From Tetradesmus obliquus (Eukaryota > Chlorophyta > Chlorophyceae > Sphaeropleales > Scenedesmaceae), in the NCBI GenBank assembly GCA_030272155.1, contig CP126200.1, positions 4,278,001 to 4,342,000 on the forward strand: a stretch of DNA of 64,000 bases, given 5' to 3'. The notes under the pieces are model-generated. The model had not been told where the DNA came from. It saw only the letters and a list, made by a program, of their open reading frames with translations, and ran no database searches. Position 1 is the stretch's first letter. Every line of letters begins with the position of its first letter. This document shows positions 1 to 64,000 of the stretch, piece after piece. Made by a program: the position numbers and the translations under genes.

Positions 1-507
1 CAGCACAACAGGCAGCAGCACCAGCCAGGGCAGCTGTATGGCTTGCCTATTGAATCTTGGGTGCTGCCAGAGCAAAGCAGTACAGGACATGCACCTGGCC
101 TGCATGCAGGCAGTACAATTACAGGCAGCAGCCTCAGGCTTGATCCCCCCAGGACACCAGATGTAACAGCGCGCCAGTATGACAGAAGCCGAAGCAGTCA
201 CTACTGCAGCAGCGCTGGCATGGTGCGGCCAGCATCTGCGCCAGGCGTGCAGCGCGGCACAGCAGTGTGGATGTACAGCACCAGCAGCAGCAGCAAAGGC
301 AGCCAGATTGCAGACCAGCGCAGCGTGGCTGGTCATGTAGGCATGTCTTCTGGAAGTCACGGCAGCTTGTGGTATGAAGTGGTGCGTGAATGCCAGGCTG
401 AGGTTCTAGAGCAGGCGGTGCTGCTGTCGCAGACTGCGAGCGTGCGTGCTGAGTCGCGTGTGATGGCAGCTGCACTGCGCAGCAGCTGGGACCTGCTGCA
501 TGGCTGA
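1..507 (+). CDS. Gln-rich repeat-unit protein, C-terminal part of the left-most copy (partial)
   Basis: This is the 3' end of the first array copy, cut by the window edge. The reading frame is open from base 1 (CAG CAC AAC AGG) to the TGA at 505-507, and encodes the same C-terminus as the two complete copies. It includes one RPASAP motif and a final, less repetitive segment ending WDLLHG. Nothing distinguishes it from the corresponding parts of copies two and three. The upstream part, and whether this copy has a native 5' end, cannot be seen. Function unknown. Confidence 0.75.
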   Translation, partial: QHNRQQHQPGQLYGLPIESWVLPEQSSTGHAPGLHAGSTITGSSLRLDPPRTPDVTARQYDRSRSSHYCSSAGMVRPASAPGVQRGTAVWMYSTSSSSKGSQIADQRSVAGHVGMSSGSHGSLWYEVVRECQAEVLEQAVLLSQTASVRAESRVMAAALRSSWDLLHG

Positions 508-1165
508 GGTTCCGATCAGCTGTCAGTAGTAGATCCTTATGGTACAATTGATTTTTTTGCCAGATACTATGTGGCGTGTGGTGTGCAGTGCTGCATACTA
601 ATGCCTGGTTGTCACGAGCTGTGTCTGGCCTTGTCCCACAGACATCGGCATTGTGTTACCGGGAATCCTGCTTGTTATGCTGTTGCCGCATTGCAACAAA
701 CAACACGTTTGAGCATAGCGCTGGTAACATCCCGTTGCACTTCAATCTAACAAGCGTCGAGACTCTATTGATTACTGGGAAACCTGTGACATCGTGCTGT
801 GATGCAACTGAGTGCACGTCAGCAGCCAGGATATGGCTGACCAGCAAGTGCCTCCATAGGCCCGCTGATCCATTGGTTTGCAGCAGGGGTTGCTGTACTG
901 TCACTGCTGCCAGCTGCGCTCAACACCCGAGAAAATGTGACTATACAGCTCTGCAGGCCATGCCCTATTGTGCGGCACCGCAAGCCAACACCAGCTGGTC
1001 TGAACTAATAGCAGTGGCAGTAGCCCAACGGCAGTGGCCCAACACTGTGGCCCAAACAGGGATCAGAAAACAGTGGCCTGCAAGGAAAGCCTGTCACTCT
1101 TTGACTGCTGTGAACAACAGCTCTAGTGGAGTATTTGAAGTTGCCAGACCTCAAACAGCAGTGGA

Positions 1166-1507
1166 TCAGTGCGCTGTAGGCAACTTCGGCGGCATAGACT
1201 GTCTACGCTGCCGCTGCTGCTGCCCGGCCGCTGCTGCCCCACTCCCTGCTTCACCTGCAGGCTGCTTACTGCTAGTACTGCTGTTGCCAGTTACTGCCCT
1301 GCCACTTGCAAAGCGTGGGGAGGCGCCAAAGCCTCTGCTGCTGCTGCTGCTGCTGCTGCTTGCAGCCATTCCACGCTGCTGCCCAGGAGCTGCCAGTGCG
1401 CTCTTCGGTGGGCTAGGGACCTTGGCCGTGCCCTGCATACATTTGAAACGCAGCACCGTCCATCGTCGACGGCTTGTTTCAACGCATACATGCCATTTGA
1501 ACTGTGC
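1166..1507 (-). pseudogene. Orphan terminal exon of the IQ-motif gene, array copy 1
   Basis: Identical to the final exon (15239-15580) of the IQ-motif coiled-coil gene: the acceptor TACTACAG, then a 113-codon frame starting AQFKWHVCVE and ending LPTAH plus stop. In this unit the sequence upstream on the minus strand is antisense of the Gln-rich gene instead of the preceding IQ exons. The exon is therefore cut off from its gene by the array junction. Read straight through, the minus frame stays open from 2020 and makes an accidental 284-codon fusion frame. Confidence 0.7.
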
Positions 1508-2375
1508 CTGTAGTACCGCAACCAGCAGATGTTGCTGCCACAACAGGGCAGGTGCCAGAGACGCCAGCAGCATTCTCATGCAAGCAGCAGCAGGCAGCAC
1601 CATGGGTAGCAGATAGGCCAATGCGGGGCAGGCAGGTACTGCAGCCGGCAAATGAGCAAGTGCATCTGCAGCTGCAGCAAGGGCAGATTGATGCGGTGGA
1701 TCCATACAGCGAGCACCAGCAGATGTTGCTGCCACAACAGGGCAGGCAACAGCAGCAGCAGCTGCAAGAGAATTTTGAGCAGCAACGCAGACGCAGTAGC
1801 CAGCAGCAGCAGCAGCAGCCTCTGGTTGATGTTCTGCAGCAGGCCGCCAACAGCCCCGTTGCTGCCAGCCATGCACTGCTGTCTGCGCTGAACCCTCTGG
1901 AGTTTGTGCTGTGGCAGCAGCGGCAGCACCAGCGCACCTTGCTGGACAGGGCTTTGCATGCACTGACCAGCCTGCAGGCAGATGTGGACAATCTGCTTGC
2001 TGCAAGCACCAACCGCACACAGCCGGTGCAGCAGGTGGCGGCAGCAGCGCTCAGTGAGGCAGCCCAAGCCACGCTTGCTGGTGATCAGCAGGTGCTGATA
2101 GCAGATGACGCAGCACAACAGCAACAGCAGGGCTGGAGCATCAAGGCCGGCAGGTCGGATGAAGGCGGCCCTGCAACTCAGCAGCAGCAGCAGCAGCAGC
2201 AGGAGCAGGGCAGTCCCAGCACGACAGCAGCAGCGAGTGGCAGCAGCGACCTGGCTGCCTTTGAGCAGGAGCTGCTGCAGTGTGAGGCTGCTGCCCCTGG
2301 GCGGCGGCTGTCAGCAGAGACGATGCGGCAGTACTACACCGCACACGGCCTCTCCGAGGACGGCAAGCCGGCAGA

Positions 2376-2406
<31 letters not shown>

Positions 2407-2511
2407 AGGGTGGGAGATGTGCGGTATACAGATGATGGGGTGGGCAGCTTGGGCGGGCTAGGGCAGTCGGAGCAGGACGCTTCACAGCTGCCGAATGCGG
2501 TGCACATAACA

Positions 2512-2551
<40 letters not shown>

Positions 2552-3063
2552 CAGAGGCCGATGTGGATGACTTTGAGGCGCAGCTGCTGGCGCTGGAAGC
2601 GGCACAGCCTGGGCGGAGGCTGTCGGCAGATGAAGAGCAGCAGGCAGCCTGGCAGGAAGCTAGCGCAGGAGCATCCAGTGCAGAGCTTGCTGCTGATCTC
2701 CAGCAGCAGCAGCAGCAGCAGCAGGGTGATGGTGAGCTGGACAGTTTTGAGGCGGAGCTACTTGCTGCTGAGGCTGGAGAGCCGGGCAGGAGGCTGTCTG
2801 AGGAAGCTGCTGCTGCAGCTGCTGCTGCTGCTGCTGCTGACGTGGCATGGGCCCAAGCAGAGCCACAGCAGCATGCAGGTGTCACACTGGCAGCAGCGAC
2901 AAGGCATGGCGCAGGTGTGGCGAAAAGGGAGTCGACAGAACAGGTCAGCAGCAGCAGCACAGCACCAGCTGCAGATGCTGTTGCCGCACAGCGACCGCGC
3001 CTGTTGAAGTTCCAACTGCCAGGAGATGAGTGTGCGCCTGCCAGCAGTGGAGGAGGAGCAGCC

Positions 3064-3099
<36 letters not shown>

Positions 3100-6000
3100 A
3101 ATGGCCCGGCTATTGCCAGTGCTGCTGCACAGCAGCAGAATGAGCAGCAGCAGGAGCTAGGTGGCGAGGGAAAACAGGACGATGCAGCAGCAGCAGCAGC
3201 AGGTGGTGCAGATGAGGTTGATGAGTTTGAGGCGCAGCTGTTGAAGCTGGAGGCAGATGCAGCCGCAGCAGCTGGGATTGCGCTGCCGCTGCGTACTGCT
3301 GGCAGTGGCAGCAGCAGCTTCTGCAGCAGTGCCCAGGAGGCAGCAGCGCCAGCAATGAACATGCCTTCAAAGGCAGTGGCAGTCGCAGCAGCTGCTGGTT
3401 GCTTTGCTGCTGCCACCACTGACCAGGGGGATGCATTGCGGGAGCGTTCAAGCATTAGCGTCAGCAGCAGTGTTGATGACGGCAGCGATGACTTTGAGGC
3501 GATGATGCGAGCCAATGAAACAGCAGCACGGCAGGCAGCTGGGCATGGGGCAGCAGCCAATACTGAAGACAGGTGGTGGGAGGACAGCGCTCCAGACAAG
3601 GAGCAGCAGGATCAGCAGCAGCAGGGCACGCATTCACCAGCAGAGCAGCAGCAGCAGCTGCAGCAGGAGCAGCAGCAGGGTGACGCAGCTGCGCTGCATG
3701 GTGTGGTGGCACAGCAAGCTGCAGCTGCAGCTCTGCAGCAGGCTGTGTTGCCTGCCAAGCTGCTGCAGCACGTGATGCCAGCAGCGGAGGTCGCCCAGCA
3801 GCCGAATCCTGCAGGCGCTGCTGCTGTTGAAGGCCTCTCTCTCGCTGACAGCAATATTAGCAGCATCAGCATATGCAGCAGCCACCCTGAAGTAGTGTTG
3901 GAGTTTGGCAGGGTGGGCAGCATAGGCGATGATGCTGCAGGCCTTCCACTGTCACCTCGCACAGCTGCTAAGACAGGCATACAGGAGTTTGCCTGGATGG
4001 CTGCACAGACACACCAAGAGCAGCAAGACGAGCAGCAGGTGTGTCAGCAGCAGGAGGGGCGTCAGCAGCAGGTGGCACAGTTACTGCTGCCTTTAGCTGC
4101 AGAAGTGGCCAGCAGTCCTTCAGACAATGCAGAGCAGCAGCAGCAGCAGCAGCAGCAGCAACCAGTGCAAACATTGGCAGCAGCAGAGCAAGCAACTGCG
4201 GCGGAGTTGCAGGCACATCAGCTGCAGCCTGGTGAATACGATTTGGATGCTGCAGATGTGGTTGCTGCAGAGAGCATGCAATGCAATCGTGCTGGTAGCA
4301 GCGGCAGCCCTGGGGTTGCAGCAACAGCAGCAGCAGTGGTGGCAGCACCTGCCTCAGTAGACAGCACTGCCAAGCTCGCTGCTGTTGCACAGAGTGCTGC
4401 ACTACAAGAGGAGCTAGTTGATGATAGCAGCAGCAGCAGCATTGCCGAAGGGGCACCAAAGGTGCAGGTGCCTCAACAACAGCGGGCCCAGCCGCAGCAG
4501 CAGCAGCAAGGTGACCAAGTGCCAGAAGCACAGGGCAGCAGCGGCCCACAGTTGCAGGGAAATGCAGGCTTGCTGCTGCCAACAGCTGATGATGCTGGCA
4601 GCGAGGCAGTGACACCCAGGCTGCAGTGTGACCCGCCCCCGCAAGCTGCATTGGAAACAAGAGAAGCAGCAGCAGTAGAGGAGCAAGAGCTAGGTTGGCT
4701 GCAGCAGATGCAGGCCCTGCAGTTGCTGCAGCCCGATGAGACAGCCATGCAGCACCACGGGCAGGTTGCACCACCGCCAACAATAGGCGGCAAGCCTCAG
4801 TCCCCACAGGAGCAGCTGTGCATGGCCCAGAAACAACAACAGCAGCAGCAGCAGCAGCAGCAGCAAATACAGTCAAGCTCTGGAGCAGCACCGTCCTGCA
4901 GTACCGCTGAGCAGCAGGCTGCAGCAGGTCAGCCATTCAGCACAGTGGAAACAGCAGCAACAGAAACAGCAACAGCAGCAGCAGCAGTAGCAGGTGTTGC
5001 GAGCATCCCTGCTGTTGGCAGCAGAAGAAGGAGCGGCACTGGTAGCAACAGCAGCAGCAACAGCAGCAGGAGGAGCATCGGCACTGCAGCACCACTTGCA
5101 TCACCTCCACCAGGCAGCATGCAGGCTACAAGCAGTGCCACTCTGCAGCAGCAGCAGCAGCAGCAGCAGCAGGTGCAACAACAGCGTGTGTCAGCAGAGC
5201 AGCACATTAGTAGCAGCTGCCCAGGAAGCAGTGCATCTGCTGCCCACACAACACCGCTACCAGCAGCAGCAGCAGCAGCAGCATTGGGTGTGTCGGGCAC
5301 AACTCACCAAGACCCTGGCAACAGAACAGTTGGCAAGCAGCAGGGCAGCAGCAACAGCAGCTGCAGCAGCATGACTGTGCCAGTGCAGCCATGTGCAGCG
5401 CAGCTGGCAGGCGAGCTTGCAGCAAACTTGCATGACCAAGTCGGTGTGGACCTTGGCCGCCTTAACACAAACCTTTCGCTGGCAGAGAGCAGCTTCCTAA
5501 GCCTGCCTGGAGAGAGCCCGAGCATGTACGCTGCTGCTGGTGCTGGTGGAGTTGATGCTGAGGCCGCTTATCCAGCTCGCGTGTCAGCAATTGAGACAGC
5601 AGTGCATGTGGCAGTTGGCCAGGCTAGCAGTGTGATGCGTAGAGTGGCAGTTGCTGAGGCAGCTGCTGAGACTGCAGCTGCAGCAACAGAGTGTAGTCCG
5701 TGTGGGTCTGGTGCGCACCAGCATGCAGCGTCACGGCACTGTCAAACTGCAGCAGCTGATGAGGCATATGTACCAGGTGGTGGTGATGCAGCAACCTGCA
5801 GCAGCGCCCAGCACAGTGCGGCGGCAAGCAGCAAATGCTGCTGCGCTGGGAGCTGCTGCAGGCGTTGCCGTGAAAGCGCGCATTGTCAGCTTGCACAGAA
5901 CAGGAAGCTCATGCAGAACAGCAGCAGCGGATGCGGGTTGCAGCAGGGGACAGGCGCAGATGCATCAGCGCACCGCAGTGCTGCCGCTGCTCCTACCCCA

Positions 6001-6453
6001 GCTGGCCACAGAGGTATGCAGCTGCATGCCTTCAGCAGCATGGGGGCAGAAAGCAGCAGCAGTAGCATTGCAAGCACGACAAGCATCACCAGCAGCAGCA
6101 GCAGTGCCGTGTCTCTGGATGTGCAGCGCTTGCTGTGCCACCAGCAGCCATGTCCTGCACCCCGTGCATTGAATGAGCAGTTTGTACAGCAGTATCACAG
6201 CAAGGCCCCCACATCACCGCGCAAGCCGCACAGCAGCAGCAGCAGCAGCAGCAGCAAGCCAAGTGCTCACAGGCTTGTGAAGCAGCTGGCAGGTATTGAC
6301 AGCAAGTTGCAGCAGCTGGAGGCCCTGGTGCAGCAGGATGTGCAGGGTGAGCTGGACCTGCAGGCTGCGCTGCAGCGGCAGCAGCAGCAGCGCCGGCACC
6401 AACACCAGCAGGAGCTGCGGCTGCGGCAGGAACTGCAGGAGAGCAGCAGCCAG

Positions 6454-6514
<61 letters not shown>

Positions 6515-7542
6515 GGCAGCAGCAGCGGCAGTGGCAGCCCTGGGAGTGTGACGGTGCAGCTGAAGCGGACAGCGTCAACCTGGGCTGCACTGACACTCAT
6601 CCGCTCCCAAGAGCTGGGCGAGTTGACCTTGCAGAGCACATGCTGCGTCCAGCATCAGCGCCATGCTGCAGCCACTCCAGGGCCTATGTGCAGCGCCAGC
6701 AGCACCCAGCGAGTAGGTTTGCTGGATGTGGCAGCTGCACAGGTGCACACTTGGACACATATGGCAGCAGCCACTCTGCTGTGCATGGTTTCTGCAACTG
6801 TTCAGATGCAGCCGGGCGTTGTGCAGCAGGCACTAGAGTAGAGGCCAGGCCTTGGAGCAGTGGGCGCTTGCATGGCGGCTACCACAGCCGCAGCAGCAGC
6901 ACCTTCCTGGGGAACTACCCTGCTGCTGCACACATTAGTCCTTATCACGATGTTGGAGCTCATCAGCCAGTGCCAACAGAACACAGTGGCAGTGGCGGCA
7001 GCAGCAGTGCTTGCATAAGCAGCAGGGCATTTGAGCAGCACAACAGGCAGCAGCACCAGCCAGGGCAGCTGTATGGCTTGCCTATTGAATCTTGGGTGCT
7101 GCCAGAGCAAAGCAGTACAGGACATGCACCTGGCCTGCATGCAGGCAGTACAATTACAGGCAGCAGCCTCAGGCTTGATCCCCCCAGGACACCAGATGTA
7201 ACAGCGCGCCAGTATGACAGAAGCCGAAGCAGTCACTACTGCAGCAGCGCTGGCATGGTGCGGCCAGCATCTGCGCCAGGCGTGCAGCGCGGCACAGCAG
7301 TGTGGATGTACAGCACCAGCAGCAGCAGCAAAGGCAGCCAGATTGCAGACCAGCGCAGCGTGGCTGGTCATGTAGGCATGTCTTCTGGAAGTCACGGCAG
7401 CTTGTGGTATGAAGTGGTGCGTGAATGCCAGGCTGAGGTTCTAGAGCAGGCGGTGCTGCTGTCGCAGACTGCGAGCGTGCGTGCTGAGTCGCGTGTGATG
7501 GCAGCTGCACTGCGCAGCAGCTGGGACCTGCTGCATGGCTGA
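1504..7542 (+). CDS. Gln/Ala/Ser-rich low-complexity protein with five FE..LL modules, array copy 1
   Basis: A single open frame of 2,012 codons; I do not recognise the family. The frame opens at a GTG (1504) and the array junction lies at 1524/1525, so the first ~20 bases are antisense to an exon boundary of the neighbouring gene. The first in-frame ATG is at 1621. The native 5' end is therefore probably missing, or lies in an upstream exon outside this unit. Visible parts in order: five modules of the type DDFEAQLLALEA (starting near 2248, 2566, 2739, 3216 and 3484), three of which continue PGRRLS; long poly-Gln, poly-Ala and poly-Ser runs, the longest being 19 CAG codons at 6457-6513; a Cys cluster (CCCAGSCCRRC, ~5834-5866); a coiled-coil-like stretch (~6270-6450); and two RPASAP motifs (~6642, ~7258). 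It could be a scaffold or transcription-related protein, but that is speculation. The antisense frames show the same low complexity. Confidence 0.7.
1521..1746 (+). repeat. 32-bp direct repeat beside the array junction
   Basis: A 32-base sequence beginning ACCAGCAGATGTTGCTG occurs at 1521-1552 and again at 1715-1746; both are also present in the next unit, 7,035 bases on. The first occurrence spans the unit junction (1524/1525). The second lies in the Gln-rich gene, in a different reading frame, where it encodes HQQMLLPQQGR. The right-hand flank at 15597 shares only its first four bases. Confidence 0.8.
6457..6513 (+). repeat. Coding (CAG)19 tract
   Basis: Nineteen uninterrupted CAG codons encode poly-Gln within the coiled-coil-like C-terminal third of the Gln-rich protein. 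The tract is repeated in the next unit. It is the longest of many CAG runs in the frame. Other runs (the Gln run near 2515-2550, the Ala run near 3067-3099, the Ser run near 6234-6257) differ in length by one codon between units, so these microsatellites are the fastest-changing part of the unit. Confidence 0.9.
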
Positions 7543-8200
7543 GGTTCCGATCAGCTGTCAGTAGTAGATCCTTATGGTACAATTGATTTTTTTGCCAGAT
7601 ACTATGTGGCGTGTGGTGTGCAGTGCTGCATACTAATGCCTGGTTGTCACGAGCTGTGTCTGGCCTTGTCCCACAGACATCGGCATTGTGTTACCGGGAA
7701 TCCTGCTTGTTATGCTGTTGCCGCATTGCAACAAACAACACGTTTGAGCATAGCGCTGGTAACATCCCGTTGCACTTCAATCTAACAAGCGTCGAGACTC
7801 TATTGATTACTGGGAAACCTGTGACATCGTGCTGTGATGCAACTGAGTGCACGTCAGCAGCCAGGATATGGCTGACCAGCAAGTGCCTCCATAGGCCCGC
7901 TGATCCATTGGTTTGCAGCAGGGGTTGCTGTACTGTCACTGCTGCCAGCTGCGCTCAACACCCGAGAAAATGTGACTATACAGCTCTGCAGGCCATGCCC
8001 TATTGTGCGGCACCGCAAGCCAACACCAGCTGGTCTGAACTAATAGCAGTGGCAGTAGCCCAACGGCAGTGGCCCAACACTGTGGCCCAAACAGGGATCA
8101 GAAAACAGTGGCCTGCAAGGAAAGCCTGTCACTCTTTGACTGCTGTGAACAACAGCTCTAGTGGAGTATTTGAAGTTGCCAGACCTCAAACAGCAGTGGA

Positions 8201-8542
8201 TCAGTGCGCTGTAGGCAACTTCGGCGGCATAGACTGTCTACGCTGCCGCTGCTGCTGCCCGGCCGCTGCTGCCCCACTCCCTGCTTCACCTGCAGGCTGC
8301 TTACTGCTAGTACTGCTGTTGCCAGTTACTGCCCTGCCACTTGCAAAGCGTGGGGAGGCGCCAAAGCCTCTGCTGCTGCTGCTGCTGCTGCTGCTTGCAG
8401 CCATTCCACGCTGCTGCCCAGGAGCTGCCAGTGCGCTCTTCGGTGGGCTAGGGACCTTGGCCGTGCCCTGCATACATTTGAAACGCAGCACCGTCCATCG
8501 TCGACGGCTTGTTTCAACGCATACATGCCATTTGAACTGTGC
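8201..8542 (-). pseudogene. Orphan terminal exon of the IQ-motif gene, array copy 2
   Basis: Second detached copy of the IQ gene's last exon, the same sequence as at 1166-1507 and 15239-15580. Only the right-most copy is next to the rest of the gene. It is still a perfect match, so it was copied with the unit and has not diverged. It could act only as a 3' UTR or antisense element for the Gln-rich gene in the unit to its left. Confidence 0.7.
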
Positions 8543-9410
8543 CTGTAGTACCGCAACCAGCAGATGTTGCTGCCACAACAGGGCAGGTGCCAGAGACGCC
8601 AGCAGCATTCTCATGCAAGCAGCAGCAGGCAGCACCATGGGTAGCAGATAGGCCAATGCGGGGCAGGCAGGTACTGCAGCCGGCAAATGAGCAAGTGCAT
8701 CTGCAGCTGCAGCAAGGGCAGATTGATGCGGTGGATCCATACAGCGAGCACCAGCAGATGTTGCTGCCACAACAGGGCAGGCAACAGCAGCAGCAGCTGC
8801 AAGAGAATTTTGAGCAGCAACGCAGACGCAGTAGCCAGCAGCAGCAGCAGCAGCCTCTGGTTGATGTTCTGCAGCAGGCCGCCAACAGCCCCGTTGCTGC
8901 CAGCCATGCACTGCTGTCTGCGCTGAACCCTCTGGAGTTTGTGCTGTGGCAGCAGCGGCAGCACCAGCGCACCTTGCTGGACAGGGCTTTGCATGCACTG
9001 ACCAGCCTGCAGGCAGATGTGGACAATCTGCTTGCTGCAAGCACCAACCGCACACAGCCGGTGCAGCAGGTGGCGGCAGCAGCGCTCAGTGAGGCAGCCC
9101 AAGCCACGCTTGCTGGTGATCAGCAGGTGCTGATAGCAGATGACGCAGCACAACAGCAACAGCAGGGCTGGAGCATCAAGGCCGGCAGGTCGGATGAAGG
9201 CGGCCCTGCAACTCAGCAGCAGCAGCAGCAGCAGCAGGAGCAGGGCAGTCCCAGCACGACAGCAGCAGCGAGTGGCAGCAGCGACCTGGCTGCCTTTGAG
9301 CAGGAGCTGCTGCAGTGTGAGGCTGCTGCCCCTGGGCGGCGGCTGTCAGCAGAGACGATGCGGCAGTACTACACCGCACACGGCCTCTCCGAGGACGGCA
9401 AGCCGGCAGA

Positions 9411-9441
<31 letters not shown>

Positions 9442-9546
9442 AGGGTGGGAGATGTGCGGTATACAGATGATGGGGTGGGCAGCTTGGGCGGGCTAGGGCA
9501 GTCGGAGCAGGACGCTTCACAGCTGCCGAATGCGGTGCACATAACA

Positions 9547-9589
<43 letters not shown>

Positions 9590-10101
9590 CAGAGGCCGAT
9601 GTGGATGACTTTGAGGCGCAGCTGCTGGCGCTGGAAGCGGCACAGCCTGGGCGGAGGCTGTCGGCAGATGAAGAGCAGCAGGCAGCCTGGCAGGAAGCTA
9701 GCGCAGGAGCATCCAGTGCAGAGCTTGCTGCTGATCTCCAGCAGCAGCAGCAGCAGCAGCAGGGTGATGGTGAGCTGGACAGTTTTGAGGCGGAGCTACT
9801 TGCTGCTGAGGCTGGAGAGCCGGGCAGGAGGCTGTCAGAGGAAGCTGCTGCTGCAGCTGCTGCTGCTGCTGCTGCTGACGTGGCATGGGCCCAAGCAGAG
9901 CCACAGCAGCATGCAGGTGTCACACTGGCAGCAGCGACAAGGCATGGCGCAGGTGTGGCGAAAAGGGAGTCGACAGAACAGGTCAGCAGCAGCAGCACAG
10001 CACCAGCTGCAGATGCTGTTGCCGCACAGCGACCGCGCCTGGTGAAGTTCCAACTGCCAGGAGATGAGTGTGCGCCTGCCAGCAGTGGAGGAGGAGCAGC
10101 C

Positions 10102-10140
<39 letters not shown>

Positions 10141-13100
10141 AATGGCCCGGCTATTGCCAGTGCTGCTGCACAGCAGCAGAATGAGCAGCAGCAGGAGCTA
10201 GGTGGCGAGGGAAAACAGGACGATGCAGCAGCAGCAGCAGCAGGTGGTGCAGATGAGGTTGATGAGTTTGAGGCGCAGCTGTTGAAGCTGGAGGCAGATG
10301 CAGCCGCAGCAGCTGGGATTGCGCTGCCGCTGCGTACTGCTGGCAGTGGCAGCAGCAGCTTCTGCAGCAGTGCCCAGGAGGCAGCAGCGCCAGCAATGAA
10401 CATGCCTTCAAAGGCAGTGGCAGTCGCAGCAGCTGCTGGTTGCTTTGCTGCTGCCACCACTGACCAGGGGGATGCATTGCGGGAGCGTTCAAGCATTAGC
10501 GTCAGCAGCAGTGTTGATGACGGCAGCGATGACTTTGAGGCGATGATGCGAGCCAATGAAACAGCAGCACGGCAGGCAGCTGGGCATGGGGCAGCAGCCA
10601 ATACTGAAGACAGGTGGTGGGAGGACAGCGCTCCAGACAAGGAGCAGCAGGATCAGCAGCAGCAGGGCACGCATTCACCAGCAGAGCAGCAGCAGCAGCT
10701 GCAGCAGGAGCAGCAGCAGGGTGACGCAGCTGCGCTGCATGGTGTGGTGGCACAGCAAGCTGCAGCTGCAGCTCTGCAGCAGGCTGTGTTGCCTGCCAAG
10801 CTGCTGCAGCACGTGATGCCAGCAGCGGAGGTCGCCCAGCAGCCGAATCCTGCAGGCGCTGCTGCTGTTGAAGGCCTCTCTCTCGCTGACAGCAATATTA
10901 GCAGCATCAGCATATGCAGCAGCCACCCTGAAGTAGTGTTGGAGTTTGGCAGGGTGGGCAGCATAGGCGATGATGCTGCAGGCCTTCCACTGTCACCTCG
11001 CACAGCTGCTAAGACAGGCATACAGGAGTTTGCCTGGATGGCTGCACAGACACACCAAGAGCAGCAAGACGAGCAGCAGGTGTGTCAGCAGCAGGAGGGG
11101 CGTCAGCAGCAGGTGGCACAGTTACTGCTGCCTTTAGCTGCAGAAGTGGCCAGCAGTCCTTCAGACAATGCAGAGCAGCAGCAGCAGCAGCAGCAGCAGC
11201 AACCAGTGCAAACATTGGCAGCAGCAGAGCAAGCAACTGCGGCGGAGTTGCAGGCACATCAGCTGCAGCCTGGTGAATACGATTTGGATGCTGCAGATGT
11301 GGTTGCTGCAGAGAGCATGCAATGCAATCGTGCTGGTAGCAGCGGCAGCCCTGGGGTTGCAGCAACAGCAGCAGCAGTGGTGGCAGCACCTGCCTCAGTA
11401 GACAGCACTGCCAAGCTCGCTGCTGTTGCACAGAGTGCTGCACTACAAGAGGAGCTAGTTGATGATAGCAGCAGCAGCAGCATTGCCGAAGGGGCACCAA
11501 AGGTGCAGGTGCCTCAACAACAGCGGGCCCAGCCGCAGCAGCAGCAGCAAGGTGACCAAGTGCCAGAAGCACAGGGCAGCAGCGGCCCACAGTTGCAGGG
11601 AAATGCAGGCTTGCTGCTGCCAACAGCTGATGATGCTGGCAGCGAGGCAGTGACACCCAGGCTGCAGTGTGACCCGCCCCCGCAAGCTGCATTGGAAACA
11701 AGAGAAGCAGCAGCAGTAGAGGAGCAAGAGCTAGGTTGGCTGCAGCAGATGCAGGCCCTGCAGTTGCTGCAGCCCGATGAGACAGCCATGCAGCACCACG
11801 GGCAGGTTGCACCACCGCCAACAATAGGCGGCAAGCCTCAGTCCCCACAGGAGCAGCTGTGCATGGCCCAGAAACAACAACAGCAGCAGCAGCAGCAGCA
11901 GCAGCAAATACAGTCAAGCTCTGGAGCAGCACCGTCCTGCAGTACCGCTGAGCAGCAGGCTGCAGCAGGTCAGCCATTCAGCACAGTGGAAACAGCAGCA
12001 ACAGAAACAGCAACAGCAGCAGCAGCAGTAGCAGGTGTTGCGAGCATCCCTGCTGTTGGCAGCAGAAGAAGGAGCGGCACTGGTAGCAACAGCAGCAGCA
12101 ACAGCAGCAGGAGGAGCATCGGCACTGCAGCACCACTTGCATCACCTCCACCAGGCAGCATGCAGGCTACAAGCAGTGCCACTCTGCAGCAGCAGCAGCA
12201 GCAGCAGCAGCAGGTGCAACAACAGCGTGTGTCAGCAGAGCAGCACATTAGTAGCAGCTGCCCAGGAAGCAGTGCATCTGCTGCCCACACAACACCGCTA
12301 CCAGCAGCAGCAGCAGCAGCAGCATTGGGTGTGTCGGGCACAACTCACCAAGACCCTGGCAACAGAACAGTTGGCAAGCAGCAGGGCAGCAGCAACAGCA
12401 GCTGCAGCAGCATGACTGTGCCAGTGCAGCCATGTGCAGCGCAGCTGGCAGGCGAGCTTGCAGCAAACTTGCATGACCAAGTCGGTGTGGACCTTGGCCG
12501 CCTTAACACAAACCTTTCGCTGGCAGAGAGCAGCTTCCTAAGCCTGCCTGGAGAGAGCCCGAGCATGTACGCTGCTGCTGGTGCTGGTGGAGTTGATGCT
12601 GAGGCCGCTTATCCAGCTCGCGTGTCAGCAATTGAGACAGCAGTGCATGTGGCAGTTGGCCAGGCTAGCAGTGTGATGCGTAGAGTGGCAGTTGCTGAGG
12701 CAGCTGCTGAGACTGCAGCTGCAGCAACAGAGTGTAGTCCGTGTGGGTCTGGTGCGCACCAGCATGCAGCGTCACGGCACTGTCAAACTGCAGCAGCTGA
12801 TGAGGCATATGTACCAGGTGGTGGTGATGCAGCAACCTGCAGCAGCGCCCAGCACAGTGCGGCGGCAAGCAGCAAATGCTGCTGCGCTGGGAGCTGCTGC
12901 AGGCGTTGCCGTGAAAGCGCGCATTGTCAGCTTGCACAGAACAGGAAGCTCATGCAGAACAGCAGCAGCGGATGCGGGTTGCAGCAGGGGACAGGCGCAG
13001 ATGCATCAGCGCACCGCAGTGCTGCCGCTGCTCCTACCCCAGCTGGCCACAGAGGTATGCAGCTGCATGCCTTCAGCAGCATGGGGGCAGAAAGCAGCAG

Positions 13101-13491
13101 CAGTAGCATTGCAAGCACGACAAGCATCACCAGCAGCAGCAGCAGTGCCGTGTCTCTGGATGTGCAGCGCTTGCTGTGCCACCAGCAGCCATGTCCTGCA
13201 CCCCGTGCATTGAATGAGCAGTTTGTACAGCAGTATCACAGCAAGGCCCCCACATCACCGCGCAAGCCGCACAGCAGCAGCAGCAGCAGCAGCAAGCCAA
13301 GTGCTCACAGGCTTGTGAAGCAGCTGGCAGGTATTGACAGCAAGTTGCAGCAGCTGGAGGCCCTGGTGCAGCAGGATGTGCAGGGTGAGCTGGACCTGCA
13401 GGCTGCGCTGCAGCGGCAGCAGCAGCAGCGCCGGCACCAACACCAGCAGGAGCTGCGGCTGCGGCAGGAACTGCAGGAGAGCAGCAGCCAG

Positions 13492-13552
<61 letters not shown>

Positions 13553-14580
13553 GGCAGCAGCAGCGGCAGTGGCAGCCCTGGGAGTGTGACGGTGCAGCTG
13601 AAGCGGACAGCGTCAACCTGGGCTGCACTGACACTCATCCGCTCCCAAGAGCTGGGCGAGTTGACCTTGCAGAGCACATGCTGCGTCCAGCATCAGCGCC
13701 ATGCTGCAGCCACTCCAGGGCCTATGTGCAGCGCCAGCAGCACCCAGCGAGTAGGTTTGCTGGATGTGGCAGCTGCACAGGTGCACACTTGGACACATAT
13801 GGCAGCAGCCACTCTGCTGTGCATGGTTTCTGCAACTGTTCAGATGCAGCCGGGCGTTGTGCAGCAGGCACTAGAGTAGAGGCCAGGCCTTGGAGCAGTG
13901 GGCGCTTGCATGGCGGCTACCACAGCCGCAGCAGCAGCACCTTCCTGGGGAACTACCCTGCTGCTGCACACATTAGTCCTTATCACGATGTTGGAGCTCA
14001 TCAGCCAGTGCCAACAGAACACAGTGGCAGTGGCGGCAGCAGCAGTGCTTGCATAAGCAGCAGGGCATTTGAGCAGCACAACAGGCAGCAGCACCAGCCA
14101 GGGCAGCTGTATGGCTTGCCTATTGAATCTTGGGTGCTGCCAGAGCAAAGCAGTACAGGACATGCACCTGGCCTGCATGCAGGCAGTACAATTACAGGCA
14201 GCAGCCTCAGGCTTGATCCCCCCAGGACACCAGATGTAACAGCGCGCCAGTATGACAGAAGCCGAAGCAGTCACTACTGCAGCAGCGCTGGCATGGTGCG
14301 GCCAGCATCTGCGCCAGGCGTGCAGCGCGGCACAGCAGTGTGGATGTACAGCACCAGCAGCAGCAGCAAAGGCAGCCAGATTGCAGACCAGCGCAGCGTG
14401 GCTGGTCATGTAGGCATGTCTTCTGGAAGTCACGGCAGCTTGTGGTATGAAGTGGTGCGTGAATGCCAGGCTGAGGTTCTAGAGCAGGCGGTGCTGCTGT
14501 CGCAGACTGCGAGCGTGCGTGCTGAGTCGCGTGTGATGGCAGCTGCACTGCGCAGCAGCTGGGACCTGCTGCATGGCTGA
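8539..14580 (+). CDS. Gln/Ala/Ser-rich low-complexity protein with five FE..LL modules, array copy 2
   Basis: Second complete copy, 2,013 codons. It differs from the first copy by one extra Gln codon near 9549-9590, one extra Ala codon near 10102-10140, one fewer Ser codon near 13273-13297, Leu to Val at 10042 and a silent change at 9837. The frame again opens at a GTG next to the repeat junction (8559/8560), with the first in-frame ATG at 8656. Both copies remain open over more than 6 kb, so neither shows decay. That fits a duplication too young for mutations to accumulate, or an assembly duplicate. Confidence 0.7.
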
Positions 14581-15238
14581 GGTTCCGATCAGCTGTCAGT
14601 AGTAGATCCTTATGGTACAATTGATTTTTTTGCCAGATACTATGTGGCGTGTGGTGTGCAGTGCTGCATACTAATGCCTGGTTGTCACGAGCTGTGTCTG
14701 GCCTTGTCCCACAGACATCGGCATTGTGTTACCGGGAATCCTGCTTGTTATGCTGTTGCCGCATTGCAACAAACAACACGTTTGAGCATAGCGCTGGTAA
14801 CATCCCGTTGCACTTCAATCTAACAAGCGTCGAGACTCTATTGATTACTGGGAAACCTGTGACATCGTGCTGTGATGCAACTGAGTGCACGTCAGCAGCC
14901 AGGATATGGCTGACCAGCAAGTGCCTCCATAGGCCCGCTGATCCATTGGTTTGCAGCAGGGGTTGCTGTACTGTCACTGCTGCCAGCTGCGCTCAACACC
15001 CGAGAAAATGTGACTATACAGCTCTGCAGGCCATGCCCTATTGTGCGGCACCGCAAGCCAACACCAGCTGGTCTGAACTAATAGCAGTGGCAGTAGCCCA
15101 ACGGCAGTGGCCCAACACTGTGGCCCAAACAGGGATCAGAAAACAGTGGCCTGCAAGGAAAGCCTGTCACTCTTTGACTGCTGTGAACAACAGCTCTAGT
15201 GGAGTATTTGAAGTTGCCAGACCTCAAACAGCAGTGGA

Positions 15239-16019
15239 TCAGTGCGCTGTAGGCAACTTCGGCGGCATAGACTGTCTACGCTGCCGCTGCTGCTGCCCGG
15301 CCGCTGCTGCCCCACTCCCTGCTTCACCTGCAGGCTGCTTACTGCTAGTACTGCTGTTGCCAGTTACTGCCCTGCCACTTGCAAAGCGTGGGGAGGCGCC
15401 AAAGCCTCTGCTGCTGCTGCTGCTGCTGCTGCTTGCAGCCATTCCACGCTGCTGCCCAGGAGCTGCCAGTGCGCTCTTCGGTGGGCTAGGGACCTTGGCC
15501 GTGCCCTGCATACATTTGAAACGCAGCACCGTCCATCGTCGACGGCTTGTTTCAACGCATACATGCCATTTGAACTGTGCCTGTAGTACCGCAACCACAG
15601 TGCGGCACATATGAAGCAGCATGGCGCAGTAGCAGTGGTCAGGTTACCAGCACACAGTACACACGGGCTGTCATCGCTGCATGGCAATACACGCAGCCGT
15701 GCGGTAGCCGCCAGCAGCCGCACTCACCCGTTTGCCTGCCGCTGCCAGCAAGCTGTCAGTGCGCCTGTGCTTTGTGGCCGCCGCCACTGCACCTGCAGCA
15801 GCTGCAGCGCTGCCATCGGCCTGCTCTGCTGCCTCAGCAGCAACTGGTAGTGCTGGCAGCTCCATAGGCAAGCCCCCAAAAGTGCTACTGCTCACCAATC
15901 CGGCTGGGCTGGGCAGCCGTGACCCCTTCCTGCCATTGCTGCCTGCGCTGCCGCTACCGCGCACAGCCCCGCTGCTGCCATAGCTGGGCAGCATGCTGGC
16001 AGACAAGCTGCTGTAGCCT

Positions 16020-16060
<41 letters not shown>

Positions 16061-18653
16061 CTGTAAAATGGCGTGCAGTCGTCTGCGCTCCAGCATCCCC
16101 CTCGCCCCTGCCTGCAGAGCGTGCAGCATGGCAGCGGCAGCAGCCAGCGGGAAGTTTACAAACATTTCTGCTCTCACCATCTGGGAGGCAGCTTGCAGTC
16201 TTATCGGGTGGCCTGCAGCGGGATGAGCTGTGTCTGTTCGGCGTCAGACGTTCTGGCTGCAACATTAGTACTGGTGCATTGACGCCATGTGCAGTGTGCG
16301 CGCAGTTCGACTGTATGTCATTGCCTGTATCACATTGCCAAAGCCTACATTTGCACCGCAAATTGGCACCCACCTGGATCAGTACTGCAGCCTGCTCCTC
16401 CCTCTCACGCTGCTGCTGCAGCTGCTTGCGTGTGAGGTGGCCACGTGCAGCTGCCTGCAGCACCACTGCTGCCTCTTCCATGCTGGGCCGGCAGTCATTG
16501 CTGCCGCAGCCAGCTGCTGCAGAAATGCATGCCGCTGAGGGGCTGCAGCTGGGTTGACCTGCACGTGCCTGCAGCACCAGCGATGTGAAACAGGTTTCAC
16601 CTACTGTCTTTGCTCTTTCATTTTCAAATCATAGAGCTTGCGTCTTGTATAGGCACGCCGACCTGAAGCTACCCAACCTACTCTGACACAACATAACTGC
16701 GTAAAGGTGGGGTGCGATGCAGTGGTACATGGCTTGCCATGTTGTGCTGCTGGTCAGATGCAACTGTCTCTCCGCACTCACCACACAATGTGCAGCAAGT
16801 ATCAAGTTGCCAAGCACTGACCCAACGCTGCCACAAGCCTCACCTGCAGGCACTGCGGCTGCTCCTCTCCACCTGCACTTCTGCTGCTGCTGCTGCTGCT
16901 GTCAGGGTCGTGCAGGATGCACAGCATGAGGTGCACATGTGCATCCTCTATCTGCTTGTGCCGAGCAGCCTCTGCTGCAACTGCCTCTGCCACACGCGCG
17001 TTTACGCCAGCAACTGCCTTGGCTGCCGATGCCTTCACTTCTTCCATTTTCCGCTGAGATTGCTTCGCAGCCAGTGCACTGGCGCGCGCCTCCTTGTCCT
17101 TTGCTTCCAACTGCTGCTGCAGCTGTTCCAGCTGCTGCTGTAGCTGCTGCCGCTCACGCGCTGCTGCTGCCATTGCCTGCTTGTGTGTGCGTGCATCTGT
17201 CTCCAGCTTGAGCTGCAGCACCTGGTGCGCGTGCTGCAGCTTCTGTAGACAGCAATGAGACAAGTGTCAACAAAGGGCATCAATGCAGCGGCACATTCAG
17301 ACAACCCGATCAACTGCTGCTGCTGATTAATGTTTGAACATGCGTGTTGCGCTTCTACCCAGTGTAGCATGTGCTTCTCATGGACTCTAATGCATCTGCA
17401 CGAGTCTAGGTGACGCCCAACACGCTGCATGACACTGAGCTCATGATGCCTGCTGCAGGACACATACCACCATTACAGCAACAGCATAGCCACACTGCTG
17501 CTGAGCCATGCTTATCAGCGCTCAGCATACCCTCAACAAAAGCAGCTGCCACCGCCCAGCTTTAGGCCCACCTCAAGCGCCTTGGCCGTCGCCTCTGCCT
17601 GCTGCCGCAGCTGCTGCTCTGCTGCTGCCGCTTCAGGCGAGCTGGTACCATCTGACAACTGCTCTTTCAGCTTGCGCACAGCTTCGTTCAAGGTCTGCAC
17701 CTTCTGTTCCTGCTTTTCAGCCTGCCGCTCTGCATCCCGTGCTCGCTGTTTGTGTCGCCTAACCTGCTCCTTGAGCACCTGCAGTTGCAACAGAAAAGCA
17801 TGGCTATGCAGTAAGTAGGTACGCAGGAAGCAGCAAGTGTTATGCCATGGCGTGCACCTCATGTGCTGACCAACTTGTGTTCATGGTATAAATCGAGTGA
17901 CCAAAACCTGGAAGAGAAGCAGCAAGCATGCGGGGCTGCCATTGCTACCCAACACAGTAGCCACTGGGTCAACATCAACAGACTGTGCTAGCAACACATG
18001 TCAGCTGCAAGCATATGGACAAGCGTGTTCTGTATAAGAGTCACCTTGTTATCTTCAAACAAAGCGCGGAGTTTGGGTGGCAAGTCTGCTAATTCTGATG
18101 CCTGGAAGTGCTGCACCAGGGCCTGTGCCGCGCCTGCCTGCCTCTCTGGTGCACGCAGCTCGCGCTTCAGTTCCTGCAAAGGTATAAGTTGCGTAGCTGT
18201 GATGGCACTGCAATGGTGCTGCTGGATGGTTGAGCCAATGAACTCCACTGGGCCCCACTGCATATGCACCCGTCCTGCAAGCACATGTTGCTTTGGCTGC
18301 TGAAAAACAGGTGCCCACAACCACGTGCAGGCATTTACTGTAGTTTGGTCAGCTGACATGATGCAGTTGTAGCTCGTGCCTACCTCCTTTTCACCCCTCA
18401 GCTTGCGCACTTCCTCCTCATGCTCTACTGCTGCCTGCTGTAGTGTGGACACGTACTCCTGCAACTGCGCAGAAGACAACAGCATGCCATGTCAGCGCTT
18501 GCCTGCAGAGCCCTACCATCACGTACATGAGGTCTGCCTCACCTCATGCAGCAGACCCAGTGAGCGAACTGCAGCCATGTGGCTGCTTTTGCCTCCTCCT
18601 GCATTCTGCTGCTGTCCCAGGCTGGCCTTCGAGTCTACCGTGCTCAGCTCCAT
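15239..18653 (-). CDS. IQ-motif coiled-coil protein (8 exons)
   Basis: Exons, from the start: 18653-18543, 18464-18384, 18173-18045, 17778-17572, 17242-16844, 16568-16374, 16111-15728, 15580-15239. All junctions are phase 0 GT-AG, and the product is 615 aa. Residues ~38-270 are charged heptad-like helix (for example QVRRHKQRARDAERQAEKQ), so a long coiled coil. Two IQ motifs follow: AAVVLQAAARGHLTRKQL (~342-359) and AAVLIQ/AGARGMLERRRLHA (~369-388). The second is rebuilt exactly across an intron, which supports the model. IQ motifs bind calmodulin or EF-hand light chains, so a Ca-responsive cytoskeletal or scaffold role is likely but inferred. The C-terminus has 12 Gln codons and low-complexity Ser/Ala. 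I chose ATG 18653 because the frame is closed by a TAA just upstream. The last exon lies inside the tandem array. Confidence 0.8.
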
Positions 18654-18678
18654 GTGCAGCTGCTCCGCCACTTACAAT

Positions 18679-18702
18679 TCAGCCTACTTGCTGTTTCCGC
18701 AT
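18679..18702 (-). other. Upstream ORF in the IQ-gene 5' leader
   Basis: An eight-codon frame, ATG CGG AAA CAG CAA GTA GGC TGA, ends 25 bases before the proposed start of the IQ-motif gene. If the leader is transcribed through here, it could lower initiation at the main ATG. No transcript data are available, so this is only a positional observation. Confidence 0.35.
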
Positions 18703-19447
18703 TATTCAGCACGAAAGATGGCGATTCCGTTCGCGCCCAGAGTTCGCGAGGGAAATCCAATGCTGCTGCATTACACGTTGAGCAGTGCTGAATTAGGTGT
18801 TTGAACGGAACAAGACATAATTGCTTATTCCAGGCGAAGAGTCTTGATTGCCAGGATTTCAGGGTCCCTGAAGTGTTCGCGGGCTGACACTGTCAGATAC
18901 GCAACAGCAACTCGTCCACCTTTTGAGTGCAATTTGAAGTCCTGCAGGAAACACACAGTGCAATGGTTGATTTGGCTATCACAGCCTCAGTGAGTCAGCG
19001 CCCAGGAACACAGGCCAAGTGAACTGGGAGGACACCTGCCAGACGTTGCATATCATCACCATGGCCTGAGGCCCACAGATCAATGCCCTCCCACCAAAAA
19101 CAAGCTTCTGCACTTGCTGGCGCATACACCAGAGTAACAATAACCCTGTTGAAACCTACGCAAGTGCCAGTGCTTCCTTGTGAACCACGAATTGTGTGTT
19201 ACACGACGGGAACCACCAAATGCTCAGGAAGCCATCAAGCTGTCCCTTTACAGGAAGCCCACACCGTTGTGCCCCATCTCAGTAAACAAACAAAGGGCAA
19301 GCATGCGAGGTGTAAGCATCCAACCAAAAAGCCCTGCAAGCTTCTTAGCACTCAGTGACCCGCAGATCACATCCCCAACACCAGCGGGCACTTGGTGTAC
19401 TTATGCATAAGCAAATGCCCAAACGACGCCAGCGGGATGGTGGCAGA
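18703..19447. other. Intergenic: IQ-gene promoter side and CLC 3' flank
   Basis: About 745 bases between two minus-strand genes. It must hold the promoter of the IQ gene and the 3' UTR of the CLC gene. I see no convincing coding frame. TTACA (TGTAA on the minus strand) occurs at 19248-19252 and again at about 19199, roughly 200-250 bases past the CLC stop, in a suitable place for algal polyadenylation. Confidence 0.5.
19248..19252 (-). terminator. Candidate TGTAA polyadenylation signal for the CLC gene
   Basis: TGTAA on the minus strand, about 195 bases downstream of the CLC stop codon. TGTAA is the usual poly(A) signal in chlorophycean algae. A second copy lies about 50 bases further on. 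Position and motif are the only evidence. Confidence 0.4.
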
Positions 19448-20012
19448 TCAAAGTGCTGCACTACTGGTGCCGCCAATTGGTTCAAAGTCATCCCAGCCGC
19501 TGCTATTGCTGCTATGGTGACTGGCTGCCAGCCTTGTCCCCATGTTGCCACTGCCAGTGCGGTGCGTCATGCTCGAGACACCTCTGAAGAGCGGTGTGCC
19601 ACCTAAGCTGCCTACACTGCTGCTGTCAGCTGCAATCTCTACAGGGGCAGATCCAGCCCCTGCTGCTGCTGCCGCTGCTGCTGCTGCACTCCTGGGAGTC
19701 AAGCCGCTTCCCTCACCCCTGCTGCATGCTAGCCTGCTGATTGCTGCTCCCTTGCTGCTGCTGCCGGGGCCCTGTCCTGTAGCGTTCCGCAATGCTGAGC
19801 TGGCTGCTGGGCTACTACTGCCTGCACCTGCCCCTGCAGCTGCTGCTCTGCTGGCAGCCCCTGGTGGTGCTGTAGCTGCTGAGCTAGGCGGGCTGTGCAG
19901 CACAGCAGACAGCGGCTGCAGCGAAATTGCTTCCTGCTGGTGCTGGTGCTGGTATGCGTCTACTGCCTCTTGCACAGTGCCTCTCAGGGCCGAGGCCAGC
20001 CCAGCAGCACCT

Positions 20013-20083
<71 letters not shown>

Positions 20084-23000
20084 GAACAGAACACCAACAT
20101 CAGCACAGGCAACGTGTACCACGCCTAATGACCTCCCTGCGCTCAATCGCTGCAGCTACAGAGCCACCACTACCAACTCCAGGGCACCAAGCAAGCCCTC
20201 GTCCAACCTGCTGTTTATCACTGTTGACAACAGTGGCGTCAACAACGGTTTGACCTCACACCCTGGTGGAATGATACATCAACACCAGTAACTTCAGCGC
20301 TAAACTCAGCCTCAGCAGGGTGCGGCACGTGATGACGCCCAGGTGATAAGATAACCATGACACATAATACAACACAAAAATCACCTCACCCGCGCCCAGC
20401 GTCAGCTGCTCCAGGCAGGTGGCCTCCAGGCTGCTGCCCAGCAGGTCGTGGCGCGTGATGACGCCCACCACGCTGCTGGCGCGAGGGATGACCGCCAGGT
20501 GGCGCAGCCCCAGGGACCGGAACAGCGTGTACACCTTGGCCAGGCTCGTGTCCTCCTGCAGGCGGCACAACACGTACACAATTGAAGCCAAACCCTCCAA
20601 GCCAGGACGCGTGATGCAGGAATAGCGTGTACACCTTGGCCAGGCTGGTGTCTTCCTGCAGGCGATTGCAGGTCAGTGCAGGCGGCACATGGAAGCAACG
20701 GAAGCTAAGTTCCTCACAGAGAAATCACAGTCACATGCATGCACGCAGGCTATTGATGCACCTCCCATCACCCTGCTACTGCTGCTGCTGCTTCCCCCAA
20801 CAACCCCACCAGCACCACCATCATCAACCAAGTAATCAAGCCCCCGCAATAACGCCATTGGCCCACCTGCACCACGTATTAGCTGGGGTTCACGTAGGGC
20901 CAGGAACATGGCCGCCTCCTGCTTGCTGAGCTGCAGGCTGCCGATGCCTGCTGCTACTGCCGCTGCTATTGCTCCCCCCCCACAACCCTACCTGCACCAC
21001 GTAGTGCACATCACCACGTGCACAGTGGACGCAGCGCTGCCCCGGCAACACCCGGCCTGCACCCCCCACCACCCTGCTACTGTTGCCGCTGCTGGAAAAC
21101 GACAAGAAGCCCTCATCCCTCACCTGCACCACGTAGTAGCTAGGGTTCACGTAGGGCCCCAAGTCCAGGAACATGGCCGCCTCCTGCTCGCTGAGCTGCA
21201 GGCTGCCAATGCCTGGCTGGGCCTCGCTGATGGGCCGCACAAAGTCCGACTGCTGGTAGCTGAACGCCACCCGGCCCGCTACCTGCGCAGCAGACACAGA
21301 TCGAGGGTATGCGATAGCAACAAAAGAGGTTGAGGCCACAGGATGCCGCGCCGCACAGAGTCCGACTGCTGGTAGCTGAATGCCACGCGGCCCGCCACCT
21401 GCGCAGCAGATGCAGATTGAGGGTATGCGCGGTAACAACAAAGAAGGCTGAAGCCTCAGGATGACGCGCCGCACAAAGTCCAATTGCTGGTAGCTAAAGG
21501 CCACGCGGCCCGCCACCTGCGCAGCAGCCAGGAGCAGGGACACGACAGTCCACAAACTGACAACATGTACAATACGGACAATCGAGGTGGAAGCCACATG
21601 ATCTGCACAGCAGGCCAGTGTACAAGCACCAAGATAGGAGGATGTAGAAAGCCACAGCACAGGCAGGTGCGGGTGTCTGACCGACTCCTGGGATGTAACT
21701 GGCAGCCAGCCTGCAGCAGTCTTCTGCATGCCCGTGAAACTTCAAGCGCCACTGCATGCAATCCCAGGAATGCACACACACGCACACAACAAACAACCGA
21801 ATAAAGCTAGCAGCAGCACCTGTGAGCCCCTGCACCCACCTCCGACACAAACGGCGTCGGCTGGAAGCAGCGCCGCGTGCGCAGCAGCACCACCAGCTGG
21901 CTACGCAGCACGATGCCCATGATGTGCTGCTCGCAATCCGCTGGCCCACTAATAACTGCAAAACCATTGTGTGCCGTGCTCCGCAGCACCTCCAAGATGC
22001 GGCCAACCCTCTCAACACGTGAAAAGGTGACAGCGGGCTGCCCTGCTGCTTCAACGGCTGTGATGTGGCGCATTAGGCTGTGGGGGTGGGGCTCCAGGTA
22101 CGGTAGCTGCTTCAGGTCGATCAGAGACTCATAGATGGGCTTCACACCAGTGCCATCGCCAACAGCCTGCGCAGCACCATACCATAAAACCACATTGTGA
22201 CATGCAGTGCTGGCGCTGTTTATGTAGGGGCCTGATGTATACTGCATGAGCATAGGTAACAGCAGTGCAATGTCACAGGGTGTGGTTGCATCCCGCTGCG
22301 CTGCTCATGCGTGCATCACCTGACAACGCCCAGAGCGCACAGCAGAGCCATGCGCGTACACACTGCCGGAAAACACTACAATACACCAGACATAGGATCA
22401 TTGCTGCTTGCCTTGAAAAGGCTTGGGTGTGCGTAATACTTGCAACCATACTGGAGCAGTGCTCTCTTCAGTTGCCGCTCCAGTGGGGCGCAGGGTCGTT
22501 GGCTTTGATGCTGTGGCTTGATGGGTAACACCATGTATACACCAGGCATGTCCTGTGCCACCCACCTTGGCCACCAGCGTCACCAGCATCATCATCGGCA
22601 GCAGCGCCAGGTTGCTGGTCAGCTCCAGCAGCATCACACACGTCGCCACAGTCATGCGCATGCAGCCGCCGAGAAAGCTCGCCGCTCCCAGCAGCGCATA
22701 CGTCCCTTCATCAATCGAGTGCGTGCCGGGGCGCATGTCTGCCACAAACACGCCCACCAGCCGCCCATATGCGGCCCCGCACAAGATGCTGGGCACAAAC
22801 AAGCCGGTTGGGATTGCCACGCCGTACGATACAACCGCCAGGAAGAAGAACATGACCACGAACGTGAGCAGTGTGCTGACGCCGTACTCGTTCTTCGTCT
22901 GGCTGCTGAACAAGTTGCGGATCGCGTCGTCCTGCGTGTTGAAGAAGATGGTCGCCAGGTCGTTGTACGCGGGCTGCGCGCCGTAGCAGTTGAAGGAGAC

Positions 23001-26000
23001 AAAGTTGCCGCTGTGGGAGTTGTCGGTGCGCGGGCAGTCCTCGCCGGCATCTGGCGGGCACGGCTGCGCGGGCACGGCAAGCATGTGCAGCAACAAACAC
23101 ACGCAGAAAGTATGAGGATGGTGGTGGGAGTCCATGTAGAGTTACAGATGCAGTGACGCTGCTGCAGTTGTTTGTACAAGCCTGGCCTCACCGGCATTCT
23201 GGAGTGCTTGCACGGACTGCAATGACATACCAGCACGGCATCCGGCACAAACCCACCAGACACGCTGTGCAGCAAGAACAGCAGCCCACACACGCAGCGC
23301 CTTGTACAAGTTCTGTCGTAGTACGTTGTAGCGCCACACACCTCACTAGCAAGCCTTCCTTAGCCGCTACTATCTCGACAAACATAAGACGGTCCCAGAT
23401 CTCACATGTAGCAGCCTATTTCCTGCCACCGCTACAGCAGTGTCCCCCACCTGGCACGCCACCATCATCGGCAGCAGAAATGACACCGTGCTTGTCAGCA
23501 GCGCCGCAGCCAGGCCCTCCCACAGCCGCCCCCTTGGCCCATACTTGAGCAGCCGCTGCTTGCGCCAGCCAGCCAGCAGCGCGTTGAGGTGGTTGAAGCA
23601 GCTGCCCAGCAGCCCGCCGATCACGCCCAGCAGCAGCATCGGCAGCAGCTCCAGGAACTCAAAGTTCTCCTGCATGCATCAAACAATAAGAAATATCTTA
23701 TTTGTCACATGACGCAATGTTTATATGCAACCAGATGCAGGGGTGTGTTGCCCAACGTGCTGGTTGCATGGCTTTTTATGGTGCGCATGCACACTCGCCA
23801 TTCGACTTGCTGCTACAGTGCAGCAGCTCTCCAACCATGGCTGACTTGCCCTCTGTGTTGTCATACAGCGCAGACATGTATTGCTCAATACGCCTGTTTC
23901 TGGTTTGTGTGGTTAGTGCGCTTGCACTGGTACTTCACTGGCAGTTCTGGTGTGTGTGGTTAGTGCGCATACACTGGTGGTTCACTGAAAGTTATTTTGC
24001 CTGTTCTGACCTGCAGCAGTCCTGGCCCAAACAGCGGGCTCACCTGCCCCTCTGTGATCTCGTACAGCGGGAAGCCGCCAGCACCAAAGAAGCCACACGA
24101 GCCGGTCTTGTCATTGCTGCAGATGCGCATCAGTGTGCGCACTACACAGCAGCAGCAGCAGGAGCAGCAGCAACAGCAGCAGCAGAAGCGACGTCAGCCA
24201 CAAAACCCCGCGCCGTGTTCAAAAATGCCTTACTGAGGAGAGAGGTGAGTTGCGAGTGCATCTAGGCAAAGGCACCTGTTGATCACGTGCATTTGGTTTG
24301 CAGCAACATCTGGAGCGAAAACACATGCTTCGCGACACCTTAGACAATGACAACACCAGTAAAACAATCTGCGGCGCACTGCCACACCCGCTCGGGGCCC
24401 CACCTGCCACGCTGACCACTGCTGTGGTGAAGAACGCGTACCACAGCAGCTGGTTCCTGAACCAGCTGGTCATCTCCTCAAGCGCAAACAGCACCCCGCC
24501 GACAGGTGCGCGGAAGGCAGCAGCCACGCCTGCATACATGCATACAACATACGTTTTGAGAAAGGACGTGATGGTTACATGTGGGTCCTGGCACCCATCT
24601 TCAACATGTGTCATTCGTGCGTCACACAGCAGCTGCATCAGCAGGTGCAATGCTCCCATGCACAGGAGGGGCCGCCATTGCAGGTGCAACCTTGCTGCCA
24701 TTGATTGGCGCAGGCCAGCAAACTGTCCCGTTTGCCAGCGAAGCAAATGCAATACTAGCAGGCAAGTCTGCTGCTTGCTGGGGAAGTGTGCGCTGAACAT
24801 GTCACCCGCTGCCGCACCACACTGCTCGGCAATGCCTTCAGTGATCGGCTGGTGATCAGCTCTCTGCACATGTTCTCTGCTGCCATGCATGTACATGTTG
24901 CAAAGGAGGCCAGGTCAGGGCACAAACACGCTGCTGCTTTGCTGCTGCTGCTGCTGCTGTTGCGTACCTGCTGCCGCGCCGCATGCCACCATGTCTGCCC
25001 TGTCCCGGTCATTCCAGAAGCGTTTGAACCAAGGAAAGTGATTGCTGCTGGAGCCACCCTGTAAGCAGACAAAGAAGAGCATGTTGCGCGTCAAGACATG
25101 CAGACACAGCTATACTGCTGCGGGAGATGCGCTGTTCTGCATTGGAACTACGCCCAGGCCAGCACACACGTACACACACAACGCCTGGAAACGGCATCCT
25201 GGCACGGCAACCAGACATCCACACAGCACGGCCACAAACTGCTGAATTTGTGGGTGATTTTCGCTGAAAGTCAGAAGGCGGATAACGGTCACCGACAACC
25301 ATTGACTTCCTGTCACAACCACTGACTGCGTGTCACGCGGCTGGCGACCTGTGATCGCGACCCCAAAATCAACCTCACGCCACCTCACGCCCCTCTACTT
25401 TACAACAGGGGCAACCTGCGTGCCGCTGCACCAACACTGCATGGCCACCTGCAAACGCACACGCATCCCTCAAGCCTCAATTGTTTGCCATACGCCCCAC
25501 ATGGCCAAATCAAGAATCACACCGCCAAACACCCCGGGCAGTCACCTGGCTGATGAGCGCTCCCAGGCATGCGCCTGCATGCACAAAGGGGCCCTCCTTG
25601 CCCACCGCCAGCCCTCCAGCCACAGCCCCCACTGAGCCCAGCAGCTTGACCAGCAGCGTGTTCCACAGGAAGATGCCGGGCACGTCGATGCCGTTGAGGT
25701 ACGACTGCACGCACAAGATACACAAGAATGAGAGGCAGGGATGATGATTACGCAGCACATGGCATGCTAACTGGTGAGTTGAAGGGAAGTCAGACCACGG
25801 TTGCGTGTCAGCAGGATGCTCCCGCATTGCCTGATGCATGTGAACTCGGCACAACAGCAGAACCCCCTGCAGGATGCAGGTGCAACATGCCTTGCAACAG
25901 CAACCCACTGAGTACCAAAGTGGAGCCTGGTCAATGTCCGCTCACCTTCACCTCCGCGATGCCGCTGCCAGCAGCAGCGGGTGCGTAGTTCACAGTGACG

Positions 26001-26401
26001 TACACGCTCACGCCAATGAGCACGCAGTTGACCAGCGCATACACCAGGAATGATGCCACCGGCTGGCCTCGCTCCAGCAGCGTCAGCGTTGCCCAAAACT
26101 TGAAGCCGCTGATGTTCTCCACACCAAGGTTGACAGCAAATGCCGCAGCAGCGGTGATCACGCCTGCACCCCGTGCGTGTTATTGAGCAGCAGGCGCGCA
26201 GCAGCAGAGGCAGGTGCATGTGCTGAGTGGCAATGCAAAAGGTGAGGCTCACTTTTGAGCGAACAATTGTTGCAGGTTTTTACACACACAGACTGATGCT
26301 GCGAGTATGTCTCCTTCAGTGAAGTACGCAGCCTGCTGCTGCTGCTACTGCTGTGCAGCTGCTGCATCAGCCTGCCATGCAAGTGCTGCTTTAACTTCTG
26401 C

Positions 26402-26450
<49 letters not shown>

Positions 26451-27690
26451 ATGATATTGATGGTGACGCAGTTGAAGATGGCGATGATGATGACCGAACG
26501 CCAATGCCGCTGAACCAAAAGGGGCAAATGCGCTGCTGCCGCCAGCTGCCAAATCACCTAACGCAAAGCACATGGTCCACTTGGCGCCGCTCTTGAAGAT
26601 GTGGTCAAAATGGGTGCGAGCAGCAGTGTCGGTCCGGTACACTGCAATCAGCAGCAGCAGCCAACGGCAATCCTGATGTGCTTGACCATGTGAACTGAAA
26701 TATGTGCGCAGGCAGCAGCCAGACCCCAGAGCATTTATAGCACCACCAGATGACTGGCTTGATGCGTTGGTAGCAGCGCTAACACTGCGCAGGTCCGCTG
26801 TGCATCCTGCAAGGAACTAGCAACACAGAAGGCAGCACAGCAGTGCTGCTGTTGTGTGTGTGGTTTCTACTCTAGTGCAGATCCTTCCCTTGCCTGCGCT
26901 GCACATGCGCCGACCCTAGCTACAGCTGCGCTGCAATCTGTGCGCGCCTGCTGCTGTGGGGGCATCATTCTCATATTCAGAAGCATCACAACTTGCCCAC
27001 CTGTGTTTTCAACCAGCTCATAGTCCAAACTTTCGAAGTTTGGAGCTCTGCCTGGCGCAGCCCCGCTGCTGCCTGCCGTATCAGCAGCGCTGAAGCCTGG
27101 CACTGCATCTGATCTGCCTGCTGCTGCAGCTGCTGCGGACGAGCCTGCTGCTCCCCTGGTATGGTTGTGCAAGCTGCTGAACGGCAGCCGCTGCTGCTGT
27201 TGGCTGCTGCTGATGCTGCCTGCAGGGCCGCCTGGGGCAGTTTCAAACGCTGCTGAGGCTTTGCTGCTGACACGGGATGGATGCTGAAGCACATACAATC
27301 ATTTGATATACAAGCAGGGTGAATATGGAGATTGTGAGAACAGCTTGGTTAGCACACGGGGCAGGTGAAATGCGGGTGAAGTTGTACATGGTATGCACTG
27401 CTTGCGTGCCAGGGCTTGAGCGTCATAGCAGCTGCCATTACACTGGCAAACACGTTGGACGTTGAGCAGCTATCCTTCTGCTTGCATGTCCTGCAATGTT
27501 GATGCTCTGCATGTTCCATGTAGGTTGCTGTTAACTGTGTGCCGTTGCGGCACATCATCGGTCCGCAGCGCACCTGCAGCAATGACTGCCGTTCGTCTGC
27601 ATCAGGCTCCCCGGTGCTTGGCTGCAGCCCAGTGAAGTATCCATTAGGCCCCCGTAGGCTGCTGCTGGCAGGGACCACGCCAAATGACAT
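19448..27690 (-). CDS. CLC-family chloride channel/transporter with CBS domains (14 exons)
   Basis: Exons: 27690-27574, 27283-27001, 26641-26558, 26163-25946, 25704-25546, 25058-24968, 24529-24404, 24141-24011, 23669-23451, 23063-22566, 22166-21840, 21282-21124, 20555-20390, 20010-19448. All phases agree, giving 1,046 aa. The N-terminus carries ESLDYELVEN, as in plant CLCs. Selectivity motif GSGIAEVK is at 227-234, GKEGP with the gating Glu at 269-273, VLFALEE (the position of the proton-pathway Glu) at ~330-336, and GLFVP at 563-567. Two CBS segments follow (~650-860), ending SVVGVITRHDLL. Ser228 predicts chloride over nitrate, and the Glu pair predicts Cl/H exchange rather than a pure channel; it probably sits in an endomembrane. 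GSGIA has Ala where GSGIP is usual. The C-terminus (~860-1046) is long and low-complexity. Introns hold duplicated exon pieces. Confidence 0.93.
20015..20083 (-). repeat. Intronic (CTG)n tract abutting the last CLC acceptor
   Basis: About 23 CTG units on the coding strand end directly at the acceptor TTAG of the final CLC exon (exon starts 20010). The repeat occupies the polypyrimidine-tract position. Length variation here could change splicing of the last exon. Confidence 0.85.
20519..20672 (-). repeat. Duplicated 5' end of the second CBS exon of CLC
   Basis: The start of the CBS exon (encoding EDTSLAKVYTLF, 20555 downward) has a second copy at about 20619-20672. The copy includes the CTGCAG acceptor and again encodes EDTSLAKVYTLF, then departs from the exon. 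The gene uses the copy at 20555, which continues into RSLGLRHLAVIPRASSVVG. Confidence 0.8.
20864..20970 (-). repeat. Degenerate copy of the CLC exon encoding PYVNPSYYVVQ
   Basis: This segment matches the functional exon around 21121-21235 (shared stretch TGGCCGCCTCCTGC, with the same donor-side CACCTGCACCACGTA). It has a short internal deletion after GTAGGGCC and lacks the upstream half of the exon. A third, shorter fragment of the donor side lies near 20989-21015. It is in an intron and is out of frame for normal use. Confidence 0.75.
21236..21532 (-). repeat. ~117-bp tandem repeat carrying the exon-12 acceptor of CLC, 2.5 copies
   Basis: Units at about 21236-21352, 21353-21470 and 21471-21532 (partial). 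Each contains an acceptor GCGCAG followed by sequence encoding VAGRVAFSYQQ. Only the copy at 21282 leads into the rest of the exon (SDFVRPISEAQPG). The other two run into intron sequence. They are competing 3' splice sites or relics of unequal exchange. Confidence 0.85.
26401..26449. repeat. Intronic (CTG)n microsatellite in CLC intron 3
   Basis: About 16 CTG units on the plus strand (CAG on the coding strand) in the middle of the intron between CLC exons 3 and 4. Unlike the tract at 20015, it is not next to an acceptor. Confidence 0.85.
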
Positions 27691-28417
27691 GGCACCACTG
27701 CCAGCACTGCCAGCGCTGCACTGTGCTCAAGCCAGCTCCTGCAAGCGCGGCACTGATATGCTGCTGTGGGTTGGATGCCTGGTGCTGCTCGCCAGCAGGG
27801 AACAGTAGTAGAAACGCCTAGTGTTGTGTATTGCCGGCAGTGCTGGTGGTTTGGTAGGTAAGGGATTTGAAAGTGCTGAGGGACAGAGTGTGTACCAGCT
27901 GCTGTTGGAATAGTTAATGGCAGGGCCTTGGCACAGCGTGAAGCCTACAGGATGCAGTCAGCTGGTACAACCGAACTGTAGTTCTATTGAGGACAGGAGC
28001 AGATGTCCGAGTCAGGCGTGGACGGAACGTCTGCTGATCAGTTGCAAGCAGTCATGAACAGCAGTGGTGTTCCAACCACTACCCGTGCTGATGTTTCCAC
28101 TTGATATCACACGTGCGGCACTGCACGACAACATATGTCAAAGCCAGTGCTGAGCAATCTGCACACTGAAAGGACAAACAGATAACAGCGTCATGGTTGT
28201 GTAGGGACGCGACAATAATGCAAGCATCGCTTGGGTGATGCTGTGATATGTTGCTACCCCACACTGTTCATTATTACTCGGTCAATTGCACGGCTTTGTT
28301 TCCTGTCATATCCAGCACACCAAAGTGTCAGCAGCAGCACTCAATTTGTGGACCTCAAAACTTGCTGCAAGTCAAGGAGGAGGTCGAACTGTTCAAAAGG
28401 AACCAGCACACGGGGAA
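27691..28417. other. Divergent intergenic region between CLC and mTERF genes
   Basis: About 730 bases between two start codons that point away from each other, so it should contain both promoters and 5' leaders. I see no TATA box I would defend and no supported coding frame. Confidence 0.5.
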
Positions 28418-30504
28418 ATGGACATAATGCTGCGCCGCAACTGCTCGTGCCTTCATGCACAGAAGAGCAGCAGGCACCACATGCAGTCACCACGTGCACC
28501 ATGCATGGTGCCCTTTGCACAGCAACACCACCTCAACAGCAACTTGCAGCTGAGGGGTGACCTCTGCGTAACTGCAGCAGGCAATGTGCAGGCCACTCCA
28601 GTTATGAAGTCTGGTGAGCACGGCGGACGACAGCACTCTGGTTGACAGCTGTCAGATGCAAGGCCACAGGGCGATGGCCAAGTGCATAGCAGTGGTCAGC
28701 AGCCAGGCTCTGAACACGCAGCAGCAACTGAATTTCGTCCAGCTGACAGCATTGCGGGGCTCTCATTTTGCGGCTTGTTACATGCATGAGCACATGGCTT
28801 CAGGAGGTTAGCTTGACTGACTGAGTTTGGTCAGTAAGCTTGCAGCGCAGGTCGGCAGCGTTCAGCCGGCTGCTGCAGATCCTGACACCACTACTGCTGC
28901 TGCGCTGCAGGCATGCAGGGTCAGGTCGACACAACATACCTAGCAGCAGCCAACTACCTGAAGACCATTGGCTTCACCAACACAGCAGAGATTGCACGCG
29001 TGCTGGACATCGCCATGAACCCCAACTCGCTGTTCGTGCAGTACAATGATGCCAAGCGCTCGACAAACGTCAACGTGAGTTGCTGATGTTCATATGGTGA
29101 AGCCGTCGTCAGCGCATCAGCAGTCGTTATCAGGAAACGCAGATGTTTGTATGCCTTGTGCAGCAGCAGACCAGCAGCTTGCTGGAGCAGCCAGCCAGAG
29201 TGTAGCAGTCGTGGGGTCTGCCTTCTGCTGCCAGTAGCTGGTCAATGTGTACCTGGCCTGGCCAGCTGCTTGGCAGGCGCTTTGGCAGTTGCTGGCTGCA
29301 GCATCTGGCAACTGCACACACATCGCAGCTGCCTGATTCATGTGTTGGCACGCACTACTGGCGTGTCGGCTGCACCAGCTGAGCTGTAGGGTTCAAACAT
29401 AGAGCCACACCGGCCTGGTCTAGCAAAGGCATCTTGAACAACATGTAGAGCCAATCGGCGGTGCGTGCATATGCTTCTTGTTAGCTCTAAGAAGCAGCTC
29501 CAACTCACCGTGCAAGCCCGGTGCGTCATGACACGGAATAATCGTGCTGCGGTGCTGCTGCGCTGCACTGCAGGCGCGGCCGCTGACGGTAGAAGATGAC
29601 ATGCAGCCAGTGGTGGGCTTCTTTGTACAGCAGGGGCTGTCAACGCAGCAGATAGTGCAGGTGCGTCTTACTTATATTCACTCTACCTGGCCGGCATTGC
29701 AGCTGGCAGGCAAGCAGTAGCTGGTGTACACCTGTATCTGCCTCAAGGGCTTCGTGAGCAGCACAGGTTCTAGGGTCTGTGCAATTGTATAATTAGTCGG
29801 GCCAGGAGGTCATGGCCGCGTTGTATGCATGTGTTTCCTGACTGCATCATCATCTGCCTGCCTGCCTGCCTGTTTGCTTGCCTGCCTGCCTCACGCATTG
29901 GTTGCGCGACCGCCTGCATTTCATCAACACTGCAGGTCATCACAGCGCACCCGCCCGTGCTCAGTTACGACGTGGCTGGCCGGCTGCAGCCCTTCTGGGA
30001 GTACATGGCATCCATAGGCGTGCCCGACGTCGCTGCTGCTGTCGCGAGGCGGCCGTCGCTGCTGGGTCTGGATGTGGACGCAAACCTGCGCAAGATCGTG
30101 GACTACCTGCAGGTGTGTTTGTTGGCGCTGTGCTGTGGTGCATTGTATGCCAATGTTAGCATGCTGCATGCTGCGGCAGCCACGAGAGCGTGGCATAGGA
30201 CAGCCTGTCAACACCGCAGCAGTCAATGCTGCTGTCGCAAGGCCCTCAGTCCTAGGCTAGCCTGGTCCTGCTAGCATTGTCCCCTCGCTGCAGAGCAGGC
30301 TTTTGCATCTTGTTGTTTATATACGCGGTGGCTGCTTGCAGGAGTTTGCGTGACTAGCTGTGTCACAGCACAGGCAAGTGACTGCCTGCAGTGGTGCCTG
30401 GTTAGGTCTGCGCCAGCAACTGCCACTGCTGCTGTCTGCGCTGTTTGCAGTATGTTGAGACGCCGCCTGAGAAGATCGTGCAGTACATCACAACCACCAT
30501 CTAA
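28418..30504 (+). CDS. mTERF-family organellar protein (5 exons)
   Basis: Exons: 28418-28613, 28911-29074, 29574-29660, 29936-30112, 30451-30504, with matching phases, 225 aa. Helical repeats with the mTERF pattern are clear: YLAAANYLKTIGFTNTAEI, VVGFFVQQGLSTQQIVQ, VITAHPPVLSYDVAGRL and AVARRPSLLGLDVDANLRK. The spaced Pro after each short helix pair is typical. mTERF proteins bind nucleic acid in mitochondria or plastids and affect transcription, splicing or ribosome assembly. Residues 1-65 are rich in Arg, Ser and His and poor in acidic residues, fitting a transit peptide. That exon joins in phase (G/GC ATG), so I prefer ATG 28418 to the internal ATG 28913. At 225 aa it is shorter than most plant members, so it may be truncated or have few repeats. 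Confidence 0.75.
29855..29890 (+). repeat. (TGCC)n microsatellite in mTERF intron 3
   Basis: Interrupted run of TGCC units about 45 bases before the acceptor of mTERF exon 4. Confidence 0.8.
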
Positions 30505-32348
30505 GCGGGTGTTAAGGAGCAGCAGCAGGTGTCCTGGCAGAGCTGGTTGAGTGGGCAAGTTGCCCTCCAGTTGCAGATAAGTTGCATCGGTTGGCCATGG
30601 CGAGGCCTAGGTGGCACCGCCTGTGGCCAGCTGGTGCAGCCTGCAGCTGCAGCGTGCGGCATCCATTTCGAGTGTAGTTTTGATTCAGTTGGCAGCAGGC
30701 AGGATTGCAGCACTGCAGCAAGTTGGTAACATGATGATGATGACTGCAGCAAGTTATTGGTGCAACGCAGTGACATACCTGTGCTGATGTTACACCAGAA
30801 TCTGGTTTCAAGATGTATTCAGTCCACGCTGTATTGGCCAACTCTAGCGCTCGATGCTGACGAGTGAAGCGGCAGGGCAATTGCCCTTGAAGCAGGTTGC
30901 TGTGCATTTATGCACTTAAGGCTGTGTCTGGCATGACTTGAGCAGGCTCTGGCACGATTTGAGGCTGCACAGGCCTGGCGTTATGGGAGAACAGCAACGT
31001 CGTTTCACACAGTTACCACAGCATATGCACAGTCATTGCTCATGGTTGTGGCATGTATCGCCGTCAAACTCTCAGGTGCAGATCTAAAGCCAGACCAGCG
31101 TGTGCTGTTGCCTGATCAGGCATGGCTTCAACAGCTGCATGACGGCCCGGGTGTAACAATAGTCAACAGATGCACTGGCTTTGTAAGAAGGCACGGAGGT
31201 GGATGCACGCTCTGCCGCCCAATCTTGTGTGACGGTTGTGCTGGAACAACCATAGTGATCACCGGCTACGGCCATGCACCCAGCAGAACATGCACGAGTT
31301 GCTGCCACACCAGGCACGCAAGGACACACGGGCCCAGCACATGATGTGCTCAACATGCCGCAGGTCGCACAGCTACGAGCACCACATGCACTGCATGCAT
31401 TGTGCGCTTTGCCCCACAGCAAACTGCGCGTGATCCAGCAGCTTAGCACCGCCCACAACCCGGTCCCCTTGTGCAATGTGTTGGCAGCAGATACACACTG
31501 CATGCAGCCAGCTTAGTGATCCCTGAAATGCACGCGCTGACGCCGTCCACACAAAGTTCACAGAGAGGACTGCTGAGCATGAGTCAGCATGCAGTCTGTG
31601 GCAGAAAAGAGTTGTGTCAGCTCGCCATGCGATGTGCCGCACAAGAGGATGCTGCCATTTTGAAGGTCACGCGCGAGCTCAGATACAGCCCGCAACTAAC
31701 TTGTTCCAAGTCTGTCAATCAAGTACCTATGATGTTTAGTGCCCTGGCATGCGGGCCAGAACAGACATGGCATGCTACCGTAGCGCTGCGACTTGCCGCA
31801 CTGCAGCACACCGCCGCCGCCTAAATCTGCACACGCCTGCTGCTTACACAGCAGCAGGCCTTGCTAAACCATGCACACACAACGCAAGCCATAACAGCAA
31901 GACGCAAACAAACACAGGCAACAACGATGGATGTGCCTGTGCCACACTATGCTACCCCTGTCCCTTGACATCAGCTGCTGAATGGAGGACCCAGCCTGCT
32001 GCACCCGCATGCCACTGCTGTGGGACGGGGGCACCCGTTACAAAGCACACATGCTGCAGCACTACCGATGCATAAACATCATGCCCTCACTGACTCTCTA
32101 CCTAGGTATAAGCCTCGTGGTTGGAAGCCACACCAATCACAGGATATGCACTCAAACACAGTTGCGGTCGACTGCTGTTGTACATCCGTGGCTGCTCGCA
32201 TTGATGTGGATGCAGCTGCAGAGCACACTGCACACCTCTCGTACAATGCGGCTGCCATGGCATCACCTGAATCCCTACATTTGAATCCTAAAAGCACACA
32301 ATCGCGGCCTCACATGTGCCAGAGCGCAGGCGCACCTGCAGCACATGC
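30505..32348. other. Convergent intergenic region (mTERF and CBM20 3' flanks)
   Basis: About 1.84 kb between two convergent genes. It should contain both 3' UTRs. TTACA at 32038-32042 would serve the CBM20 gene on the minus strand. TGTAA at 31152-31156 is a distant candidate for mTERF. Open frames in both directions are short and have no family features. Confidence 0.45.
32038..32042 (-). terminator. Candidate TGTAA polyadenylation signal for the CBM20 gene
   Basis: Minus-strand TGTAA about 307 bases after the CBM20 stop. It is supported only by motif and distance. Confidence 0.35.
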
Positions 32349-34564
32349 TCACGTTGCATCTGCCTGCTGCTGGTTCTGCTGCTGCTCTCCGTGCTGGGAG
32401 ATGTTCATCGGCAATGCTTGCAGGGCCTTTGTTGCTTCAAAGGCCCGATGCATCGCCACTGCCTTGCGTGCTGCTGCTGCTACCAGGCGGTCTGCTTGCA
32501 GGACTTCGGGCGCAGTGGGGTCTGCAGCACAGCAACAGGAGCAGTAGCATGCCACAGATCGCACAGAATCAGCCTAGGCGCTGGCTGGTGTAGCCCAGCA
32601 GTCAGCTGGATCATGCGCATCCCTGACCATATGGGTGCTGGCCGCAACAGCGTCCGATGGAAGCGTATTGCTGCTGTGGAACGCGGCAAAAAGCCGGAAG
32701 ACGGAGCGCCATGCTGATGCTAGATTTTACATGACTGTGATGGCGATGCGTCCGTTTCAGCGGCTTTGCATGAAGATGCTCCTCAGCCGCTGTATGCCTG
32801 CTGCACAGCCATGTGCTGGTGCACGCACCTTGCTTCTTGCTCTGCACTGATATCGATGAAGACATTGCTTGCTGCAGCTCATTCAGCGCCCTGTCAACCT
32901 GCAGCATGGGCACGCATACCATAAACAAACAACGGCAGCAAAGCTGGTGAGAGTGTTATACAAAGAGGAGCAAACCGTTGTACACGCAACAGACTGCACA
33001 AGACACGGAAGCAGGCAGGGGTCACATGGTGCACATGCTGCAGCGCAACCTTGGCAACATGCTGCAACACGTGTGCCCCCAGGCGCTTGAAAACGTGCAT
33101 GGCTGGAACTGCATGATCAGCACTACCAGTGTCCATCGCTGCTGCAACATCTGACGTGCCAGGTGCTGCGATGCTGTTACACAGCCTGAGCAAGCATGCT
33201 GCAGCTGGCGGACTGCAGAGACACCCGATTGCTTGCTGCTACGGATCCACAGGTCCCTCAGACATCGTCCGCAGTCAGCACGCAACAGCCAGGCAACCCT
33301 GCTGCTGTGCATGCCGGCCTTGCTGCTGGCGGGACTCACTGCTGACTGCACTGCTGCGCGCTCCTCGTCTTCTGTAAACTCTGTGCGCTGGAAGCCGGTG
33401 ACCTCCAGCTCTATGTCTTGGATGGAGCCGTCCCACGCGTCTCGCACTTGCACCCCCTCAGCAATCGCCTTCTCCTCCCGCAGCCACACAGGCACCTTGA
33501 TCTGGCAGTTCTCGCCTGGCTTCCAGCACAGCACGCCACCGTCCTGGCTCTTCACTACATACTTGTACTCCAGCTCTACTTCTGGCCTGCAGGACAGGCA
33601 AGAGCAGTGCAGGTGTTTAGACACAGGGGTGGTGAGAGGTAACTGTGCAAGTAGCTACAGCGGATGGCTGCCAAGGGAACTCAGGACGCCATGTGCAGTC
33701 AATGGCAAGTCGCATGTTTGCAGAAGCCTTGCCTGCTAGCTGCAGGGTGAGTGCGGCCACAGAACATCGACGCGTGTTGAAAGTGATTGCTTCTGTGATG
33801 ATACGACCTACGCAGCACTGCAGGCGTGTCAAGCTTTGCCATAACTGACATGGAGGTGGCTGTAGCAGACCACAACCCAGCAAGTAGCGCTATGCTGACA
33901 ACATGCAGCAGCGCTGCTGTCGCGCCCTGCGCCAGCATGTCACTGCAGCAGTTCTGGCTGCCCTGTTGCTTCGGTTGCTTGGCAACGACCAGTTGTATCT
34001 GCTCACCCTGCTGAGACTTCAAAATCCACCTCCCACACGTCCCCATCGGTCCAGTGCATGCGCTTGCCATTCTCTACACTCCAGTTGCCAAGTGCTTCGC
34101 CCGAACCAACCAAGCATATCTCCTGGCCAAAGCTGCAGCGGTACGGCAGCTTGAAGCTGAGCTTGACCTTGTTGCTGGAGCCTGCAACAGTTTCAGGAAG
34201 TGCCAGTGAGCGAAGGTAAGGGCCCAAATGTTGCCAGGGCTGCGGCTGCAACGCATACCTACCTGATACCGTGGTTGCTGGCCTCTCCGCCTGCTGTTGG
34301 AAGCACCTTACAGTGCACTGCCGCCGAAGCCTGCTGCAGAACAGTCTGCAAACCTGCACGTTGGAATGATCATGGCGGGTAATAGGCCGATCAGCATGCT
34401 GCAGCACCAGACTGCTGATTCCGAACGAGTTCGCCAGCCAAAACAGCCCGCACCTCTGCTGGCCTGCTTGAGCAGCTTGCAATGCCACCACTAGACGTAT
34501 GACTTCTTAGCCGTGTATGCTGACTGCTGATGCCCCGCGCGAAAGCAGTGCCTGCTGCCAGCAT
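32349..34564 (-). CDS. CBM20 starch-binding-domain protein, probably plastid-targeted
   Basis: Firm exons: 34181-34007, 33586-33340, 32898-32829, 32521-32349, with consistent phases. Together they encode one CBM20 domain: KLSFKLPYRCSFGQEICLVG, then GEALGNWSVENGKRMHWTDG, VELEYKYVVKSQDGGVLCW and VRDAWDGSIQDIELEV. The LGNW, EYKYV and W..GEN positions are those of starch-binding CBM20s. After it come two short helical segments (VDRALNELQQAM; VLQADRLVAAAARKAVAMH) and a Gln-rich end. CBM20 binds alpha-glucan, so a role at plastid starch or the pyrenoid starch sheath is likely. The 5' end is unresolved. Exon 2 ends at 34263 and begins at about 34345 or 34317. ATG 34564 opens a Ser/Arg/Ala-rich, transit-peptide-like exon (to 34454), but its phase fits only the weaker exon-2 acceptor. 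Confidence 0.75.
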
Positions 34565-34651
34565 TGCTGCTTGTGCCAGCACACGAGCTTCGGCAAACAG
34601 CACCAAACGAACGCGGCAATGACTGAAAGTCTTTAATTGAAACCAACGCAG

Positions 34652-34730
34652 ACAAACGGCAGCAGCCTCAAGAAGGGCTACCTGAGCCGGGAACAGCGGA
34701 AACGCCTCACGTATGGCAAACAAAGCAAAG
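34652..34730 (+). other. Weak exon candidate (basic peptide)
   Basis: Bounded by an acceptor ACGCAG and a donor CAAAG/GTAAGC, and encoding a basic non-repetitive peptide that includes LKKGYLSREQRKRLTYGKQ. A second similar island at 35205-35267 encodes KRTQLLNRPTVDFNPFQ between CAG and GT. Their phases do not join directly, and I cannot place them in a gene. The minus strand of 34851-34970 also reads plausibly (QQYIEYKTIVQQHPKRRC, stop), so even the strand is uncertain. Confidence 0.2.
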
Positions 34731-36231
34731 GTAAGCACGTAACCAGCTTCTTTGACATCAGGACTGCATGTGAGAGAACAACCAAAGCATGTCAGCGCGG
34801 TGACCTAACCGTCCTTTGACTGCGTGTCAGGTGATTCAACCTTGTCACTGCTAGCACCTGCGCTTGGGGTGCTGCTGCACAATGGTCTTGTACTCAATGT
34901 ATTGCTGCCCGAATGTACTCACAACACCATGCGTGATGCAGTAGCTGCGGCTGGTTTGTGTGGGCATCATTGCAGGCTGGAGGCCAGCCGCTGGACTGCT
35001 GCAGCGGCTGCCATATCGGATGTTGACACAACACAGTGGGCCAGTCCATGCCACAAACGCGGCACAAATTATGCTTTGCACGCCAAGAACTCAGCTGCAC
35101 TATTTCACAAGGCATCAGTTGGCCCCAACTGTCACAATATTGCATTGTCATGGTGCCTAGCGATGACGACACACTGAAATCAATGACCTACTGCTGACAG
35201 ACAGCTTACAATTGTAAAAAGGACACAACTCCTGAACCGTCCCACCGTCGACTTCAACCCCTTCCAGGTCTGCATGTTGTGCCTGCCCTCAGCGTCATGC
35301 TGGCTTGCATGCTGTGCCCGCATCGCCAACACTGCTGCAGTCCAGCTGGGCTTGCAACTGCTAAAACACAACAGCAGTAATGCTGTTAGAACATCAGACG
35401 TTGAAGGTAAGCCAGGAAAAAGTGGTCCACGGAGCACCAGCAGCAGCCCAGCCTGCCAGCTGGTGATGGTAGACGCCATACCAACAGGGCCCGGCCCCTG
35501 ACTCAGGACACAAAGGCAGTACCGGCAGTACCTGGCAGATCATGGCCAGCTGTGGCAGCGCCGCACGGCATGCAAAGCTTCAGCGCGTGCTCAACAAAAA
35601 ATGGAGAGTAAGAAAGGGTGGCATGGCAAAAGGCGTGCACAGTTGCTGTCACTTGCACCCGTGGGTACCCTTTGCAAAGACTTTTTGCTGCATGCACAAT
35701 GGCAGTGCCTGCAGGTAGCTGGCCCAGCGGCTGAAGGCACTTTTGGTTTTATATGCAGCCTTTCGAATTATTTGAAGCCCTTGCAATTCGTAGCTCTGTA
35801 CCTCTTACGCTGCAACACACTGCCAGTTGATGCGCATGCGTGCACAGTGCTCGGCACCTGCATGACCGTGCATGGACAGCCATTCTCAAAACACATCATT
35901 CAACTTGTAGATGCCAGGAAAGGCATGCGCGCATCGGCCACACATCGACAGCATCGGAGTGGACGGTCACAGCACACACCGCGATCGCTGCTGCGTGTAC
36001 GATTACCTCTTCATATGGATATCAAAAGTATTAGTATTACAAAATCTATTACATTCCGTGGTCCTCGCCAGCATACAATGCTTCGGTACTATATACACCC
36101 CTGTCTTGCCACAGCTTGTCACCAGAGCGGAAGGGTTGCGGGCGGAAGGGTTCACGGCGTGCTCGGTATACGGTGGGGCGGTATGAATTAATACAACAGC
36201 TCCTGGATTTTGAGAACCAAATAGTTGCCAG

Positions 36232-36288
36232 TGCACCTTGCCAAGCAATGCTGGACCAGGAGACCCCCTCCCAAAGTCTCCCGATGCG
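36232..36288 (+). repeat. Dispersed repeat, copy A (partial)
   Basis: Shares GCACCTT..AAGCAATGCTGGACCAG.AGACCCCCTCCCAAAGTCTCC with the copies near 45080, 50530 and 50980. Only the core is recognisable here. Confidence 0.6.
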
Positions 36289-36895
36289 TGCCGCACGCAT
36301 ATAACTAGCTGTTTGCACCACCAAAAGGTACCTTTGAACGGGTTTCCAGCCATACGCTGCATCGCTTCGTAATGTATCTCCTATACAAGCATGTTGATGA
36401 TATTGTTGCTGCTGTCGCAGCAGAAGATCAAGTGGCTGCTGCTGCCGCAGCAGCTCCTTTTTGTCACCGGCCAAATTGTTGGCTCGATGCAAGATCCGAC
36501 AGTTCCACAGCATTTCTGCTGCAATTCACCTGCCTAATCGCGTCCTTGCTGACCTTGGCAGTGCCCCAATCGTCAGCGCAATAATCCGGGCCGGATTTAT
36601 GCAGAACTGGCTAAAGTCTCAACTTGCAACAACTTGCCCATTTAAAGTGTAAGCAGTGCGGGATCGTGAAATTACCGCACTGAACAGGAGACAGAAACCC
36701 TGCATGTTGCGCGTGTGACTACTAGTCCGATTCAATCTACTAAGTAGAGTCTAGCAGCCAGTGCGAGGTATGGTTTAACCAGCACGGTAGCCATATTGAT
36801 GCGCTGCTGGCAGTTCGTTTCGCTGACATCCAAGCAAGCAAAAAACATCTTGAGTTGGAGCAACGGTTTGGCTAGCCCTTTTGTTTGTTGTAGGC

Positions 36896-39800
36896 ATGGC
36901 CGGACTTGCTGGCAGCTGCCTGCAGCTGCTCAGCAAGCCTGGTGGTGGGAGTTCGCCAGAATGCTGGCTGCTAAACAGCATGACCGGTTGTAAGGTGGGT
37001 CATACCTCACCATATGATATGAGTTTTCAGCTTGCAGGTTTTTCTGAAATCGGGTGGGGGCATGCTGGCACTGTAGGTTGTTCTCAAGGGTGTGGCTGGC
37101 ACCATGGGTGACCCGGGTCATGGGCCCATGATGGAGGCCACATGCACGTCACTGGCATGGCATGCCCAGTCAGCAGCTTATTCACGTGACACTCTCAACG
37201 GCACTTTCATCAGCCTCAGGCTCTATGTCGTTGTGCAAATAGCTTTAAACTCTTGCACACTTGCAAGTCTGGCATGTGGCCAGCTGCTGCCAGCACTGGC
37301 CCAGTAGCACCAAGGCACCAGCAACAAGGCTATGATGTGCAACACGACAGTCGTTTGAAGCAACGTTAAGGTTTATAAGATGCTACAGACCATCGCCAGC
37401 CTGTGCGAGTTTTGTGGGCAAGACCCTGGCAGCGTGACAAGTCCGACCCGAGGGCCTTCTTACACTCTCCATGCTGCTGAAGGCGTCACCAACACTGTTA
37501 CAGGAGATCAGTAACTCAACAGTTTATAGAACAAATTGCAGGCCGTTCAGTTTCACATATAGCTTGAATCCCTGTACGAGAGATACGCACCACTCTGTGC
37601 AGCCATGCTTCCATCTAGAGGTGCCCAGCTTCCTGATATACAGGCACGTGCTGGTGATCGGCCTGGCTTTCACTTCTAGGAGAGGCGTAGGCGGTAGTAT
37701 GACTTGTCCTCGTGGCCTGCAGGTGGACGCTGTGCCTGGCTTGAACTCTGCCAACGAAGATGCAAGCTCAGTTGCCAACAACTTCTTCATGTATATTTTC
37801 AAGGTGCGAGCCTGGGCTGGGCGCCCTTGTCTGAGCGTTCCTCAGAGCCTGCTGGCGTGTGTTTATATGCGCGTCACGCTTGCCTCGGTTCGCCCAGGGA
37901 GTGCATCTATAGGTTTGAATAGGCAATGATCAGACACTTCGAGCATTGAGCAGGCGTGCTCAGTTCAGTAAGCTTCGTTCGCCCTTGGGCAACCTGTCTG
38001 TGGAATCAAGATGCTTCTTTACCCCGCAGCAGCCGCAGGCTGCGATGTTCAGCAAGGTTTGTGGTTGACTGCTTTTGCAATACGCATGGCACCGCAGCGT
38101 GTGTGTGTATGCCCAGCTGTTGACAACTGCTGTCTGCACTGGAGTCAGAAGTGCCTGTTCTCTGTCTGGTGGTTGCCTTTCATACCCAACTAACAATATT
38201 TTGCTGACGTGCCTGATTCGGTTCTGTACTTGCAGGTGCAGCCATGCCCAAAGAGGTGAGCGCCAGCAGACCAATAATTACAGCCAGGTGTCCTTGTGCA
38301 GCAGGCCCCGTGTATGCTTGCCATTTACTCTGTGTTGCACGTCATCAGCACACACAATTCTGCACGTGGTCGGTTGGCACAGCAGTGGCTGCAAAGCTCC
38401 TTTTGCTGCAACTACCGGCTTGCAGGGGTGCACACGACTGGAGCAGCTGCCCTTATGCGCACCCCAAGGAGAAGGCGCGCAGGCGCGACCCTCGCGTATA
38501 CAAATACGCATCCACACCATGCCCGGAGAGCCTCAAGGTGCGCAGCAGCCTGGTTCAGTTACAATTAACAGCTGTTCGCCGTATGTGACCGTACGTTGAC
38601 CGAGCAGGCTGCGTCCAGTCCTGCAAGGATGGTGGTGGTGGCAAACTGCAGCTGTGGCAGCATACCACAGGTTTCTGGAGTAAGCAGCTGCCAGGCTTGC
38701 AGGACAGCAGTGTGCGACCTTTAAATACTGCTGCGACAGCATCAAACGATGGCACATGCTTCCATCTTGCAGCTGAGTGCGCTCCAGTCACTCCCTCATG
38801 CGCGATTCCGCCCCTGGTATACTTGCACGCAGGCGAGACGTGTGCGACCCTGTCACACAGTTTGATGTCATGTACACCGGTAGTCCACGCTGCGTGTGTG
38901 CTTGCATGTGAACTGACTTGCTGCTGCTGCTGCTGCTGCTGCCAGGGGGTGAGCTGTGGCCGCGGCGTTGACTGCCCCTTTGCCCACAGCGTGTACGAGT
39001 ACTGGCTGCACCCCTCGCGCTTCCGCACACAGATGTGCAAGAAGGGCAACCAGTGCAACCGCACGCTGTGCTTCTTCGCTCACAGGTAGGGGAGTGACTG
39101 TGTTCGCTGGTGTGCTTGCTGCCCTGCGGTTGTGCAGCGGTGTGCATGCAGTGCAGCTGCCTGGAGGTACAGCCGCTGTGCTGTCAGCTGCATTCCGGTG
39201 CATGCCTGGCCCGGTGGCAGCAGCTAGCAGCAGCTGGAAGCTTCTGGATAGCGGCTGAGCCCAGCAAACCCTGCAGCAGGCTTGCAAGTAGCTGCACTGC
39301 CAAACCAGGTTGCCACTGACACCTGTTTTTTTGGTGTTGGTGCTGTGCAGTGCATGTGAGCTGCGCTTCCCCGACACGACCGACGACCTGGAGGCAGCAG
39401 CAGTGGATGCGGCAGCAGCATCTGCCACTGCCGGCGCGCTGCCGATGGTGACGCCTGGCGCCCAGACCGTTACATACCACCCCAGCAGCATGATGATGGG
39501 CATGGCGCCCAATGCTGCTGCAGTGAATGCAGCAGTGCATGGCGGCAGTGGCTACGGCCTGCCAGGCATGATGGGCATTGGCGGCGTCTGCGGCGACAGC
39601 AGCAGCATGCAGCTCGCCAACGCAGCCCGCTACAACATCGCCAACGGCGGCAGCAGCTACGGCCTAGTGGGCATGCCAGGCCAGCAGCAGCAGCAGCTGC
39701 AGGGCTCCCTGCAGGGACCTCTGCAGGGCTCTCTGGTGCGTGATGATGCTGGAGGCTCCTTTGCAAGCCTTGCAGGATCAGACCCCAACCTGCGCATCCC

Positions 39801-40587
39801 AGGCATTGCCATGCAGCAGCAGCAGCAGCAGGACGCTGCTGCCCGCAGCCTCTCCGAGCCGCTGCCACCTATGCCTGATGGCAGCACTGCCATGATGAAC
39901 GGCTGCAACCCGGCTACCAATGCAGCTTGGCTGCAGCTGGCTGCAGCGAGCCAGCTGCCGGCCAGCCAGATCCTCAGCAGCATCCGGCCCCCGCAGCCGC
40001 AGCCGCCGCAGATGCCCCAGGCAGCGCAGCAGCTGATGCCTGGCACGCGCAACGCAGCAATGGATGCTGCCGCGAGCCTGGCGCACTTGGCGGCTCCTCC
40101 TGGCATGATGGGCGGCCTCAACATGAACATGAGCAGCGGCGGCGCTGCCAGCGCTGGCATGGACAATGTGTCCTCCAACCTCGCTGCGCTGAGCCTGGTT
40201 GATGACAGCAGCAACAGCTCCTCCTGCCTCACTGGCATGAGCGGCGAGCACCAGTACCTGGCAGCGCTGAATGTTGCGGCAGCAGCAGCGGCGTCTGGCC
40301 GGCCCCTGGACTTGAGCGCTGCGCTGCAGACGCCGCTGCAGTCGCCGCCGAAGAACAGCAGCAACATGGAGAACTTCCTGCTGCTGCAGCAGCTGCAGGC
40401 GCAGCAGCAGCAGCTGGCGAAGCTGGGCAGCACTGCGAGCAGCATGAGCTGCGGGCTGTCTCCGGGCAGCCGCCAGGGCAGCGGCAACATGTATGCTGCT
40501 CTGGCAAACATGCAGAACGGCATGCAGAACGGCAACATGATGGCGAGCCAGCAGATCAACGGCTCTTGGGGTGTGCGCATGGCATAA
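36896..40587 (+). CDS. Plant-type CCCH tandem zinc-finger RNA-binding protein
   Basis: Firm exons: 37723-37803, 38236-38255, 38426-38537, 38946-39085, 39351-40587. They encode three Cys/His fingers in the plant TZF order: C-x5-H-x4-C-x3-H ([16 protein letters not shown]), C-x8-C-x5-C-x3-H ([20 protein letters not shown]) and C-x5-C-x4-C-x3-H ([16 protein letters not shown]). The lead-in is FFMYIFK and the linker [15 protein letters not shown]. Such proteins bind mRNA in cytoplasmic granules and control stability or translation. The 411-aa C-terminal exon is Met-, Gln-, Ala- and Ser-rich, like a condensate-forming tail. Upstream exons are less certain. ATG 36896 opens a 33-codon exon ending at donor 36994 in the right phase; another possible exon starts at ATG 37381. 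Exon 38236-38255 is only 20 bases long. The ankyrin repeats common in land-plant members are not seen. Confidence 0.85.
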
Positions 40588-41004
40588 CAGGTGGTGGTGG
40601 TGTGCGTGCTGTGAGAAGCGCTGGCGCGCGTGCGGCTCCTGCATGGAGTGGTGGTGCTGTAGGCTGCTGTTGCTGTGGCTCTTGGCGGTGTTGGTGCTGA
40701 TGTGTCTTGTTTTGAAGCTTGTTATGTGCCTGGCAACCCGTTGACGTGGTGAAGCGCTATCTAGTTTGAGCCATAGTATTGTCAGTGTTGACAATGCACC
40801 CTATGTTAGCTGCGGTGCGCTGATTGGGCGCTTATTTGTGGCTAGAGCTTGCGTGTGTAGTTTGCCCAGAGGGTGGGCATACCTGTTGAAGCTGGAGCTA
40901 GGCTGTTTACTTACTAGTGTATGCGTAAGTGCTGGATTGGTTTGGTGGACGCATGCTTGCAGTGGATGCGAGGTGGGGTACCCACGAAGGCTTGGTACAG
41001 GTGT

Positions 41005-41009
41005 TGTAA
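41005..41009 (+). terminator. Candidate TGTAA polyadenylation signal for the CCCH gene
   Basis: TGTAA about 420 bases after the CCCH stop codon, within the usual distance for chlorophycean 3' UTRs. Confidence 0.45.
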
Positions 41010-44000
41010 GGTAGCTGGGCTGCCATTGCTGCAGCGTATTCTGCTGTGGCACGCACAGCCAGTTTTGGCTCGGGATGGCTGCTTGTGCTACCCGGGATGT
41101 TGCTGCGTGAGAGCTAAGGAGTGACCTGCAGACACGGGAGTGTTACATTGCCCTTTGCTACAGCCTTCAACTGCTACGGCTATCACGCATCTGCAGAGCG
41201 AGTGAGCTTCCGCACAGGTTGTGCTGTGTGGCTCTGCATGTCATTGCAGCATGGACAGCAACGTGCTTGCAGCCGCGATGGTGGATGTCATGCATCTGGA
41301 GTGCACAGGCTGTGCTTGTGCATTGCAAAGGCTTCGGCGCGTGTCAGTGAGTGGGGATTTCAGGAGTGTTGCTGCTACTATGTTGCAATGGCTGCATATG
41401 TCGTTATGTGCCAGGTTGCGCCGCCTTCCATCGTCTGGCAGGCAGCACCATACTTCTTACTCTCTCTGGGATAGCGCTTTGGGGTCAGTTGAGTACTCAG
41501 AGCGACAATGAAGGTGCCGTGCTGCGTGTAGCATGATTTCCACGCATGGGCCTGGCCGCGAAGCTGTGGCATATATCTGCTGCTTCTGCATCACCTTACG
41601 CAATGCTGTGTGTGGCAGCTTCTACTGAACAGCTTGCAGCTGCACGCACACAGTGTGGGTGCATTTGTTGGCTGGGGTACCTCACAATGCACTAGCTTGA
41701 GTTTAGTCGCTGCATGTGCTGCAGCTGCTGATGCATGTCACATCGCGCTTCCTGTGTTCCTTGTGCATTGGTTGCGTTGCTGCATGTGTGGGGCTGTGCT
41801 GTGTCAGGTGTTGTGTCCTGCCAGCATGTCAATGGCTTATGTGGCTGTGTAGTGAGGCTGCTGATCTTCCGCTGAATGGGACTGGATGCATCTTGCTTGG
41901 TTGTGACAGCACTTCTGACCATGCGCAGCAGCGTGCATGCTGTGCCTGGTACAGGGTGCTTGTCAACAAGCAAGCAGAGGGGAGTGAGCCTCAGCCTAGC
42001 CCGAGCCTCACAATCTATGCCTGAATTCGTCAGCAGGTGCCTGCACCTGTTGAGCATCTTGCGCAGCCAGCATTTGCACGATACAAATGCGTGGCTGCTT
42101 ACTAGTATCGTGTGCTTGCTGCAGAGTGTTGCTTGCAGCGCGCGGGCTGTGTGGAAAACTGTGAGAACTTGGCTGTTCTTGTGCATATCATGCCACCCGC
42201 ATGCGCACGTGTTCCTTTCGGCGTGTGCAGGTGCTTGCTTGCTGGCGTTGCATGTTTGCTGCTGGCAGCAATGCATGCGCTGCGTTTGCTGCACTGCTCG
42301 CTGTTGCACTGCCTCGGCAGCACAGCTTGCAGGTCAAACTATGAGACTGTCATGCGTTGGTGTGTTCTCATGCTGCAGCAGCACTGCCGTGTGCAGGTTC
42401 TCGGGTCTGCTGCATGTGCGGTGTTGTTTGCACCAGCGTGGGGCAGATGTTGTATGCTCTTCTACTTTTCTACTGTACTTCACCGCTTGCTTGAGGTTGG
42501 TAGTAAATGCAGCAGGCTGTTAGGAGGCGTTAGTAGTAGGAACCGTTGGCTTCATGACAACACTTGGCCAGCAGCCAGAAAGGTGTGTGTTCATGCATTT
42601 GTGTTTATTACAGCCGTCGTCTGCAGCAGTGATCGGGGACATGGAAACCAGCCGCGTGTTGCAGCTGTCACAGCAGCATTTGAAACCCTGTCATCCTGCT
42701 GCGGTGTGTGTTTTGCTGCCTCATGGGTAGGTGCACATGCCTTGCTGTGCAAACCAATCTTCATGTACGTGTGTCTGGCCTGTCTGCTGGTGCACGAACT
42801 GCAGAACGGGCTCATGGGCGGATGGCCAGCCCAATCACAGTTCTCTCTGCATTTGCACCGCCATGGGGTAATCCCCAAGGTTGTTTGTGCTTAGGGTACC
42901 ACCACCCGTCGTGCTGCGCGCTCTTGTGGCAGCTAGAAGGCTGCATCAGCATGGTGTGCACTTGGCTTGGGTTGCTGTTTGCTGCTGTTACATCAAGGAG
43001 CGGCACACCATCATATGGCTTGAATGCAATTGGATAAGGCTACTGTCAACACAATCGATGCATTGCAAGGTGGCAGCGGTGCACTTTGCTGCTCTGGCCG
43101 GCTCGTGACGGTTTCTTGTCTGTCTGCTGTCTGCTGCTTAGAACCCAACCCAGTGTGCTGTGGAGTTTTTGGTCACAGTCCATGGCACACGCCCCTCGTG
43201 GGTGTGCTTTCAGGGCTTGCGCTTGCTCTTCTGCCTCTGTTTGCACTGCACGTGTGGTGGCCTGAAGCTGCTGCGAGGGTGTCACTTTGCTCCCTCCTGC
43301 ACGCCTGGCACTGCATCTGCCCCCAGTTTCTTGCACTGGCCCTACTTGGCTGCGGAACAACCCCAGTCGCACTCACCCTTGAGGCACGTTTTGTTCTTCA
43401 ATAGCACACTGCTGTTGCATGGAAATCTAGGATCAGGCTCGGCTCGCTGGTGCGTGTGTGTGTTTGTCTGTCTGTCTTTGGGTATGCGTGTGATGCGGCA
43501 GGGAGGTGCAGCGGCGTGGCAGCTCTGCATTACGATGGTTGTGGAGTGAACGCTGCTGCTGCTGTGTGGGTGAGGCATCGCGCCAGCCTGGTGAATAACT
43601 GTTGCACCAGTCACCCTTATGGAAATAGCATGATGCCTGCTGTTGCTGGATAGTCGGCGGCCGTGCTGTGCTCACAGCTGCGTGCGCGCCGCACTACGTT
43701 GTGTTTACAGCAGCATGCTCTTTGTGTGAGGCTTGTTGTGGGTATGGAGAAGGTGCGGTTCAGTTGCATAGCAAATGGTCCACATACACACATTGAACAG
43801 AGGCTTGAACCAATCCCCGGCTGCGTGTGCGCGAGGCGGGAAATTATCCCCTCGCTTGCATGCAGGCTCAGAAAAGACAGCGCACTTTCTACGGCAACTG
43901 CTGCTCTCTGTTGTCGGGAGTGGGCGTGTGCTGTCACATACTACGTCCCTGTTGCATGACACAGCAATCGCCACTCTGTTGCTGGCTACGGGGTGCTTCT

Positions 44001-44581
44001 TTCTGCGCAGTGTACAGTGCTATCTCAGGGGCGCGTGATGCATTGGCTGGCTGAGTTGCGTGCTTAGCCCTGCCTTGCCGTGTTACTACTTGCTCTTAAG
44101 GGGGCCTTGATTGGGCGCTGCACTGTCTACTACTGCTCGCTTGCTTCTCCTGGAGCTGCCTCTGCGTGCGGCGTCAGTGGATGGTGTGTGGCGCAGAGTG
44201 CGGATAACACTCAAAGGCAGGCGTCGCACGGGGTTTCTCAAATAGTAGTATAAAATTGATCGCATGTCACTTGTTGCTGACGGTCAGCGCATTGCGTGGT
44301 GCGCACAGCATGTGGAGCCACCATTGCGTTGATGAGTATCTGCTGCTGGGTTGCCTGCGGCAGAGCACAGCGCTGCCTGCCGGCAGAGTGCCCACTACTA
44401 CTAATACAGCATTCATACTATTGGGTATCTGTTGTTTTTCAGAGTTATCTGGCTACACACCACCTTAGTACTTTGTTGAGGGTGTTGCTCGAGTGGAGTG
44501 ATGTCACTGCTTGGCGCTGCTCGGTCACCACTTTGGTGATGACTAAAAGCAGGGAAGCTGGTAGCGCATGCACGCAGGGCA

Positions 44582-44827
44582 TTATCTTGCCTTGACTGGC
44601 ATCGTCGTGCAGGCCTGCAGGGCTGTGTGGACTGGATCAGCAGCATCTAAGATCTTTGTAGTACTTCGTGCAAGGTTCTCCAACCCTCTACCCTGGCCTT
44701 CGGCCAGTGCGGCACTGTAGACGCAATGCACAGTAGAGCCAGTGATACACTGCTGGTGCAATGTCAGTGTACTGATCAGTCTGTTTAGTGAGTATTTGAT
44801 GCCGGCACACTGGGCCTCTGCCTTGAC
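44582..44827 (-). other. Weak exon or gene-fragment candidate
   Basis: A minus-strand frame follows a fair acceptor (CCGCTTCAG) and runs 81 codons to a stop without homopolymers. It includes AGIKYSLNRLISTLTLHQQC and LARSTTKILDAADPVHTAL. The composition is more protein-like than its surroundings, but I recognise no family and find no partner exons. It could be the end of a decayed gene or a chance frame. Confidence 0.2.
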
Positions 44828-45014
44828 CTGAAGCGGCAAGGCTGGGGCAGACTCAGGTGCTGTTTTGAGTGCATGTGTGAGAGTGGTGCAGAGCCTGCAA
44901 CTGCTGCAGGCGGCTGTATGGATCGGCTGATATACCACACGTATGGAACAGAGTCAACGTGGACAGGGAGGTGTTGGCCTTATGTGAAGTTACATTGCTG
45001 CTGCAGGGCCCAAA

Positions 45015-45160
45015 CTTGTTGTAAAATGACGAATTCTAGACAAAGCCAGGATGCCGAAGCATGCTGGTCATGCATAGCTGCGCACCTTCAAGCAATGCTG
45101 AGCCAGAAGACCCCCGCCAAAGTCTCCTGGCACTCCAAGTGGTGGGCTGCTCATGTAGGC
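45015..45160 (+). repeat. Dispersed repeat, copy B
   Basis: Contains the shared left part (TTGTAAAATGACGAATTCTA) and the core TGCATAGCTGCGCACCTTCA, then GCAATGCTG, AGAAGACCCCC and CTCCTGGCACTCCAAGTGG. It is most like copy C (50480-50600). Confidence 0.7.
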
Positions 45161-45318
45161 CCGGCTGCCCGGCACCATAGCATTATGCGAAGTTCTCACC
45201 TGTAGGCACAGAGAAGGTTACAGGGCAGGGTCGTTAGGGGTCCATGGGCGGGACCACCTGTGACCCCTGCCCCCGGCCTTCAAGTAGTCCTGGGTAGACC
45301 GTGGTGTAGGTTCCAGTC

Positions 45319-45893
45319 ATGAAACTCGCGGAGATTGCAATAGCAGCAGAAAACAAAGCATTAGGCCTTGTGTATCACATATATCACATATCAGTGGTGT
45401 ATATGGTGTGCAAGGCATGCAGGCAGCAGTGGGCGGATAGAGTTTTTTTGTTACAGAAGGTGATGTTGTGCGGCCCGCACGTGCGCATGTGCGCGATGAA
45501 CACTGCGTTGCTTATCATGAGCAGCGCAGTGTTTGGGTGGAATCAGCTGTCAAATCCAACAAGCGCTAGCTTTGTAACTTCACAAACACCCGGCTCTCCA
45601 AATGAGGACTCCTCAGGCTCCTCGGAGGAGCAACATCCGGTGCATCTGTATCTGTGCAATGTCACATACAAACCAGCTGGTGAGTGCAGCACAACTGCAG
45701 TGAGTGCAGCACAACTGCAGTGAGTGCAGCGCAACCTTGCCCAGCAGCTGTGCAGCTGCAGGGCAATGTCCTGCCAACAATGAACATCTGTCACCAGTGT
45801 GATGCAACTGGAGCTGTGCTCTCTGTACACGTGCGGCACAGCTACCATAGATACCCGAACCTGGCGGCAGTACACCTGGCAGTGGTGGTATGA
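45319..45893 (+). other. Weak two-exon gene candidate
   Basis: An ATG at 45319 opens a frame of ~121 codons, including MSSAVFGWNQLSNPTSASF and a Ser/Glu-rich stretch, up to a donor CAGCTG/GTGAGT at 45680. After a short repeat-filled intron, an acceptor GCAG precedes a frame (NVLPTMNICHQCDATGAVL) ending at 45893, but the splice phases do not match. No family is recognised. Confidence 0.2.
45681..45730 (+). repeat. 20-bp tandem repeat, 2.5 copies
   Basis: TGAGTGCAGCACAACTGCAG at 45681-45700 and 45701-45720, then a third partial copy with one change (GCGCAAC). It starts exactly at a good donor-like sequence, so each copy repeats a GTGAGT. Confidence 0.9.
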
Positions 45894-46137
45894 GAAAACA
45901 GAGGTACTGCCGCTCGATCAGAGGTGCCTCGTCTTCGGCATAATAAAGGGAGCATCACATCAAAGAGGTGCCTGTGAAGGCCCCTGCAGTTCACAATGCT
46001 GCAGTGTGCAAGCGCTGTCATCCTTGCAACCGCCCATACTGGTAGCAGCATGGACTTGTAAGAGATTCAACTGCTGACCACGTGAAATAGTGGACACCAT
46101 GTACATCATGCAACATGTGTGTAGTGTACGTAGAGTA

Positions 46138-46157
46138 AGTAGTGTACGTACACTACT
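46138..46157. repeat. Perfect 20-bp palindrome
   Basis: AGTAGTGTACGTACACTACT reads the same on both strands, with no spacer. A half-site variant (GTAGTGTACGTA) lies just upstream at about 46121-46132. It could be a protein-binding site or a terminal-repeat relic. Confidence 0.85.
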
Positions 46158-48169
46158 GTAGCAAACCGACTCCACCCGCCGTACACGAGCTGCTGGCTGG
46201 CGTGCTGACGAGGCACCAAGCACACTGAAAGGTCATATGTTATACAGCTAGGCGCCAGCAATGCACACACAACGGGGTGTTCCGTCCAAGAATCATTGGC
46301 TCGCAGCACACTACGTGCTTGCGGCCTGATCAGACCACAGACCTAGTATCATGGCTTCCCATCAGTGATGTGTAGTATACATGCACCCAACAACGACATC
46401 CCAATCTCTGTTGTGCTTGCACTGTATCCGAGCCTCAGTGCGCCGGCTGTCGTGCAGGCACAGCAGAGACGCACAGCAGCAATAGCAGCAGCTGGCGGAC
46501 TTTCAAAAAGCGTACTGCTGCGTGCACGTGCCGCGCCACAACAGCCCAGCAGGACAGGCCTGCTGAATGCAGCTGTAGGACGAAAAGCGTTCTCAGAACC
46601 GCACATGGGGGCTGTGCTGCACTGGCTGTGCTTGCTCAGAGTGTGTTTGCAGAGAGATTGTATGCGTGCAAAGCGGGCCTGATGATAAAACAGGCTTGCA
46701 GGGGAGGCCCGCAAAGCCTTCTGAAGCAGCAAGGCACTGCATACATGTACTAGCAGCCGCGCCGCGCTCTGCAGACGGCACGCAGATTGATACAAAAAAA
46801 ATTGGCTGCCTTGGCGAGCCAAGGGCAGCGGGTGCAAGTCCTGTGCGCGTCATCCTGCAACATAAATCGCCATGACAGCACATGTGGCAACCTGGACGCA
46901 TCATGTAACACACATCCGCGTTGCCTTAGACTTGCGCAGCGCTGCAACTGGTGTATCATTTGTATATGCCGGCCAAAACACAACTTCATATTTAGGAATT
47001 GGCAGCACTTGAGTGCAGCTCATTGTTTGCAACCCCTGCCATGGACTGATGGCTTCTCATGCCTGTGTCCAGGCATGTTGAGGCCGCATAACTGTCCATT
47101 GCCACCACAAGGCGCTATGCATTCTCGAGCCCAGCCGCACTTTTCAAATCAGGGTCGTCACCGACACATGCATCCATATACACACCAGCCACATGCTGGG
47201 TACTAACAGCAGCCTGCATAGCCAACAACAACCGTCAATCAGTCAATGCTGTCGGTGGGACGACACCCACCCAGGAATAGCAGCGTACCTGGAGCTCAAG
47301 GCTTGCAGATCGCTGCCGCCACACGTGCTCTCAGTGCACGAATACAGAACACCCGCACGACATGCCTGCACGGTAACCACCAAACTGACATCACGACACA
47401 TGTGCATACACAGCATTCACTGTAGAACCCTAGGCTACAGAACAAAACTTTGCAGGTCGCAGCCCGAAGGCGCCCACGAGCAATCAGCGGGCGCTTCGCC
47501 ATGCACAGGCAGTAACGTTGGTGTTGTCATTGGATGAAACCTCAATTGCTTGGCGCTGCTGCACATCAAAACAGCAGCGCCAAATGCGAGCAATCACAAA
47601 TCCGTGTGCATGCTGTCCAAGCGGCGACGACTGCAGTAGGTAGAGTTCAAAGGCATGAAACAATGGAGGCACGCAATCTCAATCGCAAGAGCATACACAC
47701 ACTCAGCATCACCAGCAAGCCTGCTAGCTGCACAGTAATATACCACACAAGCCAGCAACCTGCAGATGAAACACAATCCACAACCTAACACACCTCACCC
47801 TACTGCAATCAGCTCTAGAGATGGCCTGCCCTTTCAGGCAGTGCACCATGCATCGGGTTGTACACGGGAGCTGTCTTTTGGCGCTGCAACAGCCACGCAA
47901 CTCATAATCCCCACCCCACCCTTCACACTCGCAGCCGGCAGCCCATCTGCTAGCCTGCTGTCTTTGCTGACATGCAGGCTCTCAGCCGCTACAAGCTGTT
48001 CAGCCTACCCCTATCGCAGCCCCACTAGCAGCCCTCACACCCGCCTGGCTAGCAGCTGCTGACGCTGCTGCAGCCCGCCCTTCAAATGCGGAGGCCCTAC
48101 TACACACAAACACACACTCAAATGCACACACGCACACACATATATGGACATGCTGCAGGCAGCTGGGCC

Positions 48170-49138
48170 TCACAGCTGCCGAGCTGGCTTCCAGCTGCTG
48201 CTGACTTCCTCGCCCTCCTCCTCCTCATCTTCTGGTACAGTGCCAAGGTACTGCCCCTGCAGCGCCTGCATCATGGCCAGCATGCGCTGCTGCTGCCCGG
48301 CCTGGTGCGCAGCGAGCGCCTGGCTCTGCTTGCGCGACAGCACTGCTGCGGCGAGCTGCTGCACGATCTGCATGCGGTGCATCGTGCGCGCCATGCACTC
48401 CTCTGCCACTTTGAGCGCCTGCGCTGCTGCGTCTGAGTCGCAGGAGAAGGCCCAGCAGTTGCACGCCACCTGGAATGCTTCCATGGTGCGGGAGAGGCTC
48501 TTGCTGGCTAAGGTGATGGCGAGCTCAAGCAGCGACTCCAGGGGCTGCTGCCTCAAGCTGCCGACAAGAAACTGCTGCTGCTGCTGCTGCTGCTGCTGGG
48601 ACAGCGGTTGTGAACAGGCTGCGGGGTTGAAGGGGCCGGCAGCTGCCGATTGCTGCTGCTGGGGTGCTGCACGCATGCAGGCTGAGCTGTCAAAAGTGGC
48701 ATCAGCAGTGTTCCCGCAGTCTGCAGCGGGGTAGGGGGCATGCCTGGTTGCGGTGCTGGGGCTGCGCCTAGCAATCCTATGGCAGCTGCTTGTCCAGCTG
48801 TTGCTGCTGATGTCCTTAGCTGCAACCTCGTCCTGCAGAGCAGACACCAAGCATGGCAGCAGCTGAGTCGATGGTGACCAGCAGGCCAGCAGTAGTCTCG
48901 AGCACCGAGTTTGGCACAGGCAATGGCACGTGATGGACAGTGAGGCATCAAAAGCACAATCGAGCGGGTCGATGATGCGCCAAAGTCGCTCGACAGCAAG
49001 CAAGTGAGCTCACGTTCGTTGCCCAGTGCAGAGAGCTGCACGAGATTAGCACCCCGACATGCATACCTGAGAGCGATTCTGGAACTCTACTTTGACTAGA
49101 AGGTCTTCACCCGCGACGGTGTAGAGCTGGGGCTCCAT
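48170..49138 (-). CDS. Uncharacterised 244-aa protein (2 exons)
   Basis: Exon 1 49138-49067 starts MEPQLYTVAGEDLLVKVEFQ. Exon 2 48832-48170 follows in phase 0 across a 234-base intron (donor CTCAG/GTATGC, acceptor CTCTGCAG). The first half of exon 2 is Ser/Ala/Gln-rich with a nine-Gln run. Then comes a predicted helical block (ESLLELAITLASKSLSRTM ... EECMARTMHRMQIVQQLAA ... QQQRMLAMMQALQGQYLG) and an acidic end, PEDEEEEGEEV. No signal peptide or membrane segment. I do not recognise the family. The helical block with Met/Gln faces suggests protein-protein interaction, which is only inference. Confidence 0.55.
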
Positions 49139-50358
49139 GGTGGGTGAAGTGGCAAGACTGCAGCGTCAACGGAACGGCAGAAGATCGCAATCATCTACAT
49201 GGCTTGAGCATCTTGCAAGCACAGCTGCATGTCATGAAGGAAGACTGGCCACGCTCCGGGGTGTCCGACACATAAAATCAGGCAGACTACTATCGGCAGC
49301 ACAAAATACTTCTGAGACACACTTACCAAATACTAGGTCACTTTAAACAAGCGATGATGCGTCTAAGGCTCCTAAGCACAGGTGGATCAGCAAAGGTGAG
49401 GGTGACTACACGCTTCTCCGGAATGATCGCTGCAATGGTTAGTCTGAACAAACATCAAACATCGGCTTGGCTCAGTTGCTTGGCCGCTTTGGTGGGCCCC
49501 TTTGCCTTGTTCAATATATAACACGGGCGGGTTCATTACACATGTCGCCGGGCTTCAACAAATAATAAAACCTGGCTTTAGGGTAAGAGAAGTGGTTTCA
49601 TTACTTTTTGGATGCTTACCAAGCTACCCTGTGTAACAGTAGGCAAAGATCGGAGCCGTGTACAAGTGCTGATAATGCATTCCTGTGACCAGAGCGATAC
49701 TTCCTTTATCTTTTAAAGCATTCTAAAAACATAAACTCTGCACGAGAAATCATGACGAGTCATCCTTGATGTACGAACACTCTGCCTTCTGCCACCACCA
49801 CTGACTATCACCACTGGCGGAACGTGACCATTGGCTATGTTGCTCCCCCTTTTGCGCTTATGTGTAACCGAGCCAGCCTACTGTTGTGTCTGCATGCATT
49901 CGTTAGCACAGCTGTCTTTTATCAACCTCAGGTCGAGCCTGACTGGAGCATGCTGTACACAAGTCACATGTGTGCACGGTGCACCAGCCAGCCTCGCCTG
50001 ACGCCGTCTTTGAGCAAGTCACTCAGGCCAGCGGGCCGCCTCAGCGGCTGGGAGCCTCGTACCCCAGCTCAGCCCGGGACTGGCTAGCCGCTGGAACAGC
50101 TGCATTGCTTGCCTCCCGCTACGCTGGCTTGCCCGGCAAGGGTTGAGTACAGCCTACATGTAGAATGCATTCTGCGCATGCGCGTACATGCACGATGCAA
50201 TCTGCTCACCACCTCACTGTCAACACTCAGCAGTGTTGACATGGAAGCACAGAACCTACCCAAACAAGAGGAACACCACTGGTGTTGCTGCTGAGCAGGG
50301 CAAGCTCAGCACAGCACCTTTGAGTCAACCTGGCTTCTGCATGCATCCTTCAATAGCC

Positions 50359-50379
50359 TGCATGCATGCATGCATGCAT
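50359..50379. repeat. (TGCA)5 microsatellite
   Basis: Five uninterrupted TGCA units (TGCATGCATGCATGCATGCA); self-complementary. Confidence 0.95.
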
Positions 50380-50479
50380 CTAAGTCAACAACAATCACTT
50401 GTGCAGGCGACCGCTTACCTGCAGTGGCATTGCAGGCCGCCAGGCTCTGACAGCCCACCATTAGCTTTTCCTGCATGTA

Positions 50480-50600
50480 AAAGGACAAATCTACACAGCC
50501 CCAGGATCCCGAAGGACCGTGGTAAATGCATAGCTGCGCACCTTCGTGCAATGCTGGACCAGAAGACGCCCGCCCAAGTCTCCTGGCACTCCGATTGGGC
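50480..50600 (+). repeat. Dispersed repeat, copy C
   Basis: Left part TGTAAAAGGACAAATCTACA, then AAATGCATAGCTGCGCACC, GCAATGCTGGACCAGAAGAC and TCTCCTGGCACTCC. With copy B it shares the reading CIAAHL.AML.QKTPA.VSWHS on the plus strand, although copies A and D break that frame. Confidence 0.75.
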
Positions 50601-50914
50601 GTGTCTGCAAGCGCGCGCCGACGCAGGCACAGGCAGAGCAATGGTGCTCAAAGCCGCATGCAGTGCGTGTACAGCGGAGCATTCGGACTCAGCTGGCATG
50701 TTTAAAGCCTGCAGTGTTGCTGACAGCCCATTCTGCGTGAAGCTGGCTGCATCGCTAGGGAATTCCAGGCATACCGGTTGCTGCATGCCTGGCAAGTTCC
50801 AGATAGCCGATGTCTGCTTGCGGTAGGCATCATGCCTTTCAGTGAAATACCGTAGCCAAGTTTGCTAGCCCCCAGGGTGTCCCACAGGAGGATGCTGGTC
50901 ATTCCCTGTTTCCC

Positions 50915-51045
50915 TTGTAAAAGGACGTATCTAGACAATAAATGCACAAAGGTTCCAGTGAAAGCACATTCCGCACCTTAAGCAATGCTGGACTAGGATA
51001 CCCCCGCCCAAAGTATCCTGATGCTCCAAGTGGGCTGCCGGTGTT
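50915..51045 (+). repeat. Dispersed repeat, copy D
   Basis: Left part TTGTAAAAGGACGTATCTAG, core GCACCTTAAGCAATGCTGGA, then CCCCCGCCCAAAGTATCCTG and CTCCAAGTGGGCTGC. It lies only ~320 bases from copy C in the same orientation. Confidence 0.75.
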
Positions 51046-52198
51046 CATGCAGGTGTGAACAATCACGTTGTTGCCAGTACAATCGCATGCTTGAAGGTGT
51101 GCAGATTTGCTTTTTTCATGTTAGACTGTCCATCTTTACCAGTAAAGCTTGAACGAGTGTGAAGGACTTTACAGGGATGGCGGGTGAACAAGCAACTCGT
51201 CCTTTTTGAGGCAGGCGCAGTTGTCCGGCAGCACGTCTTGAAGCAATAGGCACACCTGTAGCGCAAACAATGGTTTGCAGCGCAGCCCTTACATAACGAG
51301 AATAATATGCTGTGCCTTGACATACGACATATGCTGCTCCTGTCACCTGTGTTGTGCCAAAAGAAGCACGTGAGAGATAATTGTTCCCTGCAACTTTCAA
51401 GAAAAATTCACAAGTATGCACTTTTAGCCGACTTTTCGACTTTTACCACACGTCCGAAGGGTAAGCGAATGTACACTTGGGAACTACTTCATGTAGCACA
51501 GCACGGCATGGAAGCCGCATGGAAGCCGCCCAATGCGACACACGGTGCTTGGCACAGCCTGTGGCACAGCCGCTGCCAGTGTGCAGCGGCTGCATCTGCA
51601 CTGCAATTGGTGCTGGCTTGTTGTACATGGCTTGGAGGCAGCTGGCTCTTGCCTACGGCTACAACAGGCAGCTTATGATAGTGCTGCCCGAGAGCGATTG
51701 CAAACAGGAAAGCGCCTGACAACTTGCCCAGCCTAGACGGGATTGCTGTGAAGCGCAATGCTGAACTTCACTCCCGTCGGTGAAAGAACATACCGTGACT
51801 CGATCGAGCACAACCGTGCACACAAATATGAATGTGGAGCAAAAGTAATAACCTGAGTGAATCCCGGATGCGTGCAGCAGCTGTCACGTGTAGTCGCTCC
51901 CGGAAACGGGTTGCACTCGCGTGCGATTGGCATCACATACAGCTTACCAATAGGAACAATATGAACTTTGATTGAGTTTGAGGGTATTTAGGACTCTCTA
52001 GCCATTGCTTTGTGTGACCAGGGTCCAGGCCACTGCAGTCAGGTCACACACGCGATCCCGGGGTGCATATCCGTCGCCTGCTCTGCTGTCCATCCAATTC
52101 ATGTCTTTCATCCATCTTATTTCTTGAGTGTTAGAACGAATAGCAAATATAGCATTGTGCGCGACATAGACAAACAATCTTTCAACATAGCACCGTTC

Positions 52199-53769
52199 AT
52201 GTCGTTTCTTAGCACATTTTTTCTACTAGTAGTGCTTGCAATAGTCTTCAAAGCTCAGCATGCGGCCTGCAGAGCTGTGCCAGGTGGGGCACTGGCAACC
52301 AAACACAAACAGACCGCCGTGGCCTGCTGTCATGCTCAGCAGCAGCTGCAACTGATGTTTTCTGGCACCAAATGATGTTTGACGGCCTGTTTTGTGGCGT
52401 GTGCAGGCAGCGCCTCCGCACCTGATGTAGCTCGCCGGAGCCTCTTGAATCAGCAAGCAGCGGCCGTGCAGGCCAGCAGACATGGTAAGTTGCCCATCCT
52501 CTATCTTTTGAACACCTGAGCCTTTTCTGCAGCTGCCCTTGATCGTGACGCATCAATCCTTCTACGACCTAGCTCCGACCAATCTCGTGAGCGGGCGAGA
52601 GGTGCTGACTGAAGCTCTGCTGTGTCATGCAGATGCGGGAGCAAAGATTGACGGCCAGTTCATCGTTTTGTTCAAGCAAAGCGCTGGTGCTGCCGCTGTG
52701 GCCTCGCAAAAGCTGGCAGCTAGCGTGCAGAGAGGAGCAGCAACAGCAGCAGCAGCAGCTTCGGCAGCAGGGGCGACGCCGCTGGGCTTCGAAGTGGTCA
52801 GCACGCTGTCCCTTAACACGGGCAGCAGCAGCGGCACAGCTGCTGGCGGGGCGGCAGCAGCAGCAGCAGGCGCGGCAAGTGCTGCATCAGCAGCGCCACA
52901 AGCCGCAGCTGGCGGTGTGCAGGGTATAGTGGTGCGCGCCTCGCCCGCCACAATAGCACAGATACGTGCTGCATATGACATTGTGCAGACCGTGGTGCCA
53001 GACCGCGTGGTCGTCTCGCAGCAGCTGCTGCAGGATGAGCAGCCGCAGTCTGGGCCAGCAGCAGCAGCAGGCACCGTAGAGGTCGCAGCAGGAGCAGGCG
53101 CAGGCGCAGCTGACATCACGGCGCAGCAAGTGCCGAGCTGCACGCAGGCAGCAGCAGCAGCAGCTGGTGTGTCGGCTAGGTTAGCAGCCACCTTCAAGTG
53201 GCCGCGCTGCCTTGTGCCAGGCGCCAAAATTGTGTGGAGCGGCAGGTCGTGTGGTGACGGGTCCAAGATCCAGTACACACAGATGCGTGCAGTGGATGCA
53301 GCAACTGGCAAGACGCTGCGGATGCAAGGCACACCATGCATCACTCGCTTCGATCCGCAGCGCGTGACATGGAGCAGGCAGCGCTTTGGCAAATGCGGTG
53401 CGTGCCACAGCGTGCAACAAGCAAGTTGCTGTTATGTGCAGTCTTCTACATGCTGGAGGCCTGCTGCTTTGCCTGCATCTGTGCCTATTAGCAGCCTGCT
53501 GGGTAGAAAATGTGCTGCACAGTTCTTGCATCAAAACAGCCTCTTCAGCAGCTGCACTGCAGACTGACTCAGTGCATCTTGCTAAATCCAATCTTCATAG
53601 CAGTGGCACTGCTACTGCACTGCATCACAACCCAAGCGGCGCATGCGTCAGCGAGCTAGTGCACATGCAGTGCTGTCTGCAATTGCACACCAGCCTGCAG
53701 CCTCCTTTCTTATGCTGCCACACCTCCAACTGTACAGACTAATCTCATGCCATCTCGCCTTCTGACACC

Positions 53770-53800
<31 letters not shown>

Positions 53801-56709
53801 ACCCCACTGCAGGCAGCGCCCCCCTGCAAGTGCCTGCCCTCCCAACGCGCATCTGCTCAGCCACAGGCGGAAACCCCGGCTCATTCACCTCCAGGCCGAC
53901 TCCTGCAAACCCCAACCCAGCGTCCCCGCAGCAGCCGCCCGCCGCTTCACCAGCGCCAGACGGCGACCAGCAAGACCCGAACGGCAGCAGCACTGCTGCA
54001 CCGGACTCGCAGGGAGCTGCTTCTCCCTCGCCGCTGCCTAACGCTGCTGATGCCAGCCCATCTCCTGCGCCGTTCACGCGCAGCGGTCCGCTGCTGCCAC
54101 GCGTGCCGCTGTCTGCGGGTGATTCAGCGCCCTCTGGTGTTCAGCGCATTGAAGCAGCGACGCCCGATGGCGTGGACAACACAGAGGGGTTGCCTGTAGA
54201 GCAGCAGGTGACAGTGGGCGTCATCGACTCGGGCGTTGACAGGACACACCCTGACATCAACTACGCTGGCGGCCAGAGCTTCACTGCTGCTGATGCAAAT
54301 GCAGATCAGGATGCCTACGGTGAGGATGCACCTGAACTGCTGCGCTTGCAAGCTCAGAGGCAGCAGCCATTGTTGTTGACAAAAAGGTCACAGTCAGTTG
54401 CATGCAAGGCCAGTAGGACATCCTACTAAGTTACTGTAAACACGCTGTTCCCGTGACGCTCGGGCGATGTACCCTTCGCTTGTCTTGTCAAGCATGCTTT
54501 GTCGGTGGCTGCTCTCTCTCAGTGCTAGCGCCCTGTGTGTTGTTGGCAGCTTGTGAGGCTGCTGTTGCTCAGCTCAGGGTATGCATAGCCGACCGTTGTG
54601 CACAGCAAGCTGGGGTGAGCATTGCAGCCGCGCAATGCTCGCAACATAGACGCAAGCCCTGCCTCCAGCATAGTAGGTGCTGCACAAGACCCCTGCTCAC
54701 CGCTCTGTGTGCCGCTGCTCCCTGTACTGCCGTGTGGTTGCTGCCTGCTGTGCTACCATCTTACCTCACATCACCTCCTGCTGGCATCGCGCTCCCCTCA
54801 GGCCATGGTGAGTCATCACCATCATGCTACCATTTAGCCAACCTTAGATTATGTGGGAGGTGTGCACGGTGTAGCATTTATGCGATGTGATTAGTAAGTT
54901 GCTGTGTGCTGCAGCCTGTACTTTTGGCCATCCGCCGTGGTGAGTATGTAGCTGAAAGCGTCAAACAGCTGGGGCAGATCGCGCTTGCGCTGCTGATCTG
55001 CTCTGGCTGAACAGGTCATGCCTTCCCTGGCAGATGTCCGACTTCAGTCAGCAGCTTCCTAGCATGCTGCGTTTCCTGCTGCTGGCATGCTTACGCACAC
55101 CTAAGAGCAGCGCCCACAGATGCTCACGAGCACAGACTCACCATGCTACCTGCCCTGCCAACCCCAGCTAACTGCCCACACTGCCGCTGCCCTTGCCCTG
55201 TCCTGACCATCACAACTACTAAATCTCATCTCCCAGGCACTCACGTCGCTGGCATCATTGGTGCCAAGAACAACGGCCAGGGAGTGGTCGGAGTGTCACC
55301 CGGTGCTCCCGTATACTCCCTAAAGGTGCTTGATGGGCAAGGGCGCGGCTCTATGAGCGGCGTCATTGCTGCTGTCAGCTGGGTGGCAACCGAGGGAGTG
55401 AAGCAAGGCATTCGGGTGATCAACCTGAGCCTTGCAACCATGGTGGACCCAAAATCGGAGGAGTATGCCGCTACCGTGGACGCCGTGTGCGGCGTCTTTG
55501 CACAGGCAGAGGCTGCGGGTGTGTTTGTGGCAGTGGCTGCAGGCAACTATGGTGAGTAGAGGGTGGAGGCCTGATGCGGTGTGTAACATTGATTGAGTCA
55601 ACCTCGAGCAAACAGAGCAGAAGCTGTATGCTCTCTGCTCAGGAGGCAGGGGAGGGTTGTGGCGCTAGATTCCTGCAAGGCAGCGGCCATTCATATGCAA
55701 AGCGCACGCATTCTTTAACAGCCTTGCGTCAAGCTTGCAAAGAGTGCGGTACAACATGCCTGACAATGTTCGGATAATACATGTTGCCGTCCTGCCACAC
55801 TGTTTCAACAATCCCTCTCTGCACCTTCTCCAACCCTGCTCTGCTGCTGCTGATGTGATCATTGTGCCGCTGCTTACCCGGCTGGCTTTTGCAGGCGATG
55901 CTCTGCGTGGCTACCTGCCCGCAGCTTGCCCCAGCGTTGCTGCTGTCACAGCTGTGGATGAGACCGGATCTGCGGCCGCCTCCTTCTCCAACTTTTTGGA
56001 GCTCAATGGTGCAACACCCGGGGACCAGGCGCGCATCATTGCTGCGCCAGGCACCAAGATCCGCAGCACCATCTCGTTTGCAAAGGTGGGTTTGTGGGTG
56101 TTGTGATATACCCCTGTGTTTGATTGTAGTTTTTACTTGTTCTTTTTATTTTTTGACATTGATTTCTGTCATTGTCAACACCACACAGCACAGAGTCATG
56201 CCTGCTTGACTCATACACACTGGGGCTCTGTCTTGCTTGCCGCACCTTGCTGTGCGCTGTAGGGCTGCGGTGTTGGCCCTGGCTTGCTACCAAGCCCTCT
56301 GCACTGCTAGCAGCACAGAGTGATGTCAACTGGCCAAGCACTGCCTGATCTTCCGTCGCAGCTTCAGCTATGCTCACTTGTTGCACACCACACGGGCTCA
56401 TCTGACACATGACACTGGCTGTTGCTGCTGCCGTTGTGCTGCCGCTGCTGTGTCACACTGCAGGACTCAACTGGCTACCGTGAGCTCAGCGGGACTAGCA
56501 TGGCTTCTCCCCACATCGCTGGCATTGCTGCCAGCTGCATGATGTCTGGTGCGTGCCCTCAGGGTAGCAGCGGCCTGGCTACACTGGCTACCCTGCAGGG
56601 TGCAGCACGCGAGCGGCTAGCGGCAAATGCACAGTATGGGTTTGCTGGTGATGCCACCAGCACCATCAATGGCAAGTTTTTTGGGCTGCTTGCATGGGCC
56701 GAGTGGTAA
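52199..56709 (+). CDS. Secreted subtilisin-like serine protease (S8) with I9 propeptide
   Basis: Exons: 52199-52283, 52407-52484, 52533-52601, 52633-53397, 53813-54319, 55237-55551, 55895-56085, 56464-56709. Phases agree, giving 751 aa. Residues 1-25 are a signal peptide (MSFLSTFFLLVVLAIVFKA). An inhibitor-I9 propeptide spans ~82-205 (KIDGQFIVLFKQ ... RVVV) with an Ala-rich insertion. A Cys-containing module follows (~255-332), then a Pro/Ser-rich linker (~340-440). The catalytic triad is Asp471 (VGVIDSGVDRTHPD), His504 (GTHVAGIIGAKNNG) and Ser682 (SGTSMASPHIAG), with the oxyanion Asn605 (AAGN). The fold order is that of proteinase-K-like enzymes made as zymogens, exported and self-cleaved. 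YGTHVAG replaces the common GHGTHVAG. The region 206-332 is the least certain part of the model. Confidence 0.88.
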
Positions 56710-59700
56710 TAGGTGCTTAAAGCGCCTGCACCTCACCCCAGCAGCAGCCGTGCTAGAGCATTGGCATCAGCTCTTGGAATTGCCTGCCAGCAAAACATGT
56801 GGCTACATGCACCGTGGCATCTAGCATTTGCTTCATTCTTGTTTTCCTTCCTTGCAAATAGACGCCTGGTGCGTAGCCGCTCGAGCATTTGTATGCATTC
56901 ATTTTCTTGCTTCATCCTTTTGGCTTCTACCGGCTGCATCGCCCCAAGGCGTGCTTCTAGTTGCTTCTAGTTGGTGGCAGAGGGTTTTCTGCTAGCCCTT
57001 CTGTAAGGGAGGAAGGGCGAAGGATGCACCTGGTGTGAGGTCTGAAGGATGGTGTTTGTAGTATGTATGATGAGGAGTGTGGGGCAGCATGTTTAGCTGT
57101 GTTTGGTGGGTCTGCAGCTGCCCTGCCCAACTGGAACGACTGTTTCGACAGTCTGGTGCAACTGCTGAAACTGTGTTGCCGTGAGCAGCGTACGTGCATC
57201 CATTGGGTGTGTGGGATTGCCTACCGATAGTAGTATACATACCGCATAACACATGCTGTTAATACATATGGTACGTACGCACTGCACTATCACCGTGTGT
57301 GATATTCTGGTGTTACAGGCCACAGCGGCTTACTGAGGATACTACAGCTTGCAAGGCCTTGAAGTGACGAGGCTGTCACATGTGCTTTGAAGAACATGCC
57401 GTGCTGCTGGCGGGCTGTTGATCAGCAACGTGACAACTTCAGGTGGCAAAGGCATCACTGCTGGAATGCGTCCAGGGGTGTGTAGGGGTGTGTATGTGTG
57501 TGTTTGTGGCAAATGTTCGGCATCAGCTGGTGCCTGAGCGATGGCAGCTACGTTGCGATGGGCTAAGGACCTCAAAGGCTGTCCTTTGACTCAACCTGCA
57601 CGTGCTGTGCTGCACTGCTTGACATTGGCAGGTGCGCCTGAACAGCCCCTGCAGTGGATGGCGTGTGTTACTGCTTGTTGTGCAGATGGTAACTGAGGTG
57701 GGAGCTTGTAGGTGGTGTGTGTCAGGTGCTGCGCGGCGAACCATGGTCAAGTTTGTGCTTTGCCATTGCCAACGCAGCTGCTGCACTCCTGGCAGGCTGC
57801 CAGGGCTGTGCAGTGAACAGTGGGCAGTGCTGTATTTGTGCGGCTGATGCGATGTGAAGCAGGCATGCGCAGAGGAAGAACACGCAGATTGGGTACTGTT
57901 GCCCAGGTTTGCACACGGTTGCTTGCAGCGCTTCATGTACAAGCAACGCTCGTGCGACCTTTACTGGCAGGTTGGTGCTGCTTTACGGCGGCGGAAGCAT
58001 TGTGCACCTGTGGTGCGAGTTGTGCTGAAAGCCTTGTTATGCCACAAGAGGGAGTGCCAGTGGCGCCCAGTTTTGCTTGGCTCTGTTTACGCATGGGCGA
58101 GTGATCTCGGCAGTTGGGTTTCTGGAGTGCAATGGATCATTGAGGTCCTGGTATGATTGTAGTTGCATCTTGATCATGGTTTGTCTTGCGCACATACGTG
58201 CTGTTGTGCAGTTTTGCAGCAATGCTTGCAAGTGTAGTCCGCAAACAGTGCTGCTTGCGTGTATGTGCATGCGCAGGCAGCACTTGTGCGGGCTCAGCAT
58301 GAGAACTGCAGGCAGCACTGTGACCTTGTCGTTTGCACGCAGCTGCTGTTCCTGCTTTTGGGGCGGTGGCTCTTTGTTGGCTGTCTGCAACACTGCGCAT
58401 TACCGTCAGCGCAGATGCAAAACAGAACAAACAGAGCATGCATAGGATGTGGTGCGTTTGGTAGGTGCAATCGGTTGCAATGGCTGTCTGCGCCATGAAC
58501 GATGTGACGATCTGCTGCTGCTTGCGTGTGCAGTCAGATCCTTGGCACACTTCACCTGGCGCGCGCAACAGTTGCACGCACGCTGTTGCTTGTGAGCTGG
58601 TGCAACAGCATCCCTGGGGGCGTCGCTGGCTGCGTTGCTGCGCCAGGGACTGCTCGCATGTTTTGGCCCGTGTGATTGTGCGCTCTGTGGGCGCTTGATG
58701 AGCACATCAAAATGCCGATGTGGTGCATCGCCACACGCGTTTGTTGCACACAGCACAGCATTTGCGCTGCAAGAGCTCAGCAGCAAGCGCCTAGTTGAGG
58801 CCTTGCTTGCTTCTTTTCAGACACTTTGGGGCGCAGGCCGGGATTCCAGTTTGAGCGGCACAGCACCTAATTCTTTTGCAAGTCTCAGGCAGCTTGCCCT
58901 ATGCTCTGTGGGAGAGCCCACTGGTGTTTGATAGGAGCAGCAGAGGCAGTTTAGTGGCTAGACGCCCTTGTCCTGCAGTCATGTGGTGGCATGTTGCTCA
59001 CATGCCGTCCGCATGTCTTGCGATAGCTCCGATCTGTTGTCGTGCATAGTGTAGAAGAGTGCAGTCACCAGTTCGGCCAACTTTGGTTCAGCACAGCACC
59101 ACAGCAGTGCTTTGGTGCCATGCGACATGGCATACATCCCGCATGCCATGTTGCTCCATTTGCTGTGCTCGTCGGTCGATACACGGGGCTATTGCTTCAC
59201 AGCTGGGCATGTGACACTGGCGCCTGTAAAGCAGGCTACCAAGCGCACTCATGCTGTGCTCTGTACTGGTGCTTTTTTGTGCGCTTGGTGTGTGTTGACA
59301 TGTGTTTTTCCTCCTGAGGGACTTGATGCAGGAACTTCCTGCAGCAGGGTGCTCGGGATCATGTAGAATCTGCTGGATTCCAACCATGTAGATTTGATCC
59401 ACCAGGCAGGCAGTGCACGGGTGATGTGCCTTGGTTGATTTGGATTTCTGAGAGTGCGATGACGGGCCCAGTGGCTTGAGCTACACGCGTCGTGGTGTGA
59501 ACACATGTGTCTTCATGACGGGAGGATGGTGAGGTTGCAAAACGCAGACGTCTGTGCATGTCTGCAGGTTGCATGTGGGCATACTGTTGAGGGCTCGGGG
59601 TGGGCCGCGGAACGCTGGAGGTTTTGGGTGTGGGGACTAGGGTTCCCTGCAATATTGCATGTGCTATACTACATACGCAGTGGATGGCGTTGTGTTACAC

Positions 59701-61007
59701 TGTATCTTGTGTATGCCGTGTGGGGAAGTTGGCATGGCATGGCATGCGATGACCATTGCAGGATATCAGCGGGGGGTGTTCCGCTCAGTGTCAGATGGAC
59801 TTGCTGTGTCTGGCCAGGAGTGCACATACTCAACATACCACAAACACCTGCAGGAGAAAATTTTCCACGTGGAGGCAGCTTATACATGCGTTAACACGTG
59901 TGGTGTATGTTTGTAAGAGTAATGATGACTCAACAAGCAGCCACGCGTTGAGTGCCGCTGAACGCAGCTTGCAAGCAGCAGAACATGCATCTAAATCCAT
60001 AACAGCGGTGCTTGCATGGCCAGGGGCAACCAGCAAATGCGTGTAGCCACACTCTCCTGCTCTCTCCAGTGCATGTGGTGCTGTGGCACGCGTCCAATGT
60101 TTTTCTGGCGTTGCACCCTCTACTGACAAACAGGAGTCAAGCTTTTGGATCCGGCAATTGAAAATAGGTGAGTTGTGACTCTTTGTACAGATACAGTACA
60201 AGCTCCGGCTCCGTCATGTGTGCTTGGTGCAAGCTGCTGTTGCTGCACAGCTGTTTGTCCTGCAGTGGCACGCCAGAAGCAGCTACCCACGCGACGCTTA
60301 CAGCTCGCTTCTGACAGCTGGTCATGGAGGCAGCCACAGCGGTAAAACGTTGCTTGAATTTGTGGTGACGTTAGGTGCGCGTGCCTGCTGACGATCTTCT
60401 TTTGCCAACAGCACGTCAAATGAACAGCAGAACAGTAGCAGGGTTGTTGGTCGTCTTCCTATGCTTCTGCTATCCCCCATACTTGCGAACACGTCTGAAT
60501 AGAAATACAAGAGACGAATGAAAGACACATACATCATTTTCACCATCCCAGGCTACAGGCTTTCGCTGCAGTTCCTGTCTTTATCTTTGAATTCCGCATC
60601 GTTCACATTGTCTGAAGTATCCACAGAAATCAGCTTTACATTTCTATTACAGGTGCGTTTGGCCAGGAGGCGGTTGCTAGGCATCCGGCCTGATGAACTG
60701 TGAGCGTGCAACCTTCGGACCAGTTCAATGATCAGGCAGTGAAGGCAAACAGAAGCAGCAGCAATCAAGTGTTGAAGCATGCAATTTTACATTCACTGCC
60801 ACGATTGTGCTGGCACCTAGTGGTATGTAGTCAGCTGCGCACTCTCGGACAAATAGCCGAGGGCGACCTGTGGCAGCGTGGCAACCCCTTCAAGCCGCCT
60901 ATTACGCTTATCATCATTCTAGATCTTGACAACCACGCTCATGTCGGTTCTGCAGGAATAGTGAGGCAACGCAGGAGCAGCAGCACTGACCCATCTGACC
61001 TGGCAGC
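56710..61007. other. Intergenic, subtilase 3' flank to KH-gene promoter, ~4.3 kb
   Basis: Open frames on both strands are short, Cys/Trp/His-rich and lack conserved motifs. Base composition shifts toward AT at about 60400-60650. Nothing beyond the TGTAA at 57002 can be assigned. Confidence 0.4.
57002..57006 (+). terminator. Candidate TGTAA polyadenylation signal for the subtilase gene
   Basis: TGTAA 293 bases after the subtilase stop codon, at the expected distance and on the correct strand. Confidence 0.5.
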
Positions 61008-63406
61008 ATGGCTCCCTGCAGCAGACTCGAGGAGAAGCTAAGAAAGCTGGTAAGAGAAGAACCCGCTGTTTATAAACGCAGGGTACGCCAAGTGTGCTGT
61101 CATGGTCCAGCAGCATGCAGTGCCAGCCAGGCGCGTGTCATCATGCCAGCATCAGCATTGCTGAGAGACCAAAGGCACCATCGTGCTGATAGCAAATTGC
61201 TGTGTAACATCAGTGAAAGCGATTAAGCAAGCAGTCTTGAAGGCATTAGCGCTGCCCATCATGGCATGTGCTGTCCCTGACAAGCCATGTACATGCCATG
61301 TGCTGCAACAGGGCCTCTCCACAGACGATGGGGGCTGCAGCCGCAGCAGTCCTGCAAGCAAATCGAAACACCACTTTCGCATCTTCTTCCCTTTGCCTCC
61401 ATATGACGGGCTGCAGTTCAATGCCCTGCGCTCAGGCACCGGCTTCAACTTCACTGTGAGTTGTTTGTTTTGCTGGACCAGTCAGACACGACTGGGACAA
61501 GCAGACACACGTAGGGCATGTGCGCACATGCTTGTGTGCTGCTGCGTGGTGCTGCAAGTGCTGCGCAGACTTGCAGCTCTTAACCTGCCACAGAGACAAG
61601 CAGCTTAGCCACCCTGCCCTGCCCAAAGCGCCTGTCCTGCAGGTTGCTGCTGCATCATACATGTTTAGTACATCACATGCAGTTGGCACTGCCTGCGTAT
61701 GGTGCACTTGGCATGCTTACATAGCACAGTTGACAGCAGGTAACAGCAGCCTTCTCTGGCATACGGCATGCACGTCTGGCTGTTGCACATCAGTGCATAT
61801 GTGCCATGTATGCTTGATGTGTCACTGCTCATGCTATCCTGCAAGCTGTCCTGCAAGGAGCAAGGCACATGCTGCCCCGTGCAACGCGCTGCATGCTACC
61901 TCTCGCTTGCAGCGCACCATCACACACTGCAAGCATAAAGAATTCTTTTTGCAAGCTGCGCCAGCCTGCTTCAACACACTCAGGGTCTGCATTCTGCGTG
62001 CTGTTACACCTTGCTGCCTTGCTGTTGCAGGGCCAGCTGCTTGGGGTTGGCGGCAAGCAGCTGCAGCGCATCAAGCAAGAGTCCGCAGCGCGTGTGGAAG
62101 TGAACAACGCAGAAGGAAACCTTAATGGCTCGCACCCGGACCCACTGGACCCAAACCTCCATGCTCTAATTTCAGCAGACAGCCTGGTGAGTGACTGTTT
62201 GTGCTAACCACACCACGAGCAACATGCAGCCTGGTGCAGTTGGCATGCACTTCTTGCATAGGCATGCGTGCAAGCTGATGACGCTGCTACTCGCTTGTGA
62301 TGCTGGTAGCATCCTCCTGCCATGTTCTGCATGCCCTGGCTGGATGTTTGCCTGCTTGTCTGATTCCCATGCGCTGCTTTGTCACCTTGCCTTGTCCTGC
62401 AGAGCAAGGTGCACAAAGCAGCCATGATGGTGTGGGAGCTGCTGGCACCTGTGAATGGCAAGTTCCTGCCGATTGATGTAGTGCCAGGTGGCAGCGTGCG
62501 GCTGACTGTGGCCCAGCCAGGGAAAGCAGCGGCTGCAGCGGCAAAGGCAGTTCCGCAGCTCAAACAGGTGCGAGGCTCTGCTGGGTGTGCCGCTGGGCCA
62601 GCCTGCTTCAGCTGTTGCATGGTGCTGGTTTCCTGCAAGCCTATGGCTGAGCAGGCATGCATGGGCCCATAGTTAGCCTGCTGTTTTCTGATTTGATTGG
62701 GCTGTCCTGCAAGTCAGGCTGTTCTGCTGCCAAGCCAGCAGTGCCGTACATAGTAGGTACTTAGTACTTTGCTGCCAAAAGGTGCGTTGGTGGTTACGCA
62801 TGCAGCGCTGCCAGCGTAGACGATACAGCGGGGTTTAAGCAGCAACCAAACAATGCCGCTCTTGCTGTTCATGTTGTTGTTTCAGGGCTTCAAGGCCGGC
62901 AGGGCAGATGCTGCACCGTCCGGCAGCGACAACAGCAGCAACAGCAGCAGCAAACAAGACTTGAGCGCAGAGAGCAGGCCAGTGTCAGTGTCGCCCTTGC
63001 TCACACCTGTCACGCCAGCCGCTGCAGCTGGCCAGCGGCCAAGCTGCAGCAGCATAGAGGTGACACCGGACAGCAGCTGCAGCAGCATGCACAGTGTCGG
63101 CAGCGAAAGCAGCAGGTGTGTGTTGTGCCTGTTCAGCAACCTTGATGGCTTTTCGTTACCCCCAGCGGCCATCCCTCCTGCAGCTCAGACCTCAGCTGGA
63201 TGTGCTGGCCATGCTGCTGCGCATGCAACACAAGAACAGCAGCAGCAGCAGCAGCAGCAGCAGGGGCAAGTGGTGGATGAAGCAGTCGCTGGGAGCAGTG
63301 GCTTGCAGGAAGACCAGCTACTGCAGCCAGCCACACCTGGCAGTGGGGCTGGTGCTGCAGCAGCATGCAGCAGTGAATCCAGCAGCATATATATGAGTGA
63401 GCAGCC

Positions 63407-63456
<50 letters not shown>

Positions 63457-63729
63457 GCCCACTTCCTGCAGGACACCAATTAGGCGACAGCCTGAGGTGC
63501 CGGGCCTTTCCTGCACCTTCAGAGCAAACGCCAGGCACAGCAACCAGTCAGCTCAGCCAGGAAACCCACTGCCAATCATCTGGCACAGCAGGCAGTGCAG
63601 CATGGCCAGCACCCACTCCAGCACTGACAGCACCCAGTGAAACAGTGTTGACCGGAGCAGCAGGCGCAGCTGCTGCGCAGGCATGCCTGCTGCCGCCGGG
63701 TGCAATGCTGCAGAAGCCAGACTGGCACG

Positions 63730-63780
<51 letters not shown>

Positions 63781-64000
63781 TGGATAGCCCGGCATTGAGG
63801 TTGGACCTCTCTGAGGACAGCAGCCTTACCAGCTGCTTTCACTATGGCCTTGGGCTCAGCAGCAGCAGCTTGGACAGCAGCAGCAGCTTCACTGCCAAGG
63901 ATAGCCCCGCATTGCAGGCGCTCATTGTAGACCACCAGCGGCAGCAGCAGCAGCAGCAGATGGCGGAGCAGCAGATGCAGCTGGCCATGCACATGATGCA
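61008..64000 (+). CDS. KH-domain RNA-binding protein with Gln-rich tail (3' end outside window)
   Basis: Exons: 61008-61049 (MAPCSRLEEKLRKL), 61312-61455, 62031-62186, 62403-62567, 62886-63115, then ~63166 to the window end. The first four junctions are all phase 0. Exons 2-4 form a KH fold: FRIFFPLPPYDGLQFNAL, GFNFT/GQLLGVGGKQLQRIKQ with the GxxG loop as GVGG, a 20-residue variable loop, HALISADSL/SKVHKAAMMVWELL. KH domains bind single-stranded RNA. The tail is Ser/Gln-rich with two long Gln runs (17 codons near 63410 and 63735). The plus frame GCC ATC CCT..., open to base 64000, needs a phase-1 join at 63166, but exon 5 ends in phase 2. An alternative splice site or a sequence error is therefore likely there. 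Confidence 0.72.

Follow-up and report, generated by a model that had tools for sequence, protein, structure and literature searches.

When each near-identical unit of a tandem array carries a long open reading frame, is it a whole gene that has been amplified, and does the array belong to the chromosome or to the assembly? We addressed this question for a window of 64,000 nucleotides of Tetradesmus obliquus DNA (assembly GCA_030272155.1, contig CP126200.1, forward strand), for which a preliminary description had proposed two complete units and part of a third at positions 1 to 15597, interpreted as amplification of a whole large gene. Positions to the left of the window are given here as negative numbers, 0 being the base that precedes window base 1. 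The explanation that we consider best overall, with a probability of about 85%, is a tandem duplication made by repair or replication and altered by later exchanges, in which the leftmost copy (U0) and the right end of the array serve working genes and the other two copies (U1 and U2) are passengers.

Extent of the array

Base-by-base alignment of 1–7035 with 7036–14073 revealed two substitutions and three one-codon indels, and BLASTN comparison of the window with itself matched 1–8563 to 7036–15600 at 99.86% and 1–1528 to 14074–15600 at 99.94%, which bore out the near-identical tandem array and the number of differences first described. Comparison with 40 kb of left flank showed that the window edge conceals a further copy and that the array extends 5.6 kb leftward, this off-window part of U0 having 97.2% identity with gaps counted. 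The supposed start of a third unit does end at 15597, where the array stops and beyond which unique sequence begins (15598), but the array does not start at position 1: its full extent, from -5561 to 15597, is three complete copies of about 7.0 kb. These are direct, adjacent and bounded by the same two end points, as expected of a tandem (segmental) duplication. The copies are arranged as follows.

-5561 to 1524: copy U0 (flank and window comparison)
1 to 1524: right-hand end of U0 within the window, comprising the end of gene A exon 2 (stop at 505–507), the shared 3' region, the last exon of gene B (1432–1166, minus strand) and part of the last intron of gene B
1549 to 8559: copy U1, 7011 bp (self-comparison, alignment)
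8584 to 15597: copy U2, 7014 bp (self-comparison, alignment)

Outside the array, the longest self-match within the 314 contiguous kb that hold it was 1275 aligned bases at 79%, at the settings of that search. When the 3' 1465 bp of the unit were used as the query in a DNA search of the whole genome (104,662,953 bases in 17 contigs, with match counts that are lower bounds for the tool), at least three full-length matches were obtained, all three in the array, and elsewhere in the genome at least three matches of only 36 to 51 bp; no full-length copy outside the array was among the matches listed for this query. Since a 45-bp junction sequence (see below) has exactly two occurrences in 314 kb, and no other self-match at those settings exceeds 1275 aligned bases, the array is not a product of chance. 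We have high confidence that the duplication is real, and moderate confidence that the copies number exactly three, a figure resting on the assembly.

Each unit carries parts of two modelled genes, A and B

We modelled the genes at both ends of the array from open frames and splice signals, with the following results.

-7102 to -5840, plus strand: modelled exon 1 of gene A, ATG at -7102 (open frame, splice signals)
From -5624, plus strand: modelled exon 2 of gene A, of which 63 bp precede the unit start (acceptor and open frame)
1504 to 7542, plus strand: U1 ORF, 2012 aa from GTG, equal to gene A exon 2 minus its first 63 bp (ORF list)
8539 to 14580, plus strand: U2 ORF, 2013 aa from GTG, truncated as in U1 (ORF list)
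15239 to 15505, minus strand: modelled last exon of the convergent gene B, in the copy joined to the rest of gene B, stop at 15239 (open frame, splice signals)
15506 to 15727, minus strand: modelled last intron of gene B, containing the right edge of the array (between 15597 and 15598)
15728 to 16243, minus strand: open region of the penultimate exon of gene B, joining 15505 in phase 0, with its own acceptor not placed

In the gene A model, exons 1 and 2 join in phase with GT/AG signals to encode 2464 aa, an arrangement present left of U0 only, and the acceptor 19-mer has a single occurrence in 314 kb. The left edge of the unit falls 63 bp inside modelled exon 2, and by these models each unit consists of most of gene A exon 2 plus the last exon of gene B. 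What had been taken for a gene open over more than 6 kb is thus most of one exon of a modelled gene that begins at -7102, outside the unit. Nor is the array a dosage array made by amplification of a whole large gene, as the modelled exon 1, intron and acceptor of gene A were found only left of U0.

U1 and U2 are 5'-truncated, because the unit starts inside gene A exon 2 and ends in the last intron of gene B. The U1 ORF is without exon 1, the native splice acceptor and the native upstream region, and ahead of both the U1 and the U2 ORF the 3' region of the preceding unit replaces the upstream region of gene A. The GTG starts of these ORFs sit one codon past a stop, and their first in-frame ATGs are at 1621 in U1 (1973 aa) and 8656 in U2 (1974 aa). 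The algal poly(A) signal TGTAA, which might have marked a terminator within each unit, was found on neither strand of 7543–8560.

At the other end, the last two exons of gene B join in phase over the intron that contains the right edge of the array. The donor of this intron occurs once and its acceptor three times in 314 kb, and only the right end of the array adjoins the body of gene B, with orphan copies of the last exon starting at 8467 and 1432. An IQ motif lies at about 16419–16475 on the same strand as gene B, and beyond it, in a domain scan of the three minus frames of 14601–24502, we observed on that strand a CLC channel match (E 5.3e-33) and a CBS match just below the cut-off.

These gene models make it most likely that the parent genes A and B are intact at the two ends of the array. 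The anatomy suggests that U0 is the working gene A and that the right end feeds a working gene B, while U1 and U2 are most likely promoterless, 5'-truncated passengers; transcription of the truncated copies is possible.

The modelled product of gene A contains 17.9% A, 14.9% Q and 12.1% S, and the protein is largely of low complexity in Q, A and S. Inspection by eye revealed three instances of the motif FExxLLxxEAxxPGRRLS within the first quarter of the U1 ORF. No Pfam family was found at E up to 0.1 for the U1 ORF or the ORF at 576–1616; a search of solved structures with the U1 ORF gave no relative at E up to 0.01; and the six raw frames of a 4400-nt piece that includes gene A exon 1 contained no plus-strand family. 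To the left of gene A, a minus-strand frame matched TSNAXIP1_N weakly (E 0.00048; 20.9 bits, where the cut-off is 27).

Both internal junctions carry a templated insert

Features of the junctions are listed below.

1525 to 1548, plus strand: first junction (U0/U1), a 24-bp insert identical to 1719–1742, between ACCA (1521–1524) and CAGG (1549–1552)
8560 to 8583, plus strand: second junction (U1/U2), the identical 24-bp templated insert
1715 to 1746, plus strand: source of the insert with its microhomologies, 32 bp, inside gene A exon 2; a 31-bp core of it is also at home in U0 (-5394) and U2 (8751)

Both internal junctions read ACCA, the 24 bp and CAGG, and the whole 32 bp is an exact copy of 1715–1746, a source that lies 194 bp downstream of the junction in the same exon; the insert is therefore flanked by 4 bp of microhomology on either side. 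By exact match, the junction 45-mer was present at 1516 and 8551 and nowhere else in 314 kb, whereas the left and right ends of the array occurred once each, both without the insert, so that a novel junction joins right end to left end and is missing from the outer ends. The 31-bp core occurred four times in the window (two per unit copy), compared with none in shuffles, and five times in 314 kb (once at its home position in U0, and twice at each of U1 and U2).

An insert templated nearby, with microhomology at both of its ends, is what characterizes template-switch or theta-type junctions, and by comparison with known scars such a footprint would be expected if the template had switched twice in succession under the guidance of microhomology, or if theta-type joining had left a templated insert. 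As an assembler has no reason to build such a templated insert, mere assembly error is strongly disfavoured. The earlier suggestion that the assembler had duplicated one locus is therefore disfavoured, given these inserts and microhomologies, for the duplication itself, but may still apply to the exact copy number.

U1 and U2 probably separated recently

The two substitutions between U1 and U2 are at 2799/9837 (T-A) and 3004/10042 (T-G), and the three one-codon indels (2514/9550, 3064/10103 and 6231/13271) all lie in CAG/CTG runs. Of the unit's 13 trinucleotide runs with 7 or more units, three differ between these copies, in agreement with the microsatellite slippage first proposed. The proposal of a very recent expansion was likewise supported, because only two substitutions have accumulated over about 7.0 kb. 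With the mutation rate measured in Chlamydomonas incerta (median 7.6e-10, mean 11.56e-10; PMC8383909), and thus the rate of another genus, the split of U1 and U2 would date to some 120,000 to 190,000 cell generations ago (95% range, taking the two rates together, about 15,000 to 680,000), an age that any base errors in the assembly would lower.

That both copies are fully open had been considered unusual. However, the computed chance that two random substitutions introduce a stop is only about 8%, and trinucleotide slippage preserves the frame, so the open frames of U1 and U2 say little about function. Selection on these two copies was dropped as a subject, since two substitutions cannot test it.

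U0 is a mosaic

Relative to both U1 and U2, U0 contains 22 substitutions and 10 indel places within the stretch aligned with 1549–4792 (the left 3.2 kb, or 46%), and zero substitutions over 4793–8559 (the right 3.8 kb); this count omits one further difference at 1548, which is in the junction insert, and 2799 and 3004, where U0 matches one of U1 and U2. At the rate of the left part, 25.5 substitutions would be expected in the right part, and an empty stretch as long as that of U0 was obtained in none of 200,000 random placements. With 22 of 22 substitutions in the left part and none in the right, we regard U0 as a mosaic, the simplest reading of which is that part of it was exchanged with a diverged allele or that the assembly changes haplotype there, with gene conversion of the right half as the alternative. 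Homogenisation, as previously proposed, or an allelic exchange thus fits U0. In the right part, two CAG runs of U0 are unlike those of either other copy, by six units in one case, and another differs from U1 alone, so that any exchange or conversion must have been followed by slippage, or its tract interrupted.

Nine of the 22 changes are synonymous, compared with about 26% expected without constraint (P about 0.10), and none creates a stop. Read in the other five frames, the same changes included 5 to 7 synonymous ones and created 0 to 4 stops, one of these frames also being stop-free. We take this as a weak indication, at best, of coding constraint in gene A exon 2.

Discussion

In order to account for these observations, we propose that a replication or repair accident joined the last intron of gene B to gene A exon 2 about 7 kb upstream, producing a tandem duplication, and that this joining would have proceeded by microhomology-mediated template switching (FoSTeS/MMBIR) or by polymerase-theta-type end joining. 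Later unequal exchange between copies would then have given three copies with one common junction. Still later, the left 3.2 kb of U0 may have been swapped with a diverged allele, or may have missed a conversion, or may reflect a haplotype switch in the assembly. The order of these later exchanges is proposed with low confidence. A young, three-copy, partial-gene tandem duplication with a repair scar is a known and ordinary kind of event.

According to PMC12636532, the T. obliquus strain described by Biondi et al. (2024) is diploid and extensively heterozygous, and the same strain is termed diploid in PMC12899622. Assembly GCA_030272155.1 is given as 104.70 Mb in 17 contigs with 56.5% GC (PMC12571836, Table 1). 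We infer that the T. obliquus assemblies of 104.7 and 100.3 Mb are the two haplotypes of this diploid strain, a reading to which the draft genome of strain DOE0152z, at 208 Mb (PMC5552973), lends some support. The sister haplotype would be GCA_030272055.1, a T. obliquus assembly that also has 17 contigs.

In such a genome, a real two-copy duplication (U0 and one unit) might have been inflated to three by the serial placement of two haplotype versions of the second unit. U1 and U2 are only five small changes apart, as alleles might be, a haplotype-like switch occurs in the middle of U0, and the species includes a reported diploid strain; however, the title of the strain paper announces a gapless, telomere-to-telomere, phased genome, and we consider this inflation improbable. 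Far less credible still is that the locus is single copy and the array purely an assembly artefact: the near-identity of U1 and U2 would suit it, but the 24-bp insert with its microhomologies, present at neither outer end, would have to be invented, and 22 substitutions set U0 apart from the other copies.

An older duplication might instead have been homogenised by gene conversion (concerted evolution), with selection keeping the extra copies open. The substitutions between U0 and U1 (0.68% on the left, 0% on the right) are distributed as a conversion tract would leave them, the indels are in multiples of three and none of the 22 changes is a stop. Yet that lack of stops has a probability of 0.36 without selection, trinucleotide slippage preserves the frame by itself, and gene A exon 1 and its upstream region are missing from U1 and U2; we judge concerted evolution unlikely, if less so than the inflation to three copies. 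The repair- or replication-made duplication with later exchanges accordingly remains our preferred explanation. It is conceivable, though doubtful, that the two haplotypes of a single clonal diploid alga differ in copy number at this array. U0 would then mark where a mitotic crossover or conversion ended, just to the right of 4792 (by hand arithmetic, probably within about 450 bp of it if one substitution per 147 bp continued), and transcription of the truncated copies might in addition yield novel, shorter proteins. Were this so, the locus would offer a natural readout of array expansion and of recombination between alleles in a diploid alga.

What looks like a striking "amplified giant gene" may, as here, turn out to be the duplication of part of a gene, with a window edge concealing its anatomy, and ORF length alone could cause two of the three gene A copies to be annotated as full genes, making gene counts misleading. 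The junction scar clearly illustrates templated joining as it occurs naturally in a green alga, and the half-diverged U0 bears on haplotype exchange in diploid algae.

Copy-number junctions formed by FoSTeS/MMBIR have short microhomology at two consecutive template switches in the same orientation. The array junction resembles them in these features, but a FoSTeS/MMBIR origin is not distinguishable from theta-type joining by sequence alone.

In work on C. elegans helq-1, tandem duplications of about 100 bp to 10 kb are linked to polymerase-theta end joining, and short inserts templated beside the junction are described as a separate feature, at deletion junctions (PMC8654963). The T. obliquus array is similar in combining a kilobase-scale tandem duplication with a short, locally copied insert, but differs in that the insert is at the duplication junction, that there are three copies and that the event is known from sequence alone. 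In Drosophila yakuba, tandem duplications have been reported to create chimeric structures and to shuffle regulatory elements (PMC5460883). Like the partial-gene duplications of that species, the array places pieces of genes next to sequence other than their native upstream region; unlike them, it is known only from DNA, its copies number three, and by our models both parent genes are intact at its ends.

Divergence within the array and neighbouring repeats

The left copy of the array (U0), read in the sequence fetched left of the window (L010), was compared with window positions 1549-4792 and showed a substitution divergence of 0.68%, which past 4792 dropped suddenly to none. This break looks like the end point of an exchange, a conversion or a phase switch.

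Minus-strand frames in L010 (approximately 1-2140), oriented divergently to the modelled plus-strand gene A, encode coiled-coil-like peptides and gave a weak match to TSNAXIP1_N.

When the contiguous 314 kb holding the array was scanned for self-matches, those second in length, after the array, lay right of the window in a minisatellite-like region (window-relative positions ~147400-148860), with at most 1275 aligned bases at 76-82% identity. Self-comparison of the window also revealed a dispersed direct repeat of ~118 bp (45020-45136 and 50476-50592; 83% identity, 5.5 kb spacing), possibly a repetitive element. A tandem repeat at 21234-21527 (118-bp unit, 2.5 copies, 87%) falls inside the stretch where a CLC channel gene was found on the minus strand.
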